Below, piece after piece: positions 1 to 64,000 of a stretch of DNA of 64,000 nucleotides. The notes below the pieces were generated by a model that saw only the letters and a list, made by a program, of their open reading frames with translations, did not search any database and was not told the DNA's origin. Source of the stretch: Gracilariopsis chorda. Lineage: Eukaryota; Rhodophyta; Florideophyceae; Gracilariales; Gracilariaceae. Where the stretch lies: the NCBI GenBank assembly GCA_003194525.1, contig NBIV01000205.1:62001-126000 (forward strand), given 5' to 3'. Position numbers and translations under genes: made by a program. Positions within the stretch are counted from its first letter, which is position 1. Every line of letters begins with the position of its first letter.

Positions 1-3000
1 TTGTGCAAGGAGATGTTGGATGGGCTAGGCTTGGATGAGCTCGCCAAATGCGCAGGATTGTCTAGCAGCATCGTTGCAAACTTTATGAAACACTCTCATG
101 CCCGAAACAACCGCGCGGTTTTGTTCAATCTCGCCTGCGCGTTCATTATTCATTTAATTGACCTTGCAGTCCAAGACGATGCACATCTTTCGGCGAAAGT
201 CTCAGAGCTTCACAAGACCCACACTGCAAAACGGGTCTCTGCAGATTGTCCTACTCAATCCACAGCAAACGAATGCCATCACGATCAGCCGGAAAAGCCG
301 TCTGTTTCCCTCTACGGCGCCACATTCGATATTGTTACACCTGATGTAATTCGGGTAGGTGAGTCTCTGAGGGAGAGGATACAGTCGCGATTCGTGTAGG
401 GGACAAATGGAGTACATTTTGTGGAAACAGTGCTGTTCTCGTGTCTACTGCCCACTGTAGGGTTCCACGTTCTCTCGAGAACTGGACACACAGACTTTGT
501 ACATGCTTTTTGGTATAAACACAATGCCATCCTGCATTCGTCCACGCACCTCAAGTATCAAGAGCTTTCACTATTTTTCGCGTTCTTTAAAGGAATTCTG
601 CCGCCTGCAGTCACCGAAGAGCTATTCACAAAAAAACCAGGCCGCATGGTCATGAAGCTGCTCAGCTTCACAGGGAGGAAAAGATTCGGTGTCGGTAGGT
701 GGGGCTTTGGATACACTCACATTGACGAGGCTCTAGAAATGTTGATAGTAAGGCATGTGAAGAGCCTAAGCGTCAACTTCTTGGGGCATCTAGAGAATTC
801 GGCAGCATGGCTGATGCAGGTTTCAATGTTCAGAGCTTTAACAAGGTTCATGACAGGGGCGTGTAGGTCGTACGGTCACACGAGAGATGTGTGGTGCAAT
901 GCCCCAAAGGGGGAAAAACACCGAAAGACGTTCGGGATCTTCCTCTCACGAGGTGAACCCAGTTGGGTAGAGCCCTCCCAGAGGTGTCACGGCGAAGCCG
1001 GTTTGTAAGACCAGGGACACCTGTCGCGACTCGCGCAGGGAGGTGAAGGCGAAGAATCGGTATCCGCGTGAGCGGGGTGTGGTCCTCACTAGAGGTATCT
1101 TTCCACGTAAGTGGGGGTGTGTGAGCGGATGCGCACACGAGGGCCGCGGATAGCGGGAGGTGCTACCCTAAAAAGGGGTAAAAGGAAGGGCGAAGAGGAG
1201 AAAAAGAGGGCGAAGCGAGTCGCGAGAGCGACGAACAGATACGGCAATGCCGGTGGACAGGACTCCCTATATAGGGCGAAACACCAATATGATTGGAACA
1301 ATTATACTCCCAAGGATGGGCTTCTTTAGATGTGCAAGGGGGTTAGATGTCCCATGGTTTACGGCGTTTCCCTCCAAGGAGGAGTAGAGCACGCGCGCAA
1401 GCGGCAAAAACTAGAGCCAATTCCCCAGGTTGGGGTCCCTTGTTGGGGAAGGTTTACTGGTGCGACGGCAGTGCGCCGTCGCACTAAGTACTAGCTTCCC
1501 AGAAATGGGTGTGAAAATAATAAATAATATTAACTAAAATACTCCACATTTCGTGGCAGCATCCACTACTGTGTCCAACCGCCAATTGACCCAAAACCGT
1601 TTCCCACGTGTCCATATCCACCATAGTGGGGCGTAGTTCATATACACACTACACAACCGATAATATCGGGAAAGCGTTCAAGTACACAGAATCCCTCCCT
1701 GAGGGCGTTGCACTACAAGATGAAGGTGATGGTTGGGAACCGCTAGGGCCACTTGTGCAATATGACAGGAACGCATGTCAATGGAAGACAGTCGCGAGGA
1801 TGATACATGTCATGAGAGAAGCTGGATTTTTGAGCGCGTCGCATCGTGGAGAAGAGTGGCTCACAAACGTATTTTGTGCACCTCCGAAGCGCATGGCCAT
1901 CAGACGAGACCAAGACAATATCCTCAGTATAACAGAAAAAGGAAAACTCACCGCAAAGCTCCATGCATCGGTCCTATTCCCTGACTTGTTCGGGGCATTG
2001 AATGAAAGTGAAAGAACACAACACTTCGGCGGCAAGAAATTCAAGCATTGGACAAAGGCTAGAGCTGTACTGACACCCGGTAAGTCCATGTCTAAGGCTG
2101 GCGGGACTGAGTTTTTAGGTCATGCGGAACACTTTGCAGACGTAACACGAGTTCATGAGCACATTAGTACTCGTAAAAGACGGAGAAGCAGGGAGGCCTT
2201 CATGAAGACAGTGCAGGAATGTCGACGAAAATTGTCAAAGTTGAAGGACGCTCTGCACGCCGAAGAGAGATTGGCATTGAGCACGGGAAATCACCTCTAC
2301 TTGAAGGAGGTATTGGCCCGCTGGGATGCGATACATGAATTGAGGTATCTGATATCTCCATACGCGGACAGCTTTCTGAATCAAGACGGCCACGTCGGTC
2401 ACGGGGTGAAGTCCAGATTCCTTAAATACTCGTCGGCAGATAACAGGGAAGTAATATATCCCATGAATGATCTAGTACCCACTGAAAAAGATGGTAACAC
2501 GCTAAGAACAGTTTCACGCAACCGATTCGACACATGCATGCCATTTTATGCCACCGTTCAAATCGAAGTCATGAATGCGCTGCACTATAGGGGAGACTCG
2601 GGGCAGAGAGGGACATCGTTGGAAAACGTTGTGACGGGTAAAATGAAGGCATTCTACGGCCGTGGATCACAGGTCCGCGTGCGCAACGTTTGTGACAACT
2701 TCACTTGCACATCGACGACCCCGTACAAGTTCTTGTTCAAAAGAAGGCGGAGCAGATGAGGCGGGACTTGAACAGGAGCAACTACAATGTCATTGATGAT
2801 CTGGAACAATCAAGAAATACAAACCTTCCTCCGGGTATTGGTTTTCAGGATGAATTGAATGTACCATGGTCATTGCTACTCAAGGACAGAGCGTACAAGG
2901 ATGAGCTGGCCACACTTTATTTGTTCTGTGGAGTGCTTGATGAGACTCAACAGCAGTGATCCGTATTTCTTCACGGTGGCTCGTTTGCTATACCGACCAC

Positions 3001-4426
3001 CTTTGGTAATTGCGTACCATCGGATTTTCTGCCTAAAAGGGCATCACAAGGTGTTGTGGGGAATGCACTGGCTGGCCGTGTGATTCTGTCCAAAAGGGAT
3101 TCAACTTCTACAGATGAGGGCAATGTTGCAGCGCCGCGATCTAGATGCCTTGTGTTTCAGTCCAGTGGTTATATGTACGTCGGTGGCGTCGACATACGTC
3201 ATGGAGAGGGGGAAACCAGGTTTGTTGCTGTAAAAATGGAGTACATACGAGGTGTCACAATAGAAAGGACAAGTGCGGAGGGCTATGATGGCAACGGAGC
3301 GCATTATCAGGTTTGGGTGCATAAGGAAGCATGCCAATCAGTAATGGTATCAGACGATACAGACGTGTTCATGATTCTTCTCAGCAATCCTTGTATGTAC
3401 TGCAAAGGCATTCTGCACGTAATAAGTGATTCTGTCCATGATCTGGATGCTGCTGTTGATGCTTTACAGACGATGGGCACTTGCGGGGGAAGTGTGGCAA
3501 CTCTGTACTGTTTGGCGGGGTGTGACTTTTCTCCCTCCATTTACGGAATGAGTCATGACATGTTCTGGAAGCCGTTTTCTATGTTCATCAAGTCTGGAGG
3601 CTCTCTCCTCGCAGCAGGCGAACGCAGCCTAGATGCTGCAGACTTGCTGTTCTGTATGCTGTACCTGGTGCGACATGGCAAGAAGATTGTATGCACCCAA
3701 CAAGAGCAGAAAGGAGTTATATCGAAAGAAGTGCAACGAGGCGTCTTGAAGTCACAGGAGATTTCATTCCTCAGACGGTCTTGCTTCGTATCGAGCCATC
3801 CTGTAGGGAGTGCGGAGTGGAGTATCGATGTCAGGAATTTTGTGGCTGACATGAGAAACATGAGTAATGAGCTGGTGCCACATCGTGAACACATTATGAT
3901 ACACTATAACAGGGCGTTTTTCATTGTAGAGAAGTATTGGGGGAAGTCTAGCGATCGAGACCTTGGTCACCGTGTTGTAGGGGGGTGTTCAAAGGCAAAC
4001 GGGTTTGAAACCGATGGAACGGTACTTGTGGATTGCGAGCAGGATGTTAAGGAGATACAAAAAAGGATTACCAACGTTATAACTTCATGTAATTGCAAGG
4101 GGGGCTGTGTCACGCGGAGGTGCTCATGCGTGAAGACATCCGCAAAGTGCATAGGATGCGGGTGTCTCGAGGAGATTTGCAAGAACAGGCCGACATCGGT
4201 GCAGACTGAAGGAGGGGAAGGCGATACACAGGGGACCACAGAAACGAGCTCAGGAGATGTGAGACTGACTACAGATGGCCAGACCGAGTCCACGGTCAAC
4301 GTGTCCACCCATTTCAACGAAATTAGAGAGGACTCTGAGACGAGTGAATGCAATGAAAGTTCGGATTCGTCGTCTGAAGGCACGCATTCTGTCATGAGTG
4401 ACGAACTGGAAGCTGATGGTATCTAA
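1..4426 (+). pseudogene. ORF1 copy A: broken giant transposase/nuclease-like gene (5' part outside window)
   Basis: Degenerate copy of the giant gene at 30127-36336. The first codon here matches residue 872 of that protein, and blocks such as KHSHARNNRAV, LPTVGFHVLSRTGHTD and LDEALEMLI (THIDEALEMLI here) align down the length. Damage seen: an in-frame TAG at 397-399, an unrelated insertion of about 765 bp near 863-1627, a frameshift near 2700, and an in-frame TGA at 2957-2959. The homologous frame resumes after each. The C-terminal FEN1/XPG-like core is still present: GEGE with Glu codons at 3206 and 3212, DTD at 3356-3364, and LAGCDF with Asp at 3524. A nine-Cys CXC module follows at about 4090-4180. 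The stop (TAA 4424-4426) overlaps the stop of convergent ORF2 (4423-4425). Homology to copy B is certain by eye; enzymatic function is inferred from motifs. Confidence 0.9.
863..1627. mobile_element. Unclassified ~765-bp insertion inside ORF1 copy A
   Basis: This segment has no counterpart in the intact ORF1 at 30127. Homology stops near codons for MTGACRSY and resumes near VGRSSYTHY. The 7-mer GGGGCGT sits on both sides (856-862 and 1628-1634), a possible target-site duplication. The insert is rich in hairpins: a perfect 10-bp stem with 5-nt loop at 1461-1485, CCCTATATAGGG at 1265-1276, and G/C-rich repeats around 1423-1450. It also holds a purine-rich tract (about 1160-1220). No coding frame is convincing. 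It could be a non-autonomous transposon, a solo LTR of another family or a SINE-like unit. Exact ends are uncertain by a few tens of bases. Confidence 0.55.
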
Positions 4427-4719
4427 TCACCATCATGAGGTTTTGTGTAATTGTATGGAGGACAGTACCAACAACTGTCGAAGAATGCCTGCAAGAAGAA
4501 CCCAAAAAGTGGCTGTGAATCTCGTAGGTGCGGTGGGAACGCCCTGAGAAATGCGTCTCTATGAAGAGTACCATGTTCATAATTGTAGAGAAACTTTTCA
4601 ATCCAAACCATGTAGATATCTTCGATGTCCGCTGGAGGTCTGTGCTCTAGGAGATACTGACGGCTACACCAAATAAATATGCCGATCGATTGATACTGGA
4701 ATGGTTTAGGCTTGAGGTG
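4423..4719 (-). pseudogene. ORF2 copy A, 3' segment: C-terminal 98 codons of PCIF1-like methyltransferase
   Basis: On the minus strand, 4719 down to the TAG at 4423-4425 is open. Its SIGIFIW, RQYL, PPAD and YMVWI blocks align with LGIFIW, REYL, PPND and YMSWI in ORF2 of copy B (36434-37042). The gene was cut by the chromovirus: the other part lies at 16200-17244. If one copy of the 5-bp duplication AGGTG is counted, the two parts stay in the same frame across the insertion. The tail after YMVWI is less conserved but shares AFP..LRD with copy B. Confidence 0.85.
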
Positions 4720-5499
4720 TGAAGTGCAACGCTCCTAGCGGTATCAGCACGTCGTGCGCTCATATCCCGCTCTGGCGATGCTCACCACTTTGCCGTGAAG
4801 TATGAGTGTTACACCGGTAATCTGTTTCTGTTGGAAGGGCCCCAATTTGGTTGACAAGTGTAGTGCACAGCATTGCTGGCTTGTGCCACACGTGTGTAGT
4901 GTTTTGCACCCCCGTAGGGACATTATTAGTTATTATTAGTTAATTACTACTGTACTGTCAGGGCGCGGACCACCACTACTTATGTGTGTGAGCTCCGGCT
5001 GCCCGGGTCAAAGTAAACGCAACAAGCGAGTGTCTGGCTCTAACTCAGGTTCCCTGGTGAGTGTCCACCTCCGTCTGGAGAGACGCCATCCTGTGAAGGC
5101 CTAGTTACCCACCTCGCGGAGCTCATCACATTCTTACCACCATTGTGTTTGTTTTTGTGCACGCTTTTACAGCGATTGTTATTCTTTGCCCCGTATACAG
5201 GTGTTGCCTCACTAGCAACTACCGGTGATTACCGTTGCTGTTTTCGCCACCGCCCCACTCGTGTGGACACCGTGCCGCTCTTGCGCGTCGCCCACCACTC
5301 GTGTGTCGCTGCATTTTCCGCTTTCCCACTCCGTGGTCTGTCTTTGTCTCTACACCTGTACGCCAGTCGTGACGGTGAGTCCCGGTCTTACACCCGGCTC
5401 CGTGTACTCACCACAGGTGGTTCTGTCGCTGCGCTACCCTGCTGAGGAGGACGTCGAACACCCTCGTGTGTCTGTCCCATCTTGGGGTATTGCACCACA
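4720..5499 (+). repeat. 5' LTR (780 bp)
   Basis: Starts TGAAGTGCAACG and ends TTGCACCACA. It matches 15420-16199 except at two positions. It contains an AT-rich tandem (TTATTAGT) at about 4923-4940. A 100-codon frame at 5143-5445 recurs in both LTRs and is not treated as a gene. Confidence 0.95.
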
Positions 5500-5502
5500 A
5501 AC

Positions 5503-5520
5503 TGGTCTCCTGACTTAGAA
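5503..5520 (+). other. Probable primer binding site
   Basis: TGGTCTCCTGAC begins three bases after the 5' LTR. A TGG start complements the CCA end of a tRNA, as expected for a primer site. I could not assign the tRNA. Confidence 0.5.
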
Positions 5521-5779
5521 GACCAGTGAAGTGTGTTTTGTGATCTCGGTTTACCGGATTAGCTACCTGGTTTCCGAATTATTCGTTGAAGTTGAATTTG
5601 TGTTGTGGCCAACCGTGTTGTTGAGGATCGCCGATTGCTAGGGTGTGTCTCCCACAAGTGGTTGCGTGGTACCTCTTAGGAGTGGATGTTCGCTCATTGG
5701 AGGTTTGCTTCTTTTTGTTGCTTGTTTGTGTGTTGTTTGGATTGTTTCCTGTTTTGTTTCAGTTTCAGTGTCTGCCACA

Positions 5780-7873
5780 ATGGGTTCTGGAAATGGATCC
5801 CGTGGTTCGGGCCAGCCCAAGTCGCGACAAGTCGGTGCTGACTTGCCCCCGCGCTCGCGGTCGGTCCCAGAACGTTCGGATGTTGATAACTGGAAATCCG
5901 GAAGCAGGAAGCTATCGACCAAGTCGTCGCAATCGCCAGTTGCTGGTTCATCGGATGCCCCGCTTAGGAGATTCGTACCCGCCGCTGCGGAGAAGGACGC
6001 ACTCTTTGTCGAGTTGGAGGCTCAGGTGCAGAACCTTCAAGCCCAGACCTCGGTGCTTGAAAGCTCTCACGCCGCCCTCGTCAATGAGGTTGATGCACTC
6101 CGTATGAGGATTGATGCCGATCTCGTCGGAGGTGTATCTGAAGATCTACGTACTTTACGGACTGATGTTAATTCCCTTTTGGAGGTTTTGAGGGGTTACC
6201 CAGATATGGTGAAGGATGTTGACTCGAAGTTTCATCGGGTTCTGTCCCGTCTTGAGACGTTGGAAAATACCATCAGAGGTGATGACAATGTCGCAGACAC
6301 ACCAGCGGTGGTTTCTCATCGATATGGTGACCGTGCTCGCACGAAGAACCGCCCCCGAAAACGGAATGACAACGACTATGACTCGGATTCGTCCCGGTCA
6401 TCGGTGAATTCCAACCGCTCTGCGGAATCCGCTTCGTCAGACTCGTCTGCTGACGGTGATCGTCGCGCTCGTTCATCGCACTCGCGTCGTTCAGCAGCCA
6501 CCCATGGTGAGATTCGAGCCCGACAGAAGGGAAGAAAGCACTCCGGTTTGAAGGAACTGAAGCCTACTAACCCTTTGTACAGGAAGCTTTTATCATATCG
6601 GTATTACCGTTTGGAAGATTCCTCTTTGGATCGTACACCCCGTGGAACTGGGAAGGTAAAAGACGGCATCAAGAGGATGGCTTTGTCGTTTCGTAACCAG
6701 AATTTCACTGGAGAGGATCCGATTCTCGTTCTGGATTTTCTTTCACGCTTTGTAGCGGAGGCAGATATCCTCGGAATGAGTGAAGGACAGGCTTACGTCG
6801 CCTTACCGTATTTCCTACGTGGAATCGCTGAAGATCAATTCAACTCTGTAAGAGGTTCGTCTCGCGCCTCTGAAGGAGGGGTCACCTGTTGGCCCGAAGC
6901 CGTTCAGTATTTACTCCGCTCGTACGCGACAGGAACTGCAATACAGGAAGCTATCCTGGCCCTACGCGATACTAAGCAAAGCCAAAAGGAAACGGAGACC
7001 GAATACTCAGTCAGAATGAACAAGGCCTTCCACCGATGTGGCAATGTTTATTCCGCTAGCGAGCCTTGTACAATGTTTATCGACGGATTGGATCCGGCTA
7101 TTCGCACCCTTGTTGCCCAACGTCGGGAAGACAGGAGGAAAGTTACCTACTTAGAATTGGTACAGTACGCGAAGGCGGAAGGAGATGCCCTACGTGCCCG
7201 CTCCGGAAGCCGAGTCAGATCTCAGGCCCTACACATGGAGGCCGCCCCATCATCAGTTTCACTGTTGCCCAAGGAATACTCTCGACGTGAGGTTGACAAT
7301 GTTTACTTTACTCAGCATGATCTGGTTTCCATACCCACAACGGAGCTCCCGTCCACAACGGAACCTTCGGTGGAACTGGATAGTCAAGTGCTGTATGCAG
7401 ATCGCCAACGCGTTCGCGGCCCACAAGTTCCGTATGCTAACGGTAATCGTTACCAGAGACCTGGTTTGGTGGATACGCGCGCGTCAGCCGTGAAGTTTCA
7501 GGACAACCGAAATATCGGGAGACATCAGACGTTGATCTGCTACCTTTGTTACGACCATGGACACACGGCCCCACAGTGTATCATGACTCTGAGGGACGTG
7601 CCCAAAGTGGTTGTTAACTTTGAAGCCCTGACCCCGGAAGAACAGGCATCAGTGCCTGTCACCGCATACTTGCGTGCGAAGACCGAGTTTCCTCGTAAGT
7701 TTACACCAGTTCAATCTGAAGCGGTACCCAGCACTGGTTCTTCCTTGGCCACCGCTTCTGCGAATCAAGCCGCTTCGGCGGATGTTTCTGTTTCTCGGCA
7801 ACCGGCTCCGCAAACCGCTTCATTGCCGCGGAATACTGTTCCCGTGAAAACGGATGCCGCTCAGGAAAACTGA
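5780..7873 (+). CDS. Gag polyprotein of the chromovirus (697 aa)
   Basis: Start chosen at the first ATG after the leader (context CCACAATGG); the frame is open further upstream but without an ATG. The N-terminal third is Ser/Arg-rich with a predicted coiled stretch (about residues 75-130). The middle (about 300-500) has the retrotransposon Gag capsid pattern, with hydrophobic helices around FLSRFVAEADILGM and W-P-E-A-V-Q-Y-L. A single CX2CX4HX4C zinc knuckle (CYLCYDHGHTAPQC) lies near residue 590, with an acidic to Ala/Ser tail after it. Gag forms the virus-like particle and packages the RNA. The frame is intact, and it ends in TGA overlapping the start of the pol frame, which is shifted -1. 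Confidence 0.92.
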   Translation: MGSGNGSRGSGQPKSRQVGADLPPRSRSVPERSDVDNWKSGSRKLSTKSSQSPVAGSSDAPLRRFVPAAAEKDALFVELEAQVQNLQAQTSVLESSHAALVNEVDALRMRIDADLVGGVSEDLRTLRTDVNSLLEVLRGYPDMVKDVDSKFHRVLSRLETLENTIRGDDNVADTPAVVSHRYGDRARTKNRPRKRNDNDYDSDSSRSSVNSNRSAESASSDSSADGDRRARSSHSRRSAATHGEIRARQKGRKHSGLKELKPTNPLYRKLLSYRYYRLEDSSLDRTPRGTGKVKDGIKRMALSFRNQNFTGEDPILVLDFLSRFVAEADILGMSEGQAYVALPYFLRGIAEDQFNSVRGSSRASEGGVTCWPEAVQYLLRSYATGTAIQEAILALRDTKQSQKETETEYSVRMNKAFHRCGNVYSASEPCTMFIDGLDPAIRTLVAQRREDRRKVTYLELVQYAKAEGDALRARSGSRVRSQALHMEAAPSSVSLLPKEYSRREVDNVYFTQHDLVSIPTTELPSTTEPSVELDSQVLYADRQRVRGPQVPYANGNRYQRPGLVDTRASAVKFQDNRNIGRHQTLICYLCYDHGHTAPQCIMTLRDVPKVVVNFEALTPEEQASVPVTAYLRAKTEFPRKFTPVQSEAVPSTGSSLATASANQAASADVSVSRQPAPQTASLPRNTVPVKTDAAQEN

Positions 7874-10800
7874 GTGGGGGAGTCTCTTTTAGAGAGGCGC
7901 CTGAGTCGAGGTCATCGGCGCCAGAGGCGTCAAAGCCTCGCTCCCCAGTCAAGATCCTTTCAAGGCAGTTGTTGACCACCACAGACGTGGACTCGGCCCA
8001 CCTCGGTGAGTTACGTCGCCCGTGGATACGGTGTAAGAATCATCGGTCACCGGATAGAGTCATGGTTATGGCCAAGCGAAACTACAAAGTTTTCGCTGAC
8101 TTTGGCCTTTCCGCCCAGTATATGGTGCGTCATCTGTCTATTCTGGATACAGGTGCCGGCCCCAATTTCATTGTCGAATCTCTCTTACCGCCTGAAGTGC
8201 GTTCTCGTGTCAGACAAGGACCCGTCATGGACGTTGCTGATGCCAATAACAACCCGTTGAAGACGGCTGGTACGGTTTCTCTGATGATCAGGATTGGTAA
8301 CTGTTCGATGCAGCTCGAATTCATCGTCTGTAAGACGCTAGCGGCCCCCGTTATCTTGGGATGTGACTTCTGCGATCGTTTCGTAGAGTCAATTCGTCCG
8401 CGTGCGCGAGAAGTTGAACTAGAAGATGGTTCCATCATTCCGATAGTTCGTCGTTCATTACGGCGTGCCTCATCCAAGTTGGTTCCTCTTCCGGCCCCCT
8501 TGCAGAATTCGTCACCTCCAAAGGAGTCGCCCAAGCTACGTGTCGCACGGCCAATCTCCATACCGCCCGAATCACAGGCGTGGGTATCGGTTACTGCCGC
8601 TCCAAGAGGATTGCGTGTTGTTCAACCGCTCACCTCGCTGTACGAGAAGTATCAATTGGCCCTGGCTAACGGTGTCGTTCAGGTTTCAAATGAACACCCC
8701 TTTCAGGTCTTGATAGCCAACTTTGGCAAGAAGCCGCAGTATCTGGCGAAGAACCAAGTAGTTGGTACTGTACTTCCGCATCCAACGGCTTTAATCCCTA
8801 CAAAGGTGTGCGCAGCCGATGTACTCGGATTAGTTCAAGAACCAGATGATACGCCTCATGCTAAGGAGGGGGAGGGTTCCCACTCTTCTGTGGAGTCGCT
8901 CAGCACGAAAGATTCGGAAAAGAAGGCCGTTCCTACGAGTTACGATAAGTTGGACCCTGTGAAGGAGTTAGAAGATCTGTATCTCGGACATGTACCGGAT
9001 TCACACCGCGAGAAGTTGCGAAAAATGTTGCGAGAGTTCACCTCAATGTGAGATGGATCCCTCGGGGAGGTGTCGGCCACGGAACACCGGATTGACTTGT
9101 TACCGGACACCAGGCCGATTGCTCAACACCCCTATAGGGCAGGCCCCAAAGCAAGGGAGGAAGAACAGTTCCACGTGGATAAAATGCTCCACGAAGGCGT
9201 GATAGAACCGGCTCAATCACCGTGGGCATCCCCAGTGGTACTGGCTCCGAAACCCGATGGGACTTGGCGTTTTTGCATCGACTACCGTCGCCTTAATGCC
9301 GCCACCGTGAAAGACGTGCACCCCATACCGCGAATGGACGAGTATATTGACTCTCTCGGTGAGGCAACTGCCTTCTCCACATTGGATGCGAACTGGGGAT
9401 ACTGGCAAGTACCAGTAAGACCGGAAGACCGTGATAAGACCGCTTTCGTCTGTCATTCAGGTTTGTACCGCTTTAAGCGTATGCCGTTTGGGTTAACAAA
9501 CGCTCCCGCTACTTTCCAGCGTGCGTTAGATATCCTCTTGGCCCGCTTCAAATGGCGATCGTGCCTCGTCTACCTTGACGATATCATAGTCTTCTCCAAC
9601 AACTTGGATGATCATTTAGAACACGTTCGTGAAATCATGACCACGTTACGTGATGCTGGAGTAACCCTCAAGCTGAGGAAGTGCGAATTCTTTACCGAAT
9701 CGGTTAAGTACCTGGGCCACGTTATTCGCCCTGGGCGCTTGCTGATACAGGAAGCTCGGGTCAAATCTCTCAAAGAGGCCAAGCACCCGAGAACTCAAAC
9801 AGAACTCCGCTCCTTTCTAGGGTTATGTAACGTGTATAGACGGTTCATCCCAAGCTTCGCAAAGATTGCGGGACCCCTTAATGATCTTCTTCGAAAAGGA
9901 CAACCGCCAAAACTGGGCCCCCTTAACCCTGCACAGGTGGAAGCTTTCAACTCTCTGAAGGAGGCTGTCACCTCTGCACCGATATTATCGTTGCCTAAGG
10001 ACGGGTTACCTTATACCATGGATACGGATGCGAGTGATTACCAAATTGGTTGTGCGTTATTCCAAACGACTCCCGATGGGGAACGGAAACCAATCGGTTT
10101 TTGGTCCAGAACACTCAACGTCCACGAACGGAACTACTCAGTCCCTGAAAAGGAATGCCTCGCCATGGTATGGGCTCTGCAAACACTCAGACCATATCTG
10201 ATGTGCACACGCTTCACCGTTAATACGGACCACTCCGCTTTGCGTTGGTTAATGTCCGTCACGGAACCATCGGGCCGCTTGATGCGTTGGAGACTGCGCC
10301 TCGCTGAGTTCGATTATGAAGTCGCCTATAAAAAGGGTTCCCTTAATACACAGGCTGATGCTTTGTCTCGTTTGGGAACGGAAGCGGAAACCCTTTCCGT
10401 CGATGACGATGATATCCATTGTTTCCTTCTTGAAGAGAAGTTACGTTATGATCTGGTTTCAGATGATATTGCTGATGGTCTGCTCGTCGCTGACGGTGAC
10501 GAACCGGATACCGGATCCTTCGCACCGATCACTCCCGAAGAGATGATCCGCGAACAGTATGGAGACCCGTTTTGTACGAAGATACGCGCCCAACTCAATG
10601 GAGGTGCTAACATTCCTTTCGGAGTCGACTCACAAGGTTACTTGGTAAGGACTGTGTGTTCTTCGTCACAAATAGTGGTTCCCCATTCCCTCCAGTCGAG
10701 AGTATTACATCTCTCGCACTTTTCGAAGTTAGCTGCACACCCTGGTGGAAGGAGGCTATACACGACGTTACGTCGGCATTTCTACTGGCCCGCACTTGCG

Positions 10801-13193
10801 TTGGATTGCAACGCGATTGGTCGGTCTTGTACCCATTGTGCTCGTGAGCAAGTCAAGCTACGCCGCTATGCGAAGAAATTGACCCTGTTCCCGGCACGGG
10901 CTCCGCTAGAATTTGTCGCCATCGATATACTCGGTGAGTTCCTTCACACTGCACGTGGTAACAAGTTTCTACTCGTAATAACGGACAGGTTCTCGAAGCT
11001 CGTCCGGACTGTACCGTTGAAGAAGATTACCGCACGATCCATGGCAGAAGCATTTGTCCGTCACTGGGTTCTCGTCTACGGTCCACCGGTTAATCTCTTA
11101 TCCGATAACGGACCGCAGTTCGCCGCGCGTTTCTTCCAAGATGTTTGTAGAATACTTGACATCAGAAATCTGTTTACAACGACATACCATCCCCAAGCAA
11201 ATGGGCAGGTGGAACGGTTTAACCGAACGTTGTTGTCCGCTTTACGTGCGTATGCAGTTGAGCACCCCTTACATGGGATTTGTACACAGACACCGTGACG
11301 TACGCGTACAATACGCAGGTACACAGAGTAACTGGCTTATCACCCTTCGAGCTGGTGCTCTCACGTCCCCCACCGCCTGTGGCGATTGAGTCGCAGCCAA
11401 CGCAGGACAAGTACCCGTCAACGGTTGATCATTACATTCGATGGAAGAGTTGGCTCACACGGATGGTCCCGGTCGCGAAATCGTCAATGACGCGAGCGCA
11501 ACGAGCGTATCAACGAAATTTCGATGCCCGAGTCCGTCGGCCCCTTCCCTCACTGGAAGCAGGACAGTTCGTCTTCGTCAGGAAGGAATACTACAACCCT
11601 GAGAAGGAGAAACGCCACAAACTCTCGCCCATTGCGGATGGCCCCTACAAGGTCATTTCAGTGAGCCGAGACACAGTTGTACTGGAAGTTGGCGATTCTC
11701 ATGAACGGTTCAGCCGCGATCGCGTCGTACAAGCCCCTAACCCGCATTCGGAAGTTGTACTGGCTCCCGGAATCCCGGACGCTCGACTGATGCCCACTGC
11801 AGAAGCACGTTCCTCGCACCGCGCAATTAGCGTTGCGCGCCCATCGAGAGGTCTCTCGGACATACCGATTCTGTCGCAGCCATCTTCGGAATCTCCGGTA
11901 CACGTTCGCTCGCGCTTTACGCCGCGTGTCGAACCTCCGTCAGACGTTGTTTCAGCCCCCGTCGCCGCCCTGGCTAAGGAGGGGGAGGAGGCCAGTCAAT
12001 CCCGCTTTTCAGCGAAGTCTACACCGCCGTCGCGAGCTCCTGTAAACTCTCGTGAGGCACGGCAACCTGAAGTAGGGACACCGCACGCTACCACCGCACG
12101 CGTGGAACTACCTCAGCAGACTGGAAGGACCGGCCCCGCCGATGGAAAGCCTCGTGAGCACGCTACGCAGTCACCCCCGTTAAGGGAGCACACTGCCAAC
12201 CGCACTCGCGAGACGCTGCAAAGAAAACCGGACACAGACACTGTGCTGTCATCTCCCGTTGGAGGAATGAACACAGGAAGCCTGGCTCGGAACCCGGACG
12301 CTCCGTTGGCCCCCTACTCACCGGCTCCCGTCGAGAAAGTTGTAAGGACCCCCGCCGCTGCAGCGCAGACTAAGCAAGTCACGGCAGATCCCGGTGTATG
12401 GAACCCTGATGTACAGGACGCTTCGACACCCTCGCAAGTGGATGCGCAAGGTCCCACAAATGGGTTATCTGAAATTGAATCGTCTCTCATTAGAGGAAGT
12501 CTCTCTGGTACTGTACCAAGCAGCTCAGATCATCTGAATTCAGCTCACAGTATTGAAAGACTGGTTGCGTCAACCCCAGCAGGGATGGCCCACACCGCAT
12601 ATGCAGGAGAGCCTGATCGCCACGTGTTGCGAGATGTGCACCACACACCCATTCACGGTGACACAGCTCTGCAGTACAGGACGACGACAGCCAACCATTT
12701 GGATACGCCTCGCCAACCGGCACCCGCCGTGGCACATGAACCGCCTCCCCGTCACCAACCGTTGGAAATGGGACGAGGAAGCCTTCGCAGACTAGCGGTA
12801 CGATCTCCCGAATCCGATGGGGTAGCGTCAACCTCAACGAGGAATTCAGTCGACCCTCATCAGGAAATCACATGGTCAACGCCGCAAGCGAACGCCACGA
12901 ACCGTTGGACGGACTCATCACCGGCTTTGCCGTCGGAAACAGCCGTTGTACGGACTGCAACCGGAACCGCGAAGCGTGACGTTTACTCGAAGGAGTTCAT
13001 TATCGACCGTATCGTCGGGCACAGTTACAACCCAGAGGGATATATTCAGTACCAGGTGCGCTGGTATGGGTACCCGCCGTCCCATAACACGGACGAACCG
13101 GTAGAGAACTTGCCCCGATCGAAAATCGTGCAGTATCACCACCGTACCAGAACGGGAATACCAGGCACGATTGACCGAGCGCTCGTTGGATAA
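7861..13193 (+). pseudogene. Pol polyprotein: protease, RT, RNase H, integrase, chromodomain (two disruptions)
   Basis: The pol frame is open from at least 7861, overlapping the gag end in the -1 frame. Protease: LDTGA with Asp at 8146, and ILGCDF downstream. An in-frame TGA at 9049-9051 separates it from RT, which follows with LGEVSATEHRIDLL, FGLTNAPATFQ and YLDD at 9571-9582. RNase H: TDASDYQIGCALF. Integrase: HHCC zinc finger near 10720-10850, then Asp 10924, Asp 11104 and Glu 11212, the last pair with the usual 35-residue spacing. A frameshift just before 11300 moves the frame to the integrase tail. The C-terminus is a chromodomain (about 12985-13150; IIDRIVGHSY and YQVRWYGYPP), which targets insertion to modified chromatin in this family. 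A Pro/Ser-rich linker precedes it. Confidence 0.92.
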
Positions 13194-13486
13194 TCCACTG
13201 ACTTGGTCAGGTGAGCCGTGAGCCCGGTTTTCCGGTGTGAAGATGGATGCCTTCAGAATGCGAGAAGATGGAAACCTCATGGAAGAGAAGATGAAGCTGG
13301 CTCATGAAGAGAAGAAGAAGACCTTGGATAGGAAGAAGCAAGGAAGAAAAAGAAGAAAAAGACACAAGCCCCACGAGGGAAGTTAAGCGTTTATTCGTTA
13401 ACACGTAATTTCCCTCGCCTACCACTACCACGACCCCAACTATCAGGGATGGTGGACGCCAACCGTGGGAACATCACTTCGCTCCC
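13194..13486. other. Spacer between convergent pol and antisense ORF
   Basis: Purine-rich (GAAGA/GGAAG repeats at about 13260-13380). It is a likely site of both 3' ends; no gene seen. Confidence 0.5.
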
Positions 13487-15463
13487 TCAAGAGGATGGAC
13501 CACCACTCTGATGAGGATGGCCTGGCTGCGCCAGCAGCGCTAGCATGGCCGCCCGCATTTGCGCGATGTCACCGGAAGCTCCCGAGGTATCCATTCCTAG
13601 TTCGCCAAGGAATTGGGCAATGATGGCCGCACGGTCCTGACTGGTCACACTCGCCGATGGCGTGCCACTTCCAACCGGAGCGGTATGGAAGGGACCACCA
13701 CCGACTTGAGGAATGTTCCAAGACGGAACCTGACTCGGCCCAGCCGGAGGAGCCACGGATGGACCCGGAGTAGAGTACGCCGGCACCCTGAAGCCCTCAG
13801 CTGAGGGAAAGCCACCGCCACCGTTTGCGCCCACCCCAGTCGCGGGAGGATCATTGTCCATCATTGGATCGGCCTCCTCATAGGGTTGGAAGTATCCGTC
13901 ATTGACGATGTAGCCCGTCGGATGACCCGGTGGAACAACTCGCTCGCGATCGCGGAGTGCCAATGCCTCCGGCTCGGAGATGAAGCGACGCTCTACGGGA
14001 TCGTAGTAGACGTAATCACCCGCCAACGGAGTTCGGCGCCCCGGAGACCGGTCGGCTGGATTGGTACCTTGATGACGGCGACTCCATTGGATGGGCACAC
14101 TGTTCCAGTCAACCTGGTCCATCGCGTCCAACAGGGAGATAGCCTCATTATAGTTGCCGGCACCGCCGAGGACGAGGGAGAGATCCAATGAACGGATGCC
14201 ACTACGCACTCGCGGAGGGAGATACCACAGTCTGAACTGGTCGTAAACCTCGAAGACGAGATACGCCGCTTCGCGGGCGACCCACTCAGTGAGGACAACG
14301 GACCACCACCCGGAGAACGGATTGCTGCATAGTCGACTACCGATGTAGGTGATGCATGGCGGAAGCTCGATGTAGCAACCCCTGCAAGCCTCGTGGGCAG
14401 CCCACATCCTCGGTAGGGGAACGTAACGGCCTCGCATGTACTGCGGTCGGATGCGCTCAGCTTCAACGTTCTGATACGGTATCATGTACCCGAAACGGGA
14501 TCGGGAACGACGTTCAAAACGGATCATCTGGAGGAAGTTAGACCGCGGATTATGGCGAAGATAACGGAACTCAGCACGAAGTATCGGCCTTGCCCAACAC
14601 AGGTAGTTCTGGTGAACAGATGCCGATGGACCCCGCTCTGGGATGGACGGAGCCAACGCTGCTAAGCGGTCCCCATACCCCATTTCACCTTGGGTGGGGT
14701 AGAAGGCAATATCAAACTGATATTCTTCTGGGACCGGGAATTCCGATGGAGTCCGATACAACCGCTGATACGCGAGCTGAATCATCGCGATACGCGCTTG
14801 CGCCCCACTCTCACCACGACGGTGGACCAAGACGTGCGTCGGCACGGCGACCCGGTTACGCCAGTCGAAGCTGAGAGTCATCCATACGTGGAGATCGCCC
14901 GGAAGGAGTCCGCTACCATCAGCATACTGCTCGATGAGATCTTCATTTTGCACCAACGTTGGGTGGAACCAAGGCGCACCGCTGTAGCGAGAAGGCTGCT
15001 CGGCCGGATCAACGGATAACAGCTCGTCATACGACGGTAGTGCGCTCGCCGCAGGCGACGGAACCGACATACTTGGAGTGGCAGGTGTACCGCCCGAGGC
15101 GTTGCTTGGATGACCCGCAGAGGACAGAAGCGGTGCAGTCGGAAAACCGGAAAAGAAACCCGATGGCGGAAGATTGTTCCCGCCATGCGGATCGTTGTTG
15201 CTGGGATTCATCGCTGAAGGCGCGGAAGGTAAAGCAGGTCGTCGCGGGATAGGCGGAGAGTTGCTGACGTCGAGTTGTTCTCGGTGGATATCCACTTGAG
15301 TGAAGACAAAACCCGAGCCGGATACGGTACCATCACTTGACGCGGACATACTTACGCACAACGCGCTGTCGCGGCTCACGCTCACCGAATGTGGTTCTTG
15401 CTCCTTAAGGAGGGGGAGATGAAGTGCAACGCTCCTAGCGGTATCAGCACGTCGTGCGCTCAT
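13487..15463 (-). CDS. Antisense accessory ORF of the retrotransposon, unknown function (658 aa)
   Basis: A long open frame on the opposite strand between the end of pol and the 3' LTR. The first ATG (15463) lies 44 bp inside the LTR; a second ATG at 15349 is fully internal and is an equally good start. The N-terminal 150 residues are Ser/Pro/Gly-rich. The middle (about 170-440) looks globular and is rich in Trp, Tyr and Arg (for example YLCWARPILRAEFRYL). The tail is Gly/Pro-rich and ends in a short helix (MRAAMLALLAQ). I see no protease, envelope, zinc-knuckle or transmembrane signature. Other plant and algal Ty3 elements carry extra ORFs here, but I do not recognise this family. Being open over 658 codons in an element with broken pol suggests selection or youth. 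Confidence 0.7.
   Translation of the reverse strand: MSARRADTARSVALHLPLLKEQEPHSVSVSRDSALCVSMSASSDGTVSGSGFVFTQVDIHREQLDVSNSPPIPRRPALPSAPSAMNPSNNDPHGGNNLPPSGFFSGFPTAPLLSSAGHPSNASGGTPATPSMSVPSPAASALPSYDELLSVDPAEQPSRYSGAPWFHPTLVQNEDLIEQYADGSGLLPGDLHVWMTLSFDWRNRVAVPTHVLVHRRGESGAQARIAMIQLAYQRLYRTPSEFPVPEEYQFDIAFYPTQGEMGYGDRLAALAPSIPERGPSASVHQNYLCWARPILRAEFRYLRHNPRSNFLQMIRFERRSRSRFGYMIPYQNVEAERIRPQYMRGRYVPLPRMWAAHEACRGCYIELPPCITYIGSRLCSNPFSGWWSVVLTEWVAREAAYLVFEVYDQFRLWYLPPRVRSGIRSLDLSLVLGGAGNYNEAISLLDAMDQVDWNSVPIQWSRRHQGTNPADRSPGRRTPLAGDYVYYDPVERRFISEPEALALRDRERVVPPGHPTGYIVNDGYFQPYEEADPMMDNDPPATGVGANGGGGFPSAEGFRVPAYSTPGPSVAPPAGPSQVPSWNIPQVGGGPFHTAPVGSGTPSASVTSQDRAAIIAQFLGELGMDTSGASGDIAQMRAAMLALLAQPGHPHQSGGPSS
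15406..15419 (+). other. Polypurine tract
   Basis: AAGGAGGGGGAG (15407-15418) abuts the 3' LTR start, the expected place for plus-strand priming. The same 12-mer occurs inside pol at 8863-8874 and 11976-11987. Confidence 0.75.
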
Positions 15464-16199
15464 ATCCCGCTCTGGCGATGCTCACCACTTTGCCGTGAAG
15501 TATGAGTGTTACACCGGTAATCTGTTTCCGTTGGAAGGGCCCCAATTTGGTTGACAAGTGTAGTGCACAGCATTGCTGGCTTGTGCCACACGTGTGTAGT
15601 GTTTTGCACCCCCGTAGGGACATTATTAGTTATTATTAGTTAATTACTACTGTACTGTCAGGGCGCGGACCACCACTACTTATGTGTGTGAGCTCCGGCT
15701 GCCCGGGTCAAAGTAAACGCAACAAGCGAGTGTCTGGCTCTAACTCAGGTTCCCTGGTGAGTGTCCACCTCCGTCTGGAGAGACGCCATCCTGTGAAGGC
15801 CTAGTTACCCACCTCGCGGAGCTCATCACATTCTTACCACCATTGTGTTTGTTTTTGTGCACGCTTTTACAGCGATTGTTATTCTTTGCCCCGTATACAG
15901 GTGTTGCCTCACTAGCAACTACCGGTGATTACCGTTGCTGTTTTCGCCACCGCCCCACTCGTGTGGACACCGTGCCGCTCTTGCGCGTCGCCCACCACTC
16001 GTGTGTCGCTGCATTTTCCGCTTTCCCACTCCGTGGTCTGTCTTTGTCTCTACACCTGTACGCCAGTCGTGACGGTGAGTCCCGGTCTTACACCCGGCTC
16101 CGTGTACTCACCACAGGTGGTTCTTTCGCTGCGCTACCCTGCTGAGGAGGACGTCGAACACCCTCGTGTGTCTGTCCCATCTTGGGGTATTGCACCACA
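15420..16199 (+). repeat. 3' LTR (780 bp)
   Basis: Near-identical to 4720-5499, followed by the target duplication AGGTG (16200-16204). The start codon of the antisense ORF lies in its first 44 bp. Confidence 0.95.
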
Positions 16200-17244
16200 A
16201 GGTGGTCTCGACAGAGCAGTACCTGTTGGTTCATGAAAGGGAAAGAACCAGGCGGAGAGATAACTAGAATTTCACCCTCTGATGTCCATTTATTGACATG
16301 TGCGGGGACGTTGTACCAAGTTCTTAGAGGAAGCAAAACGACGCGACAGTAAGGCTCAGAGCGATGCACAACTTCCTCAAAGCGATGCAATACGGACGTT
16401 ATCAAGTTCTTATCAAATGGAGGGTTACCCGCAGCACTTTCAACTGTACATTCCTTATCCTCCCACGTTCCAAATGCACCAAAATCATAGTCTACTTCGT
16501 CCTTGCTGCAATAAAACCGCAGTATCCCACTCTCATTAAAACAATCAGCAAACAGCTCCGTGTTTACATCGCATGTAAACAGCCACAGGTTGTACAGACT
16601 CGTAACGGTTATCCAGATGGTAACGATATCGTTTCTTGCATGTTTTGGAATGATAGCATCCACCAATGCGCTCAAAAGCAAAGTACAAACATATCCAGGC
16701 CTCACACAGTGTACAATTCCGTTGAGAAGCAGGACGCCCTCTCTTTCAAAGATAGCGTATGAATCAGGGCGGCACTGCTTGGACCACTCGTAAAACCTCT
16801 TCCCCACTCGCTTAGACAAATTGCACGACAGCCAGTACGTTCGTTTCTGAGATTAATCACTCACAGGTATGATGAATCGGTAGTGCCTGTACTTACCCCT
16901 CTGTTTACGAATGGGTTGCCATACAATAGAAAGTGAAACGGAAATACGGAAAAGCGCATCCATGTGCCACAGGAGCACGGTTTTTGACGTTCTGGTTTCA
17001 ATATTTGCAGTGAATAGCCACAAAACGCGCGCTCCACCCAGTTGAATGGGTCAAAAAGGATGTTAGGCAGGAAGAGTCGAAACAATTTTGGAGCTTTTGA
17101 ACAGAATGGTAGATTGGGCGAAGTGTCTTTGTGCCGGCTATGGCGTTGTTGATGGGCCGGAAAAATGCAATACGTGTACAAAAGTCGCAGGAATAGATAG
17201 GAAAAAGAGGTATATAACTTTGTGAGAGCCATGGACTGACTCAT
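16200..17244 (-). pseudogene. ORF2 copy A, 5' segment: PCIF1-like adenine-N6 methyltransferase with a 50-nt intron
   Basis: Exon 1 runs from ATG 17244 to 16897 and exon 2 from 16846 into the insertion site. The intron 16896-16847 begins GTAAGTAC, has GATTAAT near its end and closes CTCAG; splicing is phase 0 and restores one open frame. Counted with 4719-4423 and a single AGGTG, the exons total 1287 nt, 429 codons with stop, so the gene was open until the chromovirus landed. Domain: ELFADCFNES, YCSKDE, FGAFGTW and AGNPPF (NPPF at 16426-16415) follow the order of the PCIF1 cap-adenosine methyltransferase core. NPPF is the catalytic motif of N6-adenine methylases. No WW domain is visible. The same order of motifs appears in copy B. 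Substrate (RNA cap, mRNA or DNA) cannot be told from sequence. Confidence 0.8.
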
Positions 17245-18027
17245 TCGAAGTCGAACGAACCGGCAAAGCAGTGGCTGAGAGCGGAAAAATGAGAACTCTT
17301 TTCTCAGTTAGCGGTTTTCTTCCTCAAGCGGAAAGTGGCGAGACGAGATCAGCTGACATCCCGGTAAACGGAAAGTGCCTTAGCTCCTCCACACATAAAT
17401 AACAGTTATTTTTTCGAATGCTCTTTTTTTGCACACTGTGCATGGTTTTGCACGTAATTAAAAGAAAACAGGCGGTTGGTGCCCGACTGTGCACTTTGCT
17501 CTTCACCGCGACGCGAGCGCTGTGTCATCACGTAGTGTAGATACACGTAGCGACACACAATAAAGTGCCTGCCCGCCGGCGAGAGCGCCAGAGGGAAGGG
17601 AGCATCGATTCTCTCTTGTCTCACGCTGTGAGAGGAAGACTGTGCTCGTCTTTTGCTTTACTTTGTGAGCTTGCGCTGCTCTGTGTTATATGTTGTGTTC
17701 TACTGTAATGCTGATTGACAAGCGCAATTCAGCGCAGCGGCTCGCGCGCCGCTGTAAAGGGCGCGCCGCTGTAAAAGGCGCGCCGCGCGCGCACACGTAA
17801 GGCTGTAAGATGCGCAGCAGTCGCTGAGAGAAGGCGCACGCGCCGCGCTGCCGCTTCAAGCCCTCTCTCTTCCGCGCGCCATTCGCGCAGCCCGCCCCCT
17901 CTCCTGCGCGCAGCCGCCGCCCGATTCGGGCCGCCTATAAAGCTGCCACCTTCGCTCGCCGACACCGCTCCCCCCCGCTTCTCCGACCAGCCCCCCCCGC
18001 TTCTGCCTCTGCCGCAATCCATTTCAA
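17245..18027. other. Intergenic region right of element copy A
   Basis: Contains the unknown right end of the two-gene element. At 17745-17790 there are two tandem GCGCGCCGCTGTAAA units, then GC-rich DNA up to the next gene. No inverted terminal repeat could be recognised. No gene seen. Confidence 0.6.
17936..17941 (+). promoter_or_regulatory. TATA-box-like element
   Basis: TATAAA in a GC-rich stretch, 87 bp before the ATG at 18028. Two C-runs (about 17970 and 17990) lie between it and the start codon. Confidence 0.5.
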
Positions 18028-18717
18028 ATGGGGGCCAGCTGCAGCTGTCTAAGAGCCGATCAGCCGCCGCGCGCCCCATCGCGCCCGCCCCCCCCCCGAC
18101 GCAAGGTGCGCGCCGCAGAGCTGGCGCGACCGCAACCGCCGCAGCGCCCCCCCCGCAGCGCCACGCACCTCTTTCCGTCACGCCACCACGCGCAGCCGCC
18201 GCCGTCGTCAACCGTCCCGGGCAGCTTCGGAATGCTCTCCGTGCCGTCCGGCGCCCCCCCCCGCGCCGACGCCGCCGCGTACCCGTCGTCAAGCCTCATG
18301 GCGTCGGACGTGGTTCGCGTCGAGTCGGCGAGCATCACCGATCTCGCCATCACCATAAACGACTCGGACCTGGAACGAGCCGTCTGTGACGTGCCCAGTG
18401 GGGACGTGCCCAGTGAGCACGTGCCCGCCTCCGATCTCGTCCTCGTGGATGACGTCTCGGCGCTTTCGGCGCACTCCGACCGCCCGCAGAGCGCCCGCCG
18501 CTTGCGCAGCGTCGACCAGCGTGCCGAGGAGGCGCAGGGAAGCCAACCGGATGCGTTGCTTGCCAGGGGGTCTGTGGATCACAGCCGGCCGCCTTCAGTC
18601 ATGATGCACATCTTGCATTATGAAAGCCTGGAGGTGAAGGCCAGCGTGGATCACAAGGCTGTTGTTCTGCATTCTCTCAGAAATGGACGCGCGTCTTCGG
18701 CTGATTCTTCGCTCTAA
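18028..18717 (+). CDS. Unknown protein with N-myristoylation/palmitoylation-type start (229 aa)
   Basis: Starts MGASCSCL: Gly2 with Ser6 fits the N-myristoylation pattern, and Cys5 and Cys7 could be palmitoylated, so membrane attachment is likely (inference). Residues 10-60 are Pro/Arg-rich and probably disordered. A short pentapeptide repeat (DVPSG, DVPSE, HVPAS) comes from a 15-bp DNA repeat at 18388-18415. The C-terminal 35 residues (HILHYESLEVKASVDHK) look structured. No known domain is recognised. The frame is supported by a TATA-like box, an ATG with clear upstream context and third-position GC bias; a shadow frame on the other strand is compositional. Confidence 0.6.
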   Translation: MGASCSCLRADQPPRAPSRPPPPRRKVRAAELARPQPPQRPPRSATHLFPSRHHAQPPPSSTVPGSFGMLSVPSGAPPRADAAAYPSSSLMASDVVRVESASITDLAITINDSDLERAVCDVPSGDVPSEHVPASDLVLVDDVSALSAHSDRPQSARRLRSVDQRAEEAQGSQPDALLARGSVDHSRPPSVMMHILHYESLEVKASVDHKAVVLHSLRNGRASSADSSL

Positions 18718-18988
18718 GCGTGCTGCTCTGCGGTGACCGTTTCTTGCGTTCTCATTTTGTTTGTTTTTTTTTGTCGTCCTATCCGGCTTGTTTCTTATAC
18801 ATACTGTGTATGTCTCCTACGGCTCCTAACTGTTACATTTTGTTTGTGGGAGCGCGCTTCCGCTGACGGAGTGCGTTGCGCTGTTGCATCGGCTCTCAAT
18901 TCGTGCACGCGTGCTCTCTCTCTCTCCTGCTCATCAACACGTTTGCTTAATTTTTTTTTGATAAAAATAGTATCGCGTGTGAGCTCAC

Positions 18989-19804
18989 ATGCTCATCACG
19001 TTCATTGCCAGCTGTTCACTTTCAACCACACACCGCCATGCTGTCAACGCCTTTCTTACACCGCATCTGTCCATCTGTGCACTGCCGCTGTCCTGCCCAC
19101 CCGCTTCTCCCTCAGCTCTATCCCCCATTCGAAACCCCGCCACTGCGCCGCCGCGTCTCAGCGCAAAACTCACCATGAAGCCCACTCCACAGCACCACTT
19201 CAGCAACCTCACAATCGGCGTTCTAGAGCTGCAAGGCGATTTTGCGGAGCACACCGCAATGCTGCGTCGCTGCGGAGCCGGAAAGGTAACCGGCGTTCGC
19301 GAAACGCATCACCTCCAGCACATCGACGCGCTGGTAATTCCAGGCGGCGAATCCACCGTCATAAGCAAACTGCTCGTCGATTTAAAGTTGATGCAGCCCA
19401 TTCAAAAGCTCGTCGCCGAAAACGCTCTCCCGGTGTTCGGAACATGCGCGGGCTGCATTCTGCTCGCCGCTCAAATCAAACAGAGAAACGAACAAGCGCG
19501 CATTGGCGTGCTTGACGTCGTCGTGGACCGTAACGCGTATGGCTCGCAGATTCACTCTTTTGAAGTTCACCTTCGTTCGAATCGACTGCCCTTTATTGAC
19601 GCCCCGCCCTTGCGCGCTGTGCATATCCGCGCGCCGGCTATCGTGCATGTTGGTGAGCGCGTTGACGTGTTGGCTACTTTTAATCACACTCCCGTTTTGG
19701 TTAGACAGGGTAATATCCTGGCGTGCACGTTTCACCCGGAGCTCACTGAAGACACTCGTATTCACAAGCTCTTCTTAGAAATGGTTGCGCAACACAAGCG
19801 ATAA
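18989..19804 (+). CDS. pdxT: PdxT/Pdx2-type glutaminase subunit of pyridoxal 5'-phosphate synthase
   Basis: Class I glutamine amidotransferase that feeds ammonia to PdxS/Pdx1 in vitamin B6 synthesis. Signature blocks: GVLELQGDFAEH, PGGESTV, GTCAGCILLA with the nucleophile Cys, and TFHPEL with the catalytic His-x-Glu pair. In the short form (ATG at 19175) these are about Cys91, His187 and Glu189, and length (209 aa) is typical. An in-frame ATG at 18989 adds 62 residues with no Asp or Glu and many Ser, Pro and Ala, resembling an organelle transit peptide. I give the long form; the short start CACCATGAAG is an equally good choice. No PdxS partner gene is in the window. Confidence 0.93.
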   Translation: MLITFIASCSLSTTHRHAVNAFLTPHLSICALPLSCPPASPSALSPIRNPATAPPRLSAKLTMKPTPQHHFSNLTIGVLELQGDFAEHTAMLRRCGAGKVTGVRETHHLQHIDALVIPGGESTVISKLLVDLKLMQPIQKLVAENALPVFGTCAGCILLAAQIKQRNEQARIGVLDVVVDRNAYGSQIHSFEVHLRSNRLPFIDAPPLRAVHIRAPAIVHVGERVDVLATFNHTPVLVRQGNILACTFHPELTEDTRIHKLFLEMVAQHKR

Positions 19805-19878
19805 CAAACTGCTCACAAACACCACGCGTGGAAAGGCGTGCCGCTTCTGTTGTGTACCATACGGGCTCCAACTTTGAT

Positions 19879-20376
19879 TCATGCATCTTGTTGGTCCAAG
19901 TTCGGCGCTGTTGCCGCGCTTGTTTCCACGTGCTGTATCAGCAGCTTTGCCACGTCGGAATGACGTCCATTGTGAGCTTCATCAAGAGCGGTCTTGCCGT
20001 ACTTGTTCTCCACAACCGCTTTAGCGCCGTGTTTTAGAAGCAGCTGAACAACTTGTTCCTGCCCAGTAAGCGATGCATAATGTAAAGCAGTAGATCCCCA
20101 AGTGTTTACTTGGTCAATTGAAGCATTCTCGTTGAGCAGCAGTTGCACAATCTCCGCGTGCCCGTTTGCGCAGCATAGGTGAAGCGCGCTGTTTCCGGAT
20201 TGCTTGTCGGTGGCTGACATCACTGCTGGGAGAAGCTTGTTTAGAGCGCTGTTCTCTTGCTTGTACCTTGATATGATTGACTTTGCTAGCGGTTCATCGC
20301 CTGCGCGAGCGGCTTGTCGAAGCTGTTCTGCGCTTGACGCCACTGTGAAGTGTTCATTGTCCGACTGGCACTGCAT
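19879..20376 (-). CDS. Small ankyrin-repeat protein (165 aa)
   Basis: Three to four ankyrin repeats: GNSALHLCCANGHAEIVQLL, GSTALHYASLTGQEQVVQLL and GKTALDEAHNGRHSDVAKLL, after a helical N-terminus (AEQLRQAARAGDEPLAKSII). Size and arrangement resemble small soluble ankyrin chaperones such as yeast Yar1, but the match is at domain level only. Such proteins bind partner proteins; the partner is unknown here. ATG at 20376. It converges on pdxT, with 74 bp between the stops. Confidence 0.85.
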   Translation of the reverse strand: MQCQSDNEHFTVASSAEQLRQAARAGDEPLAKSIISRYKQENSALNKLLPAVMSATDKQSGNSALHLCCANGHAEIVQLLLNENASIDQVNTWGSTALHYASLTGQEQVVQLLLKHGAKAVVENKYGKTALDEAHNGRHSDVAKLLIQHVETSAATAPNLDQQDA

Positions 20377-20790
20377 TGGCGTTGCGACCGTTTGGAGGGC
20401 ACTTGTACAGGCTTACCAGCGGTGTCCGCGCTAACAAGTATACGTTTCCGGACGTTAGCGTTCCTACTAGCTCTAGCTAGCTAGTAGAGATACTAGTTAC
20501 TAGCTAGTAGAGACCTTCGGCTATGACGGCGTTGTTCATGCGTGATAAACTGCACCGCTGTACACTATTAGGGTTCAAATACAGTGGGAGTTGATTAATT
20601 CATTCAGCAAATTGTGGCGGAGGCTGGCCGTGGTGTTGCACCATCACCCAGCGGTCGTTAGCGAGCGATATCTACGCAGATGTGCGCATATGAGAAAGTG
20701 GAGCACAAACTCAAATCGTGTGACCAAACAGAAAAGGCACCAAGTGGATGCCGAGAAGCAGCCACAACTCGCAAGCGAGCATTCTGAACA
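20377..20790. other. Divergent intergenic region with CTAG-rich repeat
   Basis: Between divergent genes. TAGCTAGTAGAGA occurs twice, at 20478-20490 and 20501-20513, in a CTAG-rich patch (about 20465-20515). No gene seen. Confidence 0.55.
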
Positions 20791-21231
20791 ATGACGTCAA
20801 CACAAGCAGCGTGCGCAGCAGCGTCAGCCGTCAAGCAAGCAGCAACACAAGCCGCCAAGAACATTCCCAAATCGCTATCAGACGAGTTATTCTGGGTACG
20901 CAACATGCCCACGAGGGCGATCGCGCACTTTCTAATGGGTTACGAATCGCGTCTAGCACCGCACGACGAGCTGTTCGACAAGGTGAACGCGTCCGGATTG
21001 ATGCGATCAAAACGGCACTTCAAACACTGTTTGAAGATGATGCGCCTGCAGAAACGCGTGGATGTTGTGTGTTTGGGTCCGCAACGAGTGGGCAGTTCTA
21101 CACGCAAATTCGCTGTCAAACTCACTAGTAGGGGAAATGCGGTTTATCGTTATTATCGTAACTGCGAGAGGTGGCAGGTGGAACACGGTGGCGAACGCCC
21201 GAAACGGCCCGGCTTGACGGATGCTTTGTGA
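20791..21231 (+). CDS. Unknown basic protein, possibly organellar (146 aa)
   Basis: Starts MTSTQAACAAASAVKQAATQ, an Ala/Thr/Gln-rich leader without acidic residues that could be a targeting peptide. Residues 35-120 are basic and look folded (LMRSKRHFKHCLKMMRLQKR, FAVKLTSRGNAVYRYYR), a winged-helix-like alternation seen in small nucleic-acid-binding or mitochondrial ribosomal proteins. I do not recognise the family. Confidence 0.6.
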   Translation: MTSTQAACAAASAVKQAATQAAKNIPKSLSDELFWVRNMPTRAIAHFLMGYESRLAPHDELFDKVNASGLMRSKRHFKHCLKMMRLQKRVDVVCLGPQRVGSSTRKFAVKLTSRGNAVYRYYRNCERWQVEHGGERPKRPGLTDAL

Positions 21232-21872
21232 ATGTTGTCTCTCTTTTTTTTTTGCGCGCACGTTGCGGCGAGGTGCATGCCATTGCGGGGTTGAAAGTGA
21301 ACTTGAAGACGGGACGGCTGGAATACGGACTTGTACGTTAATGGCGGGATCACACATGAAGAACGCATACGTGCCTACTGGTGGTAAAGAAAAAAGTGCA
21401 CCTGACCGTTCCTCGCCTCAGCGGAGGCGAAGTAATGGGCTGCATTTTGTACAGAGCAGCGTATCTACACTGCACTGCAGGTATGTGGCTCATGAGCTAA
21501 TGAGAACGGAGGAAGGCAAAGGCGCGCGGACAAGACAGCAGTCGCATGTCCGCTTGTCGGCGCCGTTCGCAATGGCTCCGAGCGCAGTAGATCGAACGCA
21601 GCTGGCACCAACAAAGCGTCGCCACGTGGCAACGCCCGCACACAAGCGCCAATCGGCCCGCGCCAAGCGGCGTCGATAAGCGGCCGACAATCACACGCAG
21701 CCTATCATTGGCCGATTCCAACCGTAACAAGGCGCCTTCGCACATTCGTTGAGCATATCTTTATAACTACGATACCCCCCCCCCCCCCTTCTCACATCGA
21801 TCTGCTGTCTCTCCCTCCCCCTCCCCTCCCCCTCCCCCTCCCCATCTTCCTTCCTTTATATCGCCCTTCGAA
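21232..21872. other. Intergenic region upstream of SQD1
   Basis: 641 bp. A 152-codon frame from 21221 is basic and low-complexity and was not accepted. The last 170 bp are the SQD1 promoter and leader. Confidence 0.6.
21707..21788 (+). promoter_or_regulatory. Putative SQD1 core promoter: inverted CCAAT, TATA, poly(C) leader
   Basis: ATTGG at 21707-21711, TTATAA at 21761-21766, then a run of 14 C at 21775-21788 and a CT-rich leader up to the ATG at 21873. Confidence 0.45.
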
Positions 21873-23360
21873 ATGGCTTTCGTTCTCTCAAACCCGCTAC
21901 TCTCCCTGCGTGCTCACAGTATCGCCTCCACAGATTCCGCCTTCTGTCCCCGTCACACAGTGAACCCCGTCGTCGCACCAACTCACAAATCGCATCTCAC
22001 CCCCGTCCGCTCCACATCCATTCGCGCCTCAGCCACCAACGGACTACAGCATACGCAGTCAAAACGTATCCTCGTCTTGGGAGGCGACGGCTTTTGCGGT
22101 TGGCCTACCACCCTGTATCTCAGCGAATTGGGTCATGATGTCGTAGTCGTTGACAATCTCTCACGCAGAAAGATTGACCTCGAGCTGGAATGTGATTCTC
22201 TCACACCTATTCAAAGTATAAGTCAGCGTCTGTCCGCATGGCGTTCCGTTTCTTCCCGTCACGTGCGATTTGTTTATCTTGACGTCGCGAGAGAATATGA
22301 TCGTCTTCTCGAATTGCTAGTTCGGGAAAAACCCGATGCCATTGTTCATTTCGCCGAACAACGCGCTGCGCCATATTCTATGAAGGCAAGTCGACAGAAG
22401 AGGTATACCGTTGACAACAACGTCAGCGGCACACACAACTTGTTAGCTGCCATTGTTGAATCCGGCTTGGACGTCCATGTTGTACATCTCGGTACCATGG
22501 GTGTGTACGGGTACGGCACATCTGGAGGCGAGATTCCCGAGGGCTACATCAATGTCGTCCTGCCAGGAGGCAGAGAGTCACGCATCTTGCACCCCTCATA
22601 CCCCGGTTCAGTGTACCACGCCACCAAGTGTCTTGATCAGATCTTGTTCCAATTCTACCAGAAGAATGACTCTCTCAGGATAACCGACTTGCATCAAGGC
22701 ATTGTGTGGGGCACAAACACCACTCAAACGCGCAAGGATGAGCGCTTGATCAATCGCTTCGACTACGATTCAGACTACGGTACCGTGCTTAATCGCTTCC
22801 TCATGCAGGCCGCACTTGGCGTCCCACTCACCGTGTACGGAACTGGTGGTCAGACCAGAGCCTTCATCCACATTCAGGACACAGCGCGTTGCATCAGTCT
22901 GGCCATTGCCAACCCCCCGGAGCCGGGCGCTCAGGTTGAGATTTTCAACCAGGTCGCTGAGACTCATCGCGTACGTGATCTGGCCAAACTCATTTCTGAC
23001 AAGACTGGATGCGAAGTGAAGAACATAAGCAACCCAAGGAACGAATCGGCCGAAAATGAGCTCGACGTGGCCAACCGCAAGTTCAGAAGCTTGGGGCTGG
23101 AACCGACCACGTTGGAGATGGGTCTACTTGATGAGGTGGTATCCATCGCAGATAAGTATAAGCATCGATGTGACAAATCTAAAATTCTGCCCAATTCGTT
23201 CTGGAACAAGAATCGGCGTCGTGAATGTGAGCAGTTTGGTATGAGTGTTTCTGATCTTGGAGCTTATTCTGTCGCTGAGGAGGAAGCGATGCTGTATAGT
23301 TTGAGTAAGGGCGATATGTCTAAGATGGAGAAATTGCGTCAGGTTCTGCAAGGGTCATAG
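21873..23360 (+). CDS. SQD1: UDP-sulfoquinovose synthase, plastid-targeted (495 aa)
   Basis: Makes UDP-sulfoquinovose from UDP-glucose and sulfite, the head-group donor for the thylakoid sulfolipid SQDG. Residues 1-55 are Ser/Thr/Arg/His-rich and end IRASATNG, a chloroplast transit peptide. The mature short-chain dehydrogenase/epimerase fold starts with the NAD-binding GGDGFCGW (70-77). The active-site Thr208 (HLGTMGVYG) and Tyr248-x-x-x-Lys252 (YHATK) are present. The SQD1-specific stretches DLHQGIVWGT and PLTVYGTGGQTRAFIHI are near-canonical. There is no intron and the length is normal. It converges with the Rab18 gene. Confidence 0.97.
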   Translation: MAFVLSNPLLSLRAHSIASTDSAFCPRHTVNPVVAPTHKSHLTPVRSTSIRASATNGLQHTQSKRILVLGGDGFCGWPTTLYLSELGHDVVVVDNLSRRKIDLELECDSLTPIQSISQRLSAWRSVSSRHVRFVYLDVAREYDRLLELLVREKPDAIVHFAEQRAAPYSMKASRQKRYTVDNNVSGTHNLLAAIVESGLDVHVVHLGTMGVYGYGTSGGEIPEGYINVVLPGGRESRILHPSYPGSVYHATKCLDQILFQFYQKNDSLRITDLHQGIVWGTNTTQTRKDERLINRFDYDSDYGTVLNRFLMQAALGVPLTVYGTGGQTRAFIHIQDTARCISLAIANPPEPGAQVEIFNQVAETHRVRDLAKLISDKTGCEVKNISNPRNESAENELDVANRKFRSLGLEPTTLEMGLLDEVVSIADKYKHRCDKSKILPNSFWNKNRRRECEQFGMSVSDLGAYSVAEEEAMLYSLSKGDMSKMEKLRQVLQGS

Positions 23361-23704
23361 ATTTGATAGTCAAGTGGAATGAGTAAGCGTAAATATGTCG
23401 AGATGGAGACTGATGCTCTAATTTGGACGAAATGTGCCCTGTTACACCCCAGGTGATAAGCGCCTTTTGCTCTTCTAGTAATGTTTGCTTGTAGGTTTGG
23501 AAACGAGTGCCGAACACGAGCTACGGAGCTTATGAATGTGGTTTAAACCTGTATCAGCACACGTCAGCGTAATACATCTCCGAAATCCCTAGCTCGCGCG
23601 CATGTCAAAAGCGTCACCGCATGCTGCAACAGCACGACAAGGAACAAAACAAAAAAAAAAAGTAGAGAAGCGGCAGAACGTCAACTGTTATGTGCAATTA
23701 TATC
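23361..23704. other. Spacer between convergent SQD1 and Rab18
   Basis: 344 bp, A/T-richer than the flanks; an A-run at about 23651-23661. It probably holds both 3' UTRs. Confidence 0.5.
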
Positions 23705-24527
23705 TCAACACGAGCAACCTTCTGCGTACGACGACGAGGCGTTTCCAGCGGTGGGTCGGATGTTTCCGCCTTGTGAGCTTTCTGAAACGCAGAGTTCCGG
23801 CGTCTCTAAAATCTTGCGTAGCAGTTCTTCGAAAGTTTGTTGTACACCGGTGGCGGTTTTGGCGCTGGACTCGACGAACAGGGTGCTTTGTTGACGCGCG
23901 AATTCTACACCTTCTTCGCGGGAGACTTGTCGCTTTTCGATGTCTATCTTGTTTCCTACGATCATCTTAACGGCGCTTGGTCGCGTACTGTACATGGCGA
24001 CTTCCTTTAGCCAGATTTCTTTCAACGAGTCGAAGGTCTCTCGCTTTGAAACGTCGTACACTAAGATTACTCCGTGCGCGCCGCGCTGTTGTGTTTTTAG
24101 ATGATTGATGAGGTTCGGGAAGAGTGTTAGAGGGCGGAATGTAGCCGGAAGGTGTGCGTGTCAGTTAAGATGAGAAAGTGGTTTTGCTTACGTAATAGGC
24201 ATTTGTGAGAGTTCGAAACCGTTCTTGACCCGCACTGTAAGAAATATACAAATTGGCGAAGGTCAGTCAGTGGGCTTGCGCGGAAAGACGCGTTGGCGGG
24301 CAGAAGGCGAAAGCGGGGTGAAGCAAAGTGCAGTGATGGACTTACGTATCCCAGATGGTCATTTTGACGCGACGATTGTCCACTTTGAAAGCTTTGACCT
24401 TGAAGTCGACGCCAATGGTGGGCTGCATAGGCTCGAAGACATCGTCGGTGAAGCGGAGCAGAATGCTGGACTTTCCGACTCCGCTATCCCCAACGACCAG
24501 GATCTTGAAGGTCTCGTCGAACTCCAT
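23705..24527 (-). CDS. RAB18: Rab18-type small GTPase (201 aa, three exons)
   Basis: Exon 1 24527-24346, exon 2 24234-24192, exon 3 24085-23705. Introns of 111 and 106 nt start GTAAGT and GTAAGC and end in CAG; joined length is 606 nt in frame. P-loop GDSGVGKSS, switch [11 protein letters not shown], switch [15 protein letters not shown] across the first splice, then GNKID and SSAK. The C-terminal CSC is a geranylgeranylation site. The order [26 protein letters not shown] and [13 protein letters not shown] fits Rab18/plant RabC (ER and lipid-droplet traffic) better than Rab1 or Rab8. The ATG at 24527 is used; GTG 27 bp upstream is not a eukaryotic start. Confidence 0.93.
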
Positions 24528-24863
24528 GGGGACGATGACGGACGGGGGCGACACGCCGAATCGGTTGGCAACGCAATTGTTGACTGCGCACAGAACAAAC
24601 GCACAAACACGAGTTCACCTTCTGTTGGGTGCCGCTGCTGGCAATCGTGAATCATTCGCGTCCGCTTGCGCCCACTGTTTCGCGCTTGTCTCCACGGCTG
24701 CCGTGGCCCATCGTCACGCCAACCTTCACAAATATTTTTGCCAATCTTTTTAACTTTTTTCTGACCGCCGCATCTATTACAATTATCCACCGGTCTGTCT
24801 TCCTCCTTGCTGAGATCACCCGAGTCGCACAAGCCCCTCCTTCATCCAACGGCATGTGGCTAG
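24528..24863. other. Divergent promoter region, Rab18 and RVxF protein
   Basis: 336 bp shared upstream region; T-rich patch at 24730-24765. No gene seen. Confidence 0.5.
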
Positions 24864-25568
24864 ATGCCGTCATCTCCAGCTGTACAACGCCCACCCTCAC
24901 CAGCTTCCTCATCCTCCTCCGACTTTGAAATCCAAGCTGTCACAACAGCAGACGGAATACGAAAGCCCTCAGCAGAGGAGAACCCAAAATCAAAACAGCT
25001 CTCGAAACAGCCTTCCACCACTCTCAACGGTCTAGTTCCGTATGTGGGCGCTTCCTCATCCTCCTCCGACGAAGCTGATACCGCCGCCCTCCCCACAAAC
25101 CCAACCCGCGCTAAAAAGCGCGTACGATTTTCAGATGGCGTTGAACCTAACAAGCGGGTACGCACGGCCAGCGACGATGCAATGCTCGAACGAAATGACG
25201 TGAGTTTGACGGAGCACGCTGTTTTGCAGGATGAAGAGTTGGATGAGGAAGCTTCCATTGTGGCTGAATTGGCCCATTTTGAAGCTGTTGTTGCTGATAT
25301 TGGTAGAGATTACGACGCCGTTACTGCCGATCTGCAAGACGCTGAAGACATGCGCGAACAAGACACGCAAAGACGCCTGGAGCAACGCGTCAAGTCGTTG
25401 AGACAGCGCTTGCGTAGCGCGGAATCGTCACGCTTGGGAGAACGCGATCACTCTATGAGAGATGTAGACGCTGCTAATAATGAACTGGATGACGGAGATG
25501 GTTATCTCGATGATATCCAAATAAAGGGTGTTCTCAAGGCGAAACTCAAAGCAAAAAGCCATTCATAG
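24864..25568 (+). CDS. Unknown protein with PP1-binding-type RVRF motif and coiled coil (234 aa)
   Basis: Ser-rich disordered N-terminus with two related blocks, SSSSSDFE and SSSSSDEAD. KKRVRFSDG (about residues 73-81) fits the RVxF docking motif for protein phosphatase 1. Residues 120-190 are charged and heptad-like (QRRLEQRVKSLRQRLRSAE), a likely coiled coil. A phosphatase-1 regulator is a reasonable guess, but RVxF alone is weak evidence. Confidence 0.65.
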   Translation: MPSSPAVQRPPSPASSSSSDFEIQAVTTADGIRKPSAEENPKSKQLSKQPSTTLNGLVPYVGASSSSSDEADTAALPTNPTRAKKRVRFSDGVEPNKRVRTASDDAMLERNDVSLTEHAVLQDEELDEEASIVAELAHFEAVVADIGRDYDAVTADLQDAEDMREQDTQRRLEQRVKSLRQRLRSAESSRLGERDHSMRDVDAANNELDDGDGYLDDIQIKGVLKAKLKAKSHS

Positions 25569-26017
25569 TACCGAACGTCGTGCCGCACATGTTTATTAAT
25601 GATCTTAACACCGTGCCCAGCTACCCGAAACTCTCCTAGCAGCTGTTGCTCCCGTCTTTTACGGAAACATGCTAGAGCAACGACAAGCTGCGACTAGAGC
25701 GTTATCCAAGCATCTTTTCCCGGTTGCCGCGAACACCGGTTGATGCCTCTTGTTTCCTTCTCGTGGCTGGCAGCGACAACATTTCGAAGCACTCGCTATG
25801 ATACGAGAACGGCGGTGGTGCAGTTGGACGGTGACTACGCAGAGTGAGGAGCGCGACGGACGAAGAACGAGTGACACGAGCAGGAAAGAGATGAACAAGT
25901 GCTGCGCATCAGAATGATGTGAAAAGGTAAGCATGCCATTAGTGAAAGCACTCCCCCCCCCCCCCCCCCCCCCCCCCAAAGACACCCAAACAAAGCACAG
26001 GTTGACGAAGAATACAA
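25569..26017. other. Intergenic region with a 25-nt poly(C) tract
   Basis: 449 bp between convergent genes. C25 lies at 25953-25977, close to the end of the SGNH-like gene. Small frames here are artefacts of the homopolymer. Confidence 0.6.
25953..25977. repeat. Poly(C) homopolymer, 25 nt
   Basis: Uninterrupted C run as written; the true length may vary because of slippage or assembly. Confidence 0.9.
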
Positions 26018-26821
26018 CTATAACGGTATCTTTCCTTTCCAGTGACTCCATTCAACGCGTTTCGCAGCCAGTACAAGCTGTTCGTACACGTCCCTTGCAA
26101 GTAGACGGTAGCCGTTTCCATTGAACGTTGCACATGATTTCTCCTGCCTCAGCGTATGCGCGCCCATGGCGGTGGTTTTCATAGTTTCAATTCCGAGCGA
26201 CACGGAAATTGCAGACGGCTTGATCTCTTCTGCCACCTGCTGGACAAGATGTTTCATGCGCGAATTGGCACTCGTTACCACTGCGTACCGTTCGTCCTTA
26301 TGAGAATACACGTTTGGTAAATCAGCAACTATAACGTGCTTGCCCAGTAGTGCCAACGCCCTTGCAATATCGGCTACGTCTTGTGGAAAGCGCTGATCGG
26401 TCAAATCATCATGCATTCCAAAGAAGAGCACAACGACGTGGGCGTTGGAAAACGGTTTTCTTCTGATGAAGCGGTGAAACAGAGTGGGTCCGTTTTGGGC
26501 GGTGGGCCGCCAATCGGCGGCTGTGGAGAACATCTTTCCACAGGTGATTACGCTCCATAGCATTCTCAAGTTGGAGGTTTCGCGTTCCTTTCGGATGAGA
26601 TGGTTTATTCGCGAGCATAAGCCTGTGTGCCCGAACGCATCTCCTATGCCTTCTGCTGTTCCGTCGCCTAAGAGAAGAATTGTTCGATGGTATTGACTGC
26701 TGACTGGCATTGTGCTGTACTCGACGGTTTGGGAGATGAAGAGCAGGACGCGGTGCAAGGCTAGACGGAAGTAGAGGTAGATAACGCCGAGCGTGTCGAA
26801 GATACGGTCGAGAACAGCCAT
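26018..26821 (-). CDS. SGNH/GDSL-hydrolase-like protein with altered active-site motifs (267 aa)
   Basis: Hydrophobic N-terminus (YLYFRLALHRVLLFI, about 15-29) suggests a signal anchor. ILLLGDGTAEG (about 49-58) matches block I of SGNH hydrolases with Gly in place of the nucleophile Ser (GDG instead of GDS). VVVLFFGMHDD (130-139) matches block III (GxND) with His in place of Asn. The late NGNGYRLLARDVYEQL resembles block V but lacks the usual D-x-x-H. The fold call is fair; catalysis is doubtful. Upstream, GTGATGGCG is repeated three times (about 26835-26861). Confidence 0.65.
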   Translation of the reverse strand: MAVLDRIFDTLGVIYLYFRLALHRVLLFISQTVEYSTMPVSSQYHRTILLLGDGTAEGIGDAFGHTGLCSRINHLIRKERETSNLRMLWSVITCGKMFSTAADWRPTAQNGPTLFHRFIRRKPFSNAHVVVLFFGMHDDLTDQRFPQDVADIARALALLGKHVIVADLPNVYSHKDERYAVVTSANSRMKHLVQQVAEEIKPSAISVSLGIETMKTTAMGAHTLRQEKSCATFNGNGYRLLARDVYEQLVLAAKRVEWSHWKGKIPL

Positions 26822-28242
26822 GTTGACGCGGGAGGTGATGGCGGTGATGGCGGTGATGGCGGGGCGTTTGTGGGATGGGGAAAGATTGAAAGGTGTGTTT
26901 GGGTGCAGAAGATGCGTACCCTTTTTACGCTATTTGAAGCATGTGCAAAACCATGGGGTGAGGAGGCGGATGGACAAGTTTTTGTGGTGTGCAGCAAGCG
27001 TGCCGCCATTTTTGAGTAAAATTCACAAGTGGCGCAGCGCGGCGGAAGGCATTGGTCGTTTAGTTGGGCTGTGTCCGCAAGATGCACCTCACCGCTGGTT
27101 TTGGCGGCTTGTAACTGCTAAGGGTTAGCAGTCAGAAGGGCTTTACTTGAGAGTTGAGACGAATTTTTTGCCAAAAAGGTAGCTGAAGATGAGAGAAACC
27201 TGTTTTTCTTTTTTGTAATTCGCCCAATTATGGTTTTGTAAAAAGTTGACTTCTAGTACAGATCCAAATTAAGGCGGAGAACAGAGTATGTCTATCAAGA
27301 TGTGAATTGCAGGAGCTTTGGGTTTTGGGAGTGCCACAATCGGCAAAAATGTACCCTTCGTAGCTTCAATAAAGTGGCTGCAAACTTGAATGTGAAGTAC
27401 ACAAGGGTAAAAGCTTTTGCGTCTTCCGTTTAGCAGAAAGAATAGTAGATAGGCTGTACAAAGAAGCGATTTAGTTGTGGTTAACGTTTATTGTGTAGCT
27501 GTTGGCTCTTTTTCCAATTCGTGCACCGTTAAAGAAAGCAAGAACGTCCGTTATCTTAACACTGCCGCAACTAATAAGTTAGTTTTGCCACAGTTTGCAC
27601 TATTGCGGTTTATACTAACAAGATTCAGTGCTACTAGCCAAAACAGAAAACAAGTTTCAAGAGACGATAAGAAGTCCAAGCTTTGTCCTTGTCTCAAGTT
27701 AAGCGCTTGTTTGTCTACCATCGGTGCGGGAGATACCAAAAGCTGTGCAAAATTTTACATTTTTTAATGTTTTGAATGTGTTCCAAGATAAGCGCTTCTG
27801 ACTGCTAACCATTTACCATTGGTATTGCGCTGTCGCCTGAAGAGGCTCTCTGCTTGTGCTTGTACTACTAAATGCATTGCGCTCTTTCCTGAGCTTGCGC
27901 ACCGCCTGTCATAACTTTCCCACTGAGCCCGACGCACTGCGTGCGACAAAACGAAAACACCAGCGCACAGGTGGTAGCAATAGTAGCTACCAAACGCAAC
28001 CGCTTCTCACATGATCGCGTGCTCCAACCACAGGCGCTCACCGCCTCAACAGCCGCCGCCAGCAAAACTCTCGTCCACTCCCGCGCCGCCACGTGGCGCT
28101 GCGCGCCCTCCAGCCAACCACGCCAAAGCAAGCACACTGCCCAACCGAAAGCGCAACTCAAAAGCTCCCAAACGAAAGGCGCGCATATCCAGCAGCGTCA
28201 GCTCCGTGCAAGACGGGACGCACCCCTACACCCCCAGCCGCA
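26822..28242. other. Intergenic region, no gene seen
   Basis: 1.4 kb, A/T-richer in 27130-27800. It includes promoters of the divergent SGNH-like and F-box genes. Short frames at 27477-27767 and 28093-28242 have no protein-like features or start with GTG. Confidence 0.55.
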
Positions 28243-29049
28243 ATGAGCGTATCCGCCGCTCTACAAACCCTTCCTGCAGATGTGCTGTCGCTCATTTTCC
28301 AACGCCTGGACTTTCGCTCCCTCTGCAACCTCAGCGAGACCAACTCCGTCCTGCACGCCCTCGCAAGTAGCGAATCAACATGGCGCCATATAACCACGCG
28401 TCGCTTCAGGGTCAATACAAACGCCCAGCTGCCGCGCCCGCTCGCGCTTTCGGGAAACCTCTCGTGGAGAACGCTCTTTTCAAACTGGCACGCTCAACGT
28501 CGAATGCCCATCTCAAGAACTACCGGACCCACATTCACCGTCTTTGCAAAGGGCGATCCATTTGTTCCGCAGATTCAAATGTGGATTTGCGTTTCAAGTG
28601 CCGATGACTGTCGCCTTCGAGATGGCGCATTACGCCTTCGACTCGTCGTTCAGAACATTTCAGAACCGTGTATACTTTTGCAACCTTCTCAGACGCACAT
28701 TGCCTTCACCGAGGGCGGATGCATATGTCCTCAACCGCCGTCTGATTCCGCCCGAACGCTCACCATTGTGCAAATCGCTTGTGAAAGCTGGCACTCCAAT
28801 GAACCTTCACACCGCCTTGTTGATACTGACAAACCACTGTTTTTGGAGCTTGATGAGTTTGCCGTCATTGTCATGGACCTGCGCCTTGCAGATACCGTTT
28901 TTGAGGTGGACGTCTTGGAACGACTTGAACATGTGCGCATTCCTGTCATCACTCATTGCTTTCAGGAGGCTGTTGCCCCGTTTTTGGACGGTGTCATTTG
29001 GGAAGCTTACGAATTTCTACCGGGTGGATGGTGGGTACGTCGCGCCTGA
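28243..29049 (+). CDS. F-box protein (268 aa)
   Basis: Start at the first ATG of the frame (CGCAATGAGC); upstream codons depend on a GTG. F-box at residues 8-48: LPADVLSLIFQRLDFRSLCNLSETN and W-R-H-I-T. This motif binds Skp1 in SCF ubiquitin ligases. The rest (about 60-268) is a mixed alpha/beta region with FAKGDPFVP, CICPQPPSD and LDEFAVIVMDLRLADTVFEVDVLE. I do not recognise it as WD40, LRR or Kelch, so the substrate domain is unknown. Confidence 0.85.
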   Translation: MSVSAALQTLPADVLSLIFQRLDFRSLCNLSETNSVLHALASSESTWRHITTRRFRVNTNAQLPRPLALSGNLSWRTLFSNWHAQRRMPISRTTGPTFTVFAKGDPFVPQIQMWICVSSADDCRLRDGALRLRLVVQNISEPCILLQPSQTHIAFTEGGCICPQPPSDSARTLTIVQIACESWHSNEPSHRLVDTDKPLFLELDEFAVIVMDLRLADTVFEVDVLERLEHVRIPVITHCFQEAVAPFLDGVIWEAYEFLPGGWWVRRA

Positions 29050-30126
29050 TTCACTCCCGTATTCGCCCCTTTTGTTGCATCATTTCAACCGCCCTTGTGG
29101 CTTTACGCTAATTGACGGAGTGCAACTTTGCTTAACGCTCCCTGCGCTTCGCTGTGCGAACAAACGCACCGTCTCTTTTGACGCGCGACGCGCACACTCT
29201 TGGAGCACATGCGCAACTGATTGCTACGCCGCTTTTTCTCTCCCCATCTCCGTAGCGGAGCTCACAAACATATTGGATAGACACGTCACCACGTCACCAC
29301 GTCACCACACCCAAAATTGGCAAACTGTAGAAGAACCCGCCCATCATGCATCATGCCTGTGCACCGTCATCATGCAAAGCAACACTGCAAAACACGCCAT
29401 GCTGCAAATGCATTTATTGTACAGCGTTATAAAACCTCAAAGCTTCTCATGTAGCCTACGGCACTCTTCGTTCATACTCTGCTCACCTAGGCGACAAGCC
29501 CTCCGAACCCCTCCACCTCGTCATGGGGCCTCATCTTAAAATGCATTCCCACCTGCCTGCGCGGAGGGAGGACGTTCTGCGCAGCGACGCTTCTGGGCGT
29601 GAGGCGATGTTGTAGCAGTGATTCTACCGTCTGAGAAACGAATACGCAAAATCCAGTGCTATCACCATCGCAGACGGGCCCCAGCGCCCAGCCGAGAATG
29701 CCCCATTTGGAGTCGCGTACAGGGGTGCGAGCGGTGTAGCGAAATGGGAGCTTCGGTTTGCACAAGCACAGCATTTCGTTCTTCCGTGATTTGCACCGCA
29801 CATCCAAAAAATAGCCATCTGTGCAGCGGTCACACGTAGTGTTCGAAACCCGAAACACACTACAGTCCGTGATATTTCAGAAAATTGTGAAATGAGCCTT
29901 ATCATAAGGCTCTACCTACCGACATTCCCAAATCTGCAAAACTGCACTCGGTGACCTCCACGGAGGGGTTTCGGCCACAGTCTCCAGAACCCCGCAACTT
30001 TATTCCTTCGCAGCCGCCTCTACTTTCCAGCGTCGCCCCTTCCGCATAGCTCAAAAGGACAGACGGAGCTCAAATTCCCATTCGCCGAAGTTTCGCTGTC
30101 TGAAACAGCCAGAGCCATTCTCGGGG
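29050..30126. other. Left flank of element copy B
   Basis: Holds three tandem ACGTCACC units (about 29283-29307) and a perfect inverted repeat, GAGCCTTA-TCA-TAAGGCTC (29894-29912). On the minus strand, 29858-29487 is open for 123 codons with protein-like composition (PVRDSKWGILGWALGPVC) but has no ATG. An overlapping frame starts at ATG 29905. Either might be a third gene of the element or an exon of an unrelated gene. No firm call. Confidence 0.5.
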
Positions 30127-33100
30127 ATGGCGTCAAAAATGAAAGAGGTCGTCAGGGATTCGTGGAACCAGCCAACTGAAGGTCATTGCGTTGCTTGTGG
30201 TGAAAATGACAAACGGAGGCCAACGAAAGCTTCATTCTTAAGTCGTACACAGCTCCTGAAACGATCTCAAGTCGATACAGGAACCCTTCCAAACCCTTTC
30301 GTCCGGAAGGATCCTGGCTTTTTCCTGCTTTGTACATCATGCCGCTCTCCTAAGAACGGCTGGAATGTGATTTGCGATGTAAGAAGGTACGGCAGCAAGT
30401 CACGTTCTGCTCTTCAAGCATGGAAAGTTCGAGCCTCTGCACGTGAAGCTAAGCAACGTACAGACTGTTACATATGTATAAAACTTGGTTGTCATTTTGA
30501 TTCAAGCATCCGCACAAAAGCAAACTTTAAGTTGTTCTCCGTTCTGCTATATAGCGCTTGCGTACAAGAGCTCTTTTGCTCCGAGCTTTCTAGAAGGTCT
30601 GGACTTTGTGTTGAGGATGGGCGATTTTTGCTGCATCAGATTGGAGAAGTTCGGTTCTGTTCTCTGCACCACAATAAAACGAGACACGCAAATGATATTG
30701 CTGCTACTGAGGAACCAACTCTGCGGGGTGCCTTATCTGGGTACTGTATATTTAAAGGTCAGGGTTGTTCCGGGTTAAGTGCTGTGCTGAGGCCGCTTCC
30801 TAATCTCAAGATGGAAACGCTGGAGGACACAGAGGTTTTTTGTGAGTATGATGATGCTGTTGACATCTATTCAGGTGGCAGTCTCAAGTTTGAGGATGTT
30901 GCGGGGAAGCATGCTTGCGGCAATTGTCGCTACATCGTTACAAGAGGAGCGCAAGCTATTCAGCCTTCCTTCGATACACTGACTCTCACGGACGCAACTG
31001 ATAGATGTTTAGTGGACTGCATTTTGTTTGCACTAGACAAGGCCGCTTGTAATACTGTGTTTATGAGGGGTTTTGACGGTATCACGCACGCAGCCAACGA
31101 TTTGAGGTCTGCAGCAATCGCTCCTTTTTCGGAAGCCCCTGCGTCTCGGTTTCTTCCCATAAAGGCTGTGTTTACTACTCGGAAAGCCTTGGCCGCTCTT
31201 AGCACAAACGGGTTTGACGTGACAAACCGAACGGTTGAGTCGAGAATTGGTTCGGTTCTGTCGGCAAAGGATGTGCATCTTTATTCGCTTTCTAGAAAGT
31301 TTCGATGTTATGCACAAGTCGGGGCACTCTGCCCAATCGTTGGGGTTGTTATGACTCTAACAAAAGGTGAAAGTGTGACAATCACACTAAAAGAGAAGCG
31401 CAAAATGCTGGCAGAGACTGGAAACAGATTTATGCGAAGCAAAGAAAAGTACTATCGTGGTGATTGGTCACTCTCTGATGAGATAGCAGCAGTTCCCCCT
31501 CGTCTTTGGGCTTCATTCATTCTCGAGATGGCTTCTGAAAAGCAACTGCTCTCCTGGAAAGTTGCAGCTGCAGCAATAGGCAAGAAAGTTGTGGATATGT
31601 TTCCAGTCCTTAATGACTTCACCAACATTCCGAGAGAGGAATTTGACAACTTCGCACAGCAACGCTTTGTTCATAAAAGCGCAGACGAAACAGGGCTCAG
31701 AAGGGTTGACTTTTTACTTTGCATTAGAGCTTTGAAAGTTATCGAACAGATGACATACTCTCAGTCGCGGTTACGTATCGGTCCTCTCACTATGACACTT
31801 TCAATTGCCGGTATTGCCGAGTCTAGTCCCTCATGGACTAGTGTTCTTCACTCTCTTGGCCTAGCGACGTCTTACGACGCTATGGAAAGCTTTAAGAAAA
31901 GTCTAATAGCTAAGAGGGAGCAGTCAACAAGAGGGGCATTCGAAGGTGTCAATACTACTGACCGATTGGTTTCAATTCAGCTGGACAACTTTGACATCTT
32001 ACCCTTTCACAGCATGAAAGCGTCGGGTAAGGCCTTACCCATGGTAAGCGGTACTGCAACTCAAGGTATTGTGCAATCTAGAAAGCGTCCCAGACTTCAT
32101 TCTGCGGTAGGAATTAACCGCAGTACCGAAGAACCTGGGGCCTTGGTTGAGGCAGACACTTCATGGAGGAGTCCCTCAACAGTCCTCGTGGATCGTGCCA
32201 CTTTCAGTTCAAGTTTTAACTCTGTCGCGGTCCAGAATATCCTTGAAGACTTTTATGATATGGTGTTTGGAGTTGTGCTCAGCCGCCGGGATGATTTGCT
32301 GGGATCGTCGGCTTCTTCACAGTTCCAGCGAAGGACTGCAACATTGCCGTACAAGAATCAGGGGGTTAACTTCCGCACTCTTCTTTTGTCATGCTTCAGT
32401 CCGCATGGTGGCTCCGATCGTTCTGCTCCCTACCTGTTCGACCAAGATGTCTTGTTCGTGGATATATGTCGAATGAGTGCTGCAGACATTCTCACCATAC
32501 ATCAGAAGTTATCCCTCATTAAGTACTTACTGCAACTCGGGGAGGACGGAAGTCCTAAATATGTCGTTGTTAGCGGGGATCAGCCCACGTACCGCATGCT
32601 TGTCAAGATCTGGAGACAATCTTTTCTTGAATCCAAAAGGGACACGGCCGAGAACTCACCAACAAATGAAGTTAAGGTTCACGAGTGGTTAATCCCGTTC
32701 CCGGGTTTCTTCCACGTCGAAAAGCAGAGCCTTTATCCATTGTGCAAAGAAATGCAACACGGGCTTGGGCTGACCGAGCTTTCCGGATGCTGTGGGCTCT
32801 CTAAGAGCCAAGTAGACAACATTCTGAAGCACAGTCATGCCAGAAATAACCGCGCGGTCGTATTCAGCATTTGCGCAGCTCTCGTGATACACACAGTTGA
32901 CCTGATTCAGGCAGAACGCCCTGAGTTGAAGGACTCTGTCATGGAGATTATGAACCGAGATCACTCTTCTACCAAGTCTCAGTCAACACTCTTCAAGTGC
33001 ACTACAGATCTAGTGACCGGTTCAATGATTGAAGCAGGTAGAAAACTTCGAAAAGGTGTTTTCGACCTGTTTGCAAACGATCCGAACGGAACGCACATTG

Positions 33101-36100
33101 TGCACACAGTGCTCTTTACGTGCCTCCTACCGACTGTGGGTTTTCACGTCCTTTCACGCACGGGTCACACAGATGTTCTATACAGCTTCTGGCTCCGATT
33201 GAACAACGTTCTGCACACGTCCGGTCATTTGAAGTACCAAGAGTTGTACCTCTTCTACTCATTTTTTCGATCCATCATGCCACGGATTGTATTCGAGGAC
33301 CTCTACAACAACAAGCCCGGTGCCCTCGTAGCTCGTGTTCCTTCTTTTACGGCAGGTTCAAGGTCCGCCTATGACGAACGTGGATGGACGTACGTACACT
33401 TGGATGAGGCGTTGGAGATGTTGATCATCAGACTAGTGAAAGGTCTCAATCAAGTCACTCTGCCGTACCTGGAGAGCGCCGGAGCCTGGCTTTTAGACGT
33501 GGCTAGTGCTAGGCTCTTAATAAGGAACGTAACGGCTGCTGCCCGCTTGTACAGGCCATCGCGCAGTGGGGATGACACTGGGGAAGGAATCGGGCCCCTT
33601 CTTCATTACGACAAGAGCTCTATTCAAAGCAAAAGTGTGAAGGCCATGGTGGAACTTATGCGGGCAAAAGGGTTCCTCGGACATGACCACAGGAGTGGAG
33701 ATAAACTTTGCAACGTTCTCGGTGACCATACGGCAACCTTGAATGACGCAAAGGCTCAGGAGCTAATCATGAAGTGTGACATTTACGGGAAGAAGACAGC
33801 TGAGCTGCACGCAAGCGCCCTCTTTCCTGATGTTTTCGGGAAGTTAACAAAAGAAGATTACGAGACGGAATTTAGTGGAAAGCGGTTCAGAGGCGTGTGG
33901 ACGAAGGCTCGACAGATACCGACGGCAGGTATCGTGATGGAGTCAGAAAAGAAGCACACAGTTCTAAAGTCATCTAAAGTTACGAAAGACCCAAAGAAGG
34001 CATTATCTGATCGTCGGTATGTTCTCAGCAAAGTAATGACTACTCTAACGCTAGCTGAACATGCTGCGTTGAGTTCCGGAGATCACGAAGGTGCAGAACA
34101 TGCTAGAAAGCAATGGAATGTGTTATATTCCGCCCGTCATATGGCCTCCCCCTTTGCAGATGCCTACAGGTCTTTCGAGCAAGGCGCAGCTGGCATGCGC
34201 TATGCGCAAAAGAGTCATATTCTGAATGCTTTAAACTTAGAAGGGTTTCAGGAAGGCGAAGATGGCGACGATGTAGGCATTCCGGTTCGGGAAACCAAAG
34301 CAGTTTCGTTTTATTACGACTATCAGTTTCCTTCATATGCATCAGTCATGGTTGATGTGATGAACCACATATGGACTCGTGGAACCGACGAAAGACGAGG
34401 AAACTCCATCTTCCATGTCACAGTAATGAAGCTTAAGCATTTCCTTAGACCGTGGTTCTCCGGCTCTAGAGGCAAACAATTACGGCAACTGCACCTACAT
34501 GTTGATGACCCCTCCATTGTAATCCCCCAGAAGCATGGGGAGCAAGCAAGACGGGATGCGACGCGTAGCATGGACGAGAACACGGCAAGAAACGGAAGTG
34601 ATGAACTGAACAGCATAGGGTTCTTGCTCCCAATCACTGTTCCCTGGGGAACAATTACGAGCTCAAGACGTAGCCGAGATGCAGTAAGCTCAGTGCACTT
34701 ATTCTGCGGGGCAGTTGCTGCTATGGAACTGGCGGAGGAGAGCAGCATTGATGTGTCTGTCTTTTTGTATGGAGGATGCTTCTGCTTTAAAAGCAGCTGC
34801 GTGGGTAAAGGCTTCGAAGACCTCCTACCCGAATTGGCACTGCGCACCGACATGGGCAGCTTCCCTCGGGACGGAGAGGTGTTTATCGGTCTCAAGGAAG
34901 ATCTCTTATCAATTGGATGCAGCAACGGAGAAGGTGCACCAGGGCAAGCAGTTAGCTCAGATTCATCACAGGCAACAACTGCTAACAACGGACCCACAGT
35001 ATTACCGTCTGGAGTCAGTCATCCCGATATGGCTGGATACGATCCCCGAAATGAGCTTGGTGAACGTAGACATCAAACAGAAGAGGATGATTTGCTTCGA
35101 GTTCCAAGGACAGCTGTATTGATGGTATCGAATGGCGGTGGACTACAAATATCAGGTGTTTGTATTAAGCATGGTGAGGCTGAGACGAGATTCGTAGCTG
35201 CGTTCAAGCATTTTGTATCACCACTGCTCTCGGAGGAGAGTGAGAAGGATGTATTCAAGTATAATGATGGGCACCACTCTCCTTTGCCTAGTCATCTAAG
35301 GTGTGCAAGTATCGTCTTGTCTAAAGACACAGACGTGACAATGATACTTTGCCTTGCAGAGCGCATGCATGGAAGAGGTGTCCTACACGTGCTTGGCGAA
35401 CACGTCATAGAGATCGATACGCTGGTGCGTAATCTTTCTCTAAATGGGAGCAACCAAAGTACGCTTGCCTGTGTTTATACGCTCGCTGGGTTCGACTTCA
35501 CACCCGGTTCGTATGGGGTTCGCCATAGCCATTTTTTAAGCGCAGCAGTAAGACAGAGAGTAATGTTGGGACACTTGGAAAGTAACTCAGATCCTACAGC
35601 CTTCGAACTGGCAACTGTATTGGCTTATCTGGAGAAGAAAGGCTATAGAAAATTGCTTACGTTGGCAGAGAAAGATGACGCAATGCAGAAGTGGAACACC
35701 GAGTCGTGCGATGCCGCAGAGATTCGAAGGAGAACGAGGACAATATTTGCAAGCCCTCATGTAGTGGGCTCTGAGGAGTGGGTTTTGGATGCACGGAGAC
35801 ATATATATGACGGGGCGAGGTCGGTCGCCGAACTAATCGCCCCAAAGCAGCACATTTATCTCCAAGCATCCCGTTCCAAGTTCGTTGTGTTCACGTATTG
35901 GTCGCAAGCGCATTGGGATGACCTTTCTCCTGACGTTTTGAAAGGATGTGATGAGAGTAACGGTTTCGATGTTTCGGGGAGTGTTCTGTTAGAACGGGAG
36001 GACGATGTGAAGATTCTGTCCAAACAAATGAATGAACTTGTCGCAAGATGCAAGTGCAAAGGAAATTGTTCGAACAGAGTTTGCTCTTGTATTAAAAGAG

Positions 36101-36336
36101 ACAGAAAGTGTATCAGGTGCGAATGTGACGCAGGCACTTGCCGTAATAGAGCTACCACATCCGGTATGATATACAATGCTAACGCAGAAGACGCCGATGG
36201 CATGGAAGTTGAAGAAGATCAAGAGGACGGCTCCGATGATGAAGTGGTGACATCATTGCAAGTGACGGAGTTAAATTGTGACCTAGAGTGCAACTTAGCT
36301 AACGATGATGAAGAGACAGATGCATGCTCTCCCTGA
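30127..36336 (+). CDS. ORF1 copy B: giant protein with transposase-like core, FEN1/XPG-like nuclease and CXC module (2069 aa)
   Basis: Single uninterrupted frame from ATG 30127. Residues 21/24 and 69/72 are paired Cys (HCVACGE, LLCTSCR), a likely zinc site. Around 619-640, LDNFDILPF and GTATQGIV; at 816-822 SGDQPTY (Asp818); at 857-863 PFPGFFH; then LTELSGCCGLS. This order resembles large DUF6589-type, transposon-derived proteins as I remember them, where D-N and G-D-Q blocks suggest an RNase H-like core. C-terminal: HGEAETR (Glu1684, Glu1686), SKDTDV (Asp1734, Asp1736) and LAGFDFTPGSYG (Asp1790). These match the E-x-E, D-x-D and G-C-D-Y metal-binding blocks of FEN1/XPG flap nucleases. A nine-Cys CXC module (1975-2005) follows, a DNA-binding fold in tesmin/TSO1 proteins. 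Acidic tail. Function inferred: nuclease/integration protein of a mobile element. Confidence 0.85.
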   Translation: MASKMKEVVRDSWNQPTEGHCVACGENDKRRPTKASFLSRTQLLKRSQVDTGTLPNPFVRKDPGFFLLCTSCRSPKNGWNVICDVRRYGSKSRSALQAWKVRASAREAKQRTDCYICIKLGCHFDSSIRTKANFKLFSVLLYSACVQELFCSELSRRSGLCVEDGRFLLHQIGEVRFCSLHHNKTRHANDIAATEEPTLRGALSGYCIFKGQGCSGLSAVLRPLPNLKMETLEDTEVFCEYDDAVDIYSGGSLKFEDVAGKHACGNCRYIVTRGAQAIQPSFDTLTLTDATDRCLVDCILFALDKAACNTVFMRGFDGITHAANDLRSAAIAPFSEAPASRFLPIKAVFTTRKALAALSTNGFDVTNRTVESRIGSVLSAKDVHLYSLSRKFRCYAQVGALCPIVGVVMTLTKGESVTITLKEKRKMLAETGNRFMRSKEKYYRGDWSLSDEIAAVPPRLWASFILEMASEKQLLSWKVAAAAIGKKVVDMFPVLNDFTNIPREEFDNFAQQRFVHKSADETGLRRVDFLLCIRALKVIEQMTYSQSRLRIGPLTMTLSIAGIAESSPSWTSVLHSLGLATSYDAMESFKKSLIAKREQSTRGAFEGVNTTDRLVSIQLDNFDILPFHSMKASGKALPMVSGTATQGIVQSRKRPRLHSAVGINRSTEEPGALVEADTSWRSPSTVLVDRATFSSSFNSVAVQNILEDFYDMVFGVVLSRRDDLLGSSASSQFQRRTATLPYKNQGVNFRTLLLSCFSPHGGSDRSAPYLFDQDVLFVDICRMSAADILTIHQKLSLIKYLLQLGEDGSPKYVVVSGDQPTYRMLVKIWRQSFLESKRDTAENSPTNEVKVHEWLIPFPGFFHVEKQSLYPLCKEMQHGLGLTELSGCCGLSKSQVDNILKHSHARNNRAVVFSICAALVIHTVDLIQAERPELKDSVMEIMNRDHSSTKSQSTLFKCTTDLVTGSMIEAGRKLRKGVFDLFANDPNGTHIVHTVLFTCLLPTVGFHVLSRTGHTDVLYSFWLRLNNVLHTSGHLKYQELYLFYSFFRSIMPRIVFEDLYNNKPGALVARVPSFTAGSRSAYDERGWTYVHLDEALEMLIIRLVKGLNQVTLPYLESAGAWLLDVASARLLIRNVTAAARLYRPSRSGDDTGEGIGPLLHYDKSSIQSKSVKAMVELMRAKGFLGHDHRSGDKLCNVLGDHTATLNDAKAQELIMKCDIYGKKTAELHASALFPDVFGKLTKEDYETEFSGKRFRGVWTKARQIPTAGIVMESEKKHTVLKSSKVTKDPKKALSDRRYVLSKVMTTLTLAEHAALSSGDHEGAEHARKQWNVLYSARHMASPFADAYRSFEQGAAGMRYAQKSHILNALNLEGFQEGEDGDDVGIPVRETKAVSFYYDYQFPSYASVMVDVMNHIWTRGTDERRGNSIFHVTVMKLKHFLRPWFSGSRGKQLRQLHLHVDDPSIVIPQKHGEQARRDATRSMDENTARNGSDELNSIGFLLPITVPWGTITSSRRSRDAVSSVHLFCGAVAAMELAEESSIDVSVFLYGGCFCFKSSCVGKGFEDLLPELALRTDMGSFPRDGEVFIGLKEDLLSIGCSNGEGAPGQAVSSDSSQATTANNGPTVLPSGVSHPDMAGYDPRNELGERRHQTEEDDLLRVPRTAVLMVSNGGGLQISGVCIKHGEAETRFVAAFKHFVSPLLSEESEKDVFKYNDGHHSPLPSHLRCASIVLSKDTDVTMILCLAERMHGRGVLHVLGEHVIEIDTLVRNLSLNGSNQSTLACVYTLAGFDFTPGSYGVRHSHFLSAAVRQRVMLGHLESNSDPTAFELATVLAYLEKKGYRKLLTLAEKDDAMQKWNTESCDAAEIRRRTRTIFASPHVVGSEEWVLDARRHIYDGARSVAELIAPKQHIYLQASRSKFVVFTYWSQAHWDDLSPDVLKGCDESNGFDVSGSVLLEREDDVKILSKQMNELVARCKCKGNCSNRVCSCIKRDRKCIRCECDAGTCRNRATTSGMIYNANAEDADGMEVEEDQEDGSDDEVVTSLQVTELNCDLECNLANDDEETDACSP

Positions 36337-36433
36337 CTATTCAAGCCTGAGTACGCACATTTACTGAAGGTCGAAATACAAATGTACCTCACAGCAAGTC
36401 CTTGCTGCCCGTTTATTGAGACACATCTTGCAG

Positions 36434-37956
36434 TTACGGGACGTCAAAGAAAGACAATTTCCCACATCCGTCTCTTAGTCCTTTAGGAAATGCCTTTTCA
36501 AACGAAGGAAGTAGAAGTACAGCTCGTGATGCGCCATGACAAGCCCGGGCTATCCAGCTCATGTATAGAAGTTCCACATCGTTTGGAGGGGGATACTTTT
36601 CTAGGTATTCCCGGTTCCTCCAAATGAAAATGCCCAAGTCCTGATAACCGTGCTTTTGAGGATGCGAGTGGAACGCAAAGTATCCCTGCTGGTGCTTAAA
36701 AGAGAGACAGCCAGCTGGTATCTTGACCAGCATTATTGCTTTAGATGAAAGCCTGTGTGTTCTTTCCAATATGCCGTGCGTTTTTCCGAGGGGAAGTAGA
36801 ACGCAGCGACAGTACGGTTTAGAACCCCTAGCTCCCTTATCGAACTCATCCAGCATGCGGTGCAGAAACTGCGTTTCGAAAGGGGGATTTCCTCCGGCCC
36901 CTTCTATTGTGTCCTCCACGTCTTCCCAAATTCCGATGGACCCAAATAAATCATCACCTTCGTCCCGGCTGCAGTAGTTAGGAAGAACACCACTTTCATT
37001 CAGCAAATCTGCAAATAGTTCTACTGTGATACATGAGGTCAAGGACCATAACGCGTAGAGATCCGGGTTACAGTTCTAGAAAGTGAGTTGAAGCGATCCT
37101 CAAACTTTCGTTGAACTACGGTGCAGAGGGACTGCAAGAAATTAGTATCACTGTAGCCTGGCAAAAGCTCTTGGTAGCTTCCTTTTAAATCCCTTGGTGT
37201 ACTTGACTGCTTGATTGTCAACACAGCAGAACAATCAGTACGCTTGGCATTATAGACCTGTGAGGAAAACCTCCAGTACAGCCTTTCAGCTAGCTCTCTC
37301 CGCACAACTGCTTTTCTATTTCTGATAAACCCTTCTTCACATAATAAAGGCACACAAAAGCAATAGCATAGGCAAGCAGCATTTGCTAGGCTTTCATTAC
37401 CGATGCAGAGAACAGAAATGTCATGCCCTGGAACTTTCAAGGGGCCTAAAAGAGACCGAAAAGCACTATCAGACTCCAAGTACTGCAAACATTCCTTTGG
37501 GTCAGTTGGAGGCTTGTGACGGCCCCACCGCATACGCAAACCGTAGGAGTAATTACCGAAGGTCATTGTCGACGAAATAGACCTTTCTTCAAAGGCCAGA
37601 GCCACTTTCGGGAGAATGAGGAAACCGCACGGCAATGCAGCTTCTAATTGAGGCCTTGGTTGGCCGTGTTCTCGACGAGAACACGAAAGATTGCTGAGAA
37701 AAGAATATCCAACGATGCAGCAGTCTGAGCCGCTTGAAGCGCGCTCTTTTGTGGCGGTGGACGCTGCCGTAATCGTGAGTACGGGACTTCGCTTGTTGGT
37801 GGACAAAGAGTTCTTTTGGTGAAGGTGATGCTGTGGTGATGTGGCAACGGTCAGAAGGCGGTTCCCATTGGGCCCTGGAAGAGCATTTTGATATCCCTTT
37901 GCTTGGCGAGCAATCGCACGTTTTCTTAATATTTCCAAAATTGCTTCCAATCTCAT
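36434..37956 (-). pseudogene. ORF2 copy B: PCIF1-like adenine-N6 methyltransferase, one frameshift
   Basis: From ATG 37956 the frame is open to TGA 37039-37041. The homologous frame continues from about 37075 to the stop at 36434. Alignment with copy A (TVTSLYNLW against TVTR and DLYALW) shows a 2-nt gain or 1-nt loss near 37060, with coding sequence on both sides, so this is a frameshift, not an intron. Motifs: ELFADLLNES, YCSRDEGDD, FGSIGIW, GGNPPF (NPPF 36889-36878), HQQGYFAFHS and LGIFIW. NPPF is the catalytic motif of N6-adenine methylases, and the surrounding order fits PCIF1. The N-terminal part (about 200 residues) is Ser/Cys-rich and poorly conserved with copy A. An assembly error could also explain the frame break. 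Confidence 0.78.
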
Positions 37957-38175
37957 GGACTGACTACACACCAGAGTCGTCTGGTGACCAGACGTTACAC
38001 ATCAGCTCGCGACCGCCAAACAACTTCACGCACCCAAATACTCAAAACAAAACACAAGCAGTTTCCTCGTTCTACAAAGTTACATATGAATCCACGCACT
38101 ACAAAATCTCATATAGAGCAACATATGCTATTATCAGGCACTCATCACATGCCCTAACAAAAATCTCGCCTGCAG

Positions 38176-40779
38176 CTACCTAAACTGACTGTCGACAATC
38201 TCTGAAAACGGTTTCCGACACACCGGACATTCCACCCTCAGCATCCTGGAACAAGCCTTACAACACACAGAATGCCCGCACCACAAGAACATCGTTTCCA
38301 CCTTTGCATCCAGGCAAATGACGCAGCTGCCAGCATCTGGCCCCCGTTCCACAGCAAGTTCAACAAGACTCTTGGCGTCCAGTACCGACCGATGCGAAAC
38401 CTCCAACGAGAACGTTGAACTCGACATGCTAAACCCGTTATCCCCTCCAACTAACACAACCTGCTCGTCCTGCGCACACGCCATGGCGCTCCCGCACAGT
38501 TTCCCAGGCGCGTGACCGACCAAATTCGGCGTATCAACCCAGCGCAAACGACTGCTTTCAAACACTGCAAGGTCATTCAGAAGCCCCGCATTTGAGTCTC
38601 CTCCATACACAAGTACCTGGTCGCCCAGTACCGTAGACGCATGCCCCTCACGCGCCTTTGGCCGTGTGGGTTCGTCCGGGTACGGAATGGAATGCCATGA
38701 AGAAGTGACCATATCAAAGATGAACGTGTCGTCGTAAAACCGATCTCCATCATCGTATCCGCCGTGCACGAACATGTGTCTATCGTTGATGAACTCCACA
38801 ACGCACCCACTACGAGGTCGGGGCCGCTGTCCGCTCCCTCGAGGCCGCATCTGGATCCACTGTGACCTCTCGGCATGGAACACGTTCACGTACAAGGCGT
38901 CGTAGTACTTACCGCCCAGGTAGCGGTACAGCGATCGTCCGCCGAACACCAGCACGTTCGCGCCATCAGAAGTGACGGTCATGCCCATACGCGCTCGTAT
39001 CCCCGGTGGCGTGCCCGTACAGGTTACAGGTGACCATGTCTCATTTGCAACATGGAACATGTGAAGGTCGTTGAGACGACCTCTTGGTGAACTACCTCCG
39101 AATACGATTAAGCGGCTTTGATCAGAGCCCAGCGCAACGGCGCCGTGTCCCGTTCTGCCAATAGGGATAACACCGGATGGTGTTATAGTGCTCCACTTGA
39201 GGTTTTCTACGTCTAGCTGATGCAGCGTGTTGAGGCGCGTTCCGGGCGGCTCCTGGCCTCCAAAGCCCGCGGAACCACCGAACTTGAGGAGTGTTTTACC
39301 GCCGTTGACAGCGGTAAGCGTGTGTCCCTCCGTTCCAGGCGCCGGTGCCGAAGTGTCTCGAGGGTGAAGCGTCCACTTCATCTCCACAATTCGGTCACGT
39401 ATAGGACGGCCCGTCTCCCCGGGCAAGAAAGCTTCGTGCGTAGCACTTGACAAGCGGGAAGTAAACGCGGCTGGGTGCAGTTCCGTGAGATCAGTAGTGG
39501 AGAATGAAATGGATGTACGAGGGGAATCTTGATAAGGAAGTGTGACGAAACTTTGCTCTTGGGCGGCATTCTCGTCGTAGGTCGGGACGTCCAAGCGTGT
39601 GGCGGCCGGATGTACCCACGAGTAAGCACCAGTGTTGGCGTTACAGAAAAGTCCTTGACGGAGAACACGGCATCCGAGGTCACGAGCCCTTCGCTTGTCG
39701 TTCTTGACTGCTTCATCGATTGTGGAATCGGATGGAGTGGTCCATACATCAACGCTGCTGTTGATGTGGTGGTAGTACTTGTATCCAAAAGTATCGACAA
39801 GGGCGACCCATCCCGGCGGCAAGTGTGGGCTTTGCGGAACGCGACCAACATGGGATAGGGGCGTTCCAAAGACAACGGGACGAGCGCCCGTGATGGAGAC
39901 GTCGGTAGTTACACCGCCGACCATCTGACCGGTTGGGGCGGGGGTATCTGCTGTTACGCTCATGGAGAGAGTTAGTTGGTCGGTGAGTTGGAGTTGTACA
40001 GGGTAGGGGTTGGCAGGGTGGGTGAGAGCGGCCCAGATGTGATGAATGGGCATAACGTGTTGATAGTGGTCGGGAGATCGCGGTGACTCGAGCACTCGTA
40101 TGTTGATGGTGGAGTGGGCAAGCTCTGTGAGGCTGTTTGCGCGAAGAGAGAGGCGCGGCAAAGTAGGCCACTTGAAGTGCTTCATATCGCGTTGTTCAAC
40201 AGCGGGTTGTTGAACAGACGATTTTGAAAAGGCGGTCTGTAGCATGTACTCGAGTGAGAGAAATGCAGTGGAAAGAGGAGTTGATGCTATGAGCGAGACA
40301 TCTGTGAAGGAGAGAGAGACGCGACAGGGTTGCTCAACGTGGACGTCGAAAGCGAGGGTGAAATCGGTGGGATTACCTGTTGGGTCGCGTAGTTTGAGGC
40401 TTTGACAGACGGTGCCACGGGCGAGGGAGAGCAGACTTATACGCAGGGCGCCTATGGGCGTTGCGGGAAGACGACCCATGCAGGGTGAGAGAGCGGGGAA
40501 TCGGGGCTTGGACATCTTTGTGAGGTTGATGTTGAGCATTGCAGCACTGACGGCGAGGCGGTCGGGCAGACGTTCTGTCCACTTGACGCGCCATTCAGGA
40601 GGGAAAAGCAGCTCCTGGGAGGGAGTGCGAGTGGCGGCATCGCGCTTTACAATGGGCGACTCGACGGCGGTGAGACGGCGAGTGGTGGTGGAAATAGTTA
40701 TTTGGCAGGAGGTAGGAAGCGGTGTTGGAGTGGCAGCAGTTAGACGAAAGTTGCACAGCTTGAAGTTAAGCACTCCCAT
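38176..40779 (-). CDS. C2-like / WW / Kelch / RING protein, probable E3 ubiquitin ligase (867 aa)
   Basis: Start taken at ATG 40779 (MGVLNFKLCNFRL); an in-frame ATG at 41049 would add 90 residues of basic, Pro-rich leader. Residues 1-170 resemble an NT-C2/C2 beta-sandwich. A WW domain is at about 318-350 (LPPGWVALVDTFGYKYY, ending WTTP), with a weaker WW-like repeat after it. Five to six Kelch repeats at about 480-790, with LLKFGG, LIVFGG, VLVFGG, MFVHGG, VLVYGG and VVLVGG forming a propeller. A C3HC4 RING at about 817-856 (CVICLD, CGHSVCC, CPVCRKPF). RING gives E2 binding; Kelch and WW would recruit targets. The combination is unusual. No intron. Confidence 0.9.
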   Translation of the reverse strand: MGVLNFKLCNFRLTAATPTPLPTSCQITISTTTRRLTAVESPIVKRDAATRTPSQELLFPPEWRVKWTERLPDRLAVSAAMLNINLTKMSKPRFPALSPCMGRLPATPIGALRISLLSLARGTVCQSLKLRDPTGNPTDFTLAFDVHVEQPCRVSLSFTDVSLIASTPLSTAFLSLEYMLQTAFSKSSVQQPAVEQRDMKHFKWPTLPRLSLRANSLTELAHSTINIRVLESPRSPDHYQHVMPIHHIWAALTHPANPYPVQLQLTDQLTLSMSVTADTPAPTGQMVGGVTTDVSITGARPVVFGTPLSHVGRVPQSPHLPPGWVALVDTFGYKYYHHINSSVDVWTTPSDSTIDEAVKNDKRRARDLGCRVLRQGLFCNANTGAYSWVHPAATRLDVPTYDENAAQEQSFVTLPYQDSPRTSISFSTTDLTELHPAAFTSRLSSATHEAFLPGETGRPIRDRIVEMKWTLHPRDTSAPAPGTEGHTLTAVNGGKTLLKFGGSAGFGGQEPPGTRLNTLHQLDVENLKWSTITPSGVIPIGRTGHGAVALGSDQSRLIVFGGSSPRGRLNDLHMFHVANETWSPVTCTGTPPGIRARMGMTVTSDGANVLVFGGRSLYRYLGGKYYDALYVNVFHAERSQWIQMRPRGSGQRPRPRSGCVVEFINDRHMFVHGGYDDGDRFYDDTFIFDMVTSSWHSIPYPDEPTRPKAREGHASTVLGDQVLVYGGDSNAGLLNDLAVFESSRLRWVDTPNLVGHAPGKLCGSAMACAQDEQVVLVGGDNGFSMSSSTFSLEVSHRSVLDAKSLVELAVERGPDAGSCVICLDAKVETMFLWCGHSVCCKACSRMLRVECPVCRKPFSEIVDSQFR

Positions 40780-41204
40780 GATGTTCTTACGGATGACGGA
40801 CGGGGCTGGATGGGGGAGGAAGAAGTGCGAGTTTTGACGGGGCGAGTCGACACGGGCCGGGGGGGGGAGGGGGGGGAACACGGGGAGAGGGATGCATTGG
40901 TGAAGAGCAAGTTTTTTTGGAGATACTTGCGGGTGTGCGCAACGGCGGTTGGGCACGATGGCAGCAGCGGCGACAAACGCCAGTGGCCGCTCCAATATCG
41001 CGTGTTGAGGCGGCCACCAATGAGAAAACGCGCCATGCACAGGTCTCATCAAATATCTTGACAGCTGCACGTCACTTTTTTTCGTTGGGTGTATTCTAGA
41101 AGCTTTTCTACAACTGTATCTAAGTTACCCGCGGCACGTCCCCTACCGCTGGCGCAGTCGCCGTCTTTGCCGTCGTTGCTGCTGCGCTGTGTGGCGCACT
41201 CGAT

Positions 41205-41507
41205 ATGCTTCCTGCCGACGCTCCCGTGCCGGGGGAAGAGGAGCACGAGGCGGCGCGCGTGTTGCTCAACCCGCCTCTACTCGCGCTCTACGCGCTCACC
41301 AACGGCGTCACCCACGCCGCTGCTCGACGCATGCTGCTTGCGCTCGTCGCCGGCGCCCCGTCGGCCAAACCGCCGACTCAACCGGCAGAGCCGCCCATTC
41401 CGGAGGTGCTTTCTAAGACGTATCGCACCCCGGTGCTCCCCGCCTTCAAAAATCTCATCGATCAGCACGCCCCCCATCTGGTCATCGCCCACGTCCGCCC
41501 GCACTGA
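41205..41507 (+). CDS. Small unknown protein (100 aa)
   Basis: Starts MLPADAPVPGEEEHEAARVLL. It has a helical N-terminal half and a Pro-rich linker, then EVLSKTYRTPVLPAFKNLI. It lies in the 470-bp gap between two minus-strand genes and nearly meets the 3' end of the pseudouridine synthase gene. Amino-acid composition looks protein-like, and a competing minus frame overlaps it. Family not recognised. Confidence 0.4.
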   Translation: MLPADAPVPGEEEHEAARVLLNPPLLALYALTNGVTHAAARRMLLALVAGAPSAKPPTQPAEPPIPEVLSKTYRTPVLPAFKNLIDQHAPHLVIAHVRPH

Positions 41508-41518
41508 CCCGCGCGCCT

Positions 41519-42679
41519 TCACCACCCTCGTTGCTCCTCCTCGAAAGTTGGGTATATCACCCGCTTCAGAAGCGATCGCATGTCGCGTGGAAGCTCGCTT
41601 GTCACTGTTAGAAACTCGTTTGTGAACGGGTGTCGCAGCGATAATTTCCACGCGTGTAACAGCGGTCTACTCGCGAGTGTGGAGAAACGATGATTTATGT
41701 CACCCGCTCCGTACAACTCGTCGCCCAATACTGGCGCTCGTGCGTGTCGTAAATGTACTCTTATTTGGTGTGTTCGCCCGGTCTCGATCCCCACTTTCAC
41801 CACGTGCAACAATGAACGCGCGTCACTAGCAACTACTTGAACCACACTTTTGGCGCTTCTACCGCCGCTATGTTCCGGTAGTACGCACATTCGAATGCGA
41901 TCTGTTGGACACCTTCCAACAGGTTCGTCGATTATTCTGGAGATGCAACCCTTTCCGGCTGGATTTCCCACTGTGATTGCAATGTACTCCTTCTTCAACT
42001 GACGCGCTGCAAATAGCTCGCTTAGCTTCTCGCACGCTTGCTGCGTCTTGCCGGCTAGTAGTACGCCGGATGTGCCTTTGTCAAGTCGGTGAACGATTCC
42101 GGCACGTGATGAATTCATTTCACGTAGTGATTTATATCGATGTGCCAACGCGTTCACGACCGTCCCACTCCAGTTTCCAGGCGCGGGATGTACCACCATT
42201 CCCGCCTGCTTGTTCACAAACACAACATGTTCGTCTTCATAAAGGATTTCCAACGGGATTTCTTCCGCCGCTACGGGCTGCTCACGCTCTGTGGGCACCA
42301 AATTGACCACGATTTCACAGCCCGGCACGACACGATGCGACTTGCTCACCGGCGATTTGCCATCGATTTGCACGTGCCCGGAGCTGATCAGAGACTGAAT
42401 GTACGATCTTGAACGCTCTTTGAAACGGCATGCAAGTAGTTTGTCTATCCGTGTTCCGGTTTGTTCAGCTGTAGTTTGAAATGTCTCTACTTGGCTTTGA
42501 GGTATGTTTTGTTGTTGCTTGTCGATTGGACCCGGTGATAGTGACGCTTTTGCGGCTTGCGCTTGCTGCACAGCGTGTTGCGTATGCTGCCTGGAGCAGC
42601 GCGCCGGGGGGAAGTGCTTTCGTGCGCTCAGCGGCACTCGTACTAGCGTCTGCGTGAACGCGTATCGTCTTTTGTACAT
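41519..42679 (-). CDS. RluA/RluD-family pseudouridine synthase, probably organellar (386 aa)
   Basis: Converts specific uridines in RNA (usually large-subunit rRNA) to pseudouridine. Residues 1-65 are basic and Gln/Ala-rich, a likely mitochondrial or plastid presequence. An S4 RNA-binding domain follows (about 72-135: GTRIDKLLACRFKERSRSYIQ, GHVQIDGK). The catalytic domain has HRLDKGTSGVLL with the catalytic Asp (about residue 200), LKKEYIAIT, and GRTHQIRVHLRH with GDELYG. Length is a little above bacterial RluD because of the leader. Confidence 0.93.
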   Translation of the reverse strand: MYKRRYAFTQTLVRVPLSARKHFPPARCSRQHTQHAVQQAQAAKASLSPGPIDKQQQNIPQSQVETFQTTAEQTGTRIDKLLACRFKERSRSYIQSLISSGHVQIDGKSPVSKSHRVVPGCEIVVNLVPTEREQPVAAEEIPLEILYEDEHVVFVNKQAGMVVHPAPGNWSGTVVNALAHRYKSLREMNSSRAGIVHRLDKGTSGVLLAGKTQQACEKLSELFAARQLKKEYIAITVGNPAGKGCISRIIDEPVGRCPTDRIRMCVLPEHSGGRSAKSVVQVVASDARSLLHVVKVGIETGRTHQIRVHLRHARAPVLGDELYGAGDINHRFSTLASRPLLHAWKLSLRHPFTNEFLTVTSELPRDMRSLLKRVIYPTFEEEQRGW

Positions 42680-43125
42680 AGTTACTCCCTCTTCTGACGT
42701 AGTTCCAATCGCGAAAAGATGTTCAGTGACGCTGGTTTAGCAGATAAAGATGGTTGTTGCAACGCATCCTTTCATAGTAGTGATGGGCTCTCTAGTAGAG
42801 TACTCGCTAGACAAGTTCCGCCTTGGGAGAGCACGCACGTTCTACAGCTGTAAAAATTGCACAGATCTATCTGGGGCGAGAACCCTTTTTTTGGCAAACA
42901 GCCATTTTCCATTCCGTCACCCCCCGTGCCCCAACGCCTGCCCCCAACTCTCTCCAGTCTTTCCGATTCACCCTGCGTGTAGATTCTTTCACGCGTACCG
43001 CACGCTCCACTCACAGCCCCTCTTCCAACCACTGCCTAAAGCATCAAGCCCCATGAACAACTAACATACCACTTGCATCACAAGCCCCAACTACCGCCGC
43101 AACCCAAAAACCCCCAGCCCCAAAA
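42680..43125. other. Divergent intergenic region
   Basis: 446 bp between the pseudouridine synthase and SF1 genes. The last 100 bp before SF1 are C/A-rich (leader). No gene seen. Confidence 0.5.
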
Positions 43126-44337
43126 ATGTTCGAGAAGCCAGAGAGAAAACGTCGCAAACGAACCCGTTGGGAGCGTATAGACGTCCAAGCCGTGGAAAAG
43201 TCTCAGTTTCAAGCTCGTCTCGATCTCATCTCCCAAGCCATAAACACGCAGAACATCCCCGTCGACGAATTATGTCGCTCTCCCTCCCCAGAGCCGCGCT
43301 ACGACACACGCGGAAAGCGCGTCAACACGCGCTACGATCGCGCCGTCGACAAGCTCGAAGCAGAGAGGTTTCGAATTTATACCCGTCTCAAACAACTCGA
43401 CCCCAATTTCCGCCCGCCACGAGGTTTACGCCCGCCCAAATTCGTCGACAGGCTATACATCCCGAAAGAAAAGGAAGGCACTCTAAACTTCATCGGACTC
43501 ATTCTGGGGCCTAGAGGAAACACTCAGAAGCGTCTGGAAAAGGATTATGAATGCAAGGTTGCCATTCGCGGAAAGGGAAGCGTCAAGGATGGTCGAGCAA
43601 GAGGTCCTGCTCAACTTGAAGACAATGAACCTTTACACGTCATCATAACCGCGGAGGGACTTGACGGGAAGCAGCGCATTGACCAGTGCAAACGCAAGAT
43701 CATGGATATCATCACGCCTCGCGAGGATAACGACAACGATCACAAGCAAGCCCAGCTTCGAGAACTGGCACAACTCAATGGAACGCTACGTGAACAAGAT
43801 CGTGATTTTCGCGGCGCAAAAAACTATGACAAGTCAATACGTTGCGCAAACTGCAACGAAACGTCACATCCAACCGCTGATTGTCCGAAAAAGGGCGACG
43901 GCGCAGAACTAGATGCTGATTACCAATCATTCATGGCCGAACTGAATGGCAACAAGGAACCAGAACAACAAGAACCCGAAACCAAGGTCGCGCCCTGGTT
44001 AAAGGAAGATGCATTTGCAACAAGACCTGCTCCGCCTCCACCCGGCTGGAATGGTGCTCCACCTCCACCTGCAGACCCAGCTCGCACTTCATTCTCTTCG
44101 AATGCTCCGTTCCGCCAAAAGCCTCATCGCATGCATGATCAATTTCAATATGGAAGCGTCCAGTTTCCGCAGCTACCTATTCAAGGACAGCAACATGCCA
44201 TGCCGTCTGTTCCAATGCCTCCTCCGCCCCTTCCACATAACGACATGCCACCACCGCCTCCCCCTCCTCCCCCGGTCGACATTCCACCGCCACCTTCGGA
44301 TGGCTTACCCCCGCCTCCGCCACCACCCCCGAGCTAA
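43126..44337 (+). CDS. SF1: Splicing factor 1 / branchpoint-binding protein (403 aa)
   Basis: Recognises the intron branch site early in spliceosome assembly, together with U2AF. KRTRWE at 11-16 is the UHM-ligand motif that docks on U2AF65. The helix-hairpin region and KH-QUA2 domain span about 75-195 (KFVDRLYIPKEKEGTLNFIG, ILGPRGNTQKRLE, IRGKGSVKDGR). One CX2CX4HX4C zinc knuckle (240-253, CANCNETSHPTADC). The C-terminus is Pro-rich (about 300-403), with repeated PPPPPP tracts. Fits an organism with few but real introns, several of which show CTAAC-like branch sites in this window. Confidence 0.95.
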   Translation: MFEKPERKRRKRTRWERIDVQAVEKSQFQARLDLISQAINTQNIPVDELCRSPSPEPRYDTRGKRVNTRYDRAVDKLEAERFRIYTRLKQLDPNFRPPRGLRPPKFVDRLYIPKEKEGTLNFIGLILGPRGNTQKRLEKDYECKVAIRGKGSVKDGRARGPAQLEDNEPLHVIITAEGLDGKQRIDQCKRKIMDIITPREDNDNDHKQAQLRELAQLNGTLREQDRDFRGAKNYDKSIRCANCNETSHPTADCPKKGDGAELDADYQSFMAELNGNKEPEQQEPETKVAPWLKEDAFATRPAPPPPGWNGAPPPPADPARTSFSSNAPFRQKPHRMHDQFQYGSVQFPQLPIQGQQHAMPSVPMPPPPLPHNDMPPPPPPPPPVDIPPPPSDGLPPPPPPPPS

Positions 44338-44471
44338 ATCACGTACCACTGACAATAATACCTACTTCATCCATCGTGAGCCAGTAGCGTCTTTGAAAGT
44401 GATAGGTTTGCGTCTTGTTACCCGGCCATGGAGCCGACAAGTTAAAACCAACAAAAATTGTTACACTGAAA

Positions 44472-45581
44472 TCAGTATGGAAGCCTCTTTCTTTGTAGTG
44501 GACGTCCTCTCAACCCGTTCCAAAAACTGCCAGCATCCATTAGTCTCTTTCCAGGCGGTTGGACAGTCAACAGACCAAGACGACTACCGTCACCGCATGT
44601 GATTACTAATGCATTCTTTTCTGCATCGTGACTGACGTCATGTATATCAAAGCAAATTCCACCCTCTCTTCTCAAGACAGTCGTTTTGCCGATCTTCAAT
44701 CTGATTGCTTCAGCATTATCACTCTCCCCAACAGAAAAATCAGCCCAAGTGCCAGGCCACCCGGCCAGTGCTCGCACCTTGTTGTGATTTAAGATCGCAT
44801 TCTCTGTGAAACTCAGTCGCGCTTCGTCCTTCGACAACTTGGGGGCATGGGATGCTTGGCTGTCATCCTGTTCACACATCTGTGCACTGCCTTCCCAAAT
44901 GCTTGGAAGCACGTTTAACAGCGTATCGGCACCCACATCTACCAGCTCCTCCAACAACTCTGGCGTCTGTTCGCTGCCATCAAGCTCCCTTTCTTTCACA
45001 GCTACGATCGGACCAGCATCCATTTTAAGCACCGTGTATAGAATTGTAACCCCTGTCTTCTCTACGCCGGCCTCCAAGGCTCGCGGGACTGGAGCTGCAC
45101 CGCGGTAATGCGGAAGCAAGCTCGGATGGATATTAAGGGTGCCAAATTTCGGCAGATCAAGGAACTTTTGGGGTAGAAACTTGCCGTATGCCGTTGTGAT
45201 GCACAGATCTGGGTGGACATGGGTCATGGAGTCTATGAAGTCCTGTTCTCCTGCTCGAACTGGAGTTAGAATGGGTGAGATTCCAAGTTGTTCTGCAACA
45301 ATGTGAACGGGTGATTTGGTCAATACGCGCTTGCGTCCCTGGGAAGCGGGCGGTTGTGTGACAACTGCGCATAGTTCATATTCTGGTTTACTCTGCTTGG
45401 AGGCGGCGTATAACTTCTTCAGTACATTTGCCGCTATCTGTGGCGTGCCGAGAAAGACAACTCGCTTTGGTGCAGATCGCGCCGCCACTATCAATCTCCT
45501 GGAAGAGTGACGACAATAGCGGGAAAGTCGACGAGCGGAACGGGAGAAAGATGTGTATCCCAAGCCGAATGCAACTGACAT
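44472..45581 (-). CDS. fmt: Methionyl-tRNA formyltransferase, organellar (369 aa)
   Basis: Formylates initiator Met-tRNA for plastid or mitochondrial translation. Residues 1-38 are Ser/Arg-rich without acidic residues, a targeting peptide. The formyltransferase core starts RVVFLGTPQIAANVL. Catalytic and folate-binding block LNIHPSLLPHYRGAAP, then GVTILYTVLKMDAGPI. The C-terminal OB-like domain has LSFTENAILNHNKVRALAGWPGTW and ends with the usual MDAGSFWNG. It converges on SF1 (134 bp apart). Confidence 0.95.
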   Translation of the reverse strand: MSVAFGLGYTSFSRSARRLSRYCRHSSRRLIVAARSAPKRVVFLGTPQIAANVLKKLYAASKQSKPEYELCAVVTQPPASQGRKRVLTKSPVHIVAEQLGISPILTPVRAGEQDFIDSMTHVHPDLCITTAYGKFLPQKFLDLPKFGTLNIHPSLLPHYRGAAPVPRALEAGVEKTGVTILYTVLKMDAGPIVAVKERELDGSEQTPELLEELVDVGADTLLNVLPSIWEGSAQMCEQDDSQASHAPKLSKDEARLSFTENAILNHNKVRALAGWPGTWADFSVGESDNAEAIRLKIGKTTVLRREGGICFDIHDVSHDAEKNALVITCGDGSRLGLLTVQPPGKRLMDAGSFWNGLRGRPLQRKRLPY

Positions 45582-47566
45582 GATAGCAATAAATGTCGAC
45601 CAGGAAGTTGAGTCTTTGGTGATCTGGATAACGTGAAGTTATTGAGCTACAGAACGTGCTCAGATCTTCGGTTGGAGATGTTGGGTCCCGAACCTAAAGG
45701 TGGTAAAGACACTGAGGACAGAGAGTGAGGTCCAAAATAAGCTTTAGTGGCGCGCGTCGTTCAACTCTTGAACCTTTATCTGCAGCTACGCAGATCAACG
45801 ATTCAACCCGTCATGATTGTCAATCAGCATTACAGTGCATGAACGTAGTAAACTCGAGTTTAAGAGTCTTCTTCTGATGATGAAAGAGGCTCTATTTAAT
45901 ATCCAAAATGCTGTTCCAGACACGCCCTCCGCACTTGATATATGCCTCGTTCTGAGCTAGTAATGTTGCGCAAAGTCGACTAGTGAAATCTCGTAACGCT
46001 TATCGTAAGCATTCTCACAGCAACATCAACTGATTCGTGCTTCGAAAGGTCTCACGATATCCTTAACGGTGCTTATCTAAAATATTGTATGTATCGAACT
46101 GGAAAGACGAAAGATTCTCACCTTCAAAAAGAATGTATCACAAGGGATTCCCTACACGACTCTTATTAAGCTACGTTGGACGAAGAAGCCAAGTGACAAT
46201 GCGATTGGGTCTACCCGGAGAACTTAATCATCGAGTAGATGCTTAGCCTCCTTCATCATCGGAACAAGAGGCGACACCCCTCTACACACACAAACAGAAA
46301 TCAAGTCAAGCAATTCAAAAAACAATATTCGGTTTCAAACGTTTGTTTCTGGATGGACCAATATGTTGTCAACAGTACTCCCAAAGCCCATGGTACAGAA
46401 AAAATTACCTTCAGGGTGGATTAGAAAGGGATCAATGGCTGCGTGAGGTGAGTGCGAACTAAAGAAGTCTGTAACATAGGCGTCTGGGCTGCCAGTTTGT
46501 GCCGTTCTGCAGTAAATTAGACCATCACCTGTTTCCATGGACAGCACTACAGAGTCAGATCCTGTTCGTGTCTGTTCAGTGTTATACTATTGTACCGTGA
46601 ATCTGGAATCGTTTACATTCTTCTGAACCTCTTAATGGGATTCACATTGTAACGAAAAAAATGCGAGGAACTGAAGAACAGGCTTCACTAGTTTCGCTTC
46701 TTTCCTTTGGTACGCTTCGCATCGCGTCAGAAATTAGTGATGGATACATGCTCTCAAACTTCTCTTGGAAATGGTTGTTCATTTTGGTCCGACTGTACTC
46801 CTCCAGTAGTTTGGGCAGCTAGACGGACCGTAACCCCGGAACGTATACCGAAACAAAAGGATTGTGAGCAACGGACTTTATGGGTGGCGAATATCGAAGA
46901 TTGGGTCTTCATCGTTTTTCTTTCTCTTGTCAGTACTTCATGTGTCATTATCGATAAATCGTGAAATTTACACCAAAGCCAGTCTACATCTCCAAATAAA
47001 GAAGTAGACCACGTGATTTCTCATTATCGGGCACAACATTCTCACCGGATAAATCATCAAGTATGTAGTAACTCATAGTTCTCTTTGGTAAACAAACGAC
47101 GCCAACATAGTGTCAGTCGATGATCACGAAATCTGCGGCTCGCCTGCAACAGACAATCTAATGCTGCACAGCAGAGACTGCAGTTCAAATCGAGAAACCT
47201 ACAAGGGTAGGTTTCTTTCTTCCCGTGTCCGCAGGTCAGAAGTGGTAGCCTTCTACCGTCGCACCGATGACAGTATGAGATAGAAGGCTTTCTATTATCA
47301 CTGGCACCGTCGTAGCCCTTTACCTTTTAGCTTGTCAAGAATCAGTTACATCATGCAACGTGTTCCGACATCGCTTCAATAAAGGCCAAATCCTGAAATG
47401 CTCTCCCACCACACGTGTATTGAGAACCGTAGCAATGTTTTCCGAAATCCATCGATCATCACATGATGAAGATGGCGAACGGTCATCTCGTTCACAAGTT
47501 GCCACAACTCGCAATCGTTCCGCGGTAAAACCACTCTTCCATAGTTGGCTCAACTGGTCGCTCAAG
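45582..47566. other. Long intergenic region, no gene seen
   Basis: 2 kb. Contains one copy of a dispersed repeat (46165-46290) and a perfect hairpin, GAAACCTAC-AAGG-GTAGGTTTC (47194-47215). In-frame ATG 47435 lies upstream of the chosen FabZ start. Confidence 0.5.
46165..46290 (+). repeat. Dispersed repeat family R, copy 1 (partial)
   Basis: Shares GCGATTGGGTCTAC, a GAAGCCAA block and the spacing of later blocks with 60160-60360 and 62288-62490. It is the most diverged and shortest copy, followed by a CA-rich stretch. Confidence 0.6.
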
Positions 47567-48310
47567 ATGACAACATCATTTATCGGAGTACCGTGCGGAG
47601 TTCCCCAATCATCCGGAACGCATCTTATTTCCCCACGACGGGTTCAACGAGCGCGAGCTCAACCAAAGTGGCGCGCATCAATCGGGGTAAGCGATGAAGC
47701 AGCAACGACGCCCGACACATGGGTACCAGCCAGCGAATTATCCAAGCCCTCTGAATGGCCAACAGTAATGTCAATCGAAGACATCATGAAGGTCCTCCCG
47801 CATCGCTATCCATTTCTTCTAATCGATCGGGTGATCGCGTTCGAACCCGGCAAACGCGCAATCGCGATCAAGAACGTGTCCGTAAACGAGCCCTTCTTCC
47901 CCGGTCACTTTCCGGACAGACCGATCATGCCGGGCGTGCTGCAAGTCGAGGCGCTTGCACAAGTTGGCGGAATCGTGATGCTTCAACAACCTATCTCAGA
48001 TGGCAAGGGAGATTTCTTTTTCGGTGGTGTTGATAAGGTGAAATGGAGGAAACCAGTTCTGCCTGGCGATACTATTGTCATGGAAATGACTCTCGAAGCG
48101 TACAAAAAGAGATTTGGAATCGCGAAAATGGTAGGCAAGTAAGTTGTGAAGGAGCGCTTACTTTCCCAATAACGTTGTAGTAGGTATGCTAACTGTGGTT
48201 GTTTCTGTTCGCTTAAATGTTTTCCGTGACGTTATCGCAGAGGTTATGTGGATGGAAAGCTTGTGGTGGAAGGTTTGTTCACGTTGGCGATGGCGGTCGA
48301 CAAAGAATAA
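47567..48310 (+). CDS. fabZ: FabZ 3-hydroxyacyl-ACP dehydratase, plastid-targeted (213 aa, two exons)
   Basis: Dehydrates 3-hydroxyacyl-ACP in plastid type II fatty-acid synthesis. Exon 1 47567-48138, intron 48139-48240 (GTAAGT, TGCTAAC branch-like site, GCAG), exon 2 48241-48310. The last exon supplies KGYVDGKLVVEG and the C-terminus, which an unspliced reading lacks. The leader MTTSFIGVPCGVPQSSG to about RASIGVSDEAA reads as a plastid transit peptide. ATG 47435 would give a longer leader. Hot-dog fold core: SIEDIMKVLPHRYPFLLIDRV with the catalytic His, and GVLQVEALAQ with the catalytic Glu. FFPGHFP is typical of FabZ. Confidence 0.95.
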
Positions 48311-48538
48311 AGCATCGAGGGATTTTGGCAGCTGCGTGCAAGTCGAAGAGAGCGGTGGGTTTGAAGAGGTGATTAGTCAGCGTCACCCTGACCAAAGTAC
48401 GTACCCAGAATGGCTATGAGTACATTGAGATGTGAAAGACGCTTATCATCGACGCCGGTCTATTGTCAAGACGTGCAACAAATGAAATAAGGTCAGAGTT
48501 GGTGCACATGTGGTAGCGCAAAAGCAATAAAGAGCAAC

Positions 48539-49400
48539 CTACCATGCCGTGACGAGCAAAGGCCGCCTTTTGCAGAATAGATCGTAGCGTAGCAGCACTG
48601 TCTCTCGACAGCGGTCTATACATGCACCGCAACGCAAAAAAGAAAGTACGTATAGCATGCAATGGTTAGCCTCTTACACAAGGTTGGGAAGCGAAATGAA
48701 TCAACGTGCTTATAGACGTACGGTTGCAAAACAGCCATAAGGCAGAACAACCACTGGTGTCGACGCTGATACAAAAATCGGTCCGCAAGTGTGGAAGCCG
48801 TACCACGCCGTTGTTCGCTGAGAGGACAGGTAAAATTGGGCATGGCGCCCAATTCGTGATCAATGATTCGGAATAACTTGAGCACGCGTAGAAAATCCAG
48901 AGCGAGAACGATGGATAGCAGCGGTCCTTTCTCATCATTAAGGATCCGTTTCCACGAGGTGGCGTCGTTAACAGCGGGGAGTTTTCGTGCGTTACGTGCA
49001 TTTCGCTGCCTTCGAGAGAGCGCTACTGCGCTTTGAACGGTTGAAAACCATTCGACGAGACGCTGTACCCACTGTTCATCTGGCGCGGGAAACAAAGTTG
49101 GATGTGGAGGTATGCGAGAAATTGGCAGGGAAGAACGAGTTTGTGGCGGCGGCGGTGGAGGTGGAGATGTTTCAGCAACGACTGTTTGTGGAAGCGCGTC
49201 CAATTCGCGACGAACGCGACGTAGATACTGTTCGGCTGTGACGGGCGGCGCGTCGGAGCTTTGCGAGGAAGGCGATGATGAGTTGGAGGGGAGAGGAAGA
49301 GCCTTTCGTTGGCACGAATCGGTTAGAACGTTTCGTTTGGAGTGCTGGGAGGCGTGGATTTACTTACCGGTCGGGGCTCATCGGCCTCGGACTCGGACAT
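48539..49400 (-). CDS. Gemin2/SIP1/Brr1-like snRNP assembly protein (244 aa, three exons)
   Basis: Exon 1 49400-49368 (11 codons), intron 49367-49303 (GTAAGTAA, TTCTAAC branch site, AAAG), exon 2 49302-48678, intron 48677-48616 (GTAAGAGG to TATAG), exon 3 48615-48539. The total is 735 nt in frame. VTAEQYLRRVRRELDALPQTVVAE is the hallmark Gemin2 segment (SMN-complex partner in Sm-core assembly). QWVQRLVEWFS and the C-terminal QRRHQWLFCLMAVLQPY resemble later conserved helices. The 3' intron is less certain because its CTAAC lies near the 5' splice site. Convergent with fabZ. Confidence 0.72.
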
Positions 49401-49621
49401 GGTTGCGTTCCCGCGTGGCAAAGATGCGGCGCGGAACGAAATGTTGCAGTTCAAGCGCAGCGCGCGCGGAGCGGCGGATCCGCGGCCGAGCAGCGTGGCT
49501 CATTCCATGTCACGAAGGGTTCTATTCGCACGACGCTGTAACACGTCAGCTGCACATAGGCCGCGCTGATGTTATGAGTCATCATGCTCCTCTTCAAGTG
49601 CATCATGCGCCCGAGTAAAAT

Positions 49622-49679
49622 TGACGTCACAGCCCTATGATTGGCCGTCGTCACCACACTTGGCCCAGCATTGTCCAAT
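49622..49679 (+). promoter_or_regulatory. Upstream elements: TGACGTCA palindrome, ATTGG and CCAAT
   Basis: TGACGTCA (49622-49629, bZIP/CRE type), ATTGG (49640-49644) and CCAAT (49675-49679) lie in the 479 bp between the divergent Gemin2-like and prephenate dehydratase genes. No other gene in this gap; a 64-codon frame at 49637-49831 is not joined to anything by splice sites. Confidence 0.4.
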
Positions 49680-49879
49680 CACAAGCGTCTCCTTTCTGCA
49701 TACGCGCTACCCACCTCACACATCCATCGACCGAGTCCGTCGTCGAACGTAAAACAGCGCTGCCCGTAACAAGCAAATCCATCCGCTTCTCCACAGCACC
49801 CGCTAGCAAAAAGCAAGCTGAAATACCGTAACACGCCCAACCCCCGTTACTACCTTCAACCTTAATAACTTCACCAACA

Positions 49880-50773
49880 ATGACTACAATCTCCGTCGCC
49901 TACCAGGGAGAACCAGGCTCATACTCCGAAGAAGCCGCCAGTCAGTTCTTCACAAAACGCAGCTTAACCACCAACTTCTACCCATGCAACTCCTTCAAAC
50001 AAATGTTCGCCGCCCTGCACAAGGGGCTGGTTCAACGAGCATTCGTGCCCATTGAGAATCTTCTGGCCGGTACAATCCACCAAAATCTCGATCTTCTCCT
50101 CCGTTACTCGAATCTCAAAATCGTCGGAGAGCTAGATTTTCGCATCAATCACTGTCTCGTTGCTTCGGACGGCGTCAAACACTCCGACGTCAAAGTCGTG
50201 CGCAGCCATTTCATGGCGCTCAATCAATGCACTCACTATTTGCAGGAGTACAACCTCACTAGCGAGGTGGCCTATGATACTGCGGGTTCCGCAAAAGCTA
50301 TTTCAGAGCAGAACAGTATGGACAGCGCCGCCATAGCCAGCCGACGTGCCGCCGACATGTACAACCTCAATGTACTCGCAGAAGGTATTGGAAACGACAA
50401 CGACAATTATACCCGCTTTCTAGTACTCTCCAAGCACGATTCCGTCTACGTTCCGTCAACTCCGAGCAAAACCAGTATCGTTTTTTCGTTGGAGAACGGG
50501 CCAGGTGTGCTCCACAAAGCCCTCTCCGTCTTTGCAGTCACCGACATAGATCTCACAAAGATCGAAAGTCGACACATATACAGCATGCGCGATGCGCTAC
50601 AGCACAACTGTGAGCAGTTCAAAGACGCTTCTGTCGAGCGTAGATGGGAGTATGTGTTCTTCGTCGACATCAAGGGCCACGCCCAGGAAACATCCGTAGC
50701 GAAAGCACTGGCACATCTACAAGAAATCACTCCGTTCTTCCGTGTGCTCGGCTCATACGCGAGTGAAGTATAA
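49880..50773 (+). CDS. pheA: Prephenate (or arogenate) dehydratase with ACT domain (297 aa)
   Basis: Converts prephenate to phenylpyruvate (or arogenate to phenylalanine). Starts directly at the catalytic domain: VAYQGEPGSYSEEAA, FVPIENLLAGTIHQNLDLLL, YDTAGSA, AAIASRRAADMYNL and the active-site NYTRFLVL (Thr-Arg-Phe). The C-terminal ACT domain (about 195-290) has SLENGPGVLHKALSVFA and KIESRHIYS, the usual phenylalanine-sensing GALV/ESRP regions with His in place of Pro. No transit peptide is seen on this ATG, although plant enzymes are plastidic. Single exon. Confidence 0.94.
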   Translation: MTTISVAYQGEPGSYSEEAASQFFTKRSLTTNFYPCNSFKQMFAALHKGLVQRAFVPIENLLAGTIHQNLDLLLRYSNLKIVGELDFRINHCLVASDGVKHSDVKVVRSHFMALNQCTHYLQEYNLTSEVAYDTAGSAKAISEQNSMDSAAIASRRAADMYNLNVLAEGIGNDNDNYTRFLVLSKHDSVYVPSTPSKTSIVFSLENGPGVLHKALSVFAVTDIDLTKIESRHIYSMRDALQHNCEQFKDASVERRWEYVFFVDIKGHAQETSVAKALAHLQEITPFFRVLGSYASEV

Positions 50774-51185
50774 GAGTTACACTAGTCTCATTACTTTGGC
50801 TTCTACGCCATGCAAACTGGTAGTTTGGAACCCCCAACTAACAAAGCTCTTATAAAACTAAAAAGAACGCAATCCTGTAACGCACGGGCATAACGCTAAC
50901 GCATGCACATCAAAGCTATAGATAGTCCCATCGCCTACACGCTTGGCACCGCAATACATGTGCCAAGTTTCACCTCAAATGCTTTCTGCATGCACTTCTC
51001 TTCTTTGCTCTTTATATGCTCTTCTTCAGCAACGTTTTCACGTCTCTGCCCAATATGAATCACTGATCACCAGGATTATTGCAGCTGAATAAGAAATCAA
51101 TACACCTCACTGGGTGATACCATAACTATTGCTACGTAACACTGCGCAACCTCATGTCCATCGTAGTACGCTATGCAGAGTACTA
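50774..51185. other. Spacer between convergent genes
   Basis: 412 bp, probable 3' UTRs; no gene seen. Confidence 0.5.
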
Positions 51186-52637
51186 CTAACTAGACGGCAC
51201 AGAAGACGGCGAAAACGGCGGCACATTCGGGTCGAGACCCCTCTGCGACGACTTGCCCGACTTGGTCGGAGTACTTGCAACGCTCTTTCCCGACGAAGCG
51301 TCACTCGCAGCGCTGCTGGCATCATCAGCGCTAAGTTGACCGTTTTCCTCAATGCCATTACCAACATCCCCTCCAGTAGCACTCGTAAGCTCCGCTTGCT
51401 TCTTTTCAAACGCTTTGACACGTACAGTAAATCCAATAGTGCCATCCGGACCCTTCGGCTTGCGCTGAGGAATGTACGTCTTGAAAGTAGGAGCACGAAT
51501 CCCCAATGCGGTGTTTTTATCATCTCCATCGGAATTGAGCGCGGCGCGCGGTTTGAACCACTGAATACCCTGCAGCTCTTCAGCGTTCGGACTCGGGGTA
51601 GTCGGTTCACTCTTGTTGCGATCGAAATTGATGTCTTCCTTTGCTTTCCGTTTCTGTTCCGCGGCCTGCTTCCGGGCCTCCTCCTTGGCTTCCATGGCTT
51701 CCTTCTCCCATGCAGCGGCACGTTCTGGGTCCCTGGTAACATTGAGAACGCGATTGCCCTGCTCATCAAAGCGACTTATATGGCCGAGGTTCATTTCATC
51801 GCAGATGTGATGGACCATCTTCCTCTCATACGAAGTCAAACTAGAATCAAAGACGATATCCTTTGCACTTCCATTTTCAAGTTCGCCATTCGCATACTGC
51901 ACCAACAAGGCCCTGAACTGAGCATCGCGATGCTTATCCCTCTCCGTCTTCATCTCGAATTGCTTCTGGGCATCCTTCTTGGCGTGATCGCGCGTGGCAA
52001 AGAATGCAACCCTTTTGTCGATTGCCACGCCGTTTGCATCGGGCTCCAACTCGACGTGCTTCTCAAAGGTCTGACGATGATTATGATAATAGTTGTCATA
52101 CTTCTTACCACCACGTTTCTCGTATTCCTTTTTCTCCCCGGGACGAAGACGACGATACTCAGCGATTACCTTTCGGTCGTTGATAACCATCTTGCTAAGC
52201 TCGGAAAGAGCAGCGGTTGCATCCCGGGTGGTGTGGAAGTTGACAAACGCCATTCCGCGAAAGGTTCCCGTGTATTTGTCGTCTATGAGATTGACGCTGA
52301 CAAAGTCGTTATGACCGGCTGTAACGCGTCGGACAACGTCCTCTAGAATGCTTCGAGTGATGTTGTAGTCGAGGTTCTTCAAGACGACACAGTTGGTGGG
52401 AGGCGGAGGAGAATGATGATTGTTCTTCCACTTTGAGTTCTTGTTGTAGGAAGAATGGTGATTAGACGAGTGGTGATGCTTGGGGGAAGGGTTTTGAGCG
52501 GGGTTGGAGTTGGCAGAAGGGGTAGACGGGGTGGAGGAAGGCGGGGAAGCGGCGTGCGCTACAGCCGGGGCGGCGGGCTGCACGGACTCAAGCATGTTGT
52601 CAGGATTGACTTGAACGGACGGAATACTAGCAGACAT
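51186..52637 (-). CDS. RRM and R3H domain RNA-binding protein (483 aa)
   Basis: Start at MSASIPSVQ (ATG 52637); the longer frame upstream lacks another good ATG. Residues 15-80 are Ser/Pro/Asn/His-rich. RRM at about 82-160: CVVLKNLDYNITRSIL (RNP2) and GTFRGMAFVNFHT (RNP1). An R3H domain at about 235-300 (FDSSLTSYERKMVHHICDEM, GLGH-like NLGHISRF). A charged coiled stretch (AAWEKEAMEAKEEARKQAAE) and a Ser-rich tail follow. The RRM-R3H pair recalls fungal Pin4/Cip2-type proteins in mRNA regulation. Divergent to hscB. Confidence 0.88.
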   Translation of the reverse strand: MSASIPSVQVNPDNMLESVQPAAPAVAHAASPPSSTPSTPSANSNPAQNPSPKHHHSSNHHSSYNKNSKWKNNHHSPPPPTNCVVLKNLDYNITRSILEDVVRRVTAGHNDFVSVNLIDDKYTGTFRGMAFVNFHTTRDATAALSELSKMVINDRKVIAEYRRLRPGEKKEYEKRGGKKYDNYYHNHRQTFEKHVELEPDANGVAIDKRVAFFATRDHAKKDAQKQFEMKTERDKHRDAQFRALLVQYANGELENGSAKDIVFDSSLTSYERKMVHHICDEMNLGHISRFDEQGNRVLNVTRDPERAAAWEKEAMEAKEEARKQAAEQKRKAKEDINFDRNKSEPTTPSPNAEELQGIQWFKPRAALNSDGDDKNTALGIRAPTFKTYIPQRKPKGPDGTIGFTVRVKAFEKKQAELTSATGGDVGNGIEENGQLSADDASSAASDASSGKSVASTPTKSGKSSQRGLDPNVPPFSPSSVPSS

Positions 52638-53276
52638 ATCTAAGAAAGCCACAGCACAAATCGACGGTAGCAGGAAGGGCAGAGTGGTGGAGAAGGGGGC
52701 GAGGATACAGTTGGCGGTGTGTTGGGGAGGGTTGTGGGAAAGGGAAACAAGTAGCGAAATCAGAGACGGAAAACAATGAAGAAGATAAGAGAGGAGGAAA
52801 ACGGCATGCAGAAAGCAAACGGAACGGCCACTTGAGGCCGGGGGTGGGGGTGGAACGAGACGCGCTCGAAGGCGACGGAGATGGCGGCAGTGGCGACTCG
52901 GACGTCGTGCAGCGCGTGCACGAGGCGCAGCGCTTAAACGGGCAGTGCGTGCACTGAGTTTCGTTTTGGCTGCAAAAAATATTTGTGCGCCCTTTTTCTG
53001 GCACCTTCCTTCCGCGCGGTGCAAACGAGCGCGTAGCGTTATGATACCGTTGTGGAGTCTTCGTTTCCGGCTTTTGCGCAGCGGCTGCTTTGACCTTGGC
53101 GGAGTGAATGGCGGGTGCTTGCCCGCCAAGTGTCCCCAGTTGCCACGCCGCAGCATGGTGGAATACTGGCAGCTTTGCGCTGTCTCGTCGAGACAGAAAT
53201 GACATTACGGCCCTTTGAACATCGCTGCTGACCGTCGAGGTGAGTCGTATCGCTATACGAATCCGGCTCCTTTGCA
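52638..53276. other. Divergent promoter region
   Basis: 639 bp between the RRM-R3H gene and hscB; no gene seen. Long minus-strand frames here are upstream extensions without domain content. Confidence 0.5.
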
Positions 53277-53831
53277 ATGTTCACGCGCGCACTTTGCACA
53301 GCGGCGGCGCGACGCGCGACCACCGTCGCGAACAGCAACTTCTACCAACTGCTCGGTGTAACAGAGAACTTCCGAATCGACTCCGCCCAGCTAGCAGAGC
53401 GTTTCAAGTCTCTACAACGTCAATGGCACCCCGACAAATATCACAACAGTCCGCCAGCCGATCGGCAACACGCAGCGCACATGTCCGCCGTCTTGAACGA
53501 GGCCTACGCCACGTTACGCGCCCCGCACAAACGCGCCAAGCACCTCCTGCAAATTCGCACGCACGAAGCTGCGCCGCCCGCTTTGGACGACGTCACTCTG
53601 CCCCCACACTTTCTCATGTGGGTTGTCGAGTTTCGTGAAAGTATTGCCGATGCCCGTCATGACCCGGCCCGACTGCGCGATTTGCGCGATGATGTATTTG
53701 CCCGTATGAAGCAGTGCGAATCTGAGCTGGCGGCTGCTTTTGATCACGATGATCTCGGCGCAGCCACAACGCACACCGCAAAGTTACAGTACTATCGTCG
53801 TATGCAACAGGTCATTCATGATTTCTCCTAG
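53277..53831 (+). CDS. hscB: HscB/Jac1 J-domain co-chaperone for Fe-S cluster assembly, mitochondrial (184 aa)
   Basis: Delivers the ISCU scaffold to the Hsp70 partner. The leader MFTRALCTAAARRATTVA is a mitochondrial presequence. J domain at about 20-90 with NFYQLLGV and the Hsp70-activating HPD (51-53), here QWHPDKYHN. SAVLNEAYATLRAPHKRAKHLL is the classic HscB block. The C-terminal three-helix bundle (FLMWVVEFRESI to YYRRMQQVIHDF) binds the scaffold. Normal length, no intron. Confidence 0.95.
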   Translation: MFTRALCTAAARRATTVANSNFYQLLGVTENFRIDSAQLAERFKSLQRQWHPDKYHNSPPADRQHAAHMSAVLNEAYATLRAPHKRAKHLLQIRTHEAAPPALDDVTLPPHFLMWVVEFRESIADARHDPARLRDLRDDVFARMKQCESELAAAFDHDDLGAATTHTAKLQYYRRMQQVIHDFS

Positions 53832-53990
53832 CGCACTCGCTTTATGAAATATGCTATGATTCTATCTACGAACATCATCTCAACTACCTCTCCAAACCTA
53901 CATTTCAAAGCACCACACTCGAAAACACAACCAAAAAAGGGCGGGGAGGAAGGACGTCGTATACAACCATACACGCATCGACACAGCGCA

Positions 53991-55343
53991 TCAAGACCCC
54001 GTCAACAATTTCAGCGCCCTCTCAAGGTTGGCAACCGCCGTTTTGAAGTCCTGAAAATCGAGAGCGCTCGATGCATACCTGCAAAGTCGTTGAGCTTCTT
54101 GCGTATCCTCGATTCTCGGTTTGTACGCTTTTTTCACCTTCACCTCTCGTGTCATGCTTACCTCCCGGCTCTGCACTTCCACACCGGTTGCACGCACTTC
54201 TACAGGCGTTCCGCTCGCTGTCCCCGGCGTTGTCGGCGCGGGTCTTTGCGGTACTGTTAACTCAGCTCGTCGCTCTCTTCGTACCGCGCCAATAGGCGCG
54301 TTGTTAATCTCTCGCGCTGCGTTCGCAACGTTTGCTGGCGCTCGATAGGCTGCAATGCGTTTTGGGAACCGTTGAGCTTCCTGCCCTGGTAGTGCTAATG
54401 ACGGAATGGGTGGTGCTGCCACCTCGGGTGTGCTTGGTTTTTGCTCTTCTCTGGTAGCGTATGGGTCTGTTGGCGTGGATGCGGTGGGGAATGAGGGGTA
54501 CAGCGGAGATGATTCATCGCGAGTTGGCAGCGGTGACGGCTCCTCGCTTGTTGGGTATGGTGGAGCCACATCTGGCAATCCCTTGTACCCCGATGCTAGA
54601 TGGGCGGGATATGGCTGGTTGTAGGCATCAGAGTCATAATCGCGCATAGGTGGTGCCGGTGGAACGGGCGCATCTGCGGCCGTTCTGGGGTAGAATAGCT
54701 GCTCCGCTGTCTGTAAATTTGTAGCGCGCTCTTCATCTTGATTCGGTTGTTCTGGTTCTTCTTGCTGCTCTTCTTGCTGCTCTTCTCTCTGCTCTTCTTG
54801 CTGTTCTGGCTGCTCTTGTGGTTGCTGTTGCTGTTGTTCTGCTAGCCGTTGTCGTTCGGATTCCGCCTCTCCCGGAGCGCCTGGTTCGGGTTTTCTGCCT
54901 TCTCGCAATGCCTTGATAATGTCGGCTGCTTTCCACTTCGCATAGCGTAACTTCTCCTCGAGGTCGGCTGGAAGGCTACCAAACACGCTACATACCTCCA
55001 GGAAACACATAGAGGCGTAGAACGTGGTTGCGGTGGCTCTGGTAGCGTTTCCGGCGCGGTCCTGCTCGTCAGCCTTGTAGAACTGCTCCAAGGCAAATTC
55101 CTCCACTTGACCACGGTGCGAACCGTCGTCATAACCGATTGCCGTCTTTTCGGCCTCGCATTTTTCGAGCAGGTTTGTAACGAAGTTGTTGGCTTTGTTG
55201 TCGGAGGTATCGCGCAGTTCGATGGCGCGGAGCAACGAGTAGTAGCGACAATAATATGACACTAGGGGATTTACATTCTGCACTTCTTTTGCGCGGGCTA
55301 GATACTTTCCGATGGGCTTTAGACTTGGGGGCCAGTCCGCCAT
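53991..55343 (-). CDS. VTA1: Vta1/LIP5-type ESCRT regulator (450 aa)
   Basis: Activates the AAA ATPase Vps4 in multivesicular-body sorting. Start at MADWPPSLKPIGKYLARAKE. The N-terminal MIT-like domain (1-150) has VSYYCRYYSLLRAIEL and ATTFYASMCFLEVCSVFG. A disordered linker (about 165-380) carries a Gln/Glu tract (about 180-205) encoded by TTCTTGCTG-like DNA repeats and many PP/YP turns. The C-terminal Vps4-binding VSL helix pair is clear: AQRLCRYASSALDFQDFKTA, then NLERALKLL. Longer than yeast Vta1 because of the linker. Confidence 0.95.
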   Translation of the reverse strand: MADWPPSLKPIGKYLARAKEVQNVNPLVSYYCRYYSLLRAIELRDTSDNKANNFVTNLLEKCEAEKTAIGYDDGSHRGQVEEFALEQFYKADEQDRAGNATRATATTFYASMCFLEVCSVFGSLPADLEEKLRYAKWKAADIIKALREGRKPEPGAPGEAESERQRLAEQQQQQPQEQPEQQEEQREEQQEEQQEEPEQPNQDEERATNLQTAEQLFYPRTAADAPVPPAPPMRDYDSDAYNQPYPAHLASGYKGLPDVAPPYPTSEEPSPLPTRDESSPLYPSFPTASTPTDPYATREEQKPSTPEVAAPPIPSLALPGQEAQRFPKRIAAYRAPANVANAAREINNAPIGAVRRERRAELTVPQRPAPTTPGTASGTPVEVRATGVEVQSREVSMTREVKVKKAYKPRIEDTQEAQRLCRYASSALDFQDFKTAVANLERALKLLTGS

Positions 55344-55892
55344 CCTTGCTTGGAGAATGTGGTCGGTGAGCTTTGTGAACGGCGCGGAGGACGATCGTGG
55401 ACGATGTTGGCTCCAATGTGACGGTGCTGATTTATGTACGGATATGATTTCACGGTACACGTTGCGATACCACCAGCAATGAACGAGCTGTGCACGTGTC
55501 GTGCAGCAAACTCTTTCTGGCAGATCTGAAAGATCTACCTTGTTGCCTTGTCTCTGCCCTTGTTGGATGGATTCTCCGCTACGAAGATGCGCTATGATAC
55601 TTGCGGAAAGCAAACTGGCGTAGATAATGATAAAAGAGTTAGAAGGCTACCGATGGCGTCGAAATAAGTGTCATCGTACGGATGTTCTGCGCTTGTACCG
55701 TTGGTACCGACGACACCCAGGAGTGCCAAGAATACAATGGTACAATGGTAAACGGTTACCAGCGGCGCAACGTTATACTTGGGCGTATTCTTTTGCCGCG
55801 TAGAATACTGCATGCATTGCGCGGAAATCCAAGTCACTGTCAAATCGACCGCGGAGTTGTACAGATCCTTCTTCGCCGGAGTCAAAGCGCGA
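55344..55892. other. Region between Vta1 and PhyH-like genes
   Basis: 549 bp. A minus frame (55954-55592, 120 codons) has a hydrophobic stretch (TIVFLALLGVVGTNG) and overlaps the end of the PhyH-like gene. It might be part of a small membrane protein, but I cannot support it. Confidence 0.35.
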
Positions 55893-56762
55893 TTATACAG
55901 GCCGAAAAGGTTCGCCTCCTGCCCAGTTGAGCCAGCATTCCTCTCCAATCGCATCCCTCACAACATGAATCGAGTAAGCGTGTCGACTTTTCTCGCTGCG
56001 GTTCGGCAAGCTACGATGCACCAAGCCTCCATGCAAAAGTATAACATCCCCAGCCTTCATAGGCAAAGCCACGAACTTTTGATCATCGTATTCCATTTCA
56101 TCCTCCCCGACAAAGCTATTCCGCCCGTCTCGACACACCATCCGCCGAATGGCAGCGCCGTCGCGATGACTGCCCGACACAGCCCACAAACAGCCATTCT
56201 CCTCCGTAGCATCTTCCAACGCCCACCAAAATCCCAGACAGCTCCCCGCCATCCCATCCCCAGCATGCACGAAAGCCGCATCTCTATGCGCATTAACAGC
56301 GGCGCCGACTCGTGCGTTCTTCAGAATGTACATGCTTTGCACAAGCAAAGCCTTTTCGAATCCGAATGCCTTTGCCACAGCACGCACTGCACCCGACCGT
56401 GAGAACGGTTTGAAGTTGTCGTCAATGTCATGTAACGCATGCCCAATTTTGTTTATGGCGGGACGCGCCTTCTGTTCGCTTTCTTGCTCGGGTTCCAGAA
56501 AACAGCATATCTTCCTTGATGACGACAAGAAGTAGTCGTCTTCAACCACCCTCGTTTGCTCGTCTGTGGAGAACACGGATGCGTGTTGTCTATTTGAGTA
56601 GAATTCTTGAATGATAGCTTTGGCGCCCTCGCGAAGTGTCTTCACATCCTTCTCCGATGCGTGGGCGCGCAGAACAGCATACCCGTGTGCTTCAAAGAAC
56701 GATTTGGCGGCCTCTAGGCATGCGCTTGGGTCCTCTGCACTCCAGTCAAAGTAACCCTCCAT
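55893..56762 (-). CDS. Phytanoyl-CoA dioxygenase (PhyH) family oxygenase (289 aa)
   Basis: Fe(II)/2-oxoglutarate dioxygenase. The facial triad is His159-x-Asp161 (NAHRDAAF) and His249 (GGLVHRSLPNRS), with Arg260 for 2-oxoglutarate. LGFWWALEDATEENGCLWAV and GSHRDG are typical of the PHYHD1-like branch. No targeting peptide or peroxisomal PTS2 is obvious. The substrate is unknown: members hydroxylate fatty acyl-CoAs, small metabolites or other lipids. ATG at 56762. Confidence 0.92.
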   Translation of the reverse strand: MEGYFDWSAEDPSACLEAAKSFFEAHGYAVLRAHASEKDVKTLREGAKAIIQEFYSNRQHASVFSTDEQTRVVEDDYFLSSSRKICCFLEPEQESEQKARPAINKIGHALHDIDDNFKPFSRSGAVRAVAKAFGFEKALLVQSMYILKNARVGAAVNAHRDAAFVHAGDGMAGSCLGFWWALEDATEENGCLWAVSGSHRDGAAIRRMVCRDGRNSFVGEDEMEYDDQKFVALPMKAGDVILLHGGLVHRSLPNRSEKSRHAYSIHVVRDAIGEECWLNWAGGEPFRPV

Positions 56763-58594
56763 CTCTTCAGCCCGGCTCCAGCTTTAACGGAGTCCGAGAG
56801 CTCTATTTTATCGAAGGAAGGCCACTGTCGTAGTGCGATGGTTCCCAGTGGGATCTTCCTACTGCTTCCCGCATAGCAAGATGCAAAAATGATACTTGAA
56901 TCTCAAGAAAAGATCAAAAACCTCAAAATTTCAGCATCATGATGAGCGGGATCCGACTAGCATACGACCTGCGAGTGGGACGGCTGCGTGTATGTGAACA
57001 TAACCTCAGGCCCTGGGGACGGCAGGACCCCTGGTTATGCTGCTGGGTCACATAATCATTGCTTTCGTTCGTTCACCCTTTCGTTCTCTACTTGAGCTGT
57101 CCTCAGGCCGCAGGCATTTCCCCTTGCACAGCTCCAGTCACTTGTACCGTCGTACTCGTAATTAGACCACACAGGTCATGCGCCCGTCCACAAGCGTTAA
57201 TGCTATTTTCCCGGGCATTTGTGATCTTTGGGTTACATGAAAGGGTTCCGTAAAGAGCTTTTTTTGACGTATGAGAAAAAAACGATTTCGAAAAGGCGAC
57301 AATTGCACCATCAACAAATCATTTTATCTGCAATGTGTGCTCACGACCCCTTTTGATATCAACAAAGCAGTTCTTTTCAAGTTAAATCTTGGAACAAAGG
57401 TTCTATCACTTTGTTCTACGCTCGACCCGTAGATACCACCAGTATCACATCAGAAATCGTAATTCAGTAAGCCTTTTCGTCAAAATCAGTTCTACAATGA
57501 AAAGCAAGCACATCTGGGGCAACTTTGCACCGAAAAAGCAAGAAACATACTTCGATAACGAACGTTGGATAACATGATACCCCATTTGATTTCGTCGAAC
57601 TTCGGATTCAATACAACTCCTTTTGATATGATGGACGCGTTTTCCCATGGTCCATCGGACAGCAGCGCACGCCCATGTCCAGAGGTACTTTTTCATATAG
57701 TTGCTTGAACACTACAGAAATTCTTATCACGCTCTCCTTTTTGAATGTTGCATTCCTGAACCTATCAGCGGCTGGGATTGTCATTCGTACATTTTGTTCA
57801 CTGACTCCAATTCTGAAATCATTGCTTAGCTCTACGATCAAATCGAATATGAAAAAACTGGTTTTCACCATTGTTTAGTATAGTGATCCGCCTTCCCTCC
57901 CATTAGATCAGCAATCAGCATGAAGTCTTTCACACGACGGTCCACGGAGCAATTCAACTCGGGCCACATGATGTTGCTACAGCATCTCGTTGTATTGCGC
58001 ACAACGAGCTCAGGTCGCTACGTCAAGGGTATGAATCTACTTTCATAATTATCATGTTTCCGTTTCCGACAAATCATGCTGGTTCTTGTGGATGCGGTTA
58101 TCGATCTAAATTTAACTCATATAGTTTATTCTGAATGCTATAGATATCCAGAAGAAAATTTGATTGATCATTTAGAAGCCAAGCTTTGTCACTCCCATAG
58201 AACTCCGATGATGGGCAAACTGGCAACTTGAGGTACTTGGGCACTAAATACCGATTAAATTATGAGATGCAGAGCATGAGAACCACAACCACAATTTCTG
58301 TTTCATGGAAGGATACACTAGAATATAATTGTAATTAGCAAGCTCATCGAATCATACGTGATGTGAGAGGACAATTAAAATACCGTTATGATTATAGAAT
58401 TTGGAGGAAAGACGCTTGTGGTAGTTAGAGATAAAGAGAAAGAGAGCAGTTGTGATCGTGAGCGAGTTCTGAACAATACTTAAGCAAGTGGGTTTGGAAA
58501 GGTTGAGCGCCTGTCTTCTGCCTTGCCCGCAACTCCTCAGCTGTGCTCATCTAAAACAGCGATTTGGAGTTTTCAACAACTATTTGCCACCACC
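56763..58594. other. Gene-poor region with a long inverted repeat
   Basis: 1.8 kb, no accepted gene. Short minus frames at 57445-57871 overlap each other and show no domain. Confidence 0.5.
56991..57054. repeat. Inverted repeat / potential hairpin, 64 bp
   Basis: TATGTGA (56991-56997) pairs with TCACATA (57048-57054); inside it CATAACC pairs with GGTTATG and AGG with CCT. The centre is GC-rich. Confidence 0.6.
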
Positions 58595-58954
58595 ATGAAC
58601 GCTCAGGAATGGTTGAAGGAGGTGAAGGCCCATCAAGCCCAAGCCAGGAGAGAGCATGGCCTGTGCACTCTGGAAAGGGGACAGCAAGTTATTTCACCCC
58701 AACATCTCAGTCTCCATTTCAGTACTGTATCGAGAGCAACGGAGGAATGGATGTACGACGAGGCGTTGATGGCTGAGTTGAGGGAAAGAATACGGGAGGG
58801 GGATAAAAAGAAGCCCCAAGAGGAGGTAGGAGCAAGTAGGAGCCCATCCTTGCTGCTTGGTGTGATTGAAGACTTGTTTAATAGTATGTTTAACAAGTTG
58901 AACAGAAAAGAAAAAACGTCTTCATTGAATACCTGCGCTTTTCCGCTGTCGTAG
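58595..58954 (+). CDS. Possible small hydrophilic protein (119 aa)
   Basis: From MNAQEWLKEVKAHQ (ACCATGAACG). Charged and helical throughout (MAELRERIREGDKKK, IEDLFNSMFNKLNRKEK), with no known motif. It sits alone in a gene-poor area, and there may be further exons. Confidence 0.35.
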   Translation: MNAQEWLKEVKAHQAQARREHGLCTLERGQQVISPQHLSLHFSTVSRATEEWMYDEALMAELRERIREGDKKKPQEEVGASRSPSLLLGVIEDLFNSMFNKLNRKEKTSSLNTCAFPLS

Positions 58955-59237
58955 TACGCATGTCCCCAGTACTGAAGCCAAGATTTTGCATCTCATCACC
59001 ATCTTCTTCGTCTTTGCTGCGCCCTTAATGCCTAATTGCGACAGTAGAGTAGAAGCATCTGTCTGTAGATTCTTCTTGTAAGAGTGCGTGGAATTCTGCA
59101 CACGAAATGACAAAGCGAAAGATGATGGTGCAAACTGGTATTGAACATATTTGCCAGAACCAGGACCGACACGCCGTTGATGACCGGAACAAACCAGAGC
59201 TACAATCATAGAGTGAGAGCCCTTTTTACTAATTGTA

Positions 59238-59331
59238 TGGTCCTCTTGTTAGAAATGATGAAATCGCACGCAATGATCGTAATGCCCAACAAGATGCCGG
59301 CATATTGACGTAATGCCTATTAAGAGGACCA
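59238..59331. repeat. 94-bp segment with 10-bp terminal inverted repeats
   Basis: TGGTCCTCTT (59238-59247) and AAGAGGACCA (59322-59331) are perfect inverted copies. Size and ends are MITE-like; no clear target duplication. Confidence 0.45.
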
Positions 59332-60159
59332 GTGTCGGTTCTGGTTCTGCATTGCATGTGATTATATCATGCAATCACGGGCACTGGTTGTAATGCCTAA
59401 CAAGATGCCATTACATTGCACTTCTCTTTCCCCAGGAAACCAAAGAAGCTTCTGCGACTACTGTCTACTGATATCGTTGACGGAGTTTCCTCTTCTCTCA
59501 CCCATACTGGGTAATTGTTACCTTTCTTTTGGTTTGTTAACTGACATCGTAGCACGTCGTAGTCGACATTCTTCTTTGCCTTTCTCGGGCAATTACACAT
59601 AAAAAGCCTGTCCTCCAGGTGACTTACTACGCGATGTAGCTTCGACACGTGCCCAGTGAAGATTTGTGCCAAATGGAACGCCGTCTTTTTTTGCTTCTGC
59701 GTTCGTTTTCACAACCTTGTTCTATTCCTGCAAGAGGTTTGAGGTCAGAGAATTCTTGGACAACCTTGGTGTTGCCTCCAAAAAGTCCATTTGCGCCTTC
59801 ACATGTGTGGCCATCAGTCAGAAGAAAGTATTTGAAAGAAGACTACTCGCTGATGTCTTTTCAAGGGGTGCAAGACATCCATGGAAGTAGCGTACTGTAT
59901 GGTGTACCAGCGCGTTTGTTTGCATCTAAGCCTCGGACTTTCATGGGCGAGAGAACTTTCAAAAAGACAATGAGCACAAAGGCAACTTCAAGGCTGCTTT
60001 CACGCTCTAGACGATTGAAAACGTATAGTTATTCTCTTTATTCATTCTAGGGCCTCAAAGTTGTCGCAGCCCATATGGCACGATGCTAAATTGCTTTGCG
60101 CAGGATGCCTGCTGTGGTGAGGGATCACTGCAAGGTACTAGCGAGTCCCGCTGAGGGAA

Positions 60160-60360
60160 CATGCACTTCGGCCCGTCGAGGTGTGCCGACCTTCCAAAAG
60201 GACTGCAAAAGACTACAAAGTTACGCCGGATGAGGAAGCCAAATGAAGATTCGATTGGGTCTATTAGGGAATTTAGGTGTCGAATAGATGATCAGCTTTC
60301 TACTTCTTCTAGAAAGTTAATACCGCTGCCTCGGAATTAGAGGCACGTGCCGGTAAACAC
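60160..60360 (+). repeat. Dispersed repeat family R, copy 2
   Basis: Matches 62288-62490 through CAAAAGACTA, AAGTTACGCCGGA, AGCCAAATG, AATAG.TGAT, GCTTTCTAC and TGCCTCGGAAT in the same order and spacing. Confidence 0.75.
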
Positions 60361-60864
60361 ATACACACACGCACACACATCTATTCTGGATATCACCATC
60401 CCTAACCCTTAGCATACTGTATGCACACAAAGGACTCAAGATTGACTCAAACACTGTTGCGTCGTTGACATCTCGACGCCGGACAAAACAAGGGCAGAAG
60501 GGTACAGGTAGACTAACCGTTCTAGTACCTCGGAACTACTGGCCCATGGGTTCTCTTCACAATCAACGCGTCAACTTTTCTCAAAATCTCAAATATGGGA
60601 CCGGAAAAATACAAGACTAAACAGAAGATTAGAGGACACGGCTATGACAATATAGTTATGTCAAGATGTGTTCCTTTATCCGTGAAACAAATCTACTAAG
60701 TGTCTGCCATGGTGTTGTGGTGTTGCGGCAGTTGAGTGTATGTGACAATAATGCGGTGGAGCACTCGCTTAATGTGCAGTACAAATGGTGATCTTCCTCG
60801 TCGATTCTTTCGCTTCCGATATTTCCGAACTGATGGTCATCACATCTCCGGCAATGTAACAGCT

Positions 60865-61266
60865 TTAGCTACCGGACACTGGAACTTCATCCCTTGCAGT
60901 GTTAAGCGCAGAAACAGCATTTCTGAACCATACGAACAGGAGAGACTCTGCTCTTAGAGCGATACGACAACGGGCGGTAAGTCTGGACACTTCTCCAGCG
61001 CTCACCGCATTGTTTGCGGCATCTTCAACTTGCTCTCGTGTACCAACAACGTCTATAGCAGTCAAGGAGACGGCTGTTTCCCCGCAAACCAAGGCGAGAA
61101 TTGCGATCTGTGGCGTTGTCGTTGGTGGAGTAATAATGATGGCTCGAATGCTATCCCCAGTTGGGTCTGCGAATAGGGGCATGAAATCGTCTTGTGCGGA
61201 ACAAGTACCCAACCAGAGAGTAATACTCAGCAGAGAAACAACGAGGATGCGAGGGATGGTGTTCAT
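60865..61266 (-). CDS. Probable secreted protein, unknown (133 aa)
   Basis: Start at MNTIPRILVVSLLS (ATG 61266). Residues 1-25 form a signal peptide ending at about CSA-QDDF. The mature part has a Thr/Pro segment (IIITPPTTTPQ) and alternating hydrophobic helices (TAIDVVGTREQVEDAANNAV). No domain recognised. Confidence 0.55.
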   Translation of the reverse strand: MNTIPRILVVSLLSITLWLGTCSAQDDFMPLFADPTGDSIRAIIITPPTTTPQIAILALVCGETAVSLTAIDVVGTREQVEDAANNAVSAGEVSRLTARCRIALRAESLLFVWFRNAVSALNTARDEVPVSGS

Positions 61267-62287
61267 CTTTTCCAATCGTTTTCAGACAGTAGATATTGAT
61301 ATGCAGCGGTGCTTGTGTTGAAGGAAGGGAGGAAGGCGATTGTGGGACGGTGAACGAAATGGCCTCTTTTATACTGCAGTACAGATTTATTTCCCCGAAA
61401 GCATAGACTTCAGTGAAGCTGGTGACATGCATGATTTCAGAATTTGGTGTAGCCTAGGTTAAGCCGTGCCACACCTCACGATTTTCGTAGGCGAGCTTCA
61501 AACGAATCTAAGCAAGAAACCTTCACTGAACGTGCTTTTATTGTGTGCTGTTGTTTGTGCTTTGCGTGTTTTATTAAGAGTCAGCTCTGAATGAATTGCT
61601 TGCGATGTTATCGAGCAGAGCTCAACATCACGTTGAATTTGTCTTAAACCGAGTTTGCGCTATAGACGTCTGATAGAAGTGAAGGTGTACAGCGCAAAAG
61701 GACAGTGTGTAACTTACAATACAGTATGAGAAACCTTGTATGAATCGATACAGCTTTTCTCTCTGTGGCGATTGGTGGGAAGTGGTGGAATAGAGCCTAC
61801 AGCACAGCATGTCCATGCGGAAGTACAGTATATAGATTATTTGAGACATCGTTGCTCGAAGAAGGTTAATTTACTTTACTGGAAGGGCGACAAACGAACC
61901 AAGCTGAAGAAATGGAACTGTATTCAACCGTAGTCCCCGAGTTTGGGCACGCCTGCATGTGCATACACAGCAGGGGGCGCTTTGAAATGAATCTCTTTGA
62001 AGGAAGGGTTAGCGGTTCCTGCTACCCCTCTAAAGCAATCCTAATAAAGAAAAGATCTTTGCAAGCAGCAGAGAATGCGCGACATTTTATACATGCTGCC
62101 GTTGTTTCCTCAGTAATCCGATGACGTTGTCCTTAAACTTTTCAGAACCACACGTTGGAAATAGACAGTCTTGCTTCCAAGCACAGCAGTACTTTGCGGA
62201 GAGGTCATCCGCTCAAGAGTGGCACCGTGACACTATCATAGTGTTCTGATACTCTAAAGCCTCATATCGGTACAAACTTCCTTCCGC

Positions 62288-62490
62288 ACATGCAGTTCCT
62301 CCCGTCTAGGTGTGTTAACCTTTGGAAAAGGCTACAAAAGACTATCAAGTTACGCCGGACGTGGGAGCCAAATGGAAACGCGATTTGTTGTACTAGGAGA
62401 ACTCAACCGTCAAATAGGTGATTTGCTTTCTACATCGTAGATGTTACGACCGTTGCCTCGGAATCAGGGGCACTGGCCGCAAACACCAAA
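62288..62490 (+). repeat. Dispersed repeat family R, copy 3
   Basis: Best match to copy 2 over about 190 bp, starting near CCCGTC.AGGTGTG and ending after TGCCTCGGAATCAG with CA-rich DNA. Confidence 0.75.
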
Positions 62491-63734
62491 CAAACAGCCA
62501 ACCGTCTTCAAAAAGATGCACATGACCAGCATCATGTGAATCGATAAGCCTTCACTACTTGGTGGAATCACCGATCGCAACTCGTCAGTTGGTAACGAGT
62601 TAGCCTGCAGATAGGAAAGAGGGTTAGAGTAGCTAACCATCTTACCTAGGAGAGGCCGCAGGCGACACAGAGCAGTGATGATCTCTGCGGGGTATTCCCC
62701 TACCCTTCTACTGCTGAGCGAAATAGATGCCTTAAGTTTTCTCCCTCCCATCTCTTACTGCACTTTGTAGTGCAAGATATCTCTCTGGACAAGACACACC
62801 TGGAGGGGTGCGTATGGATACGAGGTTGAGTTGCTGTCACTAGTCAGTAAATGGCTTCGATCACGGCCTAGGACGGTCTCCATCGTGCGGCAAAACTATG
62901 AAGCCAAAATCTCTTCGTCTTTGCTGTCATCTAGGTTTCACTGGCTTCTCTATAGCACTGACCTCCGGAGACAAATAGCAGAGAGTAACAATGATGATGC
63001 TGATGATTAGTGGAGGCTTGACGATTTGGTGGTTGCTAAAAAGCGTACACGTCATGATCTCTGATCCATATCAAAATATGATGAGAAACATCATGTTCAG
63101 CATGACGCCGTTGGCATCAGCAGTTTTTGTTGAACAAGTTGTTTCGATTTATTTTAAGGAATCTCTCGGGACCTTTGAGAAGTGTATCAGGGTATAGAGA
63201 CAGAATTGTAGAGAACGGCTTCAAGCCAAGCCACGTCAAACCATTGCTTGAACAGATCTGAGGGATCCGTAGGTAGTGTGTTCGAGAGCTACGGATGTGT
63301 TTGGAGATATCGAGAGTGGATACAAAGCCCAATCGAGAATCGAAAGCTCGAAGAAGGGCGGAGAAGATCAGATTCACAAACAACAGCTTTTGCTGCAAAG
63401 GCATATTCAGAAGCGTAAGGGATTGCTAGCCATAAGCTTTGGTTGGCTGGGAAGCGACGCACTACAAGCGTCTATATTGCTTCTTTGGGATTCGACACTT
63501 TCTTTAATGTACTGTTGTGAAAGGAGTTAGACTGTTGTCGGACATGCCGTGTGGTTGTAGTCGCAGATGTGGCTCAAGTATGAAGTCTGGTTCAGCACAA
63601 AGCTGGGCTGCGTCGCTACATCTTGCCGCTGCCGTTCTGTCTTTACTCGACCCCAGGCTGGGCCTCTTATTGTCGTTCTGCTGTGACCTTTGGCAAGGAC
63701 GTACTGACAATCACATTCGGGCGGCAGCGCCCTT

Positions 63735-63814
63735 TCATCATTGTATTAGGCAATACAATGTCTTCATAATTAGAGCATGGCACTCTTCAATCATCATTGT
63801 ATTAGGCAATACAA
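63735..63814 (+). repeat. Two 24-bp direct repeats, each with a 7-bp inverted repeat
   Basis: Identical 24-mers at 63735-63758 and 63791-63814, start to start 56 bp. Each contains TTGTATT-AGGC-AATACAA. Confidence 0.8.
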
Positions 63815-64000
63815 AATCTCTGTATTCAGCGTGCAGCATTCTTCTAAGAGCATGTCTATTCGTCGTGGTAAATTTGTATTTCTGAAAATATAGCTTCACA
63901 GGTAGTATCTATTCGAGAGGTTATCTCCAAATTTGGTGGCTAAATGAGTAAATTTATATGTAAACGTGGGCTGAAATGCATATGGATTTACTCATTTGGC

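What the first reader, a model, noticed from the sequence alone, without database searches (positions are those of the whole stretch)
30127..37956. Undescribed two-gene mobile element: giant nuclease-type protein plus convergent PCIF1-like adenine methyltransferase
The pair ORF1 (+) and ORF2 (-) occurs twice, at 1-17244 and 30127-37956, in the same order and orientation between unrelated neighbours. Both proteins align block by block but are clearly diverged, so these are old members of one lineage, not a recent duplication. A transposase/nuclease-like protein of about 2070 residues paired with an N6-adenine methylase would link element movement to base modification of its DNA or RNA. I know of fungal transposons tied to TET/JBP enzymes, but not of this pairing.
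Basis: partly seen in the sequence, partly recalled or inferred. Interest (0 to 1): 0.93.

Follow-up and report, generated by a model that had tools for sequence, protein, structure and literature searches.

The report
Red-seaweed transposon carrying an adenine methylase
A seaweed genome holds a family of cut-and-paste jumping genes that carry, next to their giant transposase, a second gene for an adenine-methylating enzyme of a type known from mRNA cap modification; the pairing is real and old, but what the enzyme marks is not yet known.

Summary
The pair is real and is a DNA transposon, not a segmental duplication. In the window the element runs from 29863 to 37962; two further copies, 99.4% identical over 8.1 kb, lie in unrelated flanks. 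Of 13 elements with both candidate ends examined, 12 have CAGTC... termini and a perfect 4-bp target duplication. The host is the red alga Gracilariopsis chorda or very close. ORF2 lies tail-to-tail behind ORF1 at 31 of 38 ORF1 loci found, 31 of 31 in that orientation. The two proteins co-diverge (r = 0.86, 15 elements, 0 of 5000 permutations). ORF2 has a PCIF1-type methyltransferase core with NPPF. ORF1 shows weak similarity to DUF6589, conserved acidic positions, XPG-like motifs and a CXC tail; with 4-bp duplications this fits AcademX transposons, but I had no Academ sequence to compare and both fold predictions were uninformative. The rows my literature searches listed report no such pairing. 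The substrate (DNA or RNA) is open. The window copy is damaged (ORF2 frame broken); an intact two-gene copy exists elsewhere in the genome. New variant of a known kind.

The parts
29863..37962 (+). complete 8.1-kb DNA transposon (subfamily A)
   Evidence: 99.4% identical 8.1-kb unit at C30 and C413 with unrelated flanks
29859..29862 (.). left target-site duplication, ACTA
37963..37966 (.). right target-site duplication, ACTA
29863..29876 (+). left terminal inverted repeat CAGTCCGTGATATT
   Evidence: 12 of 14 bases match the right end; the 12 exact matches to CAGTCCRTGADATT in the genome fall into 6 inverted pairs
37949..37962 (-). right terminal inverted repeat CAGTCCATGAGATT
30127..36336 (+). 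ORF1, putative transposase, 2069 aa, intact frame
   Evidence: 9 of 31 core pieces of the family match DUF6589 at E <= 1, best 2.3e-5
31984..33417 (+). conserved acidic positions of the putative DDE core: D620 (QxDNxD), D818 (GDQ), E1094/E1097 (DEaLE)
   Evidence: 17/17, 29/30, 28/31 and 29/31 rows; these are 4 of 11 acidic positions conserved in 90% or more of rows, so the choice as catalytic triad is inference
35173..35499 (+). XPG/FEN-like motifs GEAE (1683-1686), SKDTD (1732-1736), AG[C]DF (1787-1791; F in place of C in this copy)
   Evidence: both E of GEAE 10 of 12 rows, both D of SKDTD 12 of 16, GC 13 of 16, D of GCD 11 of 16, in a mix of intact and decayed copies; GCDF in C30 and C413
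36049..36147 (+). CXC (Tesmin/TSO1-like) cysteine-rich tail
   Evidence: sequence; a source names the 99% identical database protein P0014 Tesmin/TSO1-like CXC domain-containing
36434..37956 (-). ORF2, PCIF1-type methyltransferase gene, reading frame broken in this copy in the overlap 37042-37075; probable real start near 37566
   Evidence: intact 507-codon frame in the C30 copy
36878..36889 (-). NPPF motif of ORF2
   Evidence: present in 13 of 18 aligned relatives (read from the alignment)
1..17489 (+). right part of a second, older element (subfamily B) that begins outside the window at contig position 58238; TSD TGCA
2960..4426 (+). C-terminal ORF1 frame of the second element
16200..16852 (-). 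N-terminal part of ORF2 of the second element (other part near 4426-4734), split by an LTR retrotransposon
4720..16209 (+). Ty3/gypsy LTR retrotransposon inserted in ORF2 of the second element (not part of the finding)
   Evidence: LTRs 4720-5509 and 15420-16209, 99.5% identical; RT, integrase, chromodomain; exact outer ends not settled

Best explanation
It is a two-gene, cut-and-paste DNA transposon family of a red alga, most likely an AcademX-type lineage. Shown: short inverted termini beginning CAGTC, 4-bp target duplications, near-identical copies at unrelated sites, shorter elements with the same ends, and a fixed tail-to-tail ORF1/ORF2 pair that has co-diverged. Inferred: ORF1 is the transposase (DDE core cutting at the ends and joining into a 4-bp staggered target, XPG/FEN-like domain trimming flaps, CXC domain binding DNA). 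ORF2 is a PCIF1-type N6-adenine methyltransferase kept by selection as an accessory of the element. Its most likely job is to mark adenines in the element's own DNA (ends or body), so that transposition or expression is favoured or timed. I give about 0.45 to DNA, 0.35 to RNA, 0.2 to neither.
For: Three copies, 99.4% identical, boundaries at the same base, unrelated flanks. Perfect 4-bp target duplications in 12 of 13 elements: ACTA, TTTG, TGTA, ATAC, ATAT, CAAT, GGAC, AACC, AATT, CTTA, CTTG, TGCA; the 13th (C24) has none. ORF2 at 31 of 38 ORF1 loci, 31 of 31 tail-to-tail. Distance matrices of ORF1 and ORF2 correlate, r = 0.86, 0 of 5000 permutations. Between subfamilies synonymous sites are saturated (pS 0.75-0.94 in ORF2, 0.80-0.84 in ORF1) while pN is 0.27-0.48 in ORF2 and 0.27-0.46 in ORF1, so both were under purifying selection. 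PCIF1 Pfam model in 15 of 18 ORF2 members at E <= 1, best 1.1e-8, above the curated cut-off in the second window copy (35.7 vs 31.1). The 12 places in the genome that match this model are element ORF2s (coordinates as).
Confidence: 0.62

Rival explanations
1. Same transposon, but ORF2 acts on RNA: like PCIF1 it N6-methylates adenosine next to the cap (or inside) of transcripts, raising stability or translation of the element's mRNA in a host in which no PCIF1 of its own was detected.
For: The core and NPPF motif are PCIF1-type and the function known for PCIF1 is RNA (passages of PMC8868631). The 12 PCIF1-model hits in the genome are element copies.
Against: No WW domain found in 18 ORF2 members; only the catalytic stretch, not the N-terminal part of PCIF1, aligned with support. 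An enzyme acting in trans on all caps gives the element no private gain (inference).
Confidence: 0.35
2. ORF2 is a captured passenger that hitchhikes in the element and does nothing for transposition.
For: Within subfamilies dN/dS near 1; many broken copies. Seven of 38 ORF1 loci lack ORF2.
Against: Kept at 31 of 38 loci in one orientation and co-diverged with ORF1 from about 90% down to about 30% protein identity, with saturated synonymous sites between subfamilies; 13 of 18 aligned relatives keep NPPF. Neutral within-family decay is the usual fate of transposon copies, ORF1 included.
Confidence: 0.12
3. The element is not Academ at all but a separate superfamily whose transposase has no described relative.
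For: Only weak DUF6589 similarity, no fold match, very large protein.
Against: 4-bp duplications and a nuclease-like domain are what AcademX is said to have (passage of PMC10045372); the XPG-type motif order GEAE - SKDTD - GCDF is kept in most copies.
Confidence: 0.25
4. The two window pairs are a segmental duplication or pieces of an integrated virus.
For: Two-gene repeat in one 64-kb window.
Against: Similarity of the three near-identical copies stops at the inverted repeats; flanks of the two window elements share no match; target duplications at each site; no relative of ORF1 among 50,697 phage records; a one-pattern scan of viral contigs with the ORF2 profile gave 5 pattern matches, none confirmed.
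Confidence: 0.01

Closest known systems
AcademX DNA transposons (Academ superfamily; passage in PMC10045372)
   Same: 3-4-bp target duplications and an encoded nuclease (paper passage); here 4 bp and XPG-like motifs
   Different: A second, convergent gene for a PCIF1-type methyltransferase; none is mentioned in the passages I saw. No Academ sequence was compared here.
PCIF1 (cap-specific N6-adenosine methyltransferase, PDB 6irv)
   Same: Catalytic stretch YCS...D..FGS...NPPF aligns (E 0.27, the only PDB match up to E 1); Pfam PCIF1_WW model
   Different: No WW domain found, N-terminal part not aligned with support, encoded by a transposon in many copies
Fungal transposons with TET/JBP dioxygenase (KDZ and others; PMC12730594, passages)
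   Same: DNA transposon with an accessory base-modifying enzyme gene
   Different: Oxidation of 5-methylcytosine there, adenine N6-methylation (predicted) here; TSD 7 bp (Kyakuja) or 8 bp (Zisupton) there, 4 bp here
Retrotransposons with captured cytosine methyltransferase (dinoflagellates, charophytes; PMC5890265, title and abstract start in the listing)
   Same: Mobile element carrying a methyltransferase
   Different: Class I element, C5-cytosine enzyme

Membership tests
AcademX | 3-4-bp target-site duplication | tested here: met
   4 bp in 12 of 13 elements
AcademX | DDE transposase core of Academ type | tested here: inconclusive
   DUF6589 in 9 of 31 pieces, best 2.3e-5, and precomputed on 2 of 38 homologues; conserved D620, D818, E1094/E1097 among 11 conserved acidic positions; folds uninformative; that DUF6589 is the Academ core is my recollection
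AcademX | XPG-like nuclease domain | tested here: inconclusive
   motifs GEAE/SKDTD/GCDF in most copies, but PF00867 does not match and hhalign with host XPG-family pieces is weak. That the AcademX nuclease is XPG-type is recalled
AcademX | sequence similarity to a named Academ transposase | not testable with these tools
   no Repbase sequence and no Academ reference available
AcademH | 9-10-bp TSD and helicase | tested here: not met
   4-bp TSD; no helicase among Pfam matches of ORF1 at E <= 0.1
PCIF1-type methyltransferase core | match to the curated PCIF1 model PF12237 | tested here: met
   35.7 bits vs cut-off 31.1 in window copy 1; 15 of 18 members at E <= 1, best 1.1e-8; only 2 of 12 matching genome places pass the cut-off
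PCIF1-type methyltransferase core | NPPF motif | tested here: met
   13 of 18 aligned relatives; changed in L004, L048, L053, P0006, P0008, and in the C413 copy
PCIF1 proper (orthologue) | N-terminal WW domain | tested here: not met
   no WW match in 18 members at E <= 1; so not filed as PCIF1 itself
PCIF1 proper (orthologue) | cap-adjacent adenosine N6-methylation | not testable with these tools
   needs biochemistry

The most novel reading that the evidence does not exclude
A long-lived DNA-transposon lineage that writes its own adenine mark: the PCIF1-type enzyme, otherwise known from mRNA caps, was recruited as an essential partner of an Academ-like transposase, and methylates element DNA in a host with no detectable cytosine DNA methylase, giving a eukaryotic counterpart of Dam-controlled bacterial transposition.
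Probability: 0.3. Interest if true: 0.92.

Novelty: new variant of a known kind. Interest (0 to 1): 0.74.

Why it matters
Transposons that carry enzymes acting on cytosine marks have been reported in fungi, dinoflagellates and charophytes; an adenine methylase as a fixed, co-evolving partner of a transposase would be a new strategy, and would either move the PCIF1 family beyond mRNA caps or show an RNA-modifying transposon. The intact copy and the near-identical insertions make it directly testable.

Tried and rejected

Rows dropped before counts: of 85 ORF2 rows, 39 matched only residues between 190 and 254 of the query, which are mostly LTR sequence, and were left out; the 51 rows, 36 and 61 were used. 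Of 17 elements considered for the distance comparison, C14 and C112 were left out for too few aligned residues, and the window copy is represented by its near-twin C30. The terminal-pattern listing shows only the first 100 or so of 124 places, but the exact matches come first.

Full report
What is there. The window is contig C205:62001-126000 of a 91.3-Mb eukaryotic genome in 1081 contigs. ORF2 of the C30 copy is identical to Gracilariopsis chorda protein BWQ96_03192, recorded on a contig of 445,473 bp, the length of C30; the best match of ORF1, 99% identical, is BWQ96_03191. So the host is that red seaweed. ORF1 is an open frame of 2069 codons. ORF2 lies behind it on the other strand.

It is a transposon. 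Three loci (window, C413, C30) share an 8.1-kb unit, 99.4-99.5% identical, and nothing outside it in the 30 kb compared. The unit begins with CAGTCCGTGATATT and ends with the reverse complement of CAGTCCATGAGATT, 12 of 14 bases in agreement, and is flanked by ACTA, TTTG and TGTA duplications. The exact pattern CAGTCCRTGADATT occurs 12 times in the genome, and these form six inverted pairs: the three full elements, an internally deleted 1859-bp one (C184) and two of 1435 bp (C13, C116), of which only the ends were read. A second subfamily has ends CAGTCAGTGA... and CAGTCGGTGA...; six of its elements were examined (C228, C252, short C46, C36, C227, and the first pair of the window, whose other end is outside the window at contig position 58238). 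In all, 12 of 13 elements with both candidate ends have a perfect 4-bp duplication; C24 has none. Recent movement follows from the identity of the subfamily A copies; no date was estimated. The DNA flanking the two window elements shares no match.

The two genes belong together. Combining protein searches of the genome and merging hits gives 38 ORF1 places and 42 ORF2 places; 31 of the 38 have ORF2 within 13 kb, all 31 tail-to-tail on the 3' side of ORF1, with gaps of 72 to 2859 bp. Seven ORF1 places have none (one, C13, lies within 1.2 kb of a contig end), eleven ORF2 places have no scored ORF1; one of the eleven is the second half of the split window copy, and four (C184, C46, C36, C227) are short elements that keep a piece of N-terminal ORF1. 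Hit counts are lower bounds, as the tool says. ORF1 and ORF2 distances correlate across 15 elements (99 pairs, r = 0.86, 0 of 5000 permutations).

Selection. Within subfamilies dN/dS is 0.35-1.93 for ORF2, 0.58-0.73 for subfamily B ORF1 and 0.96-1.72 for subfamily A ORF1: ordinary decay after insertion. Between subfamilies synonymous differences are saturated while replacement differences are not, to the same degree in both genes. So both were constrained while the lineages diverged. In subfamily B ORF2 changes faster than ORF1 at replacement sites (1.4 to 3 times, three comparisons; synonymous 1.2 to 2.2 times); I cannot say whether this is relaxation or an arms race.

ORF2. The PCIF1 Pfam model matches 15 of 18 aligned members at E <= 1 (best 1.1e-8), and window copy 1 passes the curated cut-off. 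Among 177,635 PDB sequences the only match up to E 1 is PCIF1 (6irv), E 0.27, over the stretch that holds YCS, FGS and NPPF. NPPF is present in 13 of 18 aligned members. No WW domain was found. In the genome, the 12 matches to the model are element ORF2s, 2 of them above the cut-off, so no host PCIF1 is visible to this six-frame search. A paper on N6-adenosine enzymes (passages seen, PMC8868631) gives NPPF and m6Am formation on mRNA as PCIF1 features and places it only in eukaryotes. The database model for the C30 gene starts at an ATG inside the terminal repeat; relatives start about 130 residues further in.

ORF1. Conserved acidic positions D620, D818 and E1094/E1097 have the order of a DDE transposase, but they are 4 of 11 equally conserved acidic positions. 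Nine of 31 pieces match DUF6589 (best 2.3e-5; the window protein itself 14.8 bits against a cut-off of 27). Farther on lie GEAE, SKDTD and GCDF, in the order of XPG/FEN nucleases (order recalled), kept in 10-13 of 12-16 rows at the main residues, then a CXC tail. Profile and fold tests of these assignments were weak or uninformative. AcademX transposons are described as making 3- or 4-bp duplications and encoding a nuclease, AcademH as making 9-10 bp with a helicase (passage of PMC10045372). The element fits the first; I could not compare sequences.

State of the window copy. ORF2 is frame-broken and the XPG-like GCDF reads GFDF. C413 has NPHF in place of NPPF. In C30 both frames are open with both motifs. 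So an intact copy exists.

How it may work. Transposase binding to the CAGTC ends, excision and 4-bp staggered insertion are read from the anatomy; the role of the methylase is inference. DNA marking is my first choice because accessory proteins of DNA transposons usually act on DNA or chromatin (general knowledge) and because the enzyme lacks the WW domain; RNA marking is close behind because that is what the family is known for. The genome search found no cytosine DNA methylase, with a control that rang in 10 of 14 genomes, so a counter to 5mC silencing is not a good explanation.

Novelty. Eight paper searches on Academ, PCIF1, DUF6589 and adenine methylation in transposons and one on PCIF1 with transposase or red algae listed no title or abstract start that reports this pairing; two of them found no paper at all, the others list only the first rows. 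In the 40 rows listed (of 8,322) PCIF1 has zero occurrences. Key older papers are not held. I therefore call it a new variant of a known kind.

Noticed in passing
window 13487-15463 (-): An antisense ORF of 658 aa inside the Ty3/gypsy chromodomain retrotransposon, without Pfam match, matches 67 scored places of the genome down to about 50% identity, 19 of 67 without an internal stop: a conserved antisense gene of an LTR element.
   Followed up: partly
whole genome G000: No cytosine DNA methylase (PF00145) match, with controls ringing in 10 of 14 genomes; no MT-A70 match, but that control was silent.
   Followed up: partly
window 1006-1590: A stretch without ORF1 similarity interrupts ORF1 of the older element; probably another insertion, not identified.
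   Followed up: no
window 17238-17489; L038 873-1124: In subfamily B a second CAGTCCATGG motif lies about 250 bp inside the ORF2-side end; it resembles the real terminus of subfamily A, so the ends may have shifted once.
   Followed up: no
subfamily B elements (C205 copy 1, C252, C228): ORF2 shows 1.4 to 3 times more replacement change than ORF1 in three comparisons, with synonymous change 1.2 to 2.2 times higher.
   Followed up: no
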